DNA of 64,000 bases from an uncultured Trichococcus sp. (GTDB lineage: Bacteria > Bacillota > Bacilli > Lactobacillales > Aerococcaceae): positions 2,345,001-2,409,000 of the forward strand of contig NZ_OY764015.1 in the NCBI RefSeq assembly GCF_963667775.1, given 5' to 3'. Position 1 is the first letter of the stretch; each line of letters opens with the position of its first letter. Below, piece after piece: positions 1 to 64,000 of the stretch. A model generated the notes under the pieces. The model did no database searches. It saw only the letters and a program-made list of their open reading frames with translations, and was not told the DNA's origin. The translations under genes and the position numbers were made by a program.

Positions 1-254
1 GCTTTGATTTTTTCGCCGACTTCTTTCATTTCGGCAATCTTGTCATCCGCATTCTCCTTGTTTCGTTTCAACTGCGCAATTTCCTGGGAAACGCCATTGC
101 GGTATTGCTTCAAGTTTTCCGTCTCAACAAGTTTTTCCCGGCGTTGCACATCCAATTCCTTGAACGTCGCCAACTCTTCCGTTTTCACTCCCCGTGCAGC
201 CAACTTCTCCGCAGTGGCTTCAAATCCATCCCTCAATAATTTTACATCCAACAT
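1..254 (-). CDS. serS: Seryl-tRNA synthetase, N-terminal part (cut by window edge)
   Basis: Charges tRNA-Ser with serine in the cytoplasm. Only the first 84 codons are in the window; the protein begins MLDVKLLRDG and continues as a charged, helix-forming stretch (KLAARGVKTEELATFKELD, then KRNKENADDKIAEMK). This is the N-terminal antiparallel coiled-coil arm of bacterial SerRS that contacts the long variable arm of tRNA-Ser. The ATG (252-254, complement) has a strong AGGAGGA ribosome-binding site 6 nt upstream. The long leader upstream carries a T-box, which independently supports an aminoacyl-tRNA synthetase. The catalytic domain lies outside the window. Confidence 0.93.
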   Translation of the reverse strand, partial: MLDVKLLRDGFEATAEKLAARGVKTEELATFKELDVQRREKLVETENLKQYRNGVSQEIAQLKRNKENADDKIAEMKEVGEKIK

Positions 255-285
255 ATGCTTTCCTCCTCATTATGTGTACAAAAAT

Positions 286-569
286 AGCCACTCCATCCCT
301 AGAACAATCTGGGACGAAATGGCTTTAACGTTCGCGGTACCACCCAACTTCAGCCATCCCCCTAAAGGACTGGCTGCGCTTCATTGCGTTAACGGACGGA
401 TCCGGAACAATTTAGTCAATTTCTTGTTTTCATTGTTCGCTTCATGTGTGGATTCAACGGGTGAAGGGTCAGTTCTCACCGAACCACTGACTCTCTGGGG
501 CGCTTCACATCATTTACTGGTCACATGCATGGCTTTCTTTATTCAATTAGGCTACGCTTCGATACCTTC
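286..569 (-). promoter_or_regulatory. T-box riboswitch (serine) leader of serS
   Basis: The complement strand carries the conserved T-box core GGGTGGTACCGCG (345-333). It is followed by a terminator stem (AGCCA...TCCC pairing with GGGA...TGGCT, about 324-292) and a U-rich tail. An upstream stem I region contains an AG-bulge-like GAGAACTGACC segment, and GAATCCAC offers a UCC serine codon (450-452) as likely specifier. Established mechanism: uncharged tRNA-Ser pairs with specifier and T-box, stabilises the antiterminator and lets serS be transcribed. The specifier assignment is inference from position. Confidence 0.9.
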
Positions 570-598
570 ATTTTACTGAACAAACCCTGTACTGTCAA
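570..598 (-). promoter_or_regulatory. serS promoter
   Basis: On the complement, TTGACA (598-593) and TAAAAT (575-570) are separated by exactly 17 nt. Transcription would start about 7 nt further on, at the base of T-box stem I. Confidence 0.85.
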
Positions 599-637
599 TA
601 AAGCGGCAGTCTCCTTTAATCCTTCAGCTATTCCGGA

Positions 638-1981
638 TCAGTCAAAGAACCCTCCGACAAAATCGGATACTGTTTGCCATGCCTTACCGAACAAGCCTCC
701 GACAACACGGCCACCGCGAACAAAGATATTGGCTTTCTCCACGCTGCTGGCCACTGCGACTTTGACATCCTCGGAAGTCGTTCCATCCAGATATCCCAAT
801 TCGTCGCCTTCGACCGTCACGGCGACGGATCCGACTTCTGCACCTTTTTCGATCGGCGCTTCAATCTCGCCGTCTTCATTCAGACTCTCTTCGGCCGGTT
901 TGAAAACAGTTGTGAGTGTAAGCTCTTCGGAACCTTTTTCGGTAACGGTCACCAAGTCTTCGCTGTAGACAAGCCCAACCTCAGTTTCTTTCCCTTTGGC
1001 TACTGAAATCGGTTCTTGCGTCGAAACAGCATCACCTTTCGCCGCTACCGTCGTCTTTTCGAAGGTCGAGAAAGCATAATCCATCAGACGTCCCGTTTCT
1101 TTAAAGCGCTTGGTGCTCTCGTCGGCACCGATGACCACGGTGATGATCCGCATTTCATCTTGCATTGCGGTACCGGTAAAGGATGCACCGGACTCCAATG
1201 TCGTGCCGGTTTTCAGACCGTCAACGCCTTCACGATAATAAAACATGCCCGGCAACATCAGGTTATAGCTGTGCATCATGATTTCATCGGACGTTCCTGC
1301 TTGGAAAGCCAGTTCCGGAACTGCTGTCGTTTCCAAAACTTCAGGGTAGTCATCGATCAGATGATCCGCAACCACCGCTACTCCGCGCGCTGTCATTTTG
1401 TTGTACCCATCGGCCGGAGCTCCGGGATAAAGGTGCTCTTCCGGGACGTCACTGTTCGACAAGCCGGTTACATTATAAAGCTCGTAACTTTCTACGCCCC
1501 ACTCATCCAACTGAGCCTTCATCAGATCGACGAATTTTGCTTCAGAACCAGCCAATGCTTCCGCCAAGGCGATCGTTGCACCGTTTGCGGAATAGATCAA
1601 CGCGGCTTGATACAGCTCTTCCACAGAATACGTGATGTCCTGGCGCAAGGGCACATTGGAAAAATTGTAGTTCTGGCTGACCTCATAGACGTAATCGCTG
1701 ATGGTGATTTGCTTGTCCCAAGTCAATTTGCCTTCTTCGATGGCTTCCAATATCAAGTAGATGCTCAACATCTTTGTCATGGAGGCGATACCCAGCGCTT
1801 CTTCCCCATTTTGGTTGACAAGCACTTTGTCAGTCTCATCTTCTATCACGAAAGCTGCTTTCGCATCGATAGAAGGTTGTTCTGCAGCCAAAGCAATCGG
1901 TGCAGCAAACAAGCTGTTCACAAATACCGAAGCAGCCGATATTGTTCCCATGATTATTTTTCTGTTTTTTATAGTCATCAT
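638..1981 (-). CDS. dacA: D-alanyl-D-alanine carboxypeptidase (PBP5 family)
   Basis: Serine-type penicillin-binding protein that removes the terminal D-Ala from peptidoglycan pentapeptides outside the membrane. The 447-residue protein has a signal peptide (residues 1-33, ...PIALAAEQP), the active-site SMTK (S67-K70), SANG (131-134) and KTG (257-259). A C-terminal beta-rich PBP5_C region and a final amphipathic segment (GGLFGKAWQTVSDFVGGFF) likely anchor it to the membrane surface. GGAGAT lies 11 nt before the ATG; a second in-frame ATG follows immediately. It lies downstream of a VanRS-like sensor pair but is separated from it by a terminator, so it is probably its own transcription unit. Confidence 0.93.
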   Translation of the reverse strand: MMTIKNRKIIMGTISAASVFVNSLFAAPIALAAEQPSIDAKAAFVIEDETDKVLVNQNGEEALGIASMTKMLSIYLILEAIEEGKLTWDKQITISDYVYEVSQNYNFSNVPLRQDITYSVEELYQAALIYSANGATIALAEALAGSEAKFVDLMKAQLDEWGVESYELYNVTGLSNSDVPEEHLYPGAPADGYNKMTARGVAVVADHLIDDYPEVLETTAVPELAFQAGTSDEIMMHSYNLMLPGMFYYREGVDGLKTGTTLESGASFTGTAMQDEMRIITVVIGADESTKRFKETGRLMDYAFSTFEKTTVAAKGDAVSTQEPISVAKGKETEVGLVYSEDLVTVTEKGSEELTLTTVFKPAEESLNEDGEIEAPIEKGAEVGSVAVTVEGDELGYLDGTTSEDVKVAVASSVEKANIFVRGGRVVGGLFGKAWQTVSDFVGGFFD

Positions 1982-2063
1982 TGTTTTTAATTATCTCCAA
2001 TCGGTCATTTCATTCAGTTGATATACCCTTCTATGTTAGCGGAAATACTGTAAAAAGACAACC

Positions 2064-2097
2064 AAAAAAAGGAGCGTACACAGAAAGCGTACGTTCC
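2064..2097 (-). terminator. Terminator of the two-component operon
   Basis: Directly after the histidine kinase stop codon, GGAACGTACGC pairs (one mismatch, one wobble) with GTGTACGCTCC, followed by seven T on the complement strand. Confidence 0.85.
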
Positions 2098-3282
2098 TTA
2101 TCCTTTGACAGCCGAAGTCTGTTTCAAAGGGAGATGCAGCACGAATTTGGTTTCCGCCTCATCCGATTCCGCATAGATATATCCGCCATGGAGCGTTACG
2201 ATGCTTTGGGCGATCGCCAACCCCAGCCCGGTCCCGCCGGTCTCTTTCGAACGGGAATTTTCTACCCGATAGAAACGTCCGAACAATTCCTGCAGCGCTT
2301 CTTCAGGGATACGCTCCCCGTTATTTTTCACGGCAACGATCACTTCAGAACCGATCTTTTCCGCTTCGATATGTACCCAAGTGCCGCCATGTGCATATTT
2401 CAGGGCATTGGAAATCAGATTGTTGAAGACACGGGCCATTTTGTCGACATCCATTTCGATCATCAACGGGCTCGTCTTCATGATCACCTCTATCTCCATA
2501 TGGCGCTTGCGCGACTCCAATTCATAATCGGCGACGATCTGCTCCAAAAAATTGCCGATGTTGATTGTCTTCAACAGTAGAGGTGTCGTCGGTTGCCGCA
2601 CTTTCGTATATTCGAAAAGGTCATCGACAAGCACCTTCATCTGCAGCGCCTTTGTATAAGCGATATGGATATAGCGCAAAGCATCCTCTTCACTCGTGAA
2701 TTGCTTATCCTCTATCAATCCCAGGTAGCCGATGATGGAAGTCAACGGAGTGCGGATGTCGTGACTGACATTCGTGATCAACTCATCCTTCGATTGTTCG
2801 ATTTTCCGTTCCTCTTCCATCGCTTGGACCGTGCTTTCCACCAGCGTATTGATGCTATCAACAACATCGACATAGCTGCCGGCATTGTTCGCGTCGATTC
2901 GATGATCGAAGTGCCCTGCGGCGATATAATGCAGCTCATCCAGAATGTGCGTCAACTGCATCTGTTTGTATCTCCGGACCAAACGCCAACCGGTGAAGAT
3001 GGCCGCAAAAATCGCCGCTATCCATTGGAAAACATCATCGTAAATGGTCAGAAATGCGTCAACCACCATTACGAATCGCCTTAGGGACGGGACTTCCCTC
3101 AAAATTACGGGAGGATTCGCGACCAGTCGATTGAACATCAACTCCATCCCGATGTAGAGCAGATAGACGATGCCCAGCGTCAGCGCCCCTTCAAAAACGA
3201 GTTCACTCAGTTCTTTTTTCTTCAACTTGTTAAACAAACCTGCAGCCTCCCGATTCAGCTGATTACTTTGGCCAGCGCGCAT
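2098..3282 (-). CDS. Sensor histidine kinase, VanS-like
   Basis: Membrane sensor of a two-component system. The 394-residue protein has two predicted membrane segments (about 33-50 and 72-98) with only a short outside loop, so it may sense at or within the membrane. A linker follows (HAMP-like, about 100-155), then HisKA with the phosphorylated H174 in NVSHDIRTPL, and a HATPase domain with N box (about 287-295) and G box TGLGLAIAQ (351-359). It follows its response regulator after 10 nt, so the two are co-transcribed and probably translationally linked. The VanS-type resemblance and the nearby D,D-carboxypeptidase suggest a cell-wall signal; the ligand cannot be told from sequence. Confidence 0.9.
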   Translation of the reverse strand: MRAGQSNQLNREAAGLFNKLKKKELSELVFEGALTLGIVYLLYIGMELMFNRLVANPPVILREVPSLRRFVMVVDAFLTIYDDVFQWIAAIFAAIFTGWRLVRRYKQMQLTHILDELHYIAAGHFDHRIDANNAGSYVDVVDSINTLVESTVQAMEEERKIEQSKDELITNVSHDIRTPLTSIIGYLGLIEDKQFTSEEDALRYIHIAYTKALQMKVLVDDLFEYTKVRQPTTPLLLKTINIGNFLEQIVADYELESRKRHMEIEVIMKTSPLMIEMDVDKMARVFNNLISNALKYAHGGTWVHIEAEKIGSEVIVAVKNNGERIPEEALQELFGRFYRVENSRSKETGGTGLGLAIAQSIVTLHGGYIYAESDEAETKFVLHLPLKQTSAVKG

Positions 3283-3292
3283 GCGGGCCTGC

Positions 3293-3985
3293 CTATTCCC
3301 CGATCTTATAGCCTACACCCCAAACGGTCTGGATGACCTTCTCGCCCCCAGTAGCTTCTTCAATTTTATCGCGGAGATGGCTCACATGCACCATCACGGT
3401 CTTGGCCGATACGATACTTTCCTGTTGCCAAACGCGTTCAAAAATCTCATCGGCGCTGAAGACGCGATTCGGATGACTTGCCAATAGATGCAGGATGCCG
3501 AATTCCAGCGCAGTCAACTGGATACTTTTCCCGTTCAGCGTCTTTACTTCATGGGAGTCTTTTTTGATGATCAGCGGGCCTATTTCGATCGAATCCACCT
3601 CTGCAGCATCTGCCTGCATAGTGGTCCGGCGCAAGAGCGATTTGATGCGGGCCATCACTTCCAGCGGGTTGAACGGCTTGGAAACATAGTCGTCCGCACC
3701 CGTCGTCAACCCTTGGATTTTATCCATATCCGCGGATTTTGCGCTCAACATCAGAATCGGGATCGGATTGTTCTGTTCCCGCAACTCCTTCACTACCGAT
3801 ATGCCGTCCTTCTTAGGCATCATCACATCCAAAATGATCAGCTGGATGTCCACATTTTCCTCAAGCTTCCGGAAGGCGTCCACGCCGTCGTAAGCCTTTA
3901 TCGGATCGTACCCTTCATTTTTGCAATAGATGCTCAATAAATCCACGATTTCCCTGTCGTCATCGACGATCAAAACTTTACTCAT
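3293..3985 (-). CDS. Response regulator, OmpR/PhoB family (VanR-like)
   Basis: DNA-binding partner of the adjacent kinase. The 230-residue product has a receiver domain with acidic pocket D8-D10, phosphoacceptor D53 (IILDVMMP) and K103 (YVSKPF), then a winged-helix effector domain ending TVWGVGYKIGE. I start it at MSKVLIVDDD because the receiver fold begins there; an upstream in-frame extension of 16 codons lacks a better ribosome-binding site (AAAGGG precedes the chosen ATG). First gene of a two-gene operon with the kinase. Confidence 0.93.
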   Translation of the reverse strand: MSKVLIVDDDREIVDLLSIYCKNEGYDPIKAYDGVDAFRKLEENVDIQLIILDVMMPKKDGISVVKELREQNNPIPILMLSAKSADMDKIQGLTTGADDYVSKPFNPLEVMARIKSLLRRTTMQADAAEVDSIEIGPLIIKKDSHEVKTLNGKSIQLTALEFGILHLLASHPNRVFSADEIFERVWQQESIVSAKTVMVHVSHLRDKIEEATGGEKVIQTVWGVGYKIGE

Positions 3986-4080
3986 ATAGGACAACCCTTT
4001 CCCCAAAATATGTATTTTCTCCCATCGTACCAAAGTGTTCTAAATTTTTGCTTAAGGAAGCATAAAGAAATTCCATTTTA

Positions 4081-4086
4081 ATTATA
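4081..4086 (-). promoter_or_regulatory. Possible -10 box for the two-component operon
   Basis: The complement reads TATAAT, about 95 nt upstream of the response regulator start. No good -35 is visible, so the call is tentative. Confidence 0.4.
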
Positions 4087-4117
4087 TCAGAAAGCTCCAG
4101 AAAACTACGAACATAAG

Positions 4118-4152
4118 AAAAAATGCCCGGGAACAGTGTCCCGGACATTTTT
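4118..4152 (-). terminator. guaB terminator
   Basis: Just after the guaB stop, ATGTCCGGGA pairs with TCCCGGGCAT (one wobble) around a 6-nt loop, followed by a T-run on the complement. Confidence 0.88.
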
Positions 4153-4165
4153 GTTTCTTGCCTGT

Positions 4166-5686
<1,521 letters not shown>

Positions 5687-5695
5687 TTATCATCT

Positions 5696-5724
5696 AAATT
5701 ACCACCACGGACAACCCACGTCAA
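5696..5724 (-). promoter_or_regulatory. guaB promoter
   Basis: On the complement, TTGACG (5724-5719) and TAATTT (5701-5696) are spaced by 17 nt, giving a leader of about 40 nt. Confidence 0.75.
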
Positions 5725-5767
5725 GCGCAAACTCCCCTTTATCATACAATTCTCATATACAAGCGTT

Positions 5768-5812
5768 TTTATCGAATGCTTTTGAATCAAATTTATTCAA
5801 ACGTTCGGAATT
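5768..5812. promoter_or_regulatory. PurBox pair upstream of guaB
   Basis: AACGTTCGGAATT (5800-5812) matches the inverted PurR consensus AWWGTTCGGWWWT at 12 of 13 positions. A degenerate partner TTTATCGAATGCT (5768-5780, core CGAA) faces it with 19 nt between. The same spacing is seen at purE, purC and the ABC transporter operon. The pair lies about 45-90 nt upstream of the -35, further than at the other sites. Binding by PurR is inferred from the motif; purR itself is not in the window. Confidence 0.6.
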
Positions 5813-5861
5813 AGCACATCCGTTTGTGCCCAGGGATTCATTTCTAGATTATTCCTATCAA

Positions 5862-5907
5862 AAAAACGAAAATAGCCGAGATACAAATATTCCTTTGCAT
5901 CTCGGCC
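5862..5907 (-). terminator. Terminator after the DUF1129 gene
   Basis: GCCGAGATGCAAA pairs with TTTGTATCTCGGC on the complement, then a T-rich tract follows. Confidence 0.85.
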
Positions 5908-5923
5908 TTCACCAATTGACGGC

Positions 5924-6610
5924 CTATAAAATGCCGCCCATGATATGAAATTTTTTCTTCAGATATACTTTTGCGGCAAAACCTATGCCGGCGATTCCAA
6001 GGTACACCCACGCAGACAAAGCGATATTTATTGAGGCTGGAATAAGCATCATCGAAACCGTCATGATGAGCATCCAAAGCAGCATCGCACTCGTCGTCGC
6101 AAAGATATATTTCCCGAAGCCTTTTTCGCCTTTTGGCGCATCCGGATTCGGCGTGTATTTTGAGATGATAAGCATGGCGATGCCGCCGACGATGAAATTC
6201 AGTATCAAGCTGATAAGGCCCATCCCAACTACGTCTTCTCCGCTGTTGGTCAGCAAGGAAATGCCTGAAATCATCGCGAAAAGAGAACCCAGCAGCAAAC
6301 CGCCATCCAAAGCGATCAACCAATCTGCCGAGCGCACTTTCACTTCGTTATCTGTCGGATTGACCAAAATGTTCGAGGCGCATTCCGACACTGTTCCGTA
6401 TAATTGGCGGGCAGTTTTACCGGTTTTTTGGGCTTCCAACAATTCCTTCATCATCTTGCTGTAGATTTCTTCCCGGCGTTCCTCTTCCAAGTTTGCAGCT
6501 CTCAAGGTTCTGTCCAGCCCCAGCATGTATTGTTCATTTCTTTTAGTCAAACTCTGCCATAATGCTTTGTTTTCGACCTTCATTTGTTCAACGCTCTTCG
6601 TTTCTTCCAA
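5924..6610 (-). CDS. DUF1129 family membrane protein
   Basis: A 228-residue protein of unknown function that resembles the Firmicutes DUF1129 family. The first about 90 residues are charged and helical (RNEQYMLGLDRTLRAANLEE). Four hydrophobic membrane segments follow, at about 98-118, 128-148, 168-188 and 196-214, and the end is short and basic. The start is TTG: GGGAGGA sits 7 nt upstream, whereas the next in-frame ATG has no ribosome-binding site. It follows ychF on the same strand, with three tandem hairpin repeats between the two. Confidence 0.8.
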   Translation of the reverse strand: MEETKSVEQMKVENKALWQSLTKRNEQYMLGLDRTLRAANLEEERREEIYSKMMKELLEAQKTGKTARQLYGTVSECASNILVNPTDNEVKVRSADWLIALDGGLLLGSLFAMISGISLLTNSGEDVVGMGLISLILNFIVGGIAMLIISKYTPNPDAPKGEKGFGKYIFATTSAMLLWMLIMTVSMMLIPASINIALSAWVYLGIAGIGFAAKVYLKKKFHIMGGIL

Positions 6611-6657
6611 TGATAAATCCTCCCTTGATTACATGCGGCACCCTTGTGTTCGTATCC

Positions 6658-6780
6658 TTTTTAGAACGGTTCTGAATCCTAGAGTTCTCCGCCTAAGTTG
6701 CCAAACACACACGTACAAAAAGCGTCCGCTTTGCGTTTGGCCCCTTAGTGCTCGATTTCTACCCGGGATTCATCGTATCC
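6658..6780 (-). repeat. Nested-hairpin repeat element, copy A
   Basis: Outer stem GAATCC (6674-6679)/GGATTC (6766-6771), then TAGA/TCTA, middle CCTAAG/CTTAG, inner CCAAAC/GTTTGG. Read on the complement it begins GGATACGATGA and carries the conserved blocks GAGCACTAAG and CTTAGGCGGA. It is the last of three tandem copies between ychF and the DUF1129 gene. No protein-coding potential. Confidence 0.8.
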
Positions 6781-6902
6781 TTTTAGTTGAACTCTGAAAT
6801 GCAGGGGATTCCGCCTAAGTTGACATTACGTCACGGCCAAACTACGGCCGTTCTCGTAATGTCCTCTTAGTGCTCATCCCCTCCCGCATTTCATCGTATC
6901 CT
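6781..6902 (-). repeat. Nested-hairpin repeat element, copy B
   Basis: Outer stem AAATGC (6797-6802)/GCATTT (6886-6891), then AGGGGA/TCCCCT, middle CCTAAG/CTTAG, inner GACATTACG/CGTAATGTC and GGCC/GGCC. Stem sequences differ from copy A yet remain complementary, which indicates selection or descent for pairing. The conserved flank TTTTAGTTGA...TCTGA is shared with the other copies. Confidence 0.8.
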
Positions 6903-7023
6903 TTAGTTGAGTTCTGATTCGCAGATACCGCTCCCGTTTCACACCCAGCGTAGTGAACAAAAGAGGTTCACTTCGCTGGGTGCTCCAACGTCCGGGTATC
7001 TGAACGCGAATCATCACATCCTT
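6903..7023 (-). repeat. Nested-hairpin repeat element, copy C (second subtype)
   Basis: Outer stem GATTCGC (6916-6922)/GCGAATC (7006-7012), then GATACC/GGGTATC, inner CACCCAGCG...GTTC/GAAC...CGCTGGGTG with a 7-nt loop. It starts directly at the ychF stop codon. It lacks the CCTAAG/CTTAG middle stem but keeps the same ends, and is nearly identical to copy D at 25.3 kb. Confidence 0.85.
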
Positions 7024-8124
7024 TTATACGTTAAACCTGAATTCCATTACGTCGCCGTCTTGGACTACGTAGTCTTTTCCTTCAAGTCTGACTCTTCCAG
7101 CTTCTTTGGCGGCTTGCATGCTGCCATATGCCAACAAGTCATTGTAGGAAACTGTTTCGGCGCGGATGAAGCCGCGTTCGAAGTCGGAATGGATGATACC
7201 TGCTGTCTGCGGTGCTTTCATACCTAATTTGAATGTCCAGGCACGGACTTCTTTTTCGCCTGCCGTGAAGTAAGTTCCCAGGCCAAGCAAAGTGTAGGCT
7301 TTACGGATCAGTTGATCCAATCCGGATTCTTTGATGCCGAGCTCCGCCAGGAATTCAGCTTTTTCTTCGTCATCCAATTCAGCTACTTCTTCTTCGATAC
7401 GGGCGCACACGGTAACGACCTCTGCACCTTCTGTTGCCGCAAATTCACGGACAGCTTGAACCATTTCGTTTTCTCCGCCGGCTACTACGTCTTCTTCGGA
7501 GATGTTTGCGACATACAGAACAGGCTTTGTCGTCAAAAGGAACAGGCTTTTCACAAGCGGTTCTTCTTCGGGTGTGAACTCGATCGTACGGGCGGATTTG
7601 CCCTCTTCAAGGGTCTTCTTGATTTTATCCAGGATCTCCAGTTCGCGGACAGCATCTTTGTCTTTTGTACGGGCAATTTTGCTGATGCGCGTATAGCGTT
7701 TCTCGATGGATTCCAAATCCGCGAAAATCAGTTCCAAATTGATGGTTTCAACATCATCCAACGGATCCACTTTACCGCTGACGTGTGTGATGTTATCGTC
7801 TTCGAAACAACGGACAACATGACAGATGGCATCCACTTGGCGGATGTTGGCTAAGAATTTGTTCCCTAGACCTTCGCCTTTGCTGGCGCCTTTTACGATT
7901 CCCGCGATATCCGTGAATTCAAAAGTTGTCGGGACAGTTTTCTTCGGTTTCACCAATTCTGTTAATTTATTCAAACGTTCATCGGGAACTTCGACTACTC
8001 CGACATTTGGGTCGATCGTTGCGAATGGATAGTTTGCGGCTTCCACTCCCGCTTTGGTGATGGCGTTGAACAAGGTGGATTTCCCTACATTCGGTAATCC
8101 TACGATTCCTGCTGTTAATGACAT
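7024..8124 (-). CDS. ychF: Redox-regulated ATPase YchF (OBG family)
   Basis: Cytoplasmic P-loop ATPase that binds ribosomes and is linked to stress control. The 366-residue length is standard. It has the P-loop GLPNVGKST at residues 8-16, switch region FTDIAGIVKGAS, a coiled-coil insertion (about 135-200) and the C-terminal TGS domain (SYNDLLAYGSMQAAKEAGRVRLEGKDYVVQ begins about residue 327). It sits in a run parA-parB-DUF951-ychF on the minus strand, the usual Lactobacillales order near the origin. Confidence 0.97.
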   Translation of the reverse strand: MSLTAGIVGLPNVGKSTLFNAITKAGVEAANYPFATIDPNVGVVEVPDERLNKLTELVKPKKTVPTTFEFTDIAGIVKGASKGEGLGNKFLANIRQVDAICHVVRCFEDDNITHVSGKVDPLDDVETINLELIFADLESIEKRYTRISKIARTKDKDAVRELEILDKIKKTLEEGKSARTIEFTPEEEPLVKSLFLLTTKPVLYVANISEEDVVAGGENEMVQAVREFAATEGAEVVTVCARIEEEVAELDDEEKAEFLAELGIKESGLDQLIRKAYTLLGLGTYFTAGEKEVRAWTFKLGMKAPQTAGIIHSDFERGFIRAETVSYNDLLAYGSMQAAKEAGRVRLEGKDYVVQDGDVMEFRFNV

Positions 8125-8174
8125 TTCTTCACACTCTTTCCAATTATATTGCTTTTATTTGTTGCTTCAAAGAC

Positions 8175-8387
8175 TTACTCGACAGTTTCTTCTGCCTTAG
8201 TCAGTACTTTTTTCATCTTTTTCTCGAATTCGCGTCGCGGCATCATGACCATCTGCCCGCATTTCAGGCATTTGATCCGGATGTCCATACCCATTCGGAT
8301 GATTTCCCATGAGTTGTTTTTGCAGGGATGCGGTTTTTTCATTTCGACCACATCATGCAATCCATAATCTTGTTGTACCAAGGCCAA
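8175..8387 (-). CDS. DUF951 family small protein
   Basis: A 70-residue protein matching the DUF951 family (YyzM-like) found next to parB and ychF in Firmicutes. It has GLHDVVEMKKPHPC near the start, a CLKCG knuckle in the middle (with the earlier Cys possibly binding metal) and the basic end PRREFEKKMKKVL. A GTG further upstream overlaps the ribosome-binding site AAAGAGG, so I prefer the TTG 5 nt after it; another TTG two codons on is possible. Function is unknown. Confidence 0.85.
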   Translation of the reverse strand: MALVQQDYGLHDVVEMKKPHPCKNNSWEIIRMGMDIRIKCLKCGQMVMMPRREFEKKMKKVLTKAEETVE

Positions 8388-8418
8388 ATGCACCTCTTTC
8401 TGATGTCTTCGTCTATTC

Positions 8419-9312
8419 TTAATCGTCCAGGGAAATTTGCAGGATATCCAAAATCCGGGTCAGATCGGCTGGCGAAAGGTATTCGATCTCGATCTTGCCT
8501 TTTTCGCCCTTGCTGGATATCTGTACGGATGTCCCGAATTTGTCCATCAAACGTTCTTCGCTCTCTTTGATGTATACCGGTTTCGTTTCTTTTTTCTTCT
8601 TGGTTTTCTTTTTGGCGACGTCTCCGGGATTGTTCAGTTGTTGGACCAGCAATTCCAGATGCCTGACCGTGATGCCTTCTTCAGCAGCTCGTTTTGCCAG
8701 TTCGCTGATCAACGATTCATCATTCAACCCTAAAAGCGTACGGGCTTGCCCCATGGAGATCAATCCTTCTTGCAGCATCCGTTTGACGTCCTGCGGCAGA
8801 TTCAACAGGCGCAGATGGTTGGCGATGTAAGGACGGCTCTTGCCTAATCTCTGGGCTACATCGACTTGCGTAAGATTCAGTTTGTTCATCAAGGTTTGGT
8901 AGCCTTCCGCCTCTTCCAGCGGAGTCAGGTCTTCCCGCTGCAGATTTTCCAGAATGGCGACTTCTATCATTGCCGTCTCGTCAAATTCACGGACGATTGC
9001 CGGGATTGTTGTTTTGCCCGCCAAACGGGAAGCACGGACGCGGCGTTCGCCTGCAATGATTTCATAGCCTTTTACGCTGGATTGGCGCAGGATAACTGGT
9101 TGGATGACGCCGTTCAGCATGATCGAGTCAGCCAATTCCCGCAAAGTCGAGTCATCGAAGGTTTTCCGTGGCTGATAAGGATTGGGACGGATCTCGTCTA
9201 AAGGGATCTCCTGTACCTTTTCTGTTTTTTCATCGATCTTCTCGATATCTTCAAAGTTACTGAAGAGCGCGTCGATGCCGCGTCCAAGCCCTTTGCTGTT
9301 TTTATTCGCCAT
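8419..9312 (-). CDS. parB: Chromosome partitioning protein ParB (Spo0J)
   Basis: CTP-dependent DNA clamp that loads at parS sites near oriC. The 297-residue protein starts MANKNSKGLGRGIDALF. It has the CTP-binding region (NPYQPRKTF, then IIAGERRVRASR, about 97-109), the helix-turn-helix QVDVAQRLGKSRPYIANHLRLL and a C-terminal dimerisation domain. Its start overlaps the parA stop by 11 nt, with AAAGGAAG 9 nt upstream, so the pair is translationally coupled. A consensus parS site is at 62928-62943 in this window. Confidence 0.96.
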   Translation of the reverse strand: MANKNSKGLGRGIDALFSNFEDIEKIDEKTEKVQEIPLDEIRPNPYQPRKTFDDSTLRELADSIMLNGVIQPVILRQSSVKGYEIIAGERRVRASRLAGKTTIPAIVREFDETAMIEVAILENLQREDLTPLEEAEGYQTLMNKLNLTQVDVAQRLGKSRPYIANHLRLLNLPQDVKRMLQEGLISMGQARTLLGLNDESLISELAKRAAEEGITVRHLELLVQQLNNPGDVAKKKTKKKKETKPVYIKESEERLMDKFGTSVQISSKGEKGKIEIEYLSPADLTRILDILQISLDD

Positions 9313-10066
9313 CTGCTAACACTTCCTTTGCCAACTCAAGATACACTTCCGCTCCTTTTGAACGGATATCATAGTCAACGATCGATTGCCCGTAGCTTGG
9401 CGCTTCGGATAAACGGACATTACGCGGAATGATTGTCTTGTATACTTTTTCTTTGAAATACTTTTTGACCTCATCCACGACTTCGAAGCCGAGGTTAGTC
9501 CGGGCGTCCAGCATCGTCAATAATACCCCTTCCAATTTCAGGTCCTTATTGAAATGCTTCTGAACCAAGCGGAAGGTGTTCAACAGTTGACTCAGCCCTT
9601 CCAAGGCATAGTATTCGCACTGAACCGGAATCAGAACCGAATCACTGGCGGTGAAGGCATTGATCGTCAAATGACCCAGTGATGGCGGGCAATCGATGAA
9701 GATGAAGTCGTATTCCTCACGCAACGACTGCACTGCCTCATAAAGGCGCGCTTCTCGATGCGGCTGATTCGTCAACTCGATTTCGGCGCCCGCCAATTGG
9801 ATGGTTGCAGGCACGACCCACAAATTTTCCCGTGAGGATTCTCTGATGACATTCTCGATGGGTTCTTGGTTCACTAAAACATCATATATATCTTTTTCAA
9901 CATCTGCTTTTGAAATGCCGAGCCCGCTGGTGGCGTTCCCCTGGGCATCACTATCTATCAATAACACTTTTTTGCCTAAGTAGGCCAAAGAAGCTGCTAA
10001 ATTGACGGTGGTCGTCGTTTTTCCGACGCCGCCTTTCTGATTTGCGACTGCAATAATCCGTGCCAT
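9302..10066 (-). CDS. parA: Chromosome partitioning ATPase ParA (Soj)
   Basis: MinD/ParA-family ATPase that works with ParB in origin segregation and in control of DnaA. The 254 residues include the deviant Walker A KGGVGKTT (10-17), the DSDAQGNATSG stretch (about 39-49) and FIDCPPSLGHLTINA (Walker B). First gene of the parA-parB-DUF951-ychF run. Confidence 0.97.
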   Translation of the reverse strand: MARIIAVANQKGGVGKTTTTVNLAASLAYLGKKVLLIDSDAQGNATSGLGISKADVEKDIYDVLVNQEPIENVIRESSRENLWVVPATIQLAGAEIELTNQPHREARLYEAVQSLREEYDFIFIDCPPSLGHLTINAFTASDSVLIPVQCEYYALEGLSQLLNTFRLVQKHFNKDLKLEGVLLTMLDARTNLGFEVVDEVKKYFKEKVYKTIIPRNVRLSEAPSYGQSIVDYDIRSKGAEVYLELAKEVLADGE

Positions 10067-10381
10067 CTGTTCTCCTCCACTTTCTTTCGTTCATTTGAAG
10101 CTGGTGTGCCGCCGTTCTACTTTTTTGCCTAAAAAAAGAGAAAAAACGATACCTGCGCCTTTTCTCCTACGCATTTCTTCAAAATGAATCATCATTTATC
10201 GCTCAGTATGTCTATTTATAAAAAAGGCTATAACTTTACCAGACTATTGTAACAAAAAAATTTGGAAAAATATAGGATAGATAAAACCGATGTCATAAAA
10301 TCGCTTTATACTCGCATCTTAAACCCAAAAAGCCCGGCCTGCCTGCAAAGAAGCAGACGGTCGGGCTGTTCTTTTTCCGAT
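10067..10381. other. Gap between parA and rsmG
   Basis: No gene is seen. The right end holds the rsmG terminator. An extended -10 (TGTTACAAT, complement, -10 hexamer 10251-10246) is the best candidate for the parA promoter, but its -35 is poor. Confidence 0.5.
10326..10368 (-). terminator. rsmG terminator
   Basis: AGCCCGACCGTCTGC pairs with GCAGGCAGGCCGGGCT (small bulges) on the complement, followed by TTTTTGGGTTT. Confidence 0.85.
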
Positions 10382-11098
10382 TTACAATGGATTTTTGTTC
10401 GGTGTCCCGGCTTTTCTCGGGTAGGTCTTCGGCGTTTCTTTCGTTTTCTTGATCTTCACGATATGGCGTTCGCCTGCATTATTCGGCAGTTCAAAAAAGA
10501 TATCCTCTTCGAGTTTGCCGCCCAGAGTTGCGATGGCGCGCTCTGCATCGTGGAGCTCTTCTTCCGTGCTGGCCGCTTTCATCGCGACAAAAGTCCCGCC
10601 TTTTTTGACCAGCGGCAAACACAGTTCGCTCAGGACACTCAAGCGCGCGACCGCACGTGCCGTCACCACATCGAATTGGGCGCGGAATTTCTTGTTCTGT
10701 CCGAAAGTCTCCGCACGATCATGGAAACAGGAAACCCCCGTCAAACCTAATTCGGCAACCAGAGTCTCCAGGAAAGTGATCCGTTTGTTCAATGAGTCCA
10801 CAATCGTCACCTGCAATTTCGGGAAGGCGATCTTGAGCGGGATGCTCGGGAACCCGGCACCGGCACCCACATCGCAAAGCGTGACTTCCTCTTTGGTGAA
10901 ATCCATGTGGAATCCCAATGAGATGGAGTCATAGAAATGCTTCAGATAGACTTCATCCGGCTCGGTGATGGCTGTCAGGTTGATTTTTTCGTTCCATTCG
11001 CGCAATAGGCGCAAATAAGTTGCGTATTGTTCGAGTTGCGTTTCATTCAAAAGGATCCCTTTTTCGGCAAGGGCCTGGGCAAATTGTTCTGGATTCAT
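10382..11098 (-). CDS. rsmG: 16S rRNA (guanine-N7) methyltransferase RsmG (GidB)
   Basis: SAM-dependent enzyme that methylates G527 of 16S rRNA. The 238-residue product matches the usual family length. It has the SAM-binding motif [26 protein letters not shown] and the [12 protein letters not shown] region. I begin at [10 protein letters not shown] because AAAGGAAAC is 6-8 nt before that ATG; five further upstream codons are in frame but unsupported. Gene order rsmG-parA-parB is classic for Firmicutes. Confidence 0.95.
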
Positions 11099-11228
11099 AA
11101 TGTTTCCTTTCATCGTTGGCTTTGTCTGTTTTTCTACCTCTCTACTTTATCCTGAAAGAGCCTTCTGTACAAGGCATTCTTGCAGTTTCTCCGGTTGTCC
11201 ATCTTTAGCGGCATGCCGATTCGACTTC

Positions 11229-11257
11229 TATAAACACGAACATTACGATGAAGTCAA
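11229..11257 (-). promoter_or_regulatory. rsmG promoter with an embedded PurBox-like site
   Basis: TTGACT (11257-11252) and TTTATA (11234-11229) are 17 nt apart on the complement. On the plus strand AAACACGAACATT (11232-11244) lies in the spacer and -10. It matches the PurBox consensus at 11 of 13 positions. No partner box is found at the 19-nt spacing. Confidence 0.5.
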
Positions 11258-11333
11258 GACACATCAACTTTAAATCCATCGAACATTATCCCGAATAGCC
11301 AAAAAATTCTCCGTCCACTGCGCAATTTGCACA

Positions 11334-11378
11334 AAACACGAACTTTCAATATTAATTTTTTCTAATTTGTTCGCTTTA
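11334..11378. promoter_or_regulatory. PurBox pair upstream of the ABC transporter operon
   Basis: AAACACGAACTTT (11334-11346; 11 of 13 to AWWWCCGAACWWT) faces TTTGTTCGCTTTA (11366-11378; 10 of 13 to the inverted form) with 19 nt between. The pair ends 3 nt before the -35 of the promoter below. Same geometry as at purE, purC and guaB. Suggests PurR control of the transporter/deaminase genes. Confidence 0.65.
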
Positions 11379-11381
11379 TCC

Positions 11382-11410
11382 TTGAATTAAAGTGATCGGT
11401 TCTATATAAT
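11382..11410 (+). promoter_or_regulatory. Promoter of the ABC transporter operon
   Basis: TTGAAT and TATAAT separated by 17 nt, about 110 nt upstream of the first permease gene. Confidence 0.8.
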
Positions 11411-11523
11411 CGGCACTATATTATTTTTCGTTAGTGGCCAGACTATTCCAAACGTCCTTTTTTATGACATCCAAATACGGACAATACAGAAATACTGTTC
11501 ACTAAAGAGGGAGGAATTACTGC

Positions 11524-12363
11524 ATGTCGTCAAAATCGATCCCGTACCTGCTTGCCGCACCGGGATTCATCCTGCTGATCGTCTTTCTCGTGCTGCCGTT
11601 GGTCTCCATTATTTGGCCGACTTTTTTTGATGGCAATCTGACTTTCGCATCCTACAGCGCTTTTTTTCAGGACTCCTATAATGTGAGCATCTTCATGCGT
11701 ACATTACGGATTTCATTGGTCGTCACTTTCTTTTGTGCTCTTTTCGGTGTCCCTGTTGCCTATTATATCGCTCGGGCAGACAAAAAATTCCGCAGCCTGA
11801 TGATGGCATTAGTTCTTTTTCCGCTTCTGACCAACTCGGTTGTCCGCAGTTTTGCCTGGATCAATATCCTTGGGCAAAAAGGAGTCGTCAACAATCTCTT
11901 GCTGGCAACAGGCATCATTGATGCTCCGATTCCGCTGCTTTACAGCGAATTCGCAATCTCGATCGGATCGATCTATCTGTTCTTGCCGCTGATGGTGATC
12001 ACCTTGGTGGGGATCATCGAAAATATCGACACCGAAATCATGGAAGCAGCAGAAACTCTGGGTGCCAATCGTTTGACCGCCTTCCTGAAGGTGATCCTAC
12101 CGTTGAGCGTACCAGGCATCATCGTGGGCAGCATCCTCGTCTTCACAGGCACCTTGACCGCCTATACAACACCGCAACTGCTGGGCGGAAACAAAAACAT
12201 GATGCTATCGACATTCCTCTACCAAAATGCCATGACCTTGGGCAACTGGACGAATGCCAGCGTCATCGCACTGATCATGATCGTGACGACTCTGATCGTC
12301 ATGAAAATCTTTAATCTGATTGCATCCGTAATCGATAAGCGAGGTGAAGAACAACATGCGTAA
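11524..12363 (+). CDS. ABC transporter permease, PotB family
   Basis: First of two membrane subunits of an importer of the spermidine/putrescine-type family. The 279-residue protein has six predicted membrane helices and the permease EAA loop (EAAETLGANRLTAFLKVILP, about 177-196) that contacts the ATPase. A GAGGGAGGAAT ribosome-binding site precedes the ATG. It overlaps the next permease by 8 nt. Family membership usually implies polyamines, but the PurBox pair upstream and the two purine deaminase genes downstream suggest a purine base or nucleoside as substrate (inference). Confidence 0.9.
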   Translation: MSSKSIPYLLAAPGFILLIVFLVLPLVSIIWPTFFDGNLTFASYSAFFQDSYNVSIFMRTLRISLVVTFFCALFGVPVAYYIARADKKFRSLMMALVLFPLLTNSVVRSFAWINILGQKGVVNNLLLATGIIDAPIPLLYSEFAISIGSIYLFLPLMVITLVGIIENIDTEIMEAAETLGANRLTAFLKVILPLSVPGIIVGSILVFTGTLTAYTTPQLLGGNKNMMLSTFLYQNAMTLGNWTNASVIALIMIVTTLIVMKIFNLIASVIDKRGEEQHA

Positions 12364-13135
12364 AGAAAAGGGTCTTACATTCTTTGTTTCGCTGGTCTAT
12401 GCCTTCCTGTTCATCCCTTTATTCATCATCGTGGTCACTTCTTTCGGCGAGAACCCGACCATCCAATTCCCGATTGAAGGCTTTTCTTTCAAATGGTATG
12501 CAAATGTATTCGAAAATGCCGCTTTTGCGGACAGCTTCCTGTTGAGCCTGCAGATTTCCTTCTCTGCCACCATACTGGCGCTACTGGTCGGAGTTCCCGC
12601 ATCTTATGCACTATCCCGCAATAACTTCATGGGCCGTGAGTGGTTGAAAAGCTTCTTCCTTTCGCCGACCATCATACCCGGTGTCGTTGTCGGCTACTCG
12701 TTGTTCCAGTTCATTGTCATCACCCTGCAGTTGCCTGTTTTCCAAGGGCTGTTGTTGGGACACTTTCTGGTCAGCCTACCCTACATCATCCGCGTCGTAG
12801 GAGGCAGTCTGGAACAGTTGGATTTCTCCATCGAAGAAGCAGCTTGGACATTAGGCAGCACGAAAGCGGGCGCCTTTTTCAAAGTAATTTTGCCGAACAT
12901 CACATCAGGCATATTCGCTTCATTCATGTTGGCATTCATCAATTCCTTCAACAATATTCCTGTTTCTCAGTTTTTGTCAGGTCCTGGGATTTCGACATTA
13001 CCGACTACTTTGATGAGTTACGTTGAATACAACTATGATCCCACCGTCTCGGCGCTCTCCGTACTTCTGATGCTGGCAACTATCTTGTTGATGTATCTGA
13101 TCGAAAAGACGCTCGGACTGTCCTCGATTACCTGA
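12356..13135 (+). CDS. ABC transporter permease, PotC family
   Basis: Second membrane subunit of the same importer; 259 residues, six predicted membrane helices, EAA loop EEAAWTLGSTKAGAFFKVIL in the C-terminal half. GAGGTG lies 9 nt before the chosen ATG; an upstream in-frame GTG is part of that ribosome-binding site and is less likely. The overlap with the preceding permease implies coupled translation. Confidence 0.9.
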   Translation: MRKEKGLTFFVSLVYAFLFIPLFIIVVTSFGENPTIQFPIEGFSFKWYANVFENAAFADSFLLSLQISFSATILALLVGVPASYALSRNNFMGREWLKSFFLSPTIIPGVVVGYSLFQFIVITLQLPVFQGLLLGHFLVSLPYIIRVVGGSLEQLDFSIEEAAWTLGSTKAGAFFKVILPNITSGIFASFMLAFINSFNNIPVSQFLSGPGISTLPTTLMSYVEYNYDPTVSALSVLLMLATILLMYLIEKTLGLSSIT

Positions 13136-13167
13136 TTTTTCAAACTATAAAGGAGGAACATGCATAA

Positions 13168-14205
13168 ATGGCTTTTGTTGATTTAAATGATATCCGCGTC
13201 AGTTATGACGGGAAAAACGATATTCTGAAAGATTTGAACCTCGCGATGGAGAAAGGTGAACTGGTTTCCTTATTGGGGCCATCCGGTTGCGGAAAAACGA
13301 CTACCCTACGCGTCATTGCAGGGCTGATTGAACCTAATGACGGCAATTTTACAGTCGATGGTACCAACTTGACGAAAGTCCCGGTGCACAAACGGAATTT
13401 CGGGATGGTATTCCAGTCCTATGCGCTTTTTCCGCATTTGACCATCCGTGAAAATGTCGGCTTCGGCTTGAAGCTGCGGAAAGAAAAAAAAGAACAGATC
13501 GATCAAAAAGTTGCAGCAATGCTGGAAGTCACCGGCTTGGCCGAGTTTGCCGAACGCTATCCGAAGCAATTATCCGGAGGACAACGCCAACGTGTCGCCT
13601 TGGCGCGGGCACTGGTCATCGAGCCTAAGTTGCTGTTGCTGGATGAACCGTTGAGTAACCTTGATGCAAAACTGCGCATCTCCATGCGTATCGAAATCAA
13701 ACGAATCCAGCGTCAACTGGGGATAACGACCGTATTCGTCACACATGACCAAGAGGAGTGCTTCTCCATTTCGGACAAAGTCGCTGTCATGAACAAAGGC
13801 ATCATCGAACAGTTCGCTTCCCCCGAAGAGATCTACAGCAATCCGAGCACTGAATTTGTCGCACGTTTCATCGGATTCGAAAACTTTATCGCGCTTACTG
13901 CAACAGAGGCACAAACATTCACTGCAGCGGACGGCTCTTCGTTCAGCACAACCCGCTCGACTGACCGCAAAGAAGTCACCGGCACCATACGTCCGGACGA
14001 CATTATCCTAAAAACCATTGCGGAACAATCCGGAAATACGATAGCGGGAACCGTTCTGGTCCGTACATTCCTGGGCAAGAGCTACCAATACGAAGTGGAA
14101 ACGCCACTAGGAAAACTGCTGGTGAACGGAACCAATGAAGCCGCTCATCAAGCTGGCGACAAGGTACATCTGTTCCTGCCGCCCTCAAAAATTGTTTTAG
14201 TGTAA
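13168..14205 (+). CDS. ABC transporter ATP-binding protein, PotA family
   Basis: Energises the importer. The 345 residues include Walker A GPSGCGKTT (37-45), signature LSGGQRQR (135-142), Walker B LLLLDEP (155-161) and the H-loop TVFVTHD. A C-terminal TOBE domain (about 265-345, TGTIRPDDIIL onwards) is typical of PotA/MalK-type subunits. AGGAGGAA precedes the start. Confidence 0.93.
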   Translation: MAFVDLNDIRVSYDGKNDILKDLNLAMEKGELVSLLGPSGCGKTTTLRVIAGLIEPNDGNFTVDGTNLTKVPVHKRNFGMVFQSYALFPHLTIRENVGFGLKLRKEKKEQIDQKVAAMLEVTGLAEFAERYPKQLSGGQRQRVALARALVIEPKLLLLDEPLSNLDAKLRISMRIEIKRIQRQLGITTVFVTHDQEECFSISDKVAVMNKGIIEQFASPEEIYSNPSTEFVARFIGFENFIALTATEAQTFTAADGSSFSTTRSTDRKEVTGTIRPDDIILKTIAEQSGNTIAGTVLVRTFLGKSYQYEVETPLGKLLVNGTNEAAHQAGDKVHLFLPPSKIVLV

Positions 14206-14237
14206 TAACAAAAAAATAGAAAAAGGGGTTTTATCAA

Positions 14238-15311
14238 ATGAAAAATTGGAAATGGATCAGCCTATCTTTAGCAAGTACAGCACTTTTGGCAGCCTGCGGA
14301 AATGGTGGCAGCACAGCGGACAGCTCGGCTGAAGCCGGATCGGAAACAAGCAGCGAATTGACTGTTTCGACCTTCGCGATCGGGGAAGATGTCATCCGCG
14401 CGGATGTTTTCGCCCCATTTGAGGAAGAAAACGGCATTACCATCGTTGCCGAAGTCGGAAACAGCAGCGAGCGCTTCACGAAATTCCAAAATAACCCGAA
14501 CAATACGATCGATGTGATCGAATTGTCCCAAGCCAATGCAGCATCCGGCGTTTCCGAGGGCCTTTTCGAGCCATTGGATGAAACAAAAGTACCGAATATC
14601 GCGAACCTGATCGACAGCGCCAAAGGATTGACGGAAGATGGATCCGGTCCTGCCTACACCATCAACAGCATCGGCATCATCTATGATGAGGCAGCCGCTG
14701 GCATGACAATCGACGAATGGTCTGACCTTTGGGATCCGTCTTTAGCAGGAAAAATCTCCATCCCTGACATCACAACGACTTTCGGGCCAGCTATGATCCA
14801 CGTAGCGAGCGACTTCAAAGGAACGGACATCACAACCGATAATGGAACAGCCGCATTCGAAGCTTTGACTGAACTGAAACCGAATATCGTCAAAACCTAT
14901 ACAAAATCTTCTGACTTGGCAAACATGTTCCAATCAGGTGAAATTGTGGCGGCAGTCGTTGGTGATTTCGCTTATCCGATCATTTCAGGCTCAAATCCGG
15001 ATGTACAATACGTCGTCCCTGAATCAGGCACATACGCTAACTTCAACACATTGAATGTCAACAAAAACTCCGAAAACAAAGAATTGGCTTATGCCTACAT
15101 CAACTGGAAGTTGAGCAAGGAACTGCAAGAAGTGACTGCCATCTCGTTGAACGAAGCACCAACAAACAAAGAAGTCGTTTTGGATGAAGCAACAGCAGCG
15201 AACAAAACCTACGGCGCTGTTGCCGAGCGCGCAAAAGCGATCGATTTCACCTTCGTGAACGAAAACTACGCAGCTTGGATCGCAGAATGGAACAAGACGC
15301 TGAATCAATAA
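14238..15311 (+). CDS. Substrate-binding lipoprotein of the ABC transporter (PotD family)
   Basis: Extracellular receptor anchored by lipid. The 357-residue protein has a signal peptide with lipobox LLAAC (modified C20) and a Ser/Ala/Glu-rich linker. The type 1 periplasmic-binding fold includes ELTVSTFAIGEDVIRADVFAPFE, later YTINSIGIIYDE and SGEIVAAVVGDFAY. It is last of the four transporter genes and is followed by a strong hairpin. The substrate is not known; context argues for a purine-related compound rather than a polyamine. Confidence 0.9.
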   Translation: MKNWKWISLSLASTALLAACGNGGSTADSSAEAGSETSSELTVSTFAIGEDVIRADVFAPFEEENGITIVAEVGNSSERFTKFQNNPNNTIDVIELSQANAASGVSEGLFEPLDETKVPNIANLIDSAKGLTEDGSGPAYTINSIGIIYDEAAAGMTIDEWSDLWDPSLAGKISIPDITTTFGPAMIHVASDFKGTDITTDNGTAAFEALTELKPNIVKTYTKSSDLANMFQSGEIVAAVVGDFAYPIISGSNPDVQYVVPESGTYANFNTLNVNKNSENKELAYAYINWKLSKELQEVTAISLNEAPTNKEVVLDEATAANKTYGAVAERAKAIDFTFVNENYAAWIAEWNKTLNQ

Positions 15312-15319
15312 GCAATGCC

Positions 15320-15346
15320 AAAAGCCACGGCGCAGCCGTGGCTTTT
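15320..15346 (+). terminator. Hairpin terminator after the binding protein
   Basis: AAAAGCCACGGC and GCCGTGGCTTTT form a perfect stem around GCA. The T-run is short, so read-through into the adenine deaminase gene is plausible. A TATAAT at 15363-15368 could give a separate start but lacks a clear -35. Confidence 0.75.
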
Positions 15347-15396
15347 CCTGTATCCCTTAATCTATAATAGTGAAAAGACCATTTTAGGAGGCCCTT

Positions 15397-17109
15397 ATGC
15401 AAATCGACCTAATCATCGCAAACGCGAAAGTCTTCAACAGTTTCCTGAAGACTTTCGAACGAAAAAACATCGCCATCGCGGGTGAAAGATTCTATTATAT
15501 CAGCACGGAAGACCTTCAGTCGTTGCAACCGAAAGAAACGGTGGATGCGTCCGGGCAATATGTGATCCCCGGATTGATCGACATCCATATGCACATCGAA
15601 AGTTCCATGATCCCCCCATCCCTTTTCTCGGGGGCAGCACTGTCTTATGGTGTCACCACTGTTGTTGCCGATGCTCATGAGATAACCAATGTTTTTGGCT
15701 TGGAAGGCATGGAGGCTTTTCTGGCGGAAGATACCGCACTTGACATCTACTACGCGATTCCGTCATCTGTTCCGTCCACCACGCCCGAATTGGAGACCAC
15801 AGGCGGGTTCATCGGAGTGAAAGAAGTGAGCAGCCTCTTGGATAATCCGCGTGTCATCGCCCTTGGGGAAGCCATGAATTTCAAAGGCATCACCAGCGAA
15901 CCGGATTCTCTGATCCGTCAGATTCTCAGGGAAACGCAGCTAAAGAAACCGTTTATGCCGCTGGAAGGTCATGTTCCGCGCGTTTCCGGAGTCGACTTGG
16001 CAAAATTCATGTATGCCGGCATCACTGCGGATCACACCCACCAAAGCCCTGAATCAATCTATGAAAAAATCAGCAACGGCATGTTTCTGGAGTTCCAGAA
16101 GAAATCCATCCTCCCTGAAAACATGGCTGTCCTTGAGAAGTACGATTTCTATGAATATGCAGCGATCATAACCGATGATATCATGGCGGATGACCTGCTG
16201 GATGGCCATCTGGATGCCAATGTCCGCGCCGCCATCGCAGCCGGTATGCCGATCGAACAGGCCATTTACTGCACGACCTATACACCAGCCAGGCGTATGG
16301 GCTTTCAGGACCGCGGCGCCATCGTTGCCGGCTTCAAAGCAGATTTCATTCTGTTGGATGATCTGGAGACACTTGAGATCAATGCGGTCTATAAAAACGG
16401 AAAGCTGGTGCATACAAAAGGTGCGGCTATGGCTTATCCTGCCGAAAAGCCGACTTTTCCGGCGCACTTCTATGACTCCGTCCGCTGCCGCAACTTGACT
16501 GCCGATGATCTGCGGATCCCGGTGGCAACAACGGATACCTCAGTCATCTGTAACGTCATCCAGATCCAACCAGTCGGTACTTTCACCGAACCGGTCCAAC
16601 GTGAAATTCCGGTGAAAGACGGCTTCCTGGACTGGGAGAACAGCGGATTGGCGCTTATCGTTGTGATGGAGCGCTACGGAAAAAACGGAAATATCGGCTT
16701 CGGATTGGTCGAAAATGCGTTGACGCAAAAAGGCGCAGTCGCAACGACCTGGGCGCATGATCACCATAACCTGATGGTGATGGGAACCGATGCAGCGGAT
16801 ATGCTTGCCGCCCAACAAGAACTCCTTTCCCTGCATGGCGGCTATATCGTTGTTCAGGACGGAACTATTCTCGGATCCTGTCCGCTCCCGATCGGCGGCA
16901 TCCTGAGTGATGTCCCGGTTCAGACATTGGGCCACCAACTTCACGCTGTCCGTTCCGCCATGGTTTCCTTGGGATACCGGAACGGCAATGAAATCATGAG
17001 CTTCTCGACCTTATCTTTACCGGTGTCACCGGCCATCAAAATAACTGATTACGGCATGATGGATGTGCATACCCATGCAACCATCCCGTTGATTGCGAGG
17101 GAAAAATGA
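15397..17109 (+). CDS. ade: Adenine deaminase
   Basis: Metal-dependent amidohydrolase converting adenine to hypoxanthine and ammonia. The 570 residues match the usual ade length. Metal-binding HMH is in IDIHMHIESS (H64, H66), followed by VADAHEI, the HVPRVSG and TADHTHQSPE regions, and the C-terminal domain with TTWAHDHHNLMVMG, all typical of Ade rather than adenosine deaminase. GGAGG lies 8 nt before the ATG. The last codons overlap the next gene's start as ATGA. Hypoxanthine can enter IMP by salvage, fitting the PurBox control of the upstream operon. Confidence 0.95.
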   Translation: MQIDLIIANAKVFNSFLKTFERKNIAIAGERFYYISTEDLQSLQPKETVDASGQYVIPGLIDIHMHIESSMIPPSLFSGAALSYGVTTVVADAHEITNVFGLEGMEAFLAEDTALDIYYAIPSSVPSTTPELETTGGFIGVKEVSSLLDNPRVIALGEAMNFKGITSEPDSLIRQILRETQLKKPFMPLEGHVPRVSGVDLAKFMYAGITADHTHQSPESIYEKISNGMFLEFQKKSILPENMAVLEKYDFYEYAAIITDDIMADDLLDGHLDANVRAAIAAGMPIEQAIYCTTYTPARRMGFQDRGAIVAGFKADFILLDDLETLEINAVYKNGKLVHTKGAAMAYPAEKPTFPAHFYDSVRCRNLTADDLRIPVATTDTSVICNVIQIQPVGTFTEPVQREIPVKDGFLDWENSGLALIVVMERYGKNGNIGFGLVENALTQKGAVATTWAHDHHNLMVMGTDAADMLAAQQELLSLHGGYIVVQDGTILGSCPLPIGGILSDVPVQTLGHQLHAVRSAMVSLGYRNGNEIMSFSTLSLPVSPAIKITDYGMMDVHTHATIPLIAREK

Positions 17110-18434
17110 GAACACTGATCACAAATGTTACTGCGCTGACGATGAACACGGAGTATGATGTCTTCGAAAAGGGCTTCATCCTTTTCGAAGATGACCGCAT
17201 ACTTGCTGTTGGACCGGCTGAACAGCAGCCGGATACTGGCTATGATCGGATGATTGATGGAAGGAATGCCATCGCCATGCCCGGCATGGTGAACACCCAC
17301 ACCCATATCGGCATGATTCCCTTCCGCTCCCTCGGCGACGACACTCCGGATCGGTTGCGCCGGTTCCTCTTCCCTTTGGAAAAAGCCTGCATGACCAAAG
17401 AATTGGCATACCATAGCGGCAAGTACGCCATCGCCGAGATGCAGTTGGCGGGCGTGACCACCTTCATGGATATGTATTATTTTGAAGATGAACTGGCACA
17501 GGCAGCGGATGAAATGCAGGCGCGGGCCATCCTGGGGGAAACGGTCATCGACTTCGCTACTTGCGACACAAGCGATCCGCACGGCGGCTTGAGTTACGCG
17601 GAAACGTTCATCCCGAAATGGCTCGACCACGAGTTGATTACGCCTGCCATCGCGCCGCATGCCCCCAACACGAACAGCCCGCAAGCCTTGCAAGAAGCGG
17701 CTGCCATCGCGGAAAAATACGGAGTTCCGATCAGTTTGCATCTGAGTGAAATGGACTATGAAATCCGCCACTTTCAGGAAGAGTATGGAAAAACACCGGT
17801 AGCCTTTCTGGCTGACTTGGGTGTGTTGAGTGAGCGGCTCATCGCCGCCCACTGCATCCATGTCACACCCGAAGATATCGCCTTATTGAAGCGATATGAC
17901 GTAGCAGTCGCTCACTGCATCGGGGCGAATACGAAATCCGCCAAAGGGGTTGCACCTGTGAAAGCCATGCTGGAGGCAGGCATCCGGGTCGGCCTGGGAA
18001 CGGACGGTCCAAGCAGCGGGAACACATTGGATCTGTTTACCCAAATGCGCATGTTCGCGAATTTCCACAAAACCCATCTTCAGGATCGCGCAGCCTTCCC
18101 GGCGCGGGATATCGTCCGCCTGGCAACACTCGGAGGCGCCGAAGTGTTGGGATTGGCCGACAAAACCGGCTCGCTGGAAGCAGGAAAAAAGGCTGATATC
18201 GTCCTCGTCGAAACGGACTCCGCAAATATGTTCCCGATATTCGATCCATACGCTGTATTGGTTTATTCCGCAAATGCCGGGAATGTATCGGATGTCTTCA
18301 TCAATGGGGTTCCCATCGTTTCCGGCAAACGGTTGCTCACACAAGACCTGGCCGCTTTGAGGACTGCTTTGGCATCCGAAATGCAAGACTTCATCAAGCA
18401 AGCAGAACGAAATGAAAAAAAGACAATCCTATGA
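17106..18434 (+). CDS. Amidohydrolase of the MTA/SAH deaminase family
   Basis: Deaminates an adenine-bearing nucleoside in related proteins (5'-methylthioadenosine, S-adenosylhomocysteine or adenosine). The 442-residue protein has metal ligands in PGMVNTHTHIGM (H65, H67), then PISLHLSEM, ERLIAAHCIHV and the catalytic Asp in GLGTDGPSS. An ALGGAEVLG/GSLEAGKKADIVL tail is shared with MtaD/SsnA/guanine deaminase relatives. Translation is coupled to ade through an ATGA overlap. Which substrate it prefers cannot be read from sequence; guanine deaminase is less likely because the motif spacing resembles MTA/SAH deaminase. Confidence 0.85.
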   Translation: MRTLITNVTALTMNTEYDVFEKGFILFEDDRILAVGPAEQQPDTGYDRMIDGRNAIAMPGMVNTHTHIGMIPFRSLGDDTPDRLRRFLFPLEKACMTKELAYHSGKYAIAEMQLAGVTTFMDMYYFEDELAQAADEMQARAILGETVIDFATCDTSDPHGGLSYAETFIPKWLDHELITPAIAPHAPNTNSPQALQEAAAIAEKYGVPISLHLSEMDYEIRHFQEEYGKTPVAFLADLGVLSERLIAAHCIHVTPEDIALLKRYDVAVAHCIGANTKSAKGVAPVKAMLEAGIRVGLGTDGPSSGNTLDLFTQMRMFANFHKTHLQDRAAFPARDIVRLATLGGAEVLGLADKTGSLEAGKKADIVLVETDSANMFPIFDPYAVLVYSANAGNVSDVFINGVPIVSGKRLLTQDLAALRTALASEMQDFIKQAERNEKKTIL

Positions 18435-18437
18435 TCG

Positions 18438-18479
18438 TCAAAAAGCCGCTGTCCCGAATAAAGGACAGCGGCTTTTTCA
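18438..18479. terminator. Bidirectional terminator
   Basis: AAAAAGCCGCTGTCC (18440-18454) pairs perfectly with GGACAGCGGCTTTTT (18463-18477). It serves the deaminase gene on the plus strand and the HAD gene on the minus strand. Confidence 0.92.
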
Positions 18480-18485
18480 ATCTAT

Positions 18486-19148
18486 TTAATCATCCAACAA
18501 ACTTGCGATGATGATTTCCAGTTCCACGAAGGAGTTGGCGATGCGATCTGGATTTTCCGCACGCAAAGTTTGGGGCGAACTGCCGCCCCAAGTGATGCCG
18601 ACGGTCTTTACGCCTGCCATTTTCCCCATCTGCATATCATAGATGGTATCACCGATCATGACGGTGTCTTCTTTCGCCATCGGGATTTTCTCCCAGGCAG
18701 TGAAGATGCCTTCCGGATTCGGTTTGTGCTGGTTCATATTATCCAATCCGATGACCACTTCCATCAGATCCAACAGATCCACTGCAGCAAGACTGCGCAA
18801 CAAAGCCTTGGTTGCTTTGTTGGAAATCACGCCCAGATGATGTCCGTTCCCTTTCAGCTCCATCAAGGAATCCCGCGACAGATCGTATGGTTCCAACAGC
18901 ATATTTTCATACTTCTCGTATTTGTCCCAAAAGACTTCCATCAGCTTATCCAGCTCGACCGGAGAGAGTGCATATTGCTTCAGATAGCCGATAAACTTCA
19001 CAAAATGGGGCTTTCCTCTATCCTCACGCAATTGCTCAGGGGTTGGAACGGGATAGCCGAAATGTTCAAATGTATCCATTGTAGCCATTTCGCTAATTTT
19101 ACATGTTTCTGCCAAGGTACCGTCAAAATCGAATAGTAGTAATCCCAT
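18486..19148 (-). CDS. HAD-superfamily hydrolase (phosphoglycolate phosphatase-like)
   Basis: Likely a small-molecule phosphatase. The 220 residues contain motif I LLFDFDGTLAET (nucleophile Asp near residue 7), motif II VISNKATK, and motif III/IV MIGDTIYDMQMGKMAGVKTVGITWG. A helical cap lies between motifs I and II. I start at MGLLLFDFDG, with GAAGGGAAG upstream; an extension of eight codons is possible. Substrate unknown. Faces the deaminase cluster across a shared terminator. Confidence 0.85.
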   Translation of the reverse strand: MGLLLFDFDGTLAETCKISEMATMDTFEHFGYPVPTPEQLREDRGKPHFVKFIGYLKQYALSPVELDKLMEVFWDKYEKYENMLLEPYDLSRDSLMELKGNGHHLGVISNKATKALLRSLAAVDLLDLMEVVIGLDNMNQHKPNPEGIFTAWEKIPMAKEDTVMIGDTIYDMQMGKMAGVKTVGITWGGSSPQTLRAENPDRIANSFVELEIIIASLLDD

Positions 19149-19499
19149 CTTCCATCTTCCCTTCGATCGCAAATATGAACCAGATGCGGACCATAGAGGT
19201 GACCTCTACTTTTAACGCAGCTGCTCAAAAATTCCGAATGTTCACTATAATCAAAATTATAACAAACAAAAACGACAGAATAATGAGGTTTTATTTAGAA
19301 TTTGGAAAGAAATACCTATTTTCAACCCTATAAAACCAGATATTCACGAACATTAGAAGGAAATGTAATTATGAACGTACTGATTTTGAACCTCCAATGC
19401 TTACCCGTTGTGGTCTCCATCTGTGGACAGGGGTAATTGACGGAATATCAAAATTTGCGTATGCTTTTGAGTAAATCCAGAAAGGGAGTTGGAAACGAA
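19149..19499. other. Divergent gap between the HAD and GIY-YIG genes
   Basis: AT-rich. The complement holds a TATAAT (19261-19256) that may serve the HAD gene. The plus strand holds a possible PurBox pair (19342-19386). It also holds a 21-codon open frame, 19371-19436 (MNVLILNLQC...), with AGAAGG upstream. Its stop directly precedes the GIY-YIG frame, so it could be a leader peptide or a relic. Confidence 0.4.
19342..19386. promoter_or_regulatory. Possible PurBox pair
   Basis: ATTCACGAACATT (19342-19354; 11 of 13) and AACGTACTGATTT (19374-19386; 10 of 13 but with core mismatches) at the same 19-nt spacing as the other pairs. Weaker than the others and could be chance. Confidence 0.3.
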
Positions 19500-19856
19500 A
19501 TGACACAGAGAAAAGAACTGCGACGCCAATTCGAAGAGGTGCCGATTGAAGCAGGCATCTACGAAGTACAGAATACGGAAAACCAAAAGATTTTCATCGG
19601 CAAAACCCCTAACCTGAAGACTTTGAATGGCATGAAACATATTTTGAATATGGGTGCGAACAACAACAAGGAACTCCAAGCCGATTGGAACCACTTCGGG
19701 CAGGATGCCTTCACGTTTACAATTTTGGAAGTGGTTGAAAAGAGCGAGGACCCTTCCTTCAACGAGAAGAAAGCCTTGGAACAACTGGAGGAGAAATGGC
19801 TGATCGAAAAGCAACCTTTCGGGGAGCGCGGCTACAACCGCAAACCTAAAGCATAA
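19500..19856 (+). CDS. GIY-YIG domain protein
   Basis: A 118-residue protein with a reduced GIY-YIG fold: AGIYEVQNTENQKIFIGKTPNLKT carries GIY and FIG (in place of YIG), followed by a GANNNKELQADWNHFGQDAFTFTILE stretch typical of the family. GIY-YIG proteins are often nucleases, but here the second motif is changed and only a few catalytic residues are evident, so activity is uncertain. The ATG follows GGGAG by about 12 nt; an upstream TTG in frame is less likely. Confidence 0.7.
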   Translation: MTQRKELRRQFEEVPIEAGIYEVQNTENQKIFIGKTPNLKTLNGMKHILNMGANNNKELQADWNHFGQDAFTFTILEVVEKSEDPSFNEKKALEQLEEKWLIEKQPFGERGYNRKPKA

Positions 19857-19889
19857 AGACTGGCTAACTTTCCAATAAACAGAAAATCC

Positions 19890-20060
19890 GAACTCCGGCG
19901 AGCCTAGGCTTCGCCGGAGTTCGTTCTGCATTTTTGTGCGTTCTCCGGCGAGCCTGTCTTCCCCGGAGTTGAGGTCAAAAGTTAAGTTGTCTTCCGGTGG
20001 ACGGGTCTTTCAGCGGAGCTGAGTCCGTGTTCCGCTTCGCGCTCCTCCGTCCAACGGCAC
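19890..20060. repeat. Cluster of CCGG-rich palindromes
   Basis: GAACTCCGGCGA/TTCGCCGGAGTTC (19890-19922) is a perfect hairpin that could end the GIY-YIG transcript. It is followed by further imperfect inverted repeats built on CTCCGG and CCGGAG. Similar CGGAG-based palindromes occur after gyrA (62240-62470). Confidence 0.5.
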
Positions 20061-20063
20061 TCA

Positions 20064-20106
20064 AAAAAAGAAGGGCTCTCAATTGACTCGAGAGCCCTTC
20101 TTTTTT
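20064..20106. terminator. Bidirectional terminator after thiD
   Basis: AAAAGAAGGGCTCTC (20066-20080) pairs with GAGAGCCCTTCTTTTTT. The long T-run on both strands suits the thi operon and whatever reads rightwards. Confidence 0.9.
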
Positions 20107-20899
20107 AGTTGATGCGATAAGCGTGATTGAGTGGGCCGCTGCCCTTGCCCAGATCCAGTCCGTCGCGGAGCGCGCCGGTGATGTAGGCTTTGGCTTGGCG
20201 GATGCTCGCTTCCATTCCGTGGCCTAAAGCCAGATTCGCTGCGATGGCTGAGGAAAGCGTGCAGCCGGTGCCATGCGTATTCGGGTTTTCGATCCGTTCC
20301 GACTCGAACCAACTGACTTTTCCGTCCATAAAGAGCAGATCGTCGGCGCTGTCCCTCAGATGGCCGCCCTTCAGGAGCACGCTGGTTCCCGCTGCTGAAG
20401 CGATGCGCTCCGCCGAAGCCAGCATATCCGCCTTCGTCTCGATTTTGACACCGCTCAGCACCTCTCCTTCCGGCACATTGGGGGTGATCACATCAGCCAA
20501 CGGCAACAACAGCGTCCGCAAAGCCTGGCTGGCATCGTCCTGCATCAGGCTGCTGCCGCTTGTGGCCACCATGACCGGATCCACGACGATGTTTTCTGCT
20601 TTGTATTCTGCCAGCTTCTCCGCGATGACTTTGATGATTGCGGCGTTCGACACCATGCCGATCTTCACCGCATCCGGCCGGATATCCTCAAAGACGCAAT
20701 CCAACTGCTGCGCCACAAATTCAGGCGTCACTTCCATGATTCCGGCAACCCCTGTCGTGTTCTGTGCCGTCAGCGCCGTGATCACGCTCATCCCATAGAC
20801 TTTATGCGCCATCATCGTCTTCAGGTCCGCTTGAATCCCCGCTCCGCCGCTGCTGTCAGAACCGGCGATCGTCAATACTATTTTCATGTTTTTGCTCAT
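20105..20899 (-). CDS. thiD: Hydroxymethylpyrimidine/phosphomethylpyrimidine kinase
   Basis: Phosphorylates HMP to HMP-P and HMP-PP for thiamine synthesis. About 264 residues; ribokinase-fold signatures LTIAGSDSSGGAGIQADLKT at the start, VVDPVMVATSG in the middle and the anion-hole NTHGTGCTLSSAIAANLALG near the end. The start used here (MSKNMKIV) overlaps the preceding HAD stop as ATGA; the ATG four codons later is an alternative. Last gene of the thiM-thiE-HAD-thiD operon. Confidence 0.95.
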   Translation of the reverse strand: MSKNMKIVLTIAGSDSSGGAGIQADLKTMMAHKVYGMSVITALTAQNTTGVAGIMEVTPEFVAQQLDCVFEDIRPDAVKIGMVSNAAIIKVIAEKLAEYKAENIVVDPVMVATSGSSLMQDDASQALRTLLLPLADVITPNVPEGEVLSGVKIETKADMLASAERIASAAGTSVLLKGGHLRDSADDLLFMDGKVSWFESERIENPNTHGTGCTLSSAIAANLALGHGMEASIRQAKAYITGALRDGLDLGKGSGPLNHAYRIN

Positions 20900-21537
20900 C
20901 CTTTCCAATCCGAAAATGAATAAATGTACTGCTCCGTCATCGCTTCGATGCGCTCCCTATCCTGTGCCGCCGTCTCATCATAGACGCCGACTACCCGGAA
21001 ACCGGCTGCTGTTGCCGTTTCGATGGCGTGCAGGGCATCCTCAAAGATGACGGTCTTCGTGAGGGGAGCCCCGAGATGTTCGAACGCCCGCTGAAAAATG
21101 AGCGGATTGTCTTTGCCCGCCTTTACTTCACTGCTGGTCAGGATGGTGCTGAAATATTCCCGGATGCCCAAACGCTCCAAGGCGCTCTCGGCCAAATTCC
21201 TTTCGGTCGCAGTGGCGATGCACATCTTCACATTCTGTGCCTGCAATTTCTGCAGGTATTCCGCTGTGCCGGCTTTAAGCGGGACTTCATAACGGTAAAG
21301 ATCCGCAATCAGCGTTTCAATTTCCCCAATGATTGTCTCTTCATCTTCGTGCAATCCGTAGTCCGCTCGAAAATGTTGTGCGGCTTGCTGCAGGCTCATC
21401 GTCTTCAACGCATCCTGCAATCCAGGAGCCGGCTGCAGCTTTTTCTGAAGCAAATAATTTTCTCCCAATCCTTGCCAGATCGGCATGGAATCCAGCAGCG
21501 TCCCGTCCAGATCGAAGATGGCTGCTTCCAGTTTCAT
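20896..21537 (-). CDS. HAD-superfamily hydrolase in the thiamine operon
   Basis: A 213-residue beta-phosphoglucomutase-like HAD protein with motif I AIFDLDGTLLDS, a helical cap (about 18-85), motif II CIATATERNLAE, and VIFEDALHAIETATAAGFRVVGV. It is wedged between thiE and thiD with 4-nt overlaps on both sides (ATGA), so it is made together with the thiamine salvage enzymes. A role as a phosphatase in thiamine metabolism, for example on thiamine monophosphate or HMP-P, is a reasonable inference but not shown by the sequence. Confidence 0.88.
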   Translation of the reverse strand: MKLEAAIFDLDGTLLDSMPIWQGLGENYLLQKKLQPAPGLQDALKTMSLQQAAQHFRADYGLHEDEETIIGEIETLIADLYRYEVPLKAGTAEYLQKLQAQNVKMCIATATERNLAESALERLGIREYFSTILTSSEVKAGKDNPLIFQRAFEHLGAPLTKTVIFEDALHAIETATAAGFRVVGVYDETAAQDRERIEAMTEQYIYSFSDWKG

Positions 21538-22175
21538 GGTTGCACCATCGCTTCGGCTAACGGGCGCAGCCGCTTAACGGCCGCGGTGATGTTCGGCTGC
21601 GCAAAGATGGCGGATACGACGGCAACCCCATCGATGCCGCTGCCCTTCAGGTTGGGGATATTCCCTTCAGCAATGCCTCCGATCCCCACAACGGGTATGC
21701 TCACCGCCCGGCAGATCTGCTGCAGCGTTTCGATCGATAGCGTGTTGGCATCCGGCTTCGTCGCTGTGCTGTAGATGGCACCGACGCCCAGATAATCGGC
21801 CCCGTTCCGTTCCGCCATCAGCGCCTCCTCGACGGAATGGGCAGAAACGCCCAGAATTTTTCCCTCGCCGATCCGGCTGCGGACATCTCCCGCCTGCATA
21901 TCGCTCTGTCCCACATGAACGCCATCCGCATCCAGCGCCAAGGCCACATCCACGGCATCATTGATGATGAAGGGAACGCGGTGGCGTTTGGCCACGGCCT
22001 GCAGTTCCTTGCCCAGGGAGACAAAGGCATCAAAATCCAGTTCCTTCTCGCGCAATTGCACGACGGTAACGCCCGCCTGGATGGCTTCTTCAAGCTGTTC
22101 CGCCAAGGACGCGTTCCCCAGCCATTGGCGATCGGTCACCGCGTAAAGCAGCAAATCGTTCTTATCTAGTCTCAA
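21534..22175 (-). CDS. thiE: Thiamine-phosphate synthase
   Basis: Joins HMP-PP and THZ-P to give thiamine phosphate. The 213-residue TIM barrel shows LLLYAVTDRQWL at the start, VTVVQLREKELD, PFIINDAVDVALALDADGVHVGQ and later LGVGAIYSTATKPDA and PVVGIGGI. I use a TTG start because AAGGGGG lies 8 nt upstream, giving a normal length and a 14-nt overlap with thiM; the ATG 16 codons upstream would overlap thiM by 62 nt and add an unfamiliar extension. Confidence 0.93.
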   Translation of the reverse strand: MRLDKNDLLLYAVTDRQWLGNASLAEQLEEAIQAGVTVVQLREKELDFDAFVSLGKELQAVAKRHRVPFIINDAVDVALALDADGVHVGQSDMQAGDVRSRIGEGKILGVSAHSVEEALMAERNGADYLGVGAIYSTATKPDANTLSIETLQQICRAVSIPVVGIGGIAEGNIPNLKGSGIDGVAVVSAIFAQPNITAAVKRLRPLAEAMVQP

Positions 22176-22986
22176 TTTTAGCGCCCCCTTCCAGTTTTTC
22201 GGCCGACATCTTGCTGATTTCATCGATGATGTAGCTGCGGTAGGATGAAGTCCCTGCGGCAGTGCGGATCATCCTTTCGTGAGCCAGCTCGCCGCTGACC
22301 CCCATCAGGCATACCGCTGCCGCGGTGGCATCCAGCAACTGCTCCGGGTTGGCTCCGCAATAGGCGGCAATCAATGCCGACAGCATGCAGCCGGTTCCGG
22401 ACACCTTCGCCATCTGCGGATGCCCGTTGCGGATGATGTAGGCTTTGTCCCGATCCGCAACGATGTCGATCGCTCCGGTGATCGCGACGATCGCCTCGTT
22501 CCGGTCGGCCAATCGTTTGGCGAACGCGACCGTTGCCTCGAGCGTCTCCTCGGTCACTGCATCGCTGATGTCAGCATCGACACCTTTTGTCGTGCCGCTG
22601 CCGGAATGGATCGTCTTCATTTCCGAAATGTTCCCTTTGATCACGGTGAAGGCAATGTCCTCCAGCAATCTGAAGGTCACTTCGGTCCGGAAAGGGGATG
22701 CCCCCGCGCCGACCGGATCCAAAACGACGGGATGGGCGAGCGCATTGGCTTGGCGTCCCGCCAGCAACATCGATTCCACAGCCCGGCTGTTCAGTGTTCC
22801 GATGTTCAGGTTCAGGGCGGTGCAGATGCTTGTGATTTCCGCGACTTCCTCGGGGGCATCCGCCATGATCGGCGTCCCGCCGGCAGCCAAGAGGGCATTG
22901 GCGACATCATTGACGGTGACATAATTGGTGATGCAGTGGACCAGCGGCGTCTGTCGCTGTACATTCTCGAATAGCGTTTTGAACAT
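22162..22986 (-). CDS. thiM: Hydroxyethylthiazole kinase
   Basis: Phosphorylates the thiazole alcohol for salvage into thiamine. The 274 residues contain PLVHCITNYVTVNDVANALLAAGGTPIM, VLDPVGAGASPFR, and GNISEMKTI; the nucleotide/anion region is KVSGTGCMLSALIAAY. First gene behind the TPP riboswitch, with GGAGGTA before the ATG. Together with thiE and thiD this makes a salvage rather than a full synthesis pathway. Confidence 0.96.
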   Translation of the reverse strand: MFKTLFENVQRQTPLVHCITNYVTVNDVANALLAAGGTPIMADAPEEVAEITSICTALNLNIGTLNSRAVESMLLAGRQANALAHPVVLDPVGAGASPFRTEVTFRLLEDIAFTVIKGNISEMKTIHSGSGTTKGVDADISDAVTEETLEATVAFAKRLADRNEAIVAITGAIDIVADRDKAYIIRNGHPQMAKVSGTGCMLSALIAAYCGANPEQLLDATAAAVCLMGVSGELAHERMIRTAAGTSSYRSYIIDEISKMSAEKLEGGAKIETR

Positions 22987-23017
22987 GGGATACCTCCAGA
23001 TAGTTTGTGTATTGCGA

Positions 23018-23060
23018 CAAAAAAAGCGGGAAATGTCCGAATAGGCATTTCCCGCTGAAT
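23018..23060 (-). terminator. Expression-platform terminator of the TPP riboswitch
   Basis: AGCGGGAAATG pairs with CATTTCCCGCT on the complement, followed by seven T. It lies between the TPP aptamer and thiM, as expected for transcriptional control. Confidence 0.9.
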
Positions 23061-23073
23061 AGAATCATTCAAT

Positions 23074-23166
23074 GTTATTTCCCTACGTTGGCATTATCCA
23101 AATCAGGTAATCGGTCGAAGTTGATTACTTCCTCTCAGCCTGCTGACACAAGCTCCCTTTTTTCGT
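23074..23166 (-). promoter_or_regulatory. TPP riboswitch aptamer (THI box)
   Basis: The complement carries the two conserved TPP aptamer blocks CTGAGAGG and ACCTGATTTGGATAATGCC, then AACGTAGGGAA. Flanking GGGAGCTTGTG closes P1. Established mechanism: bound thiamine pyrophosphate favours the downstream terminator and shuts off the thiM operon. Confidence 0.96.
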
Positions 23167-23289
23167 ATGTAATTGTGTAACTATCTTAACATAAGCGGCA
23201 GCCTTACTCAAGAATCATTTTTGCTGATTCTTTTTATCTTGATTGCGCATTCAGCCACTCGAAAATGTTCGCATAACTATAGTTCAATC

Positions 23290-23325
23290 TTTTAAAAAAC
23301 GAGACTATCTCAAGAAGAGACAGCA
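23290..23325 (-). terminator. mnmG terminator
   Basis: On the complement CTGTCTC pairs with GAGATAG (one wobble) around TTCTT, followed by a T-rich tract, close to the mnmG stop. Confidence 0.7.
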
Positions 23326-23333
23326 CCGGCTTC

Positions 23334-25229
23334 CTATTCTGCTGTTTTTGCGATCTTTCCTTGGGTCACGTAGACCATCAATACGGAAATATCTGCTGGG
23401 TTGACGCCGCTGATCCGGCTTGCTTGGGCAATCGTTTCCGGTTGGATCTTCTTCAGGTTCTGTTTGGCTTCGTTGGCGATTCCGTTGATCGCATCGTAAT
23501 CGATGTTCGCAGGGATGCGTTTTTCTTCCATCTTCTTCAGCTTGTCCACTTTTTCGGCGGCTTTCTTGATGTAGCCGGCGTATTTGATCTGCACTTCCAC
23601 TTGCTTGATGACCTCTTTCGGCAAGGCTTCTTCAAGCGGTGCAAAAGCAATTAGACCTTCATATTTCAGTTCCGGACGCTTCAGTAGATCCGCAAACAAA
23701 ATGCCGTCCTTCAGCGGAGCTGAGTTTTGTTCCGCAAGGAAAGCCTGCAGCTCTTCAGTCGGTTTCAGACGGGTGCTCTCGAGGCGGACGATTTCCTTTT
23801 CGACAGCCTGTTTTTTCTCCAAGAATGACTCGTAGCGTTCTTCCGTCACCAAACCGATCTCACGGCTCATCTCGGTCAAACGGAAGTCGGCATTGTCATG
23901 GCGAAGCAACAGACGGTACTCGGCGCGTGAAGTCAACAAGCGATATGGCTCCATCGTCCCTTTTGTGACCAGATCATCGATCATGACGCCGATATAACCA
24001 TCGCTCCTTTTCAGGGTAAACGGTTCTTTTCCTTGCACAGCCAATGCCGCATTGATGCCGGCGACGATGCCTTGTCCGGCAGCTTCTTCATACCCGGATG
24101 TACCGTTTGTTTGACCGGCAGTGAACAGATTTTTCACCAATTTCGTCTCCAATGAAAGTCGCAGCTGATGCGGTTTCACGACATCGTATTCGATGGCATA
24201 GCCTGTCCTCATCATTTGGGCATTTTCCATCCCCGGCACGGAACGGATCAGATCAAGCTGAACATCTTCCGGCAACGAGGTGGACAAGCCTTGTACATAG
24301 ACTTCTTCGTTTTCGCGGCCTTCCGGTTCCAGGAAGAGCTGATGGCGCGGCTTGTCGTCGAAACGGACGATTTTGTCTTCGATTGACGGGCAATAGCGGG
24401 CACCTACCCCTTCGACGATGCCGGTGAACATCGGCGCGCGGTGGAGATTATCACGGATGATTTCATGGCTTTCTGGACTCGTATAAGTCAGCCAGCAGGA
24501 TAATTGGTCCTTCAGGTAGTCTTCATCTTTGGAAAGGAAGCTGAAATGGTTCGGCTCGACATCACCGGGCTGTTCCTCGGTTTTGGAATAATCGATGGTC
24601 GAAGCCATCACCCGCGGCGGCGTTCCGGTCTTGAAGCGCGCCAATTCAAATCCCAGATCCAACAGATTTTCGGATAACTTGATGGACGGCTGCGAGTTGT
24701 TCGGTCCGGAAGAGTAAACCAAGTCCCCGATGATGATTTTCCCTCTGGAAGAGGTTCCGGCTGTGATGACGACGGCTCCAGCGCGGTAAACGGCGCCTGT
24801 GTGCGTCACTACGCCCTTGACTTCGCCGTCTTCTACGATCAGTTCCTCAACAATAGCCTGTTTCAACAAAAGATTCTCTTGTTTTTCGATCGTATATTTC
24901 ATTTGATGCGAATATTCATTCTTATCTGCTTGGGCACGCAACGCTTGGACAGCAGGTCCTTTGCCTGTGTTCAGCATGCGCATTTGGATATATGTCTTGT
25001 CGATGTTGCGCCCCATCTCGCCGCCCAATGCGTCGATTTCCCTTACGACGACACCTTTTGCGGGCCCCCCCAGAGATGGGTTACAGGGCATAAAAGCGAC
25101 CATATTCAAGTCGATTGTAGCCAACATTGTATTACATCCCATACGCGCAGCGGCAAGTGCTGCTTCGGAACCGGCATGTCCGGCTCCCACAACAATCACA
25201 TCAAAACTTCCAGCTTCAAATCTGTTCAT
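23334..25229 (-). CDS. mnmG: tRNA uridine-5-carboxymethylaminomethyl modification enzyme MnmG (GidA)
   Basis: FAD-dependent partner of MnmE in modifying U34 of several tRNAs. The 631-residue protein has the dinucleotide-binding [19 protein letters not shown] near residue 12, [20 protein letters not shown], the conserved Cys-containing [20 protein letters not shown], and [13 protein letters not shown]. It follows mnmE on the same strand with hairpin repeat D between the two. AAGGAA precedes the ATG. Confidence 0.97.
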
Positions 25230-25298
25230 TTTTCCATTCCTTCCATTATGCTATCTATTTGTTCCTAACATTCATTACGCAATTCATCATATCATTTC

Positions 25299-25418
25299 TA
25301 GTTGAGTTCTGATTCGCAGATACCGCTCCCGTTTCCCACCCAGCGAAGTGAACAAAAGAAGTTCACTTCGCTGGGTGCTCCAACGTCCGGGTATCTAAAC
25401 GCGAATCATCACATCCTG
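25299..25418 (-). repeat. Nested-hairpin repeat element, copy D
   Basis: Nearly identical to copy C at 6.9 kb: outer GATTCGC (25311-25317)/GCGAATC (25401-25407), then GATACC/GGGTATC, inner CACCCAGCG/CGCTGGGTG and GTGAAC/GTTCAC. It starts directly at the mnmE stop codon and lies between mnmE and mnmG. A plus-strand frame that crosses it is interrupted differently in the two copies and looks non-coding. Confidence 0.85.
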
Positions 25419-26810
25419 TTATTTCCCCAGACAGAATTGTGTGAAGAGTTGGGTGAGGAGTTCGTCCTGGACGCTGTCGCCGGTGATTTCTCCAAGTAGG
25501 TCCCAGCAACGGGTGAAATCGATCTGGACGAGGTCGATCGGCATGCCCGATTCGATGCCGCTCAGCACTTCATCCAGCGAATCCATCGCATCGTTCAAGA
25601 GCGCGATATGGCGGACGTTGGATACATAGGTTGCATCCTTCTCGCCGGTTTCCCCGGAGAAGAACATCTTCGTGATCTGTTTCTCGAGTTGTTCCAGTCC
25701 GGTTTCGCTCAGCATTGATGTTTCGATGATTCTTTCAGGATCGCTCCAAGGTTCCAGCTCACCGGTCGTCATCTTCGCTTCCAGATCCATTTTGTTCATC
25801 AGGATGATGCGGTTCATGTCCTTTGTGTCTTCCAAAAGCTGTTTGTCTTCTTCCGTCAGCCCTTCGTTCTGGTTGATCAGCAGCAGAATCAGATCGGCTT
25901 CGGCCAAGGCTTTCCGGCTGCGTTCGACTCCGATTTTTTCCACGACATCCTCCGTTTCGCGGATACCGGCTGTATCGATCAGCTTCAATGGAACGCCTCT
26001 GACGTTCACGTATTCCTCGATCGTATCGCGGGTTGTGCCGGCGATATCCGTCACGATGGCTTTCTCTTCACGCAACAGGCGGTTCAGCAGACTGGATTTG
26101 CCTACATTCGGGCGGCCGATGATGGCTGTCTGAAGGCCTTCGCGCAGGATTTTTCCCTGCTTGGCGGTATCCAACAGATGCTGGATGTGTCCGCGCACTT
26201 CAATGGTGCGTTCTTTCAAGAGCTTTGTCGTCACTTCCTCGACGTCATCGTATTCCGGGTAGTCGATGTTCACTTCGACCTCAGCCAATGTGTTCAGGAT
26301 GATCTGACGGATATCCCGGATCATGCCGGATAATTTGCCGTCCAACTGATGCAGGGCCACGTTCATCGCGCGATCGGTTTTGGCACGGATCAAGTCCATG
26401 ACCGCTTCGGCCTGCGACAGATCAATCCGGCCGTTCAGGAAGGCGCGCTTTGTGAATTCCCCGGGCTCCGCCATGCGGGCACCGTTCTGGAGAATCGTCT
26501 GCAGAATCCGGTTGACGCTCACGACACCGCCGTGGCAGTTGATCTCCACGACATCTTCGCGGGTGAAAGTCTTCGGTCCGTGCATGACGGAAACCATGAC
26601 CTCGTCGATCATATCGCCTGTGCGCGGATCATAAAGGTGACCGTAATTGATGGTATGTGTGGCGACGTCAGTCAAGTGCTTCGTCCCGGCTCGGTATAAG
26701 GCATCGGCTATCTGGATTGCCTGATCGCCGCTCAAACGTACAATTCCGATGGCCCCTTCTCCAGGCGGCGTCGAAATGGCGGCGATGGTATCAAATTCAT
26801 TTGTAATCAT
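25419..26810 (-). CDS. mnmE: tRNA modification GTPase MnmE (TrmE)
   Basis: GTPase that, with MnmG, modifies U34 of tRNA. The 463 residues comprise an N-terminal folate-binding domain ([21 protein letters not shown]), a helical domain, and an inserted G domain with [31 protein letters not shown] and NKMD. The protein ends FCLGK, the conserved C-terminal cysteine motif. AAAGGA lies 9 nt before the ATG. Confidence 0.97.
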
Positions 26811-26844
26811 TCATTATCGTCCTTTCTTGGTCGTTTCAGCGTAC

Positions 26845-26893
26845 AAAAAAAGCGCCCACTCCTCCCCTTCGTTCAAGCGGGAGGAAAAGCACT
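26845..26893 (-). terminator. Terminator upstream of mnmE
   Basis: On the complement AGTGC...CCTCCC pairs with GGGAGG...GCGCT, followed by seven T. It probably ends the oxidoreductase transcript that comes from the right; no promoter for mnmE was identified with confidence. Confidence 0.7.
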
Positions 26894-27055
26894 TTGACTG
26901 CAGTTCACTTTGGATATTCTTTTCAGCTTACTTTAAATAGATTTCTAGCCGATTATACAAGCAATGCGGGCGCAATGCAAGCATTTGACGGATGTTTTTT
27001 CATTTCATCATCAGATACAAAGCTCCGCCCGCCAACAGGAGGATGCTGTTGCGGA

Positions 27056-28048
27056 TCAGCCGATCTGCAGGGCGATTTTCCCTGTCTGTTCGGCACTTTC
27101 CAACCGCTGGAAAGCCTCCCTGAACTGCTCTGCCGGATAAACGGCATCGACCACGGGATGGAGATCATGCTCCTCAACAAAATGGATCATCGCTTCATAT
27201 TCTTCAAAGCTGCCCATCGTCGAACCTTTCAGCGTGTACTGTCCGTAAAAGAATTTCCGCAGATCGAAGGTGACCAGATCGCCCGTCGATGAGCCGAAAG
27301 TCACGATGGTGCCGCCTCTGCGCACCGCATCCAGCGACTTGTCGAAAGTGGCTGCGCCGACCGATTCGATTACGACATCCACTTTTCCGCCGCCCATCGC
27401 TTCCACCCAATCCTCATCGTGCAGCAAGCCTTTATCGGCTCCGTACTGCAACGCCTTCGCCAATTTTTCTTTCGAGCGCGATGTGACGTATACCGTCGCT
27501 CCGGCGGCCTTGGCGAATTGCAGCAGGTAGGTGGCCACTCCGCCGCCGATGCCTGGGATCAGGACTTTCATGCCTTCCGCCACGCCGCCTTTTGTGAATA
27601 GGGCGCGGTAAGCAGTCAAAGCGGACAGGGACAGGACGCCTGCTTCTTCCCAAGATAGGTGGGCGGGTTTATGGACAGCATTCTCTTCGGAAACAACGAT
27701 TTCCTCCACCATCGCCCCCTGCTCCGAACTACCGAGAATCGTGAAAGTTTCCGGAGCCGTGTCGCTGTTCTTGCGCCAACCGCTACCGGGATAAAGCATC
27801 ACTTCATCACCGGTTTTGAAACGCGTCACTTCTGCTCCGACAGCCGCAACGATGCCGGCAGCATCCGATCCGATGACCACCGGATGCTTTTCATGCGCTT
27901 GGCTCAGGGCAAAAAGGTCACGATGATTCAATCCGGCCACTTTGACCTTGATTTTTATCTCGGAAGGCCCTACCGGTTGTTCCGCACGGTCTTCCCATTT
28001 CAAACCTTCCAAACCAACTTTTCCGCTGTGAATCAATGTTTTCACCAT
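27056..28048 (-). CDS. Zinc-type/quinone oxidoreductase, MDR superfamily
   Basis: NAD(P)H-dependent reductase of the medium-chain dehydrogenase/reductase group. The 330-residue protein has the N-terminal GroES-like fold (GPSEIKIKVKVAGLNHRDLFAL), VIGSDAAGIVAAVG and the nucleotide-binding LIPGIGGGVATYLLQFAKAAGATVYVTSRS. The usual zinc-binding cysteines of alcohol dehydrogenases are not evident, favouring a quinone oxidoreductase type. The ATG chosen has GAGGAG 8 nt upstream. Substrate unknown. It lies downstream of purD but behind that operon's terminator. Confidence 0.85.
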   Translation of the reverse strand: MVKTLIHSGKVGLEGLKWEDRAEQPVGPSEIKIKVKVAGLNHRDLFALSQAHEKHPVVIGSDAAGIVAAVGAEVTRFKTGDEVMLYPGSGWRKNSDTAPETFTILGSSEQGAMVEEIVVSEENAVHKPAHLSWEEAGVLSLSALTAYRALFTKGGVAEGMKVLIPGIGGGVATYLLQFAKAAGATVYVTSRSKEKLAKALQYGADKGLLHDEDWVEAMGGGKVDVVIESVGAATFDKSLDAVRRGGTIVTFGSSTGDLVTFDLRKFFYGQYTLKGSTMGSFEEYEAMIHFVEEHDLHPVVDAVYPAEQFREAFQRLESAEQTGKIALQIG

Positions 28049-28108
28049 ATCAATCACTCCTCAAATGGATAGTTCTGTCAGATTCAGTATAACTTTTCCG
28101 GACAGAAA

Positions 28109-28140
28109 TACAAAGAGGGAGACCCGAAGCCTCCCTCTCA
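28109..28140 (-). terminator. Terminator of the purine operon (after purD)
   Basis: GAGAGGGAG pairs with CTCCCTCTT around GCTTCGGGT on the complement, followed by TGTATTT. Confidence 0.8.
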
Positions 28141-28144
28141 CTTG

Positions 28145-29419
28145 CTATTTTTCGGTAAAACGGATCGCTTTTGCTCCGATATCGGAACGGTAGAACGTGT
28201 GCGCAATCGGATTTGCACTCAGGTAACGGTAAGCTTTGTCTTGCGCGGCTTGGAGCGTTTCGCCTTGGCCAGCGATCAACAGGATGCGCCCGCCGTTTGA
28301 CAATAGTCCTTGTTCGCCAGACTTCACGCCTGCTGCATAGACGATGCAATCCGCATTTTCCGTATCCAGATCAGGCAATGGGATATCTTTCATTGGCGCT
28401 TCCGGATAGCCTTCAGCGGCAACAACGACACCCAAAGTGTAACGATCGGTGTACATTTCGATGACCGGATCTTTTCCGTTCAGGATGTCATCGATGACTT
28501 GTGCCAAGTCGGAAGCCATCTGGTTCATGATGACCTGCGTTTCCGGGTCGCCGAAACGGGCGTTGAATTCGATGACGCGCAACCCTTTGGCGGTGATCAT
28601 CAAGCCGGCGTAGACGACTCCCTTGAACGGAATGCCCTCAGCCACCATCGCCTCTACAGCCGGTTTTACGACCGTATCCAGCACTTCTTGAATCATAGCT
28701 TCGGATACTTGCGGTACTGGGGAATAAGCGCCCATACCGCCCGTATTAGGTCCTTTATCGCCATCATAGGCGCGTTTGTGGTCTTGTGCGACGCCTGAAT
28801 AGTAATACTTTGCACCATTCGCCAGCGCGAACAACGAGAATTCTTCCCCTTCAAGGTACTCTTCAATGACGACCTTCGGCTTGCCCGCTGCATATTTGCC
28901 CTGCAGGAGCATGTCGTTCAGTGCATCCAGAGCCTCCGTCATCGTCATCGCGACAACGACGCCTTTGCCGGCCGCCAGACCGTCCGCCTTGATGACGATC
29001 GGAACACCATTGGCTTCCACATAAGCAACAGCTGCCTCATAGTCTTCGAATGTCTCATAGGCTGCAGTCGGGATGCCGTATTTTTTCATCAGGTCTTTTG
29101 CGAATTGCTTGGAGCATTCCAGGTCGGCCGCTTTTTTGCTGGGTCCGAACACTTTCAGGCCAGCCGCTTCAAATGCATCCGTAACCCCTTCAAACAAAGG
29201 AATTTCCGGTCCGACGAAAGTCCAAGCGATGTTGTTGTCTTTGACGAATTGAACCAATCCTTGATGGTCGTTTTCCGCAATGTCGACTAACGTGATGCCG
29301 TCTTGGGCCATCCCTGGGTTGCCTTTGGCGCAGTAAACAGTCTCCACCAACGGGCTTTGAGTTAATTTTTTAGCGATGGCATGCTCGCGTCCGCCACTGC
29401 CGATTACAAGAAGTTTCAT
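28145..29419 (-). CDS. purD: Phosphoribosylamine-glycine ligase (GARS)
   Basis: ATP-grasp ligase making glycinamide ribonucleotide (GAR). The 424 residues include MKLLVIGSGGREHAIAKKL, PFKGVVYAGLMIT and VIEFNARFGDPETQVI. GGAGG sits 8 nt before the chosen ATG; five upstream codons in frame lack support. Last gene of the purC-to-purD unit, separated from purH by two hairpin repeats. Confidence 0.97.
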   Translation of the reverse strand: MKLLVIGSGGREHAIAKKLTQSPLVETVYCAKGNPGMAQDGITLVDIAENDHQGLVQFVKDNNIAWTFVGPEIPLFEGVTDAFEAAGLKVFGPSKKAADLECSKQFAKDLMKKYGIPTAAYETFEDYEAAVAYVEANGVPIVIKADGLAAGKGVVVAMTMTEALDALNDMLLQGKYAAGKPKVVIEEYLEGEEFSLFALANGAKYYYSGVAQDHKRAYDGDKGPNTGGMGAYSPVPQVSEAMIQEVLDTVVKPAVEAMVAEGIPFKGVVYAGLMITAKGLRVIEFNARFGDPETQVIMNQMASDLAQVIDDILNGKDPVIEMYTDRYTLGVVVAAEGYPEAPMKDIPLPDLDTENADCIVYAAGVKSGEQGLLSNGGRILLIAGQGETLQAAQDKAYRYLSANPIAHTFYRSDIGAKAIRFTEK

Positions 29420-29471
29420 CTGTAGATCCTCCAACCTTTTATATGAAGCTTGATATTACTGAACTGGTGAT

Positions 29472-29600
29472 GTTTTAATCGAGTTCTGAAGCCTAGAGTT
29501 CTCCGCCTAACGCTGTTCATGCCCACTCAGCCAAAAGCAGGCTGTTTGGTCCTGAACCTCGTTAGTGCTCAAACTCTGAGCGTAGGATTCATCTCATCCT
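29472..29600 (-). repeat. Nested-hairpin repeat element, copy E
   Basis: Outer GAAGCCTA/TAGGATTC (one mismatch) and GAGTT/AACTC, middle CCTAACG/CGTTAG, inner CCAAA/TTTGG and GCCC/GGGC-like pairing. The middle stem differs from CCTAAG/CTTAG of copies A, B and F but remains paired. It keeps the GAGCACTAA and GGCGGA blocks on the complement. Confidence 0.8.
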
Positions 29601-29727
29601 TTTTAATCGAGTTCTGAAATCCAGACCCCTCCGCCTAAGTTGACAAACGCACACGGACAAAAAGCGTCCGCTTTGCGTTTGTCCTCTTAGTGCTCAGGGT
29701 CTAAACGGATTTCATCTCATCTTGTTT
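29601..29727 (-). repeat. Nested-hairpin repeat element, copy F
   Basis: Outer AAATCC (29617-29622)/GGATTT (29707-29712), then AGACCC/GGGTCT, middle CCTAAG/CTTAG, inner GACAAACGC/GCGTTTGTC. The inner arm resembles copy A. It begins within a few bases of the purH stop codon; with copy E it fills the purH-purD gap inside the purine operon. Confidence 0.85.
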
Positions 29728-31269
29728 TTAGTGTCTGAAGTGTCTTACGCTTGTTTTCAGCATGGTGATGCCGTATTTGTTTGCCATTTCGATCGAATCT
29801 TGATCTTTGATGCTGCCGCCTGGTTGGACGATCGCTTTGATGCCGTGTTTGGCAGCATACTCCACGCTGTCGTTCATCGGGAAGAAAGCATCACTCGCCA
29901 ATACAGCGCCTTCGATGGCGTTGGCCGCTTCGGCTTGCTCGATGGCGATTTTTACGGATCCGACACGGTTCATCTGGCCTGCGCCGATGCCGACTGTCTG
30001 TTTGCTGTTTGCCAATACGATGGCGTTGCTCTTCACGTGTTTAACGACTTTCCAGGCGAAATCCATTGCTTTCATTTCGTCTTCAGTCGGTTGACGTTCG
30101 GTCATGACTTCCCAATTAGCCGGTACGTCTTCTGTGTTGATGTCCTGCGTCTGTTCCAGCATGCCGCCCAATACGGAGACGAATTCTTTTCCGCCTGCTT
30201 TTGCAGCCGAGAAATCCAAGGTCATGATGCGGACGTTTTTCTTTTTGGACAAAATGGCTAAAGCCGCTTCCGTATAGCTTGGCGCCAAAACGATTTCCAG
30301 GAACATGCTGTTCAGTTTTTCGGCAGTCGCCACATCCAAAGGACGGTTCGCAACCACAATGCCGCCGAAGATGGATACAGGATCAGCTGCATAACAACGA
30401 TCGAAGGCTGCATCGATGTCGTCTGCGATACCGACGCCGCATGGATTCATATGCTTGACGGCAACCACAGCGGGCTCGTCGAATTCGCGGGCGATACGGA
30501 TGGCCGCATCAGCATCTTTGATGTTGTTGTAGGATAATTCTTTTCCGTGCAGTTGGACCGCGCTCGCGATCGAGAATGGCACAGCCAGCGGTTCTTGGTA
30601 GAACGTCGCGGTTTGGTGGCCGTTTTCTCCGTAACGCAGGCTCTGTTTCAGATCATAAGTCACTGTCAATTTTTCAGGTTCGGTTTCGCCGACCACATTG
30701 GTCAAATATTGTGCGATCAAAGCATCATAGCTGGCTGTATGACGGAATACTTTTGCAGCCAAAGCTTGGCGCGTCTCGAAAGTCGTTTCGCCGGCAGCTT
30801 CCAATTCGGCAAGGACTTTTGCATAGTCGCTCGGATCGGTCAGGACAGTCACGCTTGCGTAGTTCTTGGCCGCGCTGCGGAGCATGCTCGGGCCGCCAAT
30901 GTCGATGTTTTCGATGGCATCCGCCAAAGTCACATCATTTTTGCTGATCGTTTCTTTGAATGGGTAAAGATTGACGACAACGAAATCAATCGGTGCAATA
31001 TTGTGCTCTTTCATAGCTTGCATATGGTCCGCAAGATCACGTCTGCCCAAAAGTCCGCCATGGATCAGTGGGTGCAATGTTTTTACGCGGCCGTCCATCA
31101 TTTCAGGAAAGCCGGTTACATCCTCTACGGAAATCGTCGGTACGCCGGCCTCTTCCAAAGCCTTCTTCGTTCCGCCAGTTGAGATGATTTCGATTCCTTT
31201 TGCTGCTAATGCCTGCGCAAATGCTACTACGCCTGTTTTATCTGAAACACTGATCAATGCTCTTGTCAC
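29728..31269 (-). CDS. purH: Bifunctional AICAR transformylase/IMP cyclohydrolase
   Basis: Catalyses the last two steps to IMP. The 513 residues open with [31 protein letters not shown] (cyclohydrolase domain) and contain the transformylase signatures [20 protein letters not shown] and [15 protein letters not shown], then [32 protein letters not shown] at the C-terminal side. The transformylase uses 10-formyl-THF. Separated from purN by 88 nt that contain a hairpin. Confidence 0.97.
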
Positions 31270-31317
31270 TGTGTGTCACTCCTTAAATTTATGATGGATT
31301 AATGGGGCTTCAACAAA

Positions 31318-31352
31318 AGGAAGGACTTCCGCAAGCGCGGAGTCCTCATCCA
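31318..31352 (-). other. Intra-operon hairpin between purN and purH
   Basis: GAGGACTCCGC pairs with GCGGAAGTCC(T) around GCTT on the complement, followed by a weak T stretch (CCTTTTG). It could act as a partial terminator or mRNA stability element; strength is uncertain. Confidence 0.5.
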
Positions 31353-31357
31353 TTTTG

Positions 31358-31930
31358 TTAGCCTATATTCTTTTGTGCCAGTTGCTGGATCACTTGCGGA
31401 AAAATCCGGTGTTCCACTTGGTGGATCCGGGTCTCCAAAGTCTCCAGCGTATCCTCCGGAAGGATCGTCACTTTTTCTTGGGCGATGATCGGGCCGGTAT
31501 CGACCCCTTCATCAACGAAATGGACGGTGACACCGGTCTCCGGAACGCCTGCTTCGAAGGCGTCCTGGATGCCATGCCGACCCGGGAAATCCGGCAGCAG
31601 GGACGGATGGATGTTGACGATGCGGTCGGCATAGGCCGTCAATAAAGTCGGTCCGACGATCCGCATATAGCCGGCCAAGACAACCAAGTCGACCTTTTCT
31701 TCTGTCAGATGCTTCAAAATTTCATTTTCGTAGGCGACCCGATCCTCGAAGCCTTTCGGCGTAAAGGAAATCACCGGGATATTGTATTGTTTGGCGCGCT
31801 CGATTGCATAGGCTTTCGGCTTGTCGCAGAACAGGAAAGCGATCGTCGCATCCACTTCGCCTGATGCGATGGCTTCGGCTATGGCTTGGAAATTCGAGCC
31901 GTTTCCTGAAGCAAAGACAGCTATCCTCAT
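31358..31930 (-). CDS. purN: Phosphoribosylglycinamide formyltransferase
   Basis: Transfers a formyl group from 10-formyl-THF to GAR. The 190 residues show [15 protein letters not shown] at the start, LAGYMRIVG with the following [15 protein letters not shown] (catalytic Asn/His region), and [14 protein letters not shown] with the catalytic Asp. Its start overlaps the purM stop by 4 nt. Confidence 0.97.
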
Positions 31931-32976
31931 GCTTGAGCCTCTTTCAGGATAACCTCTTTTTCTGATGTTTTTGCAGCCACGGATCCGATCACATAGGCTT
32001 TTTCATCGTTCTCAGTCAGAACACCCAGCACTTCCGTCAAGTTTTCGGGAGCGACCGCCAACACCATGCCGATTCCCATGTTGAAGATTTCGTACATTTC
32101 AAGAGCCGGAATGTTGCCGATTTTTTCCATCACTTGGAAGATCGGCAAGACAGGCCAGCTGCCTAATTGGATTTCCGCTTGGACGTTATCGGGAAGCATG
32201 CGCGGCACGTTTTCGACGAAACCGCCGCCTGTGATATGAGCTACTCCATGCAGCAGCTGTTTTTTGATCAACGGCAACAAAGCATTCACGTAGATTCTTG
32301 TAGGCGTCAACAGAACATCGCCCAATTCTTGGTCTTCGATGCCTTCCACTTTATCGACCAATTTGTAGTCATTGTCCTTGAAGAAGATTTTGCGCACCAA
32401 GGAGTACCCGTTCGAATGGATGCCTGATGAAGGCAGACCAACCAAGACATCGCCTTCTTTGATCAAGGCAGGTGTCAACAAGGCATCTTTTTCCGCAATC
32501 CCTACCGTAAATCCGGCCAGATCGAAATCTTCCGGATCGTACATATCGGGCATTTCCGCTGTTTCTCCGCCGATCAGGGCAGCCCCGGCCTGGACGCAGC
32601 CTTCAGCTACGCCAGCGACGATCTGCTCCAGTTTTTCCGGACGGTTTTTGCCGACAGCTACATAATCCAAGAAATAAAGAGGTTCCGCGCCTTGCGCTAC
32701 GACATCGTTGACGCACATCGCGACACAATCGATCCCGATCGTATCGAATTTTCCGGCTTCGATGGCCAGCATCAGCTTCGTGCCGACACCGTCCGTCCCC
32801 GATACAAGCACAGGTTTTTTATAGTTCAATTCCGAAAGGTCAAAGTTTCCGCCGAATCCGCCGACTTCGCCAAAAACGCCTGGACGTTTTGTGCGGTCGA
32901 TGTGTTTCTTGATGCGACTGACTGTTTCATAACCGGCTGTGACATCCACACCCGCTTTTGCATATGCGTTTTCCAT
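31927..32976 (-). CDS. purM: Phosphoribosylformylglycinamidine cyclo-ligase (AIR synthetase)
   Basis: ATP-dependent ring closure to AIR. The 349-residue protein has [35 protein letters not shown], and [18 protein letters not shown]; then [11 protein letters not shown] and [16 protein letters not shown]. The ATG shares one base with the purF stop (TGATG), with GGGAGGA 8-9 nt upstream inside purF. Confidence 0.97.
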
Positions 32977-34436
32977 CAAACTTGTCCTCCCTTTAGATTC
33001 TCTTTTTGGATAGCTGTCATATTGTTCACGTAATCCGCTTCATAGTCGTACAGCCCAGTCGGGTAGTCCCCGTTGAAGCTGTCCATGCACAAGCCTGAAT
33101 ACGGCATATCAAATTTCAAACCGATCGAATCGATCAGACCCTCTTGGCTAAGGAAAGCCAAGCTGTCCGCACCGATATATGCGCAGATTTCATCGACCGT
33201 CATTTTAGCGGCGATCAGTTCGGCTGACTTGCTGATGTCGATTCCGTAGAAACTTGGGTAGATCAAAGGCGGGGAAGAGATGCGGACATGCACTTCTTTG
33301 GCTCCCGCTTCTTTCAACAAAGTCACGATGCGTTTGCTGGTCGTCCCGCGCACGATGGAATCATCCACCATGACGACGCTTTTGCCCTGGACAACCCCTT
33401 TTACGGCGGATAATTTCATTTTCACGCCCAATTCGCGCAGTTCCTGCGTCGGTTGGATGAACGTACGTCCGACATATTGGTTCTTGATCAGGCCCATTTC
33501 GTAAGGCGTTCCGCTTTCTTCCGCGAATCCGCTCGCCGCGGACAAGGAAGAGTTGGGCACACCGATGACGATATCCGCAGTCACTGCCGGTGCTTCGATA
33601 GCCAAACGTGTTCCCATGCGTTTGCGCGCTGTATGCACGTTCACCCCGGCAATATTCGAATCCGGACGCGCGAAGTAGATATACTCCATCGCAGCGATGG
33701 AGATGGTTGTATCATCGGTATATTTTTCGATCGTCAAGCCGTTGTCGTCAATGATCGCCAGTTCTCCGGCGTTGACGTTGCGGACAAAATCAGCGCCGAT
33801 CGTATCGATGGCGCACGTTTCGCTGGCCATCACATACGCGCCATTAGGCAATTGGCCGATGACAAGCGGACGGAATGAATTCGGATCGACGGCACCGAAC
33901 ATTTTCTCTTCAGTCAAAAGGATATACGTGAAGCCACCCTTGACCTGATTCAAGCTCTCTTTGATCTTTTCGATCAGGCTGTCTTTCTGGCTGCGTCTGA
34001 TCAGATGCATCAGAACTTCCGTATCCGAAGTCGAATGGAAGATGGCGCCGTTTTCCTCAAGATTGCGGCGCAATGATTTGGCGTTCACTAAGTTGCCGTT
34101 GTGGCAAATGGCGATGTCCATATCATAGAAATGGTACAAAAACGGCTGCACATTCTCGATGCTGTTCTGTCCGGAAGTCGAGTAACGCACATGCCCGATG
34201 GCACGGTTACCGGTTAATCTTTGCAGATCATTTCCGTCCTTGAAGACTTCGCTGATCAGCCCCAGATTGCGGTGCACCAACAATTTTCCTTCATCACATG
34301 AAACTATCCCTGCACCCTCTTGTCCACGGTGCTGCAAGCTGTGCAAACCGAAGTAAGTCAACTGGCTGGCATTGTCGTCTCCCCAAATGCCGAATACGCC
34401 ACATTCTTCGTTTAAGCTTTTTGTTTCAGCAAGCAT
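32976..34436 (-). CDS. purF: Amidophosphoribosyltransferase
   Basis: First committed step: PRPP plus glutamine to phosphoribosylamine. The 486-residue precursor starts [17 protein letters not shown]12 would become the N-terminal nucleophile after removal of an 11-residue propeptide, as in Bacillus PurF. The PRPP-binding loop [16 protein letters not shown] is present. Cysteines in the C-terminal half (SGLCMD) are consistent with an Fe-S type enzyme. Chosen ATG has GGAGG 7 nt upstream and lies within the purL end (25-nt overlap). Confidence 0.97.
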
Positions 34437-36640
34437 GGAATAGCCTCCTCCCATTTCGATTGTACTTCTTTTACGTCCAAAGTGATTGTTTCGTTCACGG
34501 CAACGATTTTCGCCGTGGCATCTTCTGTTACGTTACCGATTTGTGCAGCAGCTGATCCGAAGATCGCTTCCACAGCGGCAACATTTTCAGGTTTCACACT
34601 CAGGATGAAGCGTGATTGCGTTTCGCTGAACAGCAACGTTTTATCCATATCAACCGTTACGTCGAAACCTAAGCCAGTGTCAAAGACGCTCTCCATCAAG
34701 CCGACAGCCAAACCGCCTTCAGACAAGTCATGCGCGCTGGCGATCAAGCCGGCTTTGATAGCTTTCAGGACATTCGCTTGGTTTTCTTTTTCGACAGCCA
34801 AGTCAAAGTCCATCAGTTTGCCTTCGATTTTGCCCAATTCCATTTTTTGCAGTTCGGAACCGTTGAAATCAGCTTTGGTTTCGCCGATCAGGATAATGCG
34901 GTCGCCAGCAGCTTTGAAAGTTTGCGTTGTGATGTGTGCAAGATCCTCGATCAGACCGACCATACCGATCATCGGTGTCGGATAAACGGCTACGCCGTCG
35001 GTTTCATTGTAAAGGGACACGTTACCTGAGATGACCGGCGTATCCAATTGGCGGCAAGCTTCGGAGATGCCGTCCGCGGAAGTGCTCAATTCCCAGAAAA
35101 TTTCTGGCTTATCAGGATTTCCGTAGTTCAAGCAGTCTGTGATCGCCAATGGTTTTCCGCCGCTGGCAACGATATTGCGGGCAGCTTCAGCGACAGCGAT
35201 CTGTCCGCCGATTTCCGGGTTCAAATACAGGTAACGGCCGTTGCAGTCCGTTGTCATTGCGATCGCTTTTTTGGTGCCGCGGACGCGGACAACTGCAGCA
35301 TCGCTTCCTGGGCCTACAACCGTGCTGGTGCGGACCATGGAATCATAGGTGTCATAGACGTTCTTCTTGGAAGCCAACGTCGCTTGTTGCAATAAAGCCA
35401 CTAATGTATCCTGCGCTGATGTGAAGGCAGGTTTGTAGTCTTCCATAGCCGCAAATGCAGCGATGCGGGCAGGCACTGCAGTCGGCTTGTAGTAGACCGG
35501 AGCATCTTCAGCCAAAGCATCAACCGGAAGTTCAGCCACCACTTTGCCAGCATGAGACAGACGGTACATGCCATCATCGGTAACTTCACCGATCACGACT
35601 GCATCCAATTCATATTTTTTGAACAGGTCGACGATGCGTTGCTCTTCGCCCTTCTTGATGCACAGCAGCATACGCTCCTGCGACTCGGAAAGCATCATTT
35701 CGTAAGGTGTCATTTCTGTTTCGCGTTGGGGAACGTCATCAAGGTTCAACAGCAAGCCGCTGCCTGCTTTTGAAGCCATTTCCGAACTGGAGGAGACCAA
35801 ACCGGCCGCACCCATGTCCTGGATACCGATCAAAGCGTCGGAGTAGTCATAAATGCATTCCAAACAAGCTTCCATCAATAATTTTTCCATGAACGGATCG
35901 CCCACTTGGACAGCCGAACGTTGTGCTTCTTCCTCTTCCTTGAATTCTTCGGAAGCGAAAGTGGCGCCATGGATACCATCGCGGCCGGTTTTTGCACCCA
36001 CGTACATGATCGAGTTGCCGACTCCGGCAGCTTGACCTTTTTGCATATCTTTCTGATCGATCAAGCCGACGCACATTGCATTGACCAGTGGATTGCCTTT
36101 GTAGCAAGGGTCGAAGACCGTTTCGCCGCCGACAGTCGGGATGCCGATACAGTTGCCGTAACCGCTGATGCCGGCAACGACTTCTTCGAAGATGTGTTTC
36201 GTACGCTCATTGTCCAATTCGCCGAAACGCAAAGAGTCAAGGATCGCAATCGGGCGTGCGCCCATGCTGAAGATGTCACGGATGATTCCGCCGACACCGG
36301 TAGCTGCGCCTTCATAAGGTTCGACAGCTGATGGGTGGTTGTGGCTTTCCGCTTTGAAAACAACAGCCTGGCCGTCGCCGATATCCACGATACCAGCACC
36401 CTCACCAGGTCCTTGCAATACTTGCGGGCCGGTAGTAGGGAATTTTCTCAGGACTGGTTTTGAATTTTTATAAGAACAGTGTTCGCTCCACATAACGGCA
36501 AACAGGCCAGTTTCAGTATAGTTCGGCAAACGATGCAAAATTTTATCGCAGATCGTGCCGTACTCTTCGTCTGTCAGACCCCATTCACGATAAATTTTGG
36601 ACTCTTTTACTTGTTCTGGCGTTGGTTCTAAAAATGCCAT
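34412..36640 (-). CDS. purL: Phosphoribosylformylglycinamidine synthase, large subunit
   Basis: ATP-dependent synthase working in a complex with PurQ (glutaminase) and PurS. The 742-residue length is the small Gram-positive type that lacks the fused glutaminase. Motifs: [19 protein letters not shown] near residue 50, [29 protein letters not shown] (from about residue 93), and [13 protein letters not shown] near the end. Its ATG overlaps the purQ stop by one base (TAATG). Confidence 0.97.
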
Positions 36641-37320
36641 TATTTGTTCAGCTCCTTCTTATAATTTTCAACCATGGATTGGAACAGTCGCAAGCCATCC
36701 GCTGATCCCAATAAAGCTTCGACAGCACGCTCCGGATGAGGCATCATGCCGAGGACGTTGCCTTTTTTGTTGATGATGCCGGCGATGTCCTCGATGCTGC
36801 CGTTCGGATTGCCGTTTGCATAAGTGAATACGATTTGATTGTTGGCTTTCAGGTCAGCCAAAGTCTCTGCATCGCAGAAATAGTTTCCTTCACCATGCGC
36901 GATCGGAACAGAGATGATTTCGCCTTCTTTATAGAGGGAAGTGAATTGCGTATCGGCATTCACGACTTTCAGATCCTGCGGTTTGCAGACGAATTTCAAA
37001 GTATCATTGCGGCGTAAAGCACCAGGCAATAAGCCGGCTTCAGCCAAAATCTGGAACCCGTTGCAAGTGCCGAATACAGGTTTGCCTTCTTCAGCGAAAC
37101 GGACAACTTCGCTCATGATGTTAGAAAAACGGGCAATCGCACCTGTACGCAAGTAATCGCCATAAGTGAATCCGCCGGGCAATAGGACAGCATCGAAACC
37201 TTCAAGACTTGTTTCATAATGTTGCACATACTCTGCATCTTCTCCAAGAATATCTTTAATGGCTGCATACATATCTAAATCACAGTTAGATCCAGGAAAA
37301 ACGATGACAGCGAATTTCAT
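36640..37320 (-). CDS. purQ: Phosphoribosylformylglycinamidine synthase, glutaminase subunit
   Basis: Supplies ammonia from glutamine to PurL. The 226 residues form a class I glutamine amidotransferase with nucleophile C86 in [22 protein letters not shown] at the start and [10 protein letters not shown] with the catalytic His/Glu. The start overlaps the purS stop by one base. Confidence 0.97.
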
Positions 37321-37571
37321 TAAGCTTCAACCTCCTGGATTTCGTAACGGTAAGTTTCCATGACCACGTTCGCCAACAATTTGTCGCAGATCTCTTCGAT
37401 GACTTGTTCAACGTTCTCTTCATCTTTGGAGACTTGGATTTCGAAATATTTTCCGATGCGAATATCTTCGATCGTCGGGTAGCCCATACGGTGGACGGCA
37501 CCCTTTACGGCTTCCCCTTGCGGATCCAATACTGAGTCTTTATACGTTACATACACGGTTACTTTATACAT
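37320..37571 (-). CDS. purS: Phosphoribosylformylglycinamidine synthase subunit PurS
   Basis: Small subunit that bridges PurQ and PurL. The 83 residues match the family: [22 protein letters not shown] and a C-terminal [26 protein letters not shown] start at MYKV (GAGGAA 8 nt upstream); the longer frame upstream is a lysine-rich run from an A-rich gap and is not real coding sequence. Confidence 0.95.
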
Positions 37572-37640
37572 GTCCAAATTCCTCGCTTTTGTTTTTTTAT
37601 TTTTTGTTTTTTGTTTTTTCGTCGGTTGCATTCGGATGGC

Positions 37641-38354
37641 TTACAGTTTGTTCAGGCGATCCAGCACTTCCACGTAGACAGGAATCAGATCTCCCAAGTC
37701 ACGGCGGTAGATGTCTTTATCCAAATGTTCATTCGTTTCGATATCCCAAAGGCGGCATGTATCCGGTGAGATTTCATCAGCCAGGATGATTTCTCCCTCA
37801 GCTGTCTTGCCGAATTCGATTTTGAAATCGATCAGGCGGATGCCGATTGCCTTGAACATCTCGATCAAGGCTGCATTGATCTTCAGCGCTTGCTGCTTGA
37901 TTTCGGCAACTTCTTCTTCAGTCGCTGCTCCAAGGACTTGTACATGGGCATCATTGATGAAAGGATCATTGAGCGCATCGTCTTTGTAGTAGAATTCCAA
38001 AACAGGGAACGGCAAGTCGATGCCTTCCTCCATGCCGAAACGTTTCGCGAAGCTTCCAGCAGCTACATTGCGGACAACCACTTCCAATGGGAACATATTG
38101 ACTCTTTTTACTGATTGTTCGGTTTCTGACAGTTCTTGGATGTAATGGCTCGCGATACCCTTTTCAGCCAGATACTCGAAGATGCGGCCGGTGATCTGAT
38201 TATTGAGTCTGCCTTTGCCTTCGATAGTGTCCTTCTTTACGCCGTTTAATGCGGTGGCCTGATTTAGGTATTCTGCCCAAAGGACATTCTCCTGATCCGT
38301 AGCGTACATCTTTTTAGCTTTCCCAGTATAAAGCAATTCTTTTCTTTCCATCAT
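37641..38354 (-). CDS. purC: SAICAR synthetase
   Basis: Joins aspartate to CAIR. The 237 residues show KKELLYTGKAKKMYATD-like opening (ERKELLYTGKAKKMY), the basic VEVVVRNVAAGSFAKRFGMEEG region, and LIDFKIEFGKTAEGEIILADEISPDTCRLWD. Two ATGs in a row; AGGAAGGG is upstream of both. It is the first gene of the purC-purD unit, with its own promoter and a PurBox pair in the leader. Confidence 0.97.
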   Translation of the reverse strand: MMERKELLYTGKAKKMYATDQENVLWAEYLNQATALNGVKKDTIEGKGRLNNQITGRIFEYLAEKGIASHYIQELSETEQSVKRVNMFPLEVVVRNVAAGSFAKRFGMEEGIDLPFPVLEFYYKDDALNDPFINDAHVQVLGAATEEEVAEIKQQALKINAALIEMFKAIGIRLIDFKIEFGKTAEGEIILADEISPDTCRLWDIETNEHLDKDIYRRDLGDLIPVYVEVLDRLNKL

Positions 38355-38368
38355 TCCCGTCCCTTCCT

Positions 38369-38413
38369 AAAACCGAACATTAATTTATATAAACACCTTA
38401 TTCATTCGTTTAT
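38369..38413. promoter_or_regulatory. PurBox pair at purC
   Basis: AAAACCGAACATT (38369-38381) is a perfect match to AWWWCCGAACWWT. TTCATTCGTTTAT (38401-38413) is a weaker inverted partner, 19 nt away. The pair covers the transcription start and leader, downstream of the -10, which would suit repression. Confidence 0.75.
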
Positions 38414-38441
38414 ATTGTATCATCTGCCACCCGCTTGTCAA
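38414..38441 (-). promoter_or_regulatory. purC promoter
   Basis: TTGACA (38441-38436) and TACAAT (38419-38414) with a 16-nt spacer on the complement. It places purC to purD under separate control from purEKB. Confidence 0.8.
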
Positions 38442-38507
38442 TGGGATTTTCATGAAAATTGAAATAAAATCCGGTTTTTCTTCAATGATTTCAAGGCATC
38501 CAGTGCA

Positions 38508-38541
38508 CGCAAAAAGGCCGGAACCGTAGTCCCAGCCTTTC
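38508..38541 (-). terminator. purB terminator
   Basis: AAAGGCTGGGAC pairs with GGTTCCGGCCTTT (wobbles and a bulge) on the complement, then a T-run. It separates purEKB from purC. Confidence 0.8.
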
Positions 38542-38543
38542 AA

Positions 38544-39842
38544 TCAGTCGCCTAATCCAAGTCTTTCGAATACTTCGTCGACATGACTCAAGTGATAGTT
38601 ATAGTTGAAGGCATCATCGATGTCTTCTTTCGTTAATTTTGCCATGATGGCTTCATCCGCTTCCACCAATGGACGGAAATCGGTCTGATTATCCCATGAA
38701 AGGGCAGTCTTCGGCTGTACCAAGTCATAAGCTTCTTCACGGCTCATGCCTTTATCGATCAATTTCAACAGCACGCGTTGGCTATAGATCAATCCGAATG
38801 TCGCATTCATGTTGCGGAGCATATTTTCAGGGAAAACGGTCAAGTTCTTGATGATGTTCGCAAAACGGTTCAACTGATAGTTCAGCAATGTCGTCGCGTC
38901 CGGAAGGATGATGCGTTCCGCTGAAGAGTGGGAAATATCGCGCTCATGCCATAAGCCTACATTCTCGTAAGCAGTGACCATGTAGCCCCGGATGACGCGG
39001 GCAAGACCTACCATATTTTCGGAACCGATCGGATTGCGTTTGTGCGGCATAGCGGAAGAACCTTTTTGGCCCTTCGCGAAGAATTCTTCCACTTCGCGGG
39101 TTTCCGATTTCTGCAGTCCACGGATTTCTGTTGCGAAGCGCTCGATGCTTGTCGCAATCAAAGCGATCGTTGCCATATACTCGGCATGCAGATCGCGCGG
39201 AAGTACCTGCGTCGAAATTTCTTGCGGTCTTGTGCCCAATTTTTCGCAGACGTACTCCTCCACGAATGGCGGGATGTTTGCGAAAGTCCCGACAGCACCG
39301 CTGATTTTTCCGGCTTCAACGCCTTTAGCTGCATGTTCAAAACGCTCGATGTTGCGTTTCATTTCCGAATACATGGTGGCCAGTTTCAACCCGAATGTCG
39401 TAGGTTCCGCATGTACACCGTGCGTGCGGCCCATGCAGACAGTCTTTTTGTGTTCTTTTGCCTTGTTGCCGATGATTTCCAGCATGTTCTGCAGATCCTT
39501 GCGCAGGATATCGTTGGCTTGCTTCAACTGGTAACCGTAGGCAGTATCGACCACATCGGTACTCGTCAGGCCATAGTGGACCCATTTTCTTTCTTCTCCC
39601 AGCGATTCGGAAACGGCGCGTGTGAACGCCACTACGTCATGTCTGGTCTCTTTTTCGATTTCAAGGATACGGTCGATGTCAAAAGTTGCATTCGCGCGGA
39701 TTTTAGCCACGTCTTCTGCAGGGATTTCGCCTAAGGCAGCCCAAGCTTCATCAGCCAGGATTTCGACCTCCAGCCAGCATTTGTAACGATTGTATTCGGA
39801 CCAAACTTCGGCCATCTCAGGGCGTGTATAACGTGTAATCAT
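38544..39842 (-). CDS. purB: Adenylosuccinate lyase
   Basis: Cleaves SAICAR to AICAR and adenylosuccinate to AMP. The 432 residues include [50 protein letters not shown] (catalytic His region) and the fumarase-lyase signature [17 protein letters not shown]. It follows purK after a single base; ends the first purine unit. Confidence 0.97.
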
Positions 39843-39843
39843 T

Positions 39844-40986
39844 TTAAATTGTTCCTCCGTTCCAGATTCGGGTGTTGTCTATTTCTGTTAAGGTTGCCTC
39901 TTGATCATCCGTCAAAATGGTGATATGTCCCATTTTTCTGTCTGTGCGCGATTCCGCTTTGCCGTAGTAATGGAAAGACCAATCCGCTTTTTCTTCCCGC
40001 AACGCGATTGTGCCTTCCATATGCTGTCCCAGGATGTTGACCATGATGGCAGGCGACAATTGCCGCGCTGTCGGCATCGGCAATCCGGCGACAGCTTGGA
40101 TGTGGGCATCAAATTGGGAAACGTTCATTGCTTCGATTGTGTAATGGCCCGAATTATGCGGACGCGGCGCCAACTCGTTGATGAAGATCGCGTCATCCGC
40201 AGCCAGGAACATTTCGATACCCAGCGTCCCCACCAACTGCAGCGCATCGGCGATCTTGTGGGCCGCTTTGTTTGCCTTTTCGGCTACCGCAGCTGTGACG
40301 CGGGCCGGCACGATCGATTCGTGCAGAATATTATTGATGTGGATATTTTCGGAAACCGGGAATACCGTAGCTTCGCCTTTTTGGTTGCGTACGATCATGA
40401 CCGAAAGCTCTTTGGTGAACGGAACCCAGGCCTCCAAAACGCAGATGCTGTCCGCTGCCAGCTTCATGGCTTCCGCTTTGTCCGCTTCCGTTTTCAGGAC
40501 AACCTGTCCCTTACCATCATACCCGAAACGGGTCGTTTTTAAAACACTCGGATAGCCGATTTTAGCGATGGCTGCATCCAGTTGTTCCGCATTTTCAACT
40601 ACCGCGAATTTTGCGATCGATACCCCGGCGGATTGAAGGAATTCCTTCTCCTTGATGCGGTCCTGCGTGATCGTCAAAATTGCGCTGCCTTGCGGAATGC
40701 TGGACAGTGTTTCCACTTCCTGCAGGGCAGCCGCATCGATGTTTTCAAATTCGAATGTCACAACATCGGATTTTTCGGCCAATTCGCGCAAAGCCACCGC
40801 ATCAGCGTATGCCGCCTGGATGTGCCAATCCGCTACTTGGGCTGCCGGGCAATTTTCGCCCGGATCCAAAATCCCGACGGTGAACCCCATCCGTTTTGCT
40901 GACTGCGCCAGCATCCGTCCTAATTGTCCCCCGCCGATGATGCCGATGACGTCATTTGGTTTCAGTATTTTATACAAGGTCTTCAC
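39844..40986 (-). CDS. purK: N5-carboxyaminoimidazole ribonucleotide synthase
   Basis: ATP-grasp enzyme that carboxylates AIR to N5-CAIR. The 380 residues contain [54 protein letters not shown] and [18 protein letters not shown]. The start is GTG (GGAAAG upstream), overlapping purE by 17 nt. Confidence 0.96.
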
Positions 40987-41458
40987 TGCTTTCCAAAACT
41001 TTTTGTTTTAAATCTTCCCGTCTTTTTTCCAATCGGTCGGCCAAATCCTGATTTTCGATCGAAAGGATCTGTACGGCCAGCAGCCCGGCATTGATCGCCC
41101 CTGCTTTGCCGATGGCTACCGTCGCAACCGGAACACCGCCGGGCATCTGGACGATGGACAACAAAGAATCCATTCCGCTCAAAGCGCGCGATTGCACAGG
41201 AACACCGATGACCGGAAGCGTCGTTTTCGCAGCGATCATACCCGGAAGGTGCGCTGCGCCGCCTGCGCCGGCAATGATGACTTTCGTTCCCGCAGCCCGT
41301 GCTTGTTCAGCAAAAGTGAACATCAGATCCGGCGTCCGGTGAGCCGAAACGACTTTCTTTTCATAAACGATACCGAATTCATCCAGTATCAAGCAAGCTT
41401 CTTTCATAGTTTCCCAGTCAGAGGTACTACCCATTACGACAGAAACAACCGTATTCAT
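40970..41458 (-). CDS. purE: N5-CAIR mutase, catalytic subunit
   Basis: Converts N5-CAIR to CAIR. The 162 residues match class I Pur[52 protein letters not shown], and [36 protein letters not shown]. First gene of purEKB. Confidence 0.97.
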
Positions 41459-41491
41459 CCATCATTCCCCCATTATCAATTTTTCATTTTT

Positions 41492-41521
41492 AATATAGCA
41501 TATCATCTCTGATTATTCCAA
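41492..41521 (-). promoter_or_regulatory. purE promoter
   Basis: TTGGAA (41521-41516) and TATATT (41497-41492) with an 18-nt spacer on the complement. Confidence 0.6.
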
Positions 41522-41558
41522 ACAATTTTAGATGAAACCAACCCTTTTGTTCGGAAAT
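41514..41558. promoter_or_regulatory. PurBox pair at purE
   Basis: TATTCCAAACAAT (41514-41526; 11 of 13 to AWWWCCGAACWWT) faces TTTGTTCGGAAAT (41546-41558; 12 of 13 to the inverted form) with 19 nt between. The first box covers the proposed -35 of purE. Confidence 0.7.
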
Positions 41559-41830
41559 AATCTGTTTTTGTTCCAAAGAGAAGAAATAATCCCCTGATTT
41601 CACATTAAAAAAGTGATGCTTTTTCATTCAAAAACCCATCCTTTCCCACCCTAAATGGCAATAATATGATAAAATAACGTTATGCAAACCCTTCCAAAAT
41701 AAAAATACACTGATTCTCTTTTTATTTCCGTGTTTATCCTATAGAATGGACTGGAATAATATTATTAAACACGATTTTTTCAACTTATTTATTTTATTTC
41801 CAACACCCCCATCTGCTCACAGGAGGAACG

Positions 41831-42553
41831 ATGATCATGAATAAATTCTTTGATATCTACATGGATCTGAGAAAAAAAATTGAACACGCAGAATTCGAGA
41901 CTGGCTCGCTGTTGCCCAGCGAAAAGACGCTTTCGGACCAGTACCATGTTTCGCGGGAAACAATCAGAAAGGCTTTGGCGCTGTTGCTGGAAGGTGGCTA
42001 TATCCAGAAGAAGCAAGGCAAAGGTTCCATCGTCCTTGACATCAGACGCTTCAATTTCCCTGTTTCGGGACTGACCAGCTTCAAAGAGCTGCAAGATTCC
42101 CAACAAATCCCAAATGAAACGATCGTCATCAAAAATAAACTGGAGATCCTTCCGGACTTCCTTGCCGAAGATCTGAAGGTGGATCCCGGCCGCGAAGTGA
42201 TTTCCCTTGTGCGGTTGCGCAAGATTGCCGGGGAAGTCGTCATCATGGATAAGGACTACCTCTTCCATGATATCATCGAACAAATCCCTTCAGAAGCCGC
42301 TGAAAATTCCATCTATGCCTACTTGGAGGATGAACTAGGGCTGAATATCGCCTATGCCAAAAAGGAATTCGTCGTGGAGCCCGCGACACGGGAAGATCAC
42401 AAACTGATGAACCTGAAGGATGACACACACGTCGTAGTAGTCAAAAGTGAAGTCTATCTGGAGGATACCCGCCTGTTCCAATACACGGAGTCGCGCCATC
42501 GTTTGGACCGCTTCCGCTTCGTCGAATTCGCCCGCAGAAAACACAGCCTATAA
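41831..42553 (+). CDS. treR: Trehalose operon repressor, GntR family
   Basis: Transcription factor that binds trehalose 6-phosphate in relatives. The 240 residues have the GntR winged helix (LLPSEKTLSDQYHVSRETIRKALALL, about 28-53), and the TreR-type sensor domain with FPVSGLTSFKELQ, VIMDKDYLF, LGLNIAYAKKEFVVEP and the very characteristic YTESRHRLDRFRFVEFARR end. AGGAGGAACG precedes two possible ATGs (41831 and 41837). Its presumed targets, two operators at treP, lie 7 kb to the right; two unrelated genes separate them. Confidence 0.92.
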   Translation: MIMNKFFDIYMDLRKKIEHAEFETGSLLPSEKTLSDQYHVSRETIRKALALLLEGGYIQKKQGKGSIVLDIRRFNFPVSGLTSFKELQDSQQIPNETIVIKNKLEILPDFLAEDLKVDPGREVISLVRLRKIAGEVVIMDKDYLFHDIIEQIPSEAAENSIYAYLEDELGLNIAYAKKEFVVEPATREDHKLMNLKDDTHVVVVKSEVYLEDTRLFQYTESRHRLDRFRFVEFARRKHSL

Positions 42554-42592
42554 GAAAAAAGATGAAGCCAAGCCGGCTTCATCTTTTTTGCT
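42553..42592. terminator. Bidirectional terminator of treR and the GerMN gene
   Basis: AAAAAAGATGAAGCC (42555-42569) pairs perfectly with GGCTTCATCTTTTTT (42575-42589). Confidence 0.93.
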
Positions 42593-42606
42593 TATTCAAG
42601 GGTTGG

Positions 42607-43740
42607 TCACTCATTGACATTCGTATAATCAACTGTAAAATAGGCACCCTCAGCCATCAGGATATGGCCTGATTCATATGGATTTCCGGCCACGGTCAGG
42701 TAAACTTCCTGCACGCCGTAATATTGCCCGATTGTGTTGACGATACCCTGCAAAATCAGCGTTTCCGCCGATGTGCCGGCATTCATCTCAGAAACGAATT
42801 CCTGCGAGAAATCCACATAGACACGCCCATCGTCACTCAAGGACAAGCTGTTGATGGAGACGTTCGGTCCGATCAGGCTTCCCCCCGGGGCATCCGGAAC
42901 GTTCTTCAGCGCCTCCGCCAGAATGGTGCGGGTAACATCGTTGGACGCATAGGATAAGGCAATGCTTGATGCATCCAATCCCATCAGCTCGCTGTCCGGA
43001 TAAAAAACGCGCAACTGTTGTGTCTCCGGAACGTCCTCGTTGCGGGCTTCCAGACTGGAAGAGACAACCATGTCATCCCCAAGATCCGTCACCCGTTTCA
43101 CCAAACCAATATCTTTCACATAGTAATCCTTGGTAGTCGAAGCTTCATAAGTCGTCGTCACTTCAAGCGCTTCGAAATTGCCCATCGGCGTTTCGATCTG
43201 TGCCGTCAGATTGGTGATTTCGGAAGGGACTCCGCTCGCATTCACCCAACTGTTCCCGACTTCCAGTGGCTCCTTCAACAGAATATCCAACTGGTTTGCC
43301 GCATCGCCGCTTGCTGTTTTTTCAAGCATATTTTCCCTGAAGTAGGTTTCCGGACGCGTGAATACTTCTCTGAGTTCCCCGTCAGCCAATTCCAATACCG
43401 TCACAATCTGCGTGCCGCCATTGTTGGAAGTGATCTGCATACGGTTGCCTTCGATATACTGCGGATAGACCGTGAAGGAAGCGTACTCGTTCCCTTCACC
43501 CAAATATTTTGTGAAGACGGATGCGCTGAACGGATAATAAGCCTCGATTGTCGCTGCGTCTGCAGGTTCAGAAGAGGATGAGGATGCCGATCCGCTGTCT
43601 GTCGAACTGGATTCGGAAGTGGACACACTGCTGGCAGCCGAAGAATCGGATGAGGAATCGGATCCTCCAAAGAGACTGCAAGAAGCTAATAGGGGCACCA
43701 ATAACGCTACTACCATCAGGTTCGAAACTTTCTTTCTCAT
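42607..43740 (-). CDS. GerMN domain lipoprotein
   Basis: Secreted, lipid-anchored protein of 377 residues. A signal peptide with lipobox LLASC (Cys near residue 21) is followed by a low-complexity Ser/Asp stretch (about 25-62). The middle region is beta-rich. A C-terminal GerMN domain (about 240-350) includes LRVFYPDSELMGLDASSIAL, PGGSLIGPNVSINSLSLSDDGRVYVDFSQEF and TIGQYYGVQEVYLTVAG. GerMN proteins occur in sporulation (GerM) and in cell-envelope lipoproteins (LpqB); in a non-sporulating relative an envelope role is more likely (inference). Strong GAAGGTGGG ribosome-binding site. Confidence 0.85.
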   Translation of the reverse strand: MRKKVSNLMVVALLVPLLASCSLFGGSDSSSDSSAASSVSTSESSSTDSGSASSSSSEPADAATIEAYYPFSASVFTKYLGEGNEYASFTVYPQYIEGNRMQITSNNGGTQIVTVLELADGELREVFTRPETYFRENMLEKTASGDAANQLDILLKEPLEVGNSWVNASGVPSEITNLTAQIETPMGNFEALEVTTTYEASTTKDYYVKDIGLVKRVTDLGDDMVVSSSLEARNEDVPETQQLRVFYPDSELMGLDASSIALSYASNDVTRTILAEALKNVPDAPGGSLIGPNVSINSLSLSDDGRVYVDFSQEFVSEMNAGTSAETLILQGIVNTIGQYYGVQEVYLTVAGNPYESGHILMAEGAYFTVDYTNVNE

Positions 43741-43924
43741 ATTTTTTTCCCACCTTCTGCCTTAGTTGTCTTCATTATATCACAACCGCTTTCTAAGGCA
43801 TTACCCTAACTATCGCTGTAACACAACGAATGCTGTGGCAATGAGCAGCTCCTTTCACGTATAATGAAGCCAGCACGAAACTAAAAGAAACATTTCACAA
43901 ATTTTAAATAGAGGTGGAAAACTT

Positions 43925-45433
43925 ATGAAGGAAATCAGTTTGAACGATACGGTTTACCATCTGGTGAAGCAATACCCTGAAATCAGGGAAGTCATCATCA
44001 GTCTGGGCTTTGAACCATTGCGCAGCGACAAAATGCTGAACACCGCCGGCCGGATCATGACAATCGGCAAAGCTTTCAAACGCAACGACGTGCCGGAGGA
44101 TACATTCGTCGAAATACTGGCGAAAAACGGGTTCAGCGTGAAGGAATGGGTGCCGTCACCGGCAACGATTGCCCCAAGCGAAGCGGCAGAGCCCGCCGCG
44201 CCAAGCGGTGGAACTGCCCGCATGGGCTCAGCGGAATTCCAGGAGCGCCAGGACATTCTGCAGAGCCTTATCCTACGCTTGCACAGGGGAGAGGACTGGG
44301 ATGCGGTGCAAACCGACTTCAAGAAACATTTCACAGGCGTCAGCGCCTATGAGATTTCCGTCATGGAGCAAGGCCTGATGGGGAAAGGCATAGAAGCCGA
44401 AGACATCCAGCGCCTCTGCAACGTACACGCCTCGCTCTTCGGCGGATCCATCGAAGCGGTCTATACCGCTTCAGCGGAACAGCAGCACGCCGGCCATCCG
44501 ATCCAAGTTATGAAACTCGAAAATCTAGCCATCGAAAATACGCTGGAAAAAATCAGCAAATTACTGACTGTCTACCTTGAAACAAAAGAGCCGGAAATCA
44601 AAAAAGGTATCCAAAACCAATTGAATTTGCTCGGCGAATTCGATAAACATTATGTCCGCAAAGAATACGCCATCTTCCCGATCATGGAGAACAAAGGCAT
44701 CACGGCCCCGCCGAAAGTCATGTGGGGCGTCGATGACGAAATCCGCAGCATGTTCAAGGAATTCCGGACACTGCTCCAAAACGAGGACTTCGCCGCGATC
44801 CCGAAAGCTTTCTCCGACCTGAAATATGAAATGACGGAAATGATCACAAAAGAAGAAGACATCCTCTTGCCGATGATCACCGACATCTTCAACGAGGACC
44901 ATTGGCTGCAAATCGCCCAGGAATCCGAGGAAATCGGCTACTGCATCATCAAACCGGAAGCAAAATGGGTACCGGAACGGTCCCTTCCAGAAAATGTTTC
45001 ACATGAAACACTGACGACTGAAGCAAATCCATACATAAATTTCCAAACCGGACATCTGACGCCGCACCAGTTGGAAAAGATGCTGAACAACATCCCTTTG
45101 GAATTGACTTTCGTCGATGCCGACAACATCGTGCGCTACTACAATGACAACGGAGAAGAAAAGTTCTTCAAGCGAACCAGCAGCGCAATCGGCCGCGATG
45201 TGCTGAACTGCCACCCGCCGAAGAGCCTACCGATCGTCACGAAACTGCTCGCCGATCTGAAATCAGGCGCGAAAGAAAGCGAATCGATGTGGTTCCGCGC
45301 GATGGGCAAGTTCATCCTGGTCACCTACCGCGCCGTCAGGGATGACGACGGTAGCTACATGGGAACCCTTGAATATGTGCAGGACATCCAACCGATCATC
45401 GATCTTGACGGTGAAAAGCGGACACTGTCCTAA
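43925..45433 (+). CDS. DUF438 protein with hemerythrin-like and PAS domains
   Basis: A 502-residue soluble protein. Parts: an N-terminal DUF1858-type domain (1-70, ISLNDTVYHLVKQYPEIREVIISLGF), an Ala/Pro linker (about 76-98), and a DUF438 region (about 103-180). A hemerythrin-like helical bundle follows (about 183-330) with candidate metal ligands H184 region, FDKHYVRKEYAIFPIMENKG and EEDILLPM. A PAS domain closes it (about 375-495, LEKMLNNIPLELTFVDADNIVRYYND). The combination suggests sensing of oxygen, nitric oxide or a redox state through a di-iron site, but no output domain is present. A parS-like site lies within the coding sequence (44995-45010). Confidence 0.88.
   Translation: MKEISLNDTVYHLVKQYPEIREVIISLGFEPLRSDKMLNTAGRIMTIGKAFKRNDVPEDTFVEILAKNGFSVKEWVPSPATIAPSEAAEPAAPSGGTARMGSAEFQERQDILQSLILRLHRGEDWDAVQTDFKKHFTGVSAYEISVMEQGLMGKGIEAEDIQRLCNVHASLFGGSIEAVYTASAEQQHAGHPIQVMKLENLAIENTLEKISKLLTVYLETKEPEIKKGIQNQLNLLGEFDKHYVRKEYAIFPIMENKGITAPPKVMWGVDDEIRSMFKEFRTLLQNEDFAAIPKAFSDLKYEMTEMITKEEDILLPMITDIFNEDHWLQIAQESEEIGYCIIKPEAKWVPERSLPENVSHETLTTEANPYINFQTGHLTPHQLEKMLNNIPLELTFVDADNIVRYYNDNGEEKFFKRTSSAIGRDVLNCHPPKSLPIVTKLLADLKSGAKESESMWFRAMGKFILVTYRAVRDDDGSYMGTLEYVQDIQPIIDLDGEKRTLS
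44995..45010. other. parS-like site within the DUF438 gene
   Basis: TGTTTCACATGAAACA matches the ParB-site consensus TGTTNCACGTGAAACA at 15 of 16 positions. It lies about 8 kb from dnaA, where such sites are expected. The mismatch breaks the central CG, so ParB binding may be weaker. Confidence 0.55.
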
Positions 45434-45458
45434 ACTACCGTCCCGGAAATGTCTAACG

Positions 45459-45507
45459 AAAACAAACAAACGCACGCTGTCTTTTTTGGGGCAGTGTGCG
45501 TTTGTTT
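45459..45507. terminator. Terminator between the DUF438 gene and treC
   Basis: AAACAAACGCACGCTG pairs with CAGTGTGCGTTTGTTT (one wobble) around a T-rich loop. It could serve both converging transcripts. Confidence 0.8.
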
Positions 45508-45528
45508 CATCATCATGTAACTTACTGT

Positions 45529-47184
45529 TTATTTGATCATCCTGAAAGCGATGGTTTCGTACGGCTTCAGCGTGAAGGTCGGCGTGAGCTGTCTCTCCCC
45601 GTAGTTGCCGGCCAGCACACTGCTGGCCTTGTTTGCCCAATCTTCCGGTACACTGATTGTATAATCGCCGGCATAGAAATGGTTCAGGACCAGCACTTTT
45701 TCCTCCTCGTTCTCCCGGATGTAGGCAAACACTTCCGGATCGTCCAACAGGATGCCCTCGTAGGAACCATCCGCAATGACCGGATGCTCTTTGCGGATGC
45801 CGATCAGTTCCTGGTAGTAACGGAAAATTTTGCCTTCCGCGAGCTCCTTCTCGACGTTCACTTCCGGGTAGTTGGACGCCACCTGCAGCCAAGGTTCGCC
45901 GGTAGTGAAGCCGGCATGCGGGCTGCTGTCCCATTGCATCGGCGTCCGACTGTTGTCGCGGGATTTTTGTTTGATGATGCGCATGGCCTCCTGATGCGTC
46001 AACCCGGCAAGTTTCAGATCGCGGTAGGCATTGTGCGATTCGATATCGCGATAAACGCTGATGTCGTCATAATCCGGATTCGTCATGCCGATTTCCTCGC
46101 CCTGATAGATGTAAGGCGTGCCCCGCAGCAGATGGATCGTTTGCGCCAGCATGGAGGCTGTTTCGAAAGGATAACGCTTCGGATCGCCGAAGCGGCTGTT
46201 GGCGCGCGGCTGATCATGATTGTTCCAGAACAGTGCGTTCCATCCGTTCCCGTCCGACATGCCTGCCTGCCACTCATTCAGAATCCGCTTCAGTTCAAGG
46301 AAATCGAAGGGATGATCCGTCCATTTTTCACCGTCTTTGTAGTCGACCTTCAGATGGTGGAAGCTGAAGATCATCGACAATTCGTTCCGGTCCGGATTCG
46401 AATAAAGGATTCCGTTTTCGACAGTGGTCGAAGACATCTCGCCGACCGTGATGATGTCCTCCAGCGTGCCGAAAGATGTCTGGTTCAGCTCGTGGATGTA
46501 ATCATGGACGATCGGACGATCCGTGTAGAGGCTCTTTTCGTTGTTTCCTTCACTGTCGACCAACGCGACATCCTTGCCGATCAGGTTCAATACATCGAAA
46601 CGGAAGCCCTTGATGCCCTTTTCCAACCAAAAATTGACGACTTTCTGCAGTTCCTCGCGCACTGTCGGATTGCGCCAGTTCAGATCCGCTTGCGTGACAT
46701 CAAACAGATGCAGATAGTACTTGCCGGTGTCCCCGAATGGCGCCCATGCCTCTCCGCCGAATTTCGAACTCCAATTGGTCGGTAGGCTGCCGTCTGCTTT
46801 CGGATCGCGGATGATGTAATAGTCCTGGTACTCTTCGTCACCGGCCAACGCTTTCCGGAACCATTCATGCGTAGTCGACGTATGGTTGAACACCATGTCG
46901 AACATGATTTCGATGCCGTGCTGCTTCAGCTTCCGGATCAGTTCTTCAAAATCTGCCATCGTTCCGAAAACAGGATCGATGGCATAATAATCAGTGATGT
47001 CATATCCATTGTCCCTTTGCGGGGATACGAAAATCGGATTCATCCAGATCATATCGATGCCCAGTTCCGCCAAATATGGCACCTTGCTGATGATCCCTTG
47101 GATATCACCGATGCCGTTGCCGTCAGAGTCCTTGAATGATTTTGGATATAGCTGATAGATCACTTTTTTTTGAAAGTCTTTCAT
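45529..47184 (-). CDS. treC: Alpha,alpha-phosphotrehalase
   Basis: Cytoplasmic GH13 enzyme that splits trehalose 6-phosphate into glucose and glucose 6-phosphate. The 551 residues show VIYQLYPKSFKDSDGNGIGDIQGI, FDMVFNHTSTTHEWF, GFRFDVLNLIGKD (nucleophile Asp), ITVGEMSST (acid Glu) and FWNNHDQPRANSRFGD. Start at MKDFQKKV with AGGGGGC 6 nt upstream; the longer frame has no such signal. Second gene of the treP-treC operon. Confidence 0.95.
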   Translation of the reverse strand: MKDFQKKVIYQLYPKSFKDSDGNGIGDIQGIISKVPYLAELGIDMIWMNPIFVSPQRDNGYDITDYYAIDPVFGTMADFEELIRKLKQHGIEIMFDMVFNHTSTTHEWFRKALAGDEEYQDYYIIRDPKADGSLPTNWSSKFGGEAWAPFGDTGKYYLHLFDVTQADLNWRNPTVREELQKVVNFWLEKGIKGFRFDVLNLIGKDVALVDSEGNNEKSLYTDRPIVHDYIHELNQTSFGTLEDIITVGEMSSTTVENGILYSNPDRNELSMIFSFHHLKVDYKDGEKWTDHPFDFLELKRILNEWQAGMSDGNGWNALFWNNHDQPRANSRFGDPKRYPFETASMLAQTIHLLRGTPYIYQGEEIGMTNPDYDDISVYRDIESHNAYRDLKLAGLTHQEAMRIIKQKSRDNSRTPMQWDSSPHAGFTTGEPWLQVASNYPEVNVEKELAEGKIFRYYQELIGIRKEHPVIADGSYEGILLDDPEVFAYIRENEEEKVLVLNHFYAGDYTISVPEDWANKASSVLAGNYGERQLTPTFTLKPYETIAFRMIK

Positions 47185-47210
47185 TGTAAAGCCCCCTGTC
47201 TTCTTACTAT

Positions 47211-47254
47211 GACTGAAGGCAAAAAGCTTCACTAACAGCTTTTTGCCTTCAGTA
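47211..47254 (-). other. Perfect hairpin between treP and treC
   Basis: CTGAAGGCAAAAAGC (47213-47227) pairs over 15 bp with GCTTTTTGCCTTCAG (47238-47252). There is no U-run after it on the transcribed strand, so it is more likely an mRNA stability or processing element that balances treP and treC than a strong terminator. Confidence 0.7.
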
Positions 47255-47265
47255 ATTCACTTTTT

Positions 47266-48771
47266 TTATTTTTGAGTTTGGATAACCGGTGCGTCCTCAA
47301 CTTCGCCTTTAGGAGCGAAAAGTTGTTTTTTATCAAATACAATCGTCAACAGGAACGGCACGACAATCGCGATGGCCATACATACGATGAACATCGCCAT
47401 CGAATCGGTCTGGATGCTCAAGAAACCGGGAATCCCGCCGACCCCGATGCTGTTCGCCATGACGTTGAAGGTCGTAGCCACCAACCCGGCGATTCCGGAT
47501 CCGATCATCGCTGCAACGAACGGATAGATGTATTTGATGTTGATCCCGAACATGGCCGGCTCGGTTACGCCCAGGTAGCAGGAGATGGCAGCAGGGATGG
47601 AAACCTGTTCCTCTTTTTCATTCCCTCTGTGCAGGAAGATGATCGCCAGCACTGCCGATCCTTGTGCGATATTCGAAAGTGCGATCATCGGCCACAAGTT
47701 TGTGCCGCCGAAATCGGCGATCAGCTGCAGATCGATGGCATTGGACATGTGATGAAGCCCCGTGATGACGAGCGGCGAATAGAGCGTACCGAAGAACAGA
47801 CCGAACAGCCATCTGAAGTCCCCTGTCAATCCGGCATAGACGACTTCGGAAACCCATTGTCCGATCGTCCAACCGATAGGACCCAGCACCGTATGCGCGA
47901 TGATGACAGTAGGAACCAAGGCCAGCAACGGAACCACAATCATCGAAATGTACTGCGGAATCCATTTACGCAGCCAAATCTCCAAGTAGGCCAGTACAAA
48001 CCCAGCCAACATGGCCGGAATGACTTGCGCTTGATAGCCGATCTTATTGATTGTGAAGGAACCGAAATCCCAGAATGGAATCTGTTCCGCGCCAGCGACA
48101 CCATAAGCATTCAATAATTGCGGTGATACCAATGTGATCCCTAGAACGATACCCAGAATTTGCGTAGTGCCCATCTTTTTCGTGATGCTCCAAGTGATGC
48201 CGACTGGCAAGAAGTGGAAAATCGCTTCACCGATCAGCCAAAGAAACTCATTGACGCCTGCCCAGAACTGGCTAATATCTACGATTCGATTATAAATCGG
48301 AGCACCAGCATCAGTAAATTGTGCCACGCCATCCACTACAAGTTGACCCAGTGACTCCATTTGGATCCCTTCAAGCACGTTGCGGAAACCGAGGATAAGC
48401 CCCCCTACTACGATGGCCGGAATCAGCGGCGTAAAGATTTCCGCCAGCACTGCCATGGCACGCTGCACAACATTTTGATTCTGCTTGGCTGCCGCTTTCG
48501 CCTCATCCTTCGAGACGCCCTCTTTGCCGGAGACCTTCGCGAACTCGTTATAAAATTGTGGCACTTCATTGCCGATGATGACCTGAAATTGTCCTGCTTG
48601 GGTGAAGGTTCCTTTTACTGCGGGTATGTCTTCGATCTTCTTGACGTTGGCGGCAGCCGGATCATTCAGGACGAAACGCATACGGGTGGCGCAGTGACTG
48701 ACGGCAGAAATATTATCGGGACCACCGATATATTCCAGCAAGTCCTTTGCATCTTTGTTGAAATCTACCAT
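47266..48771 (-). CDS. treP: PTS trehalose transporter, EIIBC component
   Basis: Imports and phosphorylates trehalose. The 501 residues contain an EIIB domain with phosphocysteine C27 (AVSHCATRMRFVL) and a long EIIC domain (about 105-485) with about ten membrane segments, including GVTEPAMFGINIKYIYPF. No EIIA domain is fused, so a shared glucose-type EIIA must supply phosphate. GAGGAGGAG precedes the ATG. Confidence 0.95.
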   Translation of the reverse strand: MVDFNKDAKDLLEYIGGPDNISAVSHCATRMRFVLNDPAAANVKKIEDIPAVKGTFTQAGQFQVIIGNEVPQFYNEFAKVSGKEGVSKDEAKAAAKQNQNVVQRAMAVLAEIFTPLIPAIVVGGLILGFRNVLEGIQMESLGQLVVDGVAQFTDAGAPIYNRIVDISQFWAGVNEFLWLIGEAIFHFLPVGITWSITKKMGTTQILGIVLGITLVSPQLLNAYGVAGAEQIPFWDFGSFTINKIGYQAQVIPAMLAGFVLAYLEIWLRKWIPQYISMIVVPLLALVPTVIIAHTVLGPIGWTIGQWVSEVVYAGLTGDFRWLFGLFFGTLYSPLVITGLHHMSNAIDLQLIADFGGTNLWPMIALSNIAQGSAVLAIIFLHRGNEKEEQVSIPAAISCYLGVTEPAMFGINIKYIYPFVAAMIGSGIAGLVATTFNVMANSIGVGGIPGFLSIQTDSMAMFIVCMAIAIVVPFLLTIVFDKKQLFAPKGEVEDAPVIQTQK

Positions 48772-48786
48772 TTTTTCTCCTCCTCA

Positions 48787-48802
48787 ACTTGTATATACAT
48801 GT
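48787..48802. promoter_or_regulatory. TreR operator 1 at treP
   Basis: ACTTGTATATACATGT, a near-palindrome of the known tre operator type (TTGTATATACAA). It lies between the -10 and the treP start codon. Confidence 0.8.
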
Positions 48803-48815
48803 TTCTTACGTTTTT

Positions 48816-48853
48816 ATTTTACCGCGAACCGTTTTATAATGCAAACGTTTTCC
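48816..48853 (-). promoter_or_regulatory. treP promoter with overlapping cre site
   Basis: TTGCAT (48844-48839) and TAAAAT (48821-48816) with a 17-nt spacer on the complement. GGAAAACGTTTGCA (48853-48840) matches the catabolite-responsive element consensus TGWAANCGNTNWCA at 12 of 14 positions and covers the -35, so CcpA repression is likely. Confidence 0.8.
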
Positions 48854-48868
48854 TTTCGCAAAACTTAA

Positions 48869-48884
48869 ACTTGTATAGACAAGT
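48869..48884. promoter_or_regulatory. TreR operator 2 at treP
   Basis: ACTTGTATAGACAAGT, upstream of the -35. With operator 1 the two sites bracket the promoter, 66 nt apart between outermost ends of the inner flanks, allowing cooperative or looped repression (inference). Confidence 0.8.
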
Positions 48885-48933
48885 TATGTATTTTCCGTAT
48901 TTTATGAAGCGTTAGCACGCTGGACAACCCCAT

Positions 48934-48982
48934 CAAAAAAAACGGCAAAAGGATCGAATTACCGGTTCCTTGCCGTTTTTTT
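48934..48982. terminator. Terminator of the second oxidoreductase gene
   Basis: AAAAAAACGGCAA and TTGCCGTTTTTTT form a long stem with inner ACCGGT/ATTACCGG pairing. T-runs on both strands. Confidence 0.85.
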
Positions 48983-48998
48983 GATTATGCCAAACCGA

Positions 48999-50006
48999 TC
49001 ATATCCCTTGTTTCACTTTCACCAACGTACGCCCGTGCATCTTTCCATCCATGATCTTCTCGAAAGCCACCGGTAAATCCTCCAGCGTGATTTCCTGTTC
49101 CACCAACAGATCCAAATTTTCCGGCTTTAGATCGCTTGCCATGCGCCCCCAAAGCTTGATGCGTTCGGCGTACGGATGGCTCACCGAATCGATTCCAACA
49201 AGTTTGACGCCTCTCAGGATGAACGGCAGCACGGTCGCCTCGAATGCGATTCCACCGGCATTCCCGCTCAAAGCCAGACAACCACCGTAATGCAGCTGCG
49301 CCAACAATTCCGGCAGCATCGGACCGCCGACCGGATCGACGATCGCCGACCAACGCTGCTGCGCCAATGGCCGCTTCTTTTCCAGAGCCACTTCATTGGG
49401 ATGGAGAACCACTTCAGCACCCAGTTTCTCCAGGTAATCCACGCAGTCCGCTTTCTTGCGGGACACAGCGTCTACCGTATACCCTAGACGCTTCAGCATA
49501 GCGATTGCCATGCCTCCGACACCGCCGGAGGCGCCAGTCACCAATACATTCCCCGTTTGCGGCCGGATGCCTTGTTGCTCCAAGGCATCCACTGATTCCG
49601 CCGCTGTATACCCGGCCGTTCCGATGATCATCGCTTCCTTCAGGCTCAACCCTTCCGGCAACGGCACGACCCAAGCTGCAGGGACCCGGGCATATTCGCT
49701 GAATCCGCCGAAATGAGTCACCCCTAGACCATAGCCAGTCACGATCACCTTATCCCCCGCCTGAAGAGCAGGATCGAGCGATTCCACAACCACGCCGCTC
49801 AGATCAATCCCCAAAATCATCGGATAATTGCGGATGACCCCGCTTTTCGGATTGGTTCCGGCCAGTCCGTCCTTGTAGTTGACGCTCGAATAGTGCACTT
49901 CGATCAGCACTTCCCCATCAGGCAAGTCCTCTTTTTTGAATGGTCTGACCGTCGTCTCCACTTTCGCATCTATATTTTCCGCCCATAAAGCCTTGAACGC
50001 TTCCAT
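48999..50006 (-). CDS. Quinone oxidoreductase of the YhdH/YhfP (AcuI-like) family
   Basis: MDR-superfamily NADPH-dependent reductase, 335 residues. Family signatures: VLIEVHYSSVNYKDGLAGTN, ILGIDLSGVVVES, VTGYGLGVTHFGGFSEYARVP, and nucleotide-binding VLVTGASGGVGGMAIAMLKRLGYTVDAVSRK; ends near MHGRTLVKVKQG. Relatives such as AcuI reduce acryloyl-CoA, but many YhdH/YhfP proteins have no assigned substrate. Starts at MEAFKALW with GAGGGG close upstream. Single-gene unit. Confidence 0.88.
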   Translation of the reverse strand: MEAFKALWAENIDAKVETTVRPFKKEDLPDGEVLIEVHYSSVNYKDGLAGTNPKSGVIRNYPMILGIDLSGVVVESLDPALQAGDKVIVTGYGLGVTHFGGFSEYARVPAAWVVPLPEGLSLKEAMIIGTAGYTAAESVDALEQQGIRPQTGNVLVTGASGGVGGMAIAMLKRLGYTVDAVSRKKADCVDYLEKLGAEVVLHPNEVALEKKRPLAQQRWSAIVDPVGGPMLPELLAQLHYGGCLALSGNAGGIAFEATVLPFILRGVKLVGIDSVSHPYAERIKLWGRMASDLKPENLDLLVEQEITLEDLPVAFEKIMDGKMHGRTLVKVKQGI

Positions 50007-50102
50007 ACTACCCCTCGTTTCTGCTTGTATTCTCTTCAGTTTAATCCATTTTCCGCGAATTTGCGACCTCTTCTGAGTGCCATGCAGCAAAAGAAGCGGC
50101 AA

Positions 50103-50150
50103 TGAAAAAACCTTCACCGGGAATCAAACTGATCCCTGGTGAAGGTTTTA
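50103..50150 (-). terminator. Terminator after jag
   Basis: AAAACCTTCACCAGGGATC pairs with GATTCCCGGTGAAGGTTTTTT on the complement around AGTTT. Confidence 0.88.
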
Positions 50151-50160
50151 GGACATTCGA

Positions 50161-50988
50161 TTAATCCGCTATCTCAACGACCAAATAACGATGCGGCTCT
50201 TTGCCCTCGGAATGGGTTTTGATGCGTTTGTTCTGGCTCAAACGGGCATGGATCTGCTTTCTTTCAAAAGCAGGCAGCGGCTCAAGGAATACGGGCTGTC
50301 TCGTTTTGATGACGCGTTCCGCAGTCCGGTCGGCGATGCTTTCCAAAACGGCAGCCCGGCGCTCACGGTAGTCACCGACATTCACGATTACGGACAGACG
50401 GCGACGCACATAGCGTTGCACCAACGCTTGCGCCAATATCTGCAAAGCATTGACGATTTTTCCGTATTTGCCGATCAATAACCCTGGCTTTTCACTATCC
50501 ATCTGGAAGATCAGCATACTATTCTTCTCTTCGACCGTTACGGTGGCGGGAGCCCCATACGCTTCAGCTACAGAAGTAAGATAGGCACTCACTTCGGCAA
50601 TCGCTTGATCGCGGCCGGATTCCTCATTATCATCTTCCGGGAAATGTTCCGCTTCTTCATCCTCATCCGAATAAATCACCCTATCGACTTCAGGTTGATC
50701 AGCCAATATCTTTTCCGCAGCTTCCGGATAATCCTCTTCAAGATCTTCTACGATATCTTCGACTGTCTCTTCGATTTCGGCTAATTGGATATCGCCGGCT
50801 TCATCAAAGTCCATGATTTCTTTGCGCGTGATTTCCACGACTGCTTCTTTTTGACCGAATCCAAAAATCCCTTTTTTTCCTTCAGAGATTACGACGATAT
50901 CGGCTTCATGGCTATCGATGCCCAACAAATCCAGACCTTTGCGGATCGCTTTATCAACGGTCGTATCTTTCGCAATTACTTTATCCAT
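50161..50988 (-). CDS. jag: RNA-binding protein Jag/KhpB
   Basis: Cytoplasmic protein that acts with KhpA and influences cell elongation in cocci. The 275-residue protein has a Jag-N domain (1-52, VIAKDTTVDKAIRKGLDLLGI...GFGQKEAVVEI), a long acidic linker (about 55-130), a KH domain (about 150-205, PGLLIGKYGKIVNALQILAQ) and an R3H domain (210-275, ending YLVVEIAD). It is in the conserved rpmH-rnpA-yidC-jag order. Confidence 0.95.
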   Translation of the reverse strand: MDKVIAKDTTVDKAIRKGLDLLGIDSHEADIVVISEGKKGIFGFGQKEAVVEITRKEIMDFDEAGDIQLAEIEETVEDIVEDLEEDYPEAAEKILADQPEVDRVIYSDEDEEAEHFPEDDNEESGRDQAIAEVSAYLTSVAEAYGAPATVTVEEKNSMLIFQMDSEKPGLLIGKYGKIVNALQILAQALVQRYVRRRLSVIVNVGDYRERRAAVLESIADRTAERVIKTRQPVFLEPLPAFERKQIHARLSQNKRIKTHSEGKEPHRYLVVEIAD

Positions 50989-51023
50989 AATAGAATGTCA
51001 TCCTTTCCTACTTCAAAGTATAA

Positions 51024-51854
51024 CTAGTTTTTCTTTTTCTTTTTAGGATTTTGGGCTTTCTTCAATGCTTTTTCGCGCGCCTTTGCTTGGGCTTCCGCTT
51101 CTTCGCGCTCACGGATGGCCTTATACGGGTTGTTCAGCAACATCGTCTGCCCTACCGAGAAGGCATTGCTGGCTACCCAGTACAATGACAAGGCACTCGG
51201 GAAGTTGATACCCATCATCAAAATCATGATCGGCATCGTGTACGTCATCGATTTTGTCGCAGAATTCGCTTCCGCCTGTGACATCATCGTCAGTTTACTT
51301 GTGGCATACGTCAGGATCGCGGCCACTACCGGCAAAATGAAGAATGGATCGCGTTCACCCAAGTTCATCCAGAGGAAGCTGCCGCTCTTCAAAATTTCAG
51401 TTCTGCTGATTGCTTGGTACAACGCCATCAATACAGGCATCTGAACCAGAACAGGCAAACAACCCATATAAGGATTCACATCATTATCCGCATACAGCTT
51501 GGAAACTTCCTTTTGCAGACGTTCCTGCGTTTCCCGATCTTTGGAGGCATATTTTTCCTGCAGCGCTTTTACCTTCGGTTGAACAGCCGACATCTTTTTC
51601 GTGCTCTTCGTCTGGAAATGGTTGAGCGGCAACAGGATAACCCGGATGATGATCGTGAAGGCAATGATTCCTAGACCATAGTTACTGAAAAACAGCTTGG
51701 ACAGCCATACGATCATGTTTGAGAAGTTTAAAACAACATACCGATCCCAAAAACCGGTACTTTCTGAGGTGATAGGTTCCGTTCCACATGCTGATAGGAC
51801 CATCATAACAGCAAATAAGCTGAGTGTAAAAAGTAATCGCTTACGCTTTGACAA
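51024..51854 (-). CDS. yidC: Membrane protein insertase YidC
   Basis: Inserts and folds membrane proteins, alone or with Sec. The 276 residues have a lipoprotein signal (MVLSACG, Cys near residue 23), five membrane segments, and the conserved RVILLPLNHFQTKSTKKMSAVQPKVKALQ stretch with the functional arginine. The C-terminal tail is strongly basic (AQAKAREKALKKAQNPKKKKKN). The start is TTG with GGAGG 7 nt upstream. Confidence 0.96.
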   Translation of the reverse strand: MSKRKRLLFTLSLFAVMMVLSACGTEPITSESTGFWDRYVVLNFSNMIVWLSKLFFSNYGLGIIAFTIIIRVILLPLNHFQTKSTKKMSAVQPKVKALQEKYASKDRETQERLQKEVSKLYADNDVNPYMGCLPVLVQMPVLMALYQAISRTEILKSGSFLWMNLGERDPFFILPVVAAILTYATSKLTMMSQAEANSATKSMTYTMPIMILMMGINFPSALSLYWVASNAFSVGQTMLLNNPYKAIREREEAEAQAKAREKALKKAQNPKKKKKN

Positions 51855-51889
51855 GTGAACTCCTCCTTAATAGGAATAACATAGATTAT

Positions 51890-52231
51890 TTATTTTTTTA
51901 AAAGATTGGAAAGCTTAAGGACATGGATCAGGCTTTTCTTGACTTCCGCAACCGACATTTCAGCAACCGGTTTGCGCGCGATAACGATAAAGTCAACATC
52001 CTGAACCAAATCTGCCTTCAATTCCGTGAGCGCCTGGCGGATTTTCCTTTTTACGGCATTCCGCACCACCGCATTACCGATCTTTTTGCCGACGGACAAC
52101 CCGACCCGAAAATGCGGTTGCTCCTTTTTATCGAGCACATAGATCACGAATTGGCGGTTCGCTTTGGATACACCATTATGAAATACTTTCTGAAATTCTT
52201 TTTCTTTCTTAACACGAAAAGATTTCCTCAT
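51890..52231 (-). CDS. rnpA: Ribonuclease P protein component
   Basis: Protein cofactor of RNase P for tRNA 5' maturation. The 113 residues show [26 protein letters not shown], and the RNR-type motif [17 protein letters not shown]. Small and basic, as in the family. It lies 225 nt after rpmH. Confidence 0.96.
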
Positions 52232-52423
52232 GTTCTTCCCTCAAATCTGCAATCATAGCATGCAAAAAAAATCTTCCCCAAATGGAGAAAAACAGAAAAA
52301 TTTCTCTCTCCGTTATCATCACATATATGCACCCACTCCCGAGGCATCGCTGCTTTCGGTTCTGCTGGACATATCTGTCATACTCTCCATTTAAGAAAGA
52401 CATTTTTGCATTTTTCGAAATAC

Positions 52424-52456
52424 TTAAAAAAAAAGACCACTGAAACGGTCAGTGAT
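52424..52456 (-). terminator. rpmH terminator (probably partial)
   Basis: GATCACTG pairs with CAGTGGTC (wobble) on the complement, followed by nine T, directly after the rpmH stop. Some read-through into rnpA is expected. Confidence 0.85.
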
Positions 52457-52591
52457 CTATGCAGAGATAACTTTTCTGCCTTTAGCGCGTCTTCTTGCTA
52501 ATACTCTACGGCCGTTTTTTGTGCTCATACGTTTACGGAAACCATGAACGGATTGACGGTGACGTTTTTTAGGTTGGTATGTTCTTTTCAT
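52457..52591 (-). CDS. rpmH: 50S ribosomal protein L34
   Basis: A 44-residue very basic protein: starts [20 protein letters not shown], contains [20 protein letters not shown] and ends VISA. This is the full bacterial L34. AGGAGGTG is about 9 nt before the ATG. A strong promoter (TTGACA-18-TATAAT) lies 75-100 nt upstream. Confidence 0.98.
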
Positions 52592-52660
52592 TGATCTTTA
52601 CACCTCCTGATAAACTATCTTTCAAATAGGTTATATTTCACTGTTTAGACAGTCCAATAC

Positions 52661-52690
52661 ATTATAAAGAGACAGAATGTGACCTGTCAA
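52661..52690 (-). promoter_or_regulatory. rpmH promoter
   Basis: TTGACA (52690-52685) and TATAAT (52666-52661) with an 18-nt spacer on the complement, both consensus hexamers. Confidence 0.88.
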
Positions 52691-52739
52691 GTAAAATTGG
52701 TTCATTTTTATTGAACTCACTGAGATATAATAGCACAAA

Positions 52740-53160
52740 ACTTTGAAAGATAAAACACCTTTCTTGAAAAAAATTTGATTTTCACCGAAATAAAATTATC
52801 CACAACCTTTATTTTAATGCACAATGCCCCGGGATAACTCCCGCAAGCTACCCGATTGCTCACACCTTCTCCCCTACTTTTCCACATTCCTACAGCATGT
52901 TCATTTCTCCCTGAATTCTCCTCGGGGACCTGTGGAAAAGTGTTCCAAACGCTGTAACAATCATTATTCATAAGAACGATAATTCCACAACACCCCGTGG
53001 AAAACTACTCTGCAAACACATCTTTTCCACACCCTTCCCGAACCTGTGGAAAACTATTTATGCACCGGTTAATTGTTTTATTCACAGCTGAAAACAGTTG
53101 TGGAAAACTTTTTGATATAATGCTAAAATAAAAAGGACTCACTAAAAGGAGGTGTCCCAT
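52740..53160. other. Upstream part of the replication origin (rpmH-dnaA gap)
   Basis: Holds a perfect DnaA box TTATCCACA (52796-52804) and several one- or two-mismatch boxes: TGTGGAAAA at 52931, AATTCCACA at 52981, TGTGGAAAA at 53045 and 53100, TTATTCACA at 53078. An extended -10 (TGATATAAT, hexamer 53116-53121) may be the dnaA promoter, which DnaA could repress. In Bacillus this region corresponds to the upstream half of a bipartite oriC. Confidence 0.85.
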
Positions 53161-54492
53161 TTGGATGACATCTATTCATTATGGCGTTATCTGCAAGAAA
53201 AATTTCAAGAATCACTGTCCAAAGTCAGCTATGATACTTGGATAGACAGCGCAGTCCCGGTCCGGCTGACGGATACGAATATCATCATCGAAGTTCCCTC
53301 TTCTTTACATAAAGATTATTGGCAAAATAACTTGATGAGCAGAATTGTCGAAGGCATCTACGAATTCAGCGGCAAAGAACTGACTCCTATTTTTATGATC
53401 AAGAATGAGGAAATGCCCGATATTGCAAAACCGACCGTAAAACGCACCAACAACAATCGCCTCTTTAAGGATGCCCAACTCAACAGCAAGTATACCTTTG
53501 ACACCTTTGTTATCGGAAAAGGAAACCAGATGGCTCATGCAGCTGCCCTCGTCGTGGCGGAGGAACCCGGCACGATCTACAACCCGCTCTTCTTCTATGG
53601 AGGCGTCGGCTTGGGCAAGACCCATTTGATGCACGCTATCGGCCATCAAATGCTGCAGCTGCGGCCAACCGCACGGGTAAAATATGTCAGCAGCGAAACG
53701 TTCGCCAATGATTTCATCAATTCCATCCAAAATCGGACGCAAGAGCAATTCCGCAATGAATACCGCAGCGTCGATTTATTGATGGTCGATGATATTCAAT
53801 TTTTTGCCGACAAAGAAGGAACACAGGAAGAATTCTTCCATACGTTCAACGCACTTTACGATGAACGCAAGCAGATTGTGCTGACGAGCGATCGTTTGCC
53901 GAATGAAATCCCGAAACTACAGGAACGGCTCGTTTCCCGTTTTGCTTGGGGCTTATCGGTTGATATCACGCCGCCCGATCTGGAGACGCGCATCGCCATT
54001 CTGCGCAAAAAAGCCAACAGCGAACGCCTGGAAATTCCTGATGACACCCTCAGTTACATCGCTGGTCAGATAGATTCCAACATCCGGGAATTGGAAGGCG
54101 CACTGGTCCGCGTTCAAGCCTATTCTGCTATCCAAGGGACCGACATCACCACCAGTCTGGCAGCGGACGCACTAAAGAGCATCATGCCTTCCGAAAAACC
54201 AAAAGCTTTATCCATCTATGCCATCCAGCAAGCGGTAGGGAAATATTACCATGTGACCGTCGAGGAATTGAAAGGCAAGAAGCGCACCAAAGGCATCGTG
54301 GTGCCAAGACAAATCGCCATGTACCTTTCCCGGGTGATGACGGACAATTCCTTGCCGAAAATCGGTTCCGAATTCGGCGGCAAAGATCATACAACCGTCA
54401 TTCATGCACATGACAAAATTGCCCTTTCCATAAAGAAAGATCCTGTTCTGCAACGCGAAATCGAGACGATCCAAAACAGTCTGAAAAAATGA
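53161..54492 (+). CDS. dnaA: Chromosomal replication initiator DnaA
   Basis: AAA+ ATPase that opens the origin. The 443-residue protein has domain I (1-75, [23 protein letters not shown]), a short linker, domain III with Walker [11 protein letters not shown] (147-156), Walker [10 protein letters not shown] and [11 protein letters not shown]-like sensor region, and domain IV with the DNA-binding [13 protein letters not shown]. The start is TTG: AAGGAGG lies 8 nt before it. A GTG nine bases upstream is part of that ribosome-binding site. Confidence 0.97.
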
Positions 54493-54669
54493 CCCTCTCC
54501 CGCATTGTGGATAAGCCAATAAATAAGTCGGCATTTACGAACACGTTATCCACAGGTGGAAAACTATTGGCTTTATCGGCTTCTTTCACTTATCCACAGT
54601 ATGAACAGGCCCTACTACTATTACTAATATTATTTAATTTATATTAATTACCATCGGAGGTCCCTTATT
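54493..54669. other. Downstream part of oriC: DnaA boxes, DnaA-trio, unwinding region
   Basis: Three perfect DnaA boxes: 54506-54514 (complement), 54546-54554 and 54590-54598 (plus). The last is followed by GGCCC (54608-54612), then TAC TAC TAT TAC TAA (54613-54627), which fits the DnaA-trio pattern. A long AT tract to 54650 is the likely unwinding site. Same order as in Bacillus subtilis. Confidence 0.88.
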
Positions 54670-55821
54670 ATGAAATTTTCCATTAATCGTCAGGTTTTGA
54701 TCAAACACTTATCTGATGTACAAAGAGCTATTTCCAGCAGAACGACAATTCCTATTTTGACAGGGGTAAAAATTAGTGCTGATGAGAATGGAATCGTATT
54801 GAGCGGAAGCGACTCGGATATTTCGATCGAAACGCTGATCCCTGTATCGGAAGACAATAATCAGATCGAAATCCATACACAAGGCGGTATCGTCCTGCCG
54901 GCTCGTTTCTTCAGTGAAATCGTAAAAAAATTAGCTGATGAAAAAATCACGATTGAAGTCAAAGATCACTTCCAGACAAACATCACTTCTGCAAAAGCTT
55001 CTTTCACCATCAACGGAATAGATGTAAACAACTATCCGAATTTCCCGGTCATCGATTCGAATGAAGTCATCACCTTGCCGACTGCTCTATTCAAGCAAGT
55101 GATCCAACATACCGTTATCGCAACATCGACACAGGAAAGCCGTCCGATCTTGACCGGTGTGAATATGACCATCAAAGATGGGAAATTGACGGCTGTCGCT
55201 ACGGACAGCCATCGTTTAAGCCAACGGATCATCTCGATTGCCGCGCCGGAATCACAGCTGGAAAAAAGCTACAATGTCATCATTCCCGGAAAAAGCTTGG
55301 TGGAACTGTCGCGGATCGTTGAGAACCAACCAACCATCGAAATGATGATCACGGAGAACCAAGTCCTTTTCAAAGCCGAAAATGTTTATTTCTACTCGCG
55401 CTTGCTGGAAGGCTACTATCCGGATACAAACCGCTTGATTCCAGCCAGCTCAAGCACACAGATCGTTCTGAATGCCTACGATTTGCTGCAGGCTACCGAC
55501 CGTGCCTCCCTGCTTTCGCATGAAGGAAAAAACAACGTCGTCAAATTGTCCATCGATTCAAACAAAGTCGAGTTATCGGGAAACTCACCTGAAGTCGGTA
55601 ATGTGGAAGAATCCTTAGCCTATCAGTCCGCCAGTGGCGACCCGCTGATCATATCCTTCAATCCTGATTACATGAAGGATGCGCTGCGCACATTCGGCCA
55701 ACAGGATGTCCAAGTCAATTTCACTTCGGCTGTACGGCCGTTCACAGTTGTGCCGGCGGATCGTGAAGACGAAAACGATAATTCGTTCATCCAATTGATC
55801 ACGCCTGTAAGGACTTATTGA
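54670..55821 (+). CDS. dnaN: DNA polymerase III sliding clamp (beta subunit)
   Basis: Ring-shaped processivity factor. The 383 residues show the three-domain clamp pattern, with MKFSINRQVLIKHLSDVQRAI, PILTGVNMTIKDGKLTAVATDSHRLSQR and a C-terminal PFTVVPADREDENDNSFIQLITPVRTY. Longer by a few residues than the Bacillus protein. CGGAGG precedes the ATG. Confidence 0.97.
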   Translation: MKFSINRQVLIKHLSDVQRAISSRTTIPILTGVKISADENGIVLSGSDSDISIETLIPVSEDNNQIEIHTQGGIVLPARFFSEIVKKLADEKITIEVKDHFQTNITSAKASFTINGIDVNNYPNFPVIDSNEVITLPTALFKQVIQHTVIATSTQESRPILTGVNMTIKDGKLTAVATDSHRLSQRIISIAAPESQLEKSYNVIIPGKSLVELSRIVENQPTIEMMITENQVLFKAENVYFYSRLLEGYYPDTNRLIPASSSTQIVLNAYDLLQATDRASLLSHEGKNNVVKLSIDSNKVELSGNSPEVGNVEESLAYQSASGDPLIISFNPDYMKDALRTFGQQDVQVNFTSAVRPFTVVPADREDENDNSFIQLITPVRTY

Positions 55822-55836
55822 TCCGTTTGATAAAAC

Positions 55837-55879
55837 CCAAAAAGCAAGGAAACGAGCAGATCGTTTCCTTGCTTTTTGT
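55837..55879 (+). terminator. dnaN terminator
   Basis: AAAAAGCAAGGAAACGA pairs with TCGTTTCCTTGCTTTTT around GCAGA, ending in a T-run. Confidence 0.92.
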
Positions 55880-56185
55880 TTATCTGAAAATGAAAAATTT
55901 TGGACCTGCCGTTTTTTCCCATAGGAAGAAAGGTTGCATCCGCTCCTTTTGTTCAATTGAAGATAAAATAAGCTAAAAACGCGAATTTTTAATTTATAAG
56001 CCTATAGACGATTTCGTTTGGATATAGCCAATTTGTATTGTTTTCGGAAAAAATTGAAATAAGGGCCTTTTTTTTCGCGAAAATTTGAAATTGATCAAAA
56101 AAAATAGTATAATAAACCTATTAATGAGCGTTGTTGCGTGGATTTTATTTTCCACGCTTATTTTATTGGAAAATAGGTGAATTTC
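55880..56185. other. AT-rich gap between dnaN and yaaA
   Basis: No gene seen. Holds the yaaA promoter and, in the leader, a hairpin GCGTGGA/TCCACGC (about 56136-56158) whose role is unclear. Confidence 0.6.
56085..56113 (+). promoter_or_regulatory. yaaA-recF promoter
   Basis: TTGAAA and TATAAT with a 17-nt spacer. Likely drives yaaA, recF and perhaps gyrB and gyrA. Confidence 0.82.
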
Positions 56186-56448
56186 TTGAAAAATATTGTG
56201 AATATAGATGCAGAGTTCATTACTCTTGGTCAACTACTCAAACATGTCAATCTGATTTCCAGCGGCGGGATGGCCAAATGGTTCCTTTCGGAATATGTGG
56301 TGTACGTGGATAACGAAAAAGAAGACCGCAGAGGCCGCAAATTGTTCCCTGGTACGATGATCGACATCCCTGGTGAAGGAACTTTCTTCATCCAGTCAAC
56401 AAAATCGGATAAAAAAGAGGCTGAGCAAGACAACAGTGAGTCCGAAGC

Positions 56449-56452
<4 letters not shown>
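56186..56452 (+). CDS. yaaA: S4-domain RNA-binding protein YaaA
   Basis: An 88-residue protein with an S4-like fold: IDAEFITLGQLLKHVNLISSGGMAKWFLSE and VYVDNEKEDRRGRKLFPG, then an acidic tail. It is conserved between dnaN and recF in Firmicutes, thought to bind RNA; exact job unknown. I use TTG with AGGTGA 6-7 nt upstream rather than the GTG three codons earlier, which is within that site. Its stop overlaps the recF start as ATGA. Confidence 0.92.
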
Positions 56453-59512
<3,060 letters not shown>

Positions 59513-59530
59513 AAGGGGGTTGGAGACTAA

Positions 59531-62158
59531 ATGTCTGATGAAATTGAAAAAATAAATGATCATTCCATGGAACAAAGGGAACTGAGCCATGAAATGGAAA
59601 CGTCATTCCTGGAATATGCCATGAGCGTTATCGTGGCCAGGGCTTTGCCTGATGTCCGTGATGGACTCAAGCCGGTCCATCGCCGTATCCTTTACGGCAT
59701 GAGCGAATTGGGTGTTACGCCCGATAAAGCGCACAAAAAATCCGCACGTATCGTCGGGGACGTAATGGGTAAGTACCATCCCCACGGTGACAGTGCCATC
59801 TATGAATCGATGGTGCGTATGTCCCAGGATTTCAGTTACCGTTATCCGCTGGTCGATGGGCACGGAAACTTCGGTTCCATTGATGGGGACAGCGCCGCAG
59901 CGATGCGTTACACCGAAGCGCGGATGTCAAAAATCGCTTTGGAAATGCTGCGCGACCTTAACAAGGATACAGTCGATTACCATGATAACTATGACGGTTC
60001 CGAAAGCGAACCCGACGTATTGCCGGCCCGCTTCCCTAACCTCTTGGTGAACGGTGCTTCCGGTATCGCCGTTGGGATGGCGACAAACATCCCGCCGCAT
60101 AATCTGACGGAAGTCATTTCCGCCCTGCATATCCTGATGAACAATCCGGATGCGACGACTGCCGAATTGATGGAGGCCGTTCCTGGGCCCGATTTCCCTA
60201 CTGGCGGTATCGTCATGGGCAAATCAGGCATCCGGAAAGCTTATGAAACGGGCAAAGGATCGATCATTGTCCGTGGACGCGTAGAAGTCGAAATCCTGAA
60301 AAACGGCAAAGAACGCATCGTCATTTCCGAATTGCCTTATATGGTCAACAAGGCGAAATTGGTTGAACGGATCGCTGAACTGGCCCGTGATAAACGGATT
60401 GAAGGGATTACCGATTTGGCGGACGAGTCCGACCGCGACGGCATGCGTGTCGTTATCGATGTCCGCAAAGACGTCAGCGCCAGCGTCATTCTGAATAATC
60501 TGTACAAATTGACGCCGCTCCAATCCTCTTTCGGCTTCAATATGTTGGCGATCGTGAAAGGCATCCCGAAAGTGCTGGGACTCAAGCAGATTCTGGGCTA
60601 CTATCTGGAACATCAAGAGGAAGTTATCCGTAGAAGAGCTGCATTCGACAAACGAAAAGCGGAAGCCCGTGCGCACATCTTGGCCGGTTTGCGGATCGCT
60701 TTGGACCACATCGATGAGATCGTAGCGATTCTGCGCGGCTCAACCAATGGCGATGTGGCCAAACAAATCTTCATTGAAAAATACGGTCTTTCCGACAAAC
60801 AAGCGCAAGCCATTTTGGATATGCGTCTGGTGCGTCTGACCGGTTTGGAAAGAGAAAAAGTTGAAGCAGAATATGATGCACTGATGGCTCTGATCGCTGA
60901 TTTGGCTGATATTTTAGCGAATGAGCAGCGTGTCTTCGACATCATCTATACGGAATTACTTGAAATCCAAGAAAAATTCGGGGACAAACGCCGCACGGAA
61001 TTGTTGGTCGGGGAAGTCTTATCGCTTGAGGATGAAGACTTGATCGAAGAGGAAGACATCGTCCTGACTTTGACCCACAATGGCTACATCAAACGTTTGC
61101 CGAACAGCGAATTCAGGGCCCAAAAACGCGGCGGACGCGGTGTCCAAGGTATGGGCATCCATGACGATGATTTCATCGAAACGCTGATTTCGGCTTCGAC
61201 GCATGATGTGTTGCTGTACTTCTCGAACCAAGGGAAAGTATACAAGACAAAAGGCTATGAAGTGCCTGAATACGGCCGCCAGGCAAAAGGTTTGCCGATC
61301 ATCAACTTGCTGAACTTGGACGCCAACGAAAAAATCCAAGCCATCATCAACGTCAAGGGCGGCCCGCAAGACGGGGATTACCTATTCTTCACGACGCGGA
61401 TGGGTACCGTCAAACGCACATCCGCTACGGAATTCCAGAATATCCGTCAAAGCGGTCTGCGCGCAATCAACCTGAAGGATGATGATGAGCTGATCAAAGT
61501 CTCCTTGACCGACGGCAACCAGAACATCATCATCGGAACGCACTTCGGCTACTCCGTAAGCTTTAACGAAAAGGATGTCCGTGATATGGGCAGGACCGCT
61601 ACCGGTGTCCGTGGCGTGAAATTGAGAGAAAACGACTATGTTGTCGGCATGGATGTGCTGAAACACGAATCGGAAGTTCTCATCATCACGGAAAATGGCT
61701 ACGGCAAACGTACAGCAGCCGATGAATATGCCATCAAAGGACGCGGCGGCAAAGGGGTTAAAACAGCCAACATCACTGAGAAAAACGGTAAATTGGTAGG
61801 CTTGACGACTGTCTCTGGTGAGGAAGATATCATGATCATCACAGATAAAGGCGTCATGATCCGTTTCCATGCCGATGCCATTTCCCAAACAGGCCGTGCC
61901 ACGCTGGGCGTACGTCTGATCAAACTTGACGGAGAAGCGATTGTATCGACAATGGCAAAAGTTGAGCGCGAAGAGGACGCCGAAGCTGTAACTCCTCTGA
62001 ATGAAGAAGTAGGTTCAGAGGGCGAAAATAACGCCTCAGAAGCATCTGATGCAACTGAACAGGCAAATACACCAGATACAACGGAAACATCCGAAATGGC
62101 CGATAAATTGAGCAATTTCGCAGATGAACTGTTGGATGAGGAAGATTCGGAAGAATAA
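59531..62158 (+). CDS. gyrA: DNA gyrase subunit A
   Basis: DNA-cleaving subunit of gyrase. The 875 residues include the quinolone-resistance region with [15 protein letters not shown] and the catalytic Tyr in [12 protein letters not shown]. The C-terminal pinwheel has the GyrA box [10 protein letters not shown] (about 531-540). A very acidic tail (about 815-875) extends past the last blade. At the key quinolone positions Ser and Glu are present (GDSAIYE), a wild-type-like arrangement. Confidence 0.98.
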
Positions 62159-62179
62159 AGCGTCAAAACCGAAACGACT

Positions 62180-62222
62180 AAAGAACGGGGCCTTCTCAAT
62201 GTGAGATGGCCCCGTTCTTTAG
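62180..62222 (+). terminator. gyrA terminator
   Basis: AAAGAACGGGGCC pairs with GGCCCCGTTCTTT, with inner CTTCTCA/TGAGAT pairing. It ends in TTTAGTAT. Confidence 0.88.
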
Positions 62223-62239
62223 TATACTTTGGATTTCGG

Positions 62240-62470
62240 CTAGTTGCCTGCTTGTCACACCGGAAGCGGAGCCGCAGGATCGGACCCCTGCTCCGGTGTG
62301 GCGGCTGTTCATCGGAGGACAGAGACCATTATTGGTCGAACCTCCGATAAAGCCGATCTTATCGGAGTAAAGCATTGAAATGTTTGCCTAACTTCGGTGA
62401 AGCTTTCGTTCGCCGGAGCAGGAGCAAAAATTCACAGACCTGGTTGCGTACTGCTCAGCGGAGGCTGGGG
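62240..62470. repeat. CGGAG palindrome cluster after gyrA
   Basis: Several hairpins in a row: CACACCGGA/TCCGGTGTG (about 62256-62300), ATCGGAGG/CCTCCGAT (62311-62350), CCGAT/ATCGG and GCTTTCGTTCGC-type ends. They share the CCGGAG/CTCCGG theme with the block at 19.9-20.06 kb. No open frame of note. Confidence 0.5.
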
Positions 62471-62518
62471 TCATCTGTGTGGGTTATCCCCAGTTCAAAA
62501 TTCATGGCAAAAAAAAAC

Positions 62519-62547
62519 TTGCCATGAAAAATGGAATATGGTACAAT
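62519..62547 (+). promoter_or_regulatory. rpsF-ssb-rpsR promoter
   Basis: TTGCCA and TACAAT with a 17-nt spacer, followed by a leader of about 80 nt. Confidence 0.8.
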
Positions 62548-62576
62548 CTTTAGATGTGAGTAATCCTGAAAAGGTA

Positions 62577-62623
62577 CTCTCCTTGCTCTTGCAAAAGTAA
62601 GGGCCAAAGTCCACAAGGAGGTG
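62577..62623 (+). promoter_or_regulatory. Possible autoregulatory leader hairpin of rpsF
   Basis: CTCCTTG (62579-62585) is complementary to CAAGGAG (62614-62620), which is the rpsF ribosome-binding site. Such a fold would hide it. S6/S18-binding leaders that control this operon are known in many bacteria, but I do not see the conserved CCG element clearly. Confidence 0.45.
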
Positions 62624-62631
62624 ACAGTCAA

Positions 62632-62925
62632 ATGAGCAATTACGAAATCAACTACATTATCCGTCCTAACATCGAAGAAGAAGCTAAAGCAGAGTTAATC
62701 GCACGTTTCGATTCTATTTTAACAGATAATGGCGCTGAAGTTATTGAATCAAAAGACTGGGCGAAACGCCGTTTAGCTTATGAAATCAAAGATTTTCGTG
62801 AAGGTATCTACCATATCGTGAAAATTTCTGCTTCAGATGCTAAAGCAATCGACGAATTCGACCGTCTAGCAAAGATCAATAGCGATATCATTCGCCACAT
62901 CGTTGTTAAAGAAGAAACTAAGTAA
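62632..62925 (+). CDS. rpsF: 30S ribosomal protein S6
   Basis: The 97-residue protein shows [21 protein letters not shown], the [24 protein letters not shown] core and the [11 protein letters not shown] end. It forms a heterodimer with S18, encoded two genes on. AAGGAGGTG is 10 nt before the ATG. Confidence 0.98.
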
Positions 62926-62927
62926 AG

Positions 62928-62943
62928 TGTTCCACGTGAAACA
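62928..62943. other. parS site
   Basis: TGTTCCACGTGAAACA is an exact match to the Firmicutes parS consensus TGTTNCACGTGAAACA. It lies between rpsF and ssb, about 8 kb right of oriC. parA and parB are in the same window. Confidence 0.93.
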
Positions 62944-62963
62944 TTTTGAAAGGAGTAAGATGA

Positions 62964-63515
62964 ATGATTAATAATGTTGTCTTAGTCGGCAGACTTACAA
63001 AAGATGTTGATTTACGCTATACATCCAGCGGCACAGCGGTCGGAACCTTCGCTCTTGCAGTAAACAGACAGTTTACGAACCAAGCAGGAGAAAGAGAAGC
63101 TGACTTCATCAATTGTGTCATCTGGAGAAAATCTGCAGAGAATTTCGCGAATTTCACTCGTAAAGGCTCTTTAGTCGGTATCACTGGCCGAATCCAAACA
63201 AGAAATTATGAAAATCAACAAGGACAGCGCGTATACGTGACTGAAGTCGTTGCAGATAATTTCACATTGTTGGAATCGAAAACAACTACCGAGCAAAGAC
63301 CGAGAGAGACTGGCGCAGGTTCTTCAAATCAAGCAGCTCCGAGTGCAAACTTCGGATCAAGCAAATCTTTTGAATCTAACCAAAACCAAGGACAGTATAA
63401 TAATCAATACTCTTCTCCGAAACAAAACGGTTTTTCTGATTTTAACTCAACTGCTGATCCGTTTTCATCAAACGGAGAATCAATTGACATTTCAGATGAT
63501 GATTTACCGTTCTAG
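62964..63515 (+). CDS. ssb: Single-stranded DNA-binding protein
   Basis: Coats and protects single-stranded DNA and recruits repair proteins. The 183 residues have an OB fold ([23 protein letters not shown] to about 105). A disordered Gln/Asn/Ser-rich linker follows, and the acidic C-terminal tip DISDDDLPF binds partner proteins. AAAGGAG precedes the start; the parS site lies in the short gap upstream. Confidence 0.98.
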
Positions 63516-63560
63516 TCTTTAGGACAGAATGGTTAGTTTTTAGGAAAAGGAGGAATTGAC

Positions 63561-63803
63561 ATGGCATTTCAACGTAACAGCAGAGGCGGACGCAAACGTA
63601 AAAAAGTTTGTTACTTCTGTGCTAACCACATTGATCATGTAGATTACAAAGAGACTGATTTATTGAAACGTTATATATCTGAAAAAGGTAAAATTTTACC
63701 TCGTCGTGTAACAGGTACATGCGCTAAACATCAAAGAACTTTGACTGTATCTATCAAACGTTCTCGTATCATGGCTCTTATGCCATTTACATTAGCAGAA
63801 TAA
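63561..63803 (+). CDS. rpsR: 30S ribosomal protein S18
   Basis: An 80-residue basic protein with [30 protein letters not shown] and the signature [24 protein letters not shown]. Cysteines near the start (CYFC) may bind zinc. Last gene of rpsF-ssb-rpsR. Confidence 0.98.
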
Positions 63804-63807
63804 TATT

Positions 63808-63841
63808 AAGGGAGTCGCTTCCAGGAGCGCTCCTTTTTTTG
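63808..63841 (+). terminator. rpsR terminator
   Basis: GGGAGTCGCT pairs with AGCGCTCC (one mismatch) around TCCAGG, followed by seven T. The remaining bases to the window end show no gene. Confidence 0.85.
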
Positions 63842-64000
63842 TACCCAAAATTCAGACGATTAATATGGATATGCGCCATATCCGATAGCGCAAGTAATCT
63901 CCCCTTCGCCTCTTCCGGGAACAGCATTATTTTTGGTTTCCCCCGATCCGCTTCTGTTTAACGAGGATCGTGTGGGCAAGTGAAGCGAACTACGCATAGG

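Follow-up and report, generated by a model that had tools for sequence, protein, structure and literature searches.

The locus analysed here raises the question of what a PotABCD-type ABC importer carries when its genes stand directly before two deaminase-type genes. A common annotation for importers of the PotD type is spermidine/putrescine transporter. The window, by which we mean the whole stretch of 64,000 nucleotides analysed, comes from a Trichococcus genome 3.3 Mb in size and contains the six genes potB-potC-potA-potD-ade-mtaD as one + strand run, preceded by a good promoter and closed by a strong terminator. The features are as follows.

11232..11244, + strand: extra upstream single PurBox-like site, AAACACGAACATT
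starting at 11280, + strand: further PurBox-like site, CGAACATT
11334..11373, + strand: PurBox pair, inverted CGAAC...GTTCG, from a pattern scan and kept in relatives
11382..11410, + strand: sigma-A type promoter, TTGAAT-17-TATAAT
11524..12363, + strand: potB-like permease (PotB model 172 bits, under the cut-off of 348)
12344..13135, + strand: potC-like permease (PotC model 143 bits, under the cut-off of 326)
13168..14205, + strand: potA-like ATPase with TOBE domain
14238..15311, + strand: potD, lipoprotein solute-binding protein with the lipobox LAAC at its N-terminus
15397..17109, + strand: ade, adenine-deaminase paralogue of a dedicated subfamily
17106..18434, + strand: mtaD, MTA/SAH/adenosine-deaminase-type amidohydrolase
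18440..18477, + strand: intrinsic terminator with a 15-bp stem

An earlier note on this DNA had described four PotABCD-type genes followed on the same strand by two deaminase-type genes with ATGA coupling, and both coordinates and strand were found to be correct; the start of mtaD overlaps the end of ade through this ATGA. The importer has the PotABCD architecture, with two BPD permeases, a PotA-type ATPase with TOBE domain and a lipoprotein of the PotD fold.

The PurBox pair (AAACACGAACTTT...AATTTGTTCG) is separated by 8 nt from the -35 hexamer TTGAAT, and its core from CGAA to TTCG measures 35 nt (11339-11373). For B. subtilis, the excerpted part of the source gives PurBoxes of 14 bp with a central CGAA and a spacer of 16-17 bp, located just upstream of the -35 of pur genes (PMC8789054). 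With CGAA taken as centred, this rule corresponds by our own arithmetic to cores of 34-35 nt, matching the 35 nt of the window, and the pair near the -35 thus has the 16-17 bp spacer of a B. subtilis-type PurR regulon. The pair that the earlier note had placed just upstream of the importer -35 is therefore present in form and place, its spacing of 19 nt reflecting box edges drawn otherwise. The genome encodes PurR (PF09182, 113.9 bits). Upstream of purC, also inside the window, lies another pair whose core is likewise 35 nt long, with CGAAT in one of its boxes. Single PurBox-like sites were also seen upstream of purR and of an NCS2-type permease gene, the permease being named from its translation.

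Within its own genome the PurBox pair is not significant. A loose pair pattern was unenriched within the window (58 found, 70.7 expected), the strict pattern CGAACWW-N15-30-WWGTTCG occurred at 5 places in the genome versus 10 in a reversed control, and a strict single-box scan of the genome gave 45 matches versus 35 in the reversed control; the neighbouring genes were read at 30 of these 45. Since the single-genome statistics were not significant, conservation across relatives was used instead, and by this measure the pair is significant.

Public genomes were searched for related loci with the binding protein alone as the query. Of the 47 loci obtained, 43 (L023-L065, 52-96% identity) were kept, and the weak or partial matches L066-L069 were left out of the counts. 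With the window included, 23 of 44 loci have a CGAA-N26-28-TTCG pair within 300 bases upstream of potB and 21 have a strict single box in the same 300 bases; as many loci come from close species, these counts do not represent independent events, and their spread over families carries more weight. In 200 sets of dinucleotide-shuffled sequences the mean was 0.6 for each pattern, with a maximum of 3 for pairs and 4 for single boxes. All pairs but one (22/23) stop 7-10 nt short of the best hexamer pair for -35 and -10, the exception, in L051, looking like chance. Altogether 24 single boxes and 23 pairs were present in the 13,200 bases upstream of potB, and 2 single boxes and 4 pairs in 92,224 bases of non-coding sequence elsewhere in these loci, as defined by a crude ORF mask. 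Three loci of distant Bacilli (L131-L133) have PurBox pairs upstream of potD, the first gene there. The relatives L023 and L024 have CGAAC boxes at distances like those of the extra upstream sites in the window.

Purine riboswitches appear as a second sensor. Among seven loci without a forward consensus box in the first scan, Rfam placed a purine riboswitch in the potB leader of five. A model built from five riboswitch loci, the computed structure of which lacks the known three-way junction, matched 8 of the 44 loci and none of 19 further loci. Rfam confirmed the riboswitches of L027, L033 and L039 at 77-85 bits and identified one in L138, from the distant Bacilli, which the built model had missed. 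No purine riboswitch (RF00167) was found in the window itself by Rfam. As Rfam was limited to L029, L034, L035, L038, L052, L063, L065, L131-L139, L027, L033, L039, L156-L158 and the window, the number of loci with a purine riboswitch, at least 9 of 64, is a lower bound. Riboswitch and PurBox occur together in L027, L029 and L033; L034, L035, L039, L052 and L063 have the riboswitch with neither box nor pair in the 300 bases. The ligand-sensing junction reads GACTATG in five aligned aptamers and GACTACG in L039, and the C at that junction position is presumably the mark of the guanine class. Taken together, the junction letters and boxes suggest that lineages differ in using guanine/hypoxanthine sensing, PurBoxes or both on one operon. 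Depending on the lineage, the operon would thus answer to two different sensors of purines, the PurR-type boxes and the purine riboswitch.

A pair, box or riboswitch is present at 47 of 64 loci, L051 being among them by its doubtful pair only; this set leaves out L129 and L130, whose contigs are as long as those of L049 and L061 and which were therefore taken to duplicate them. By the patterns used, 17 of the 64 had neither box nor riboswitch, namely 8 of 15 from Enterococcaceae, 4 of 8 from the distant Bacilli, 3 of 3 from Clostridia and 2 of 16 from the group of the window. In several Enterococcaceae leaders, boxes that narrowly miss the pattern are retained, for example AAAACACGAACGTT or ATACACGAATATTTA.

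The gene content of the relatives bears on the nature of the cargo. The same six genes in the same order were found at 42 of the 43 loci, L046 being counted among the 42 although its mtaD matches in two pieces; at the remaining locus, L055, the contig ends after potD. L056-L058 differ in having 0.9-1.9 kb with other genes between potD and ade. At E<=1e-60 the binding protein was found in 48 of 398 genomes of the class of the window and in 3 of 391 Clostridia genomes, where the six-gene order was seen in 3 of 3; within the genus Trichococcus it is present in 3 of 13 genomes, that of the window included. Two variants were obtained. Five loci of the same family (L139-L143), fetched because mtaD had been seen beside potD, have potBCAD and mtaD, with no ade found in any of the five. 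In the distant Bacilli (families f9, f27 and f43, which we guess to be Paenibacillaceae-like), potD is followed by potB-potC-potA-ade at all 8 loci, and an IunH-type nucleoside hydrolase lies between potD and potB at all 6 of these that were translated; the one hydrolase scanned matched PF01156 with 325 bits and had RihC as its best NCBIfam model. The neighbourhood comparison proposed in the earlier note thus gave an outcome in keeping with its reading, as the variants too keep ade or mtaD, and their common theme is enzymes that are predicted to act on adenine nucleosides.

If mtaD is the only such enzyme in an operon, the cargo should be deaminable by MtaD, which by family means an adenine nucleoside, and where a nucleoside hydrolase is combined with ade the cargo should first be split to the base. 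On this gene content adenosine would fit both operon variants and free adenine would fit neither well. The importer could instead serve free adenine, with the lipoprotein binding the base, Ade converting it to hypoxanthine and MtaD handling internal MTA or SAH. We consider this doubtful: both the six-gene loci and all 8 loci of the distant Bacilli have the Ade paralogue, and guanine-class riboswitches and PurR would suit a nucleobase route, but all five loci L139-L143 have mtaD without ade, and the nucleoside hydrolase of the distant Bacilli type would be needless for a free base. From the ligands named in the earlier note, adenine, adenosine or methylthioadenosine, the gene content thus favours an adenine nucleoside and speaks against free adenine.

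The binding protein itself was compared with PotD, whose polyamine contacts we take to include E171, W255 and D257. In an alignment at less than 20% identity, these correspond to Thr181, Asn268 and Asn270 in the window protein, in the solved structure 4edp, to which the window protein is 56% identical, and in 7 sampled relatives; distant-type members have Val or Ile at the W255 position. E, W and D remain at these positions in C1:102533, another PotD-type protein encoded by the same genome. Elsewhere among the PotD contacts, the window protein retains S83 and three distant-type members retain Y85. D168 of PotD was dropped as evidence, as the PotD-type protein of the same genome also lacks it. 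The window protein scored 46.3 bits with the PotD model (cut-off 582) and 52.9 bits with the PotF model (cut-off 636); the other PotD-type protein reached 282 bits and also misses 582, the cut-off being E. coli-based and the test therefore weak. It could be argued that the locus encodes an ordinary polyamine importer beside purine genes, PurR control then reflecting a coupling of purines and polyamines through SAM and MTA. This appears very improbable given the loss of E171, W255 and D257, the PotD-model score of 46 bits against 282 for the other protein of the genome (both under 582), and the linkage of ade or mtaD at every locus whose stretch is uncut.

The operon shared with purine enzymes, the purine control and the lost polyamine residues together indicate that adenosine-like purines are most likely imported. 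Very probably the importer takes in a purine compound under purine control; whether this is an adenine nucleoside in particular is about an even call. Operon content, PurBox pairs, riboswitches and the loss of the three residues all lend support to the proposal of the earlier note, in which purines control a PotABCD-type importer and this importer would feed salvage.

The two enzymes are less easily assigned. The operon Ade scored 368.9 bits, the cut-off of TIGR01178 being 472.5, while a canonical Ade encoded elsewhere in the genome scored 603.1 bits; the two are 34% identical. In a tree, the operon Ades of the sampled groups formed one clade of 13 apart from canonical Ade and 3nqb, two outgroup rows that have long branches. 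H64, H66, E68, H94, E95, H192, H213, D260 and D261, which we take to form the metal-centre motifs HxHIES, HE and TDD, are invariant in 9 sequences. Adenine is not assured as the substrate, since the operon protein is a dedicated paralogue, below the cut-off and far from the canonical Ade of the same genome. For MtaD, the metal-centre residues and the glutamate of the PxE motif, together H65, H67, E92, H185, H212, E215, H249 and D300, are invariant in 10 sequences, and this glutamate presumably contacts ribose hydroxyls. MtaD scored 254 bits with PRK15493 (cut-off 779) and was under the cut-off in all 25 NCBIfam models among the matches listed (25 of 49).

Such scores would also suit an importer of modified purines, such as the N6-methylated forms of adenine or adenosine, or of nucleoside analogues, with the paralogues stripping the cargo to hypoxanthine or inosine. 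Both enzymes fall under curated family cut-offs, a second, canonical Ade is present, and the operon Ades form their separate clade of 13, but this divergence of Ade may reflect only old paralogy, with the outgroup rows long-branched, and we regard the reading as improbable. We give as little credence to the more specific speculation that the operon is a dedicated scavenger of modified adenines from nucleic-acid turnover, in which a binding protein descended from PotD would recognise these compounds specifically and two deaminase paralogues, with Ade separate from the housekeeping enzyme encoded elsewhere, would convert them to hypoxanthine or inosine.

On balance we lean towards regarding the locus as one purine-repressed operon for an importer, probably of adenosine-type nucleosides, that would feed deamination to IMP. 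Counting against this are the 17 of 64 loci with neither box nor riboswitch, the low identity of the pocket alignment and the retained S83 and Y85, the distance of the Ade paralogue from canonical Ade, the MtaD scores under the cut-offs, and the presence of the binding protein in only 3 of 13 Trichococcus genomes. By analogy with B. subtilis PurR, PurR would occupy the PurBox pair beside the -35 when purines are plentiful, turning the operon off, and would be released when PRPP rises. The lipoprotein would then capture an adenine nucleoside, most likely adenosine, or perhaps adenine, MTA or 5'-deoxyadenosine, for presumably inward transport through PotBC powered by PotA. In the cytoplasm the MtaD-type enzyme may deaminate the nucleoside, or a phosphorylase or nucleosidase may release the base for deamination by the Ade paralogue, and hypoxanthine would be converted to IMP by Hpt. 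Genes for Hpt and MTA/SAH nucleosidase are present in the genome, which makes a path to IMP conceivable on paper. If this is true, a subfamily in Bacilli, Thomasclavelia and some Clostridia is a misannotated purine importer, and one that offers a concrete, testable candidate with the solved relative 4edp.

The earlier note knew of no described importer of the PotABCD family with a purine role, and we likewise found none among the open-access papers listed; an earlier description elsewhere is possible. In the excerpted part of a 2026 review, three families, NCS2, CNT and NHS, are said to be the major ones in bacterial purine/pyrimidine uptake, ATP-dependent primary transporters also take part and uncharacterized systems are suspected (PMC13328217). 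The words polyamine, spermidine and nucleoside are absent from the main text, as excerpted, of a paper on regulons of lactic acid bacteria (PMC3616900), and the excerpt of PMC11566853 has as its subject the Ade of C. difficile, which is other than the locus of the window. The structure 4edp is of a C. perfringens ABC binding protein whose title gives no function, and a literature search for this code gave one unrelated match and no paper on function.

The products of pbuG, pbuO and xpt-pbuX are not known to be ABC importers. These PurR-controlled uptake genes of B. subtilis have a PurBox spacing matching that of the window pair and, in the excerpted literature, are described as permeases, unlike the ABC importer of the window. 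With Ade (3nqb; TIGR01178) the operon Ade has the metal-centre motifs in common, while differing in its score (369 bits, below 472.5) and its separate clade. The BmpA/NupABC-type systems are nucleoside ABC importers whose binding-protein family differs from that of the window; ABC import of nucleosides would be common to both, but the window protein has no BMP-family Pfam match and matches SBP_bac_8, 6, 1 and 11 only. PotABCD, with PotD known from E. coli (1pot) and S. pneumoniae (4eqb), shares with the window system the two permeases, the TOBE ATPase and the PotD-type fold, the window binding protein being 17-19% identical to these two structures; unlike PotABCD, the window system lacks E171, W255 and D257 and is set in a purine operon with predicted purine regulation.

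The PotD-type binding protein was found in only 3 of the 13 genomes of the genus, the window's own genome included and two of the 13 being incomplete; within the genus, this protein is accessory or repeatedly lost. In two relatives, the match to an operon gene was split into two pieces, in mtaD at locus L046 (12229-12238) and in potA at locus L147 (10878-10908), and both genes look as if they were interrupted.

The following features were recorded in the window and, for the last line, at L138, a distant Bacilli locus:

Window 307-539, (-) strand: T-box leader (RF00230, 99.6 bits)
Window 19437-19923: small GIY-YIG ORF (139 aa), then a long inverted repeat (19889-19923)
Window 20105-22986, (-) strand: thiamine-salvage-like cluster, assigned by eye
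Window 34412-41458, (-) strand: purine biosynthesis cluster purE-purK-purB-purC-...-purQ-purL, named from translations
L138 305-411, (-) strand: THF riboswitch (RF01831, 82.6 bits)

The thiamine-salvage-like genes (hydroxyethylthiazole kinase, thiamine-phosphate synthase, HAD phosphatase and HMP kinase, by eye) bear no relation to the purine-importer finding. The THF riboswitch shares its stretch with a purine-riboswitch-linked version of the operon.

The purine biosynthesis cluster carries a PurBox pair between purB and purC, with a 35-nt core at window 38374-38408. Elsewhere in the same genome, a PurBox-like sequence, AAACACGAACATT, was located about 25-45 bases upstream of a cytidine-deaminase-like gene, named from its translation (L076, G000:C1:251457). 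At Enterococcus loci, L048 and L057 among them, a CGAAC box (AAAAACGAACGAGGAG in L048) lies about 24 bases upstream of potB and overlaps the likely ribosome-binding site of that gene, and this box is possibly a second PurR site.
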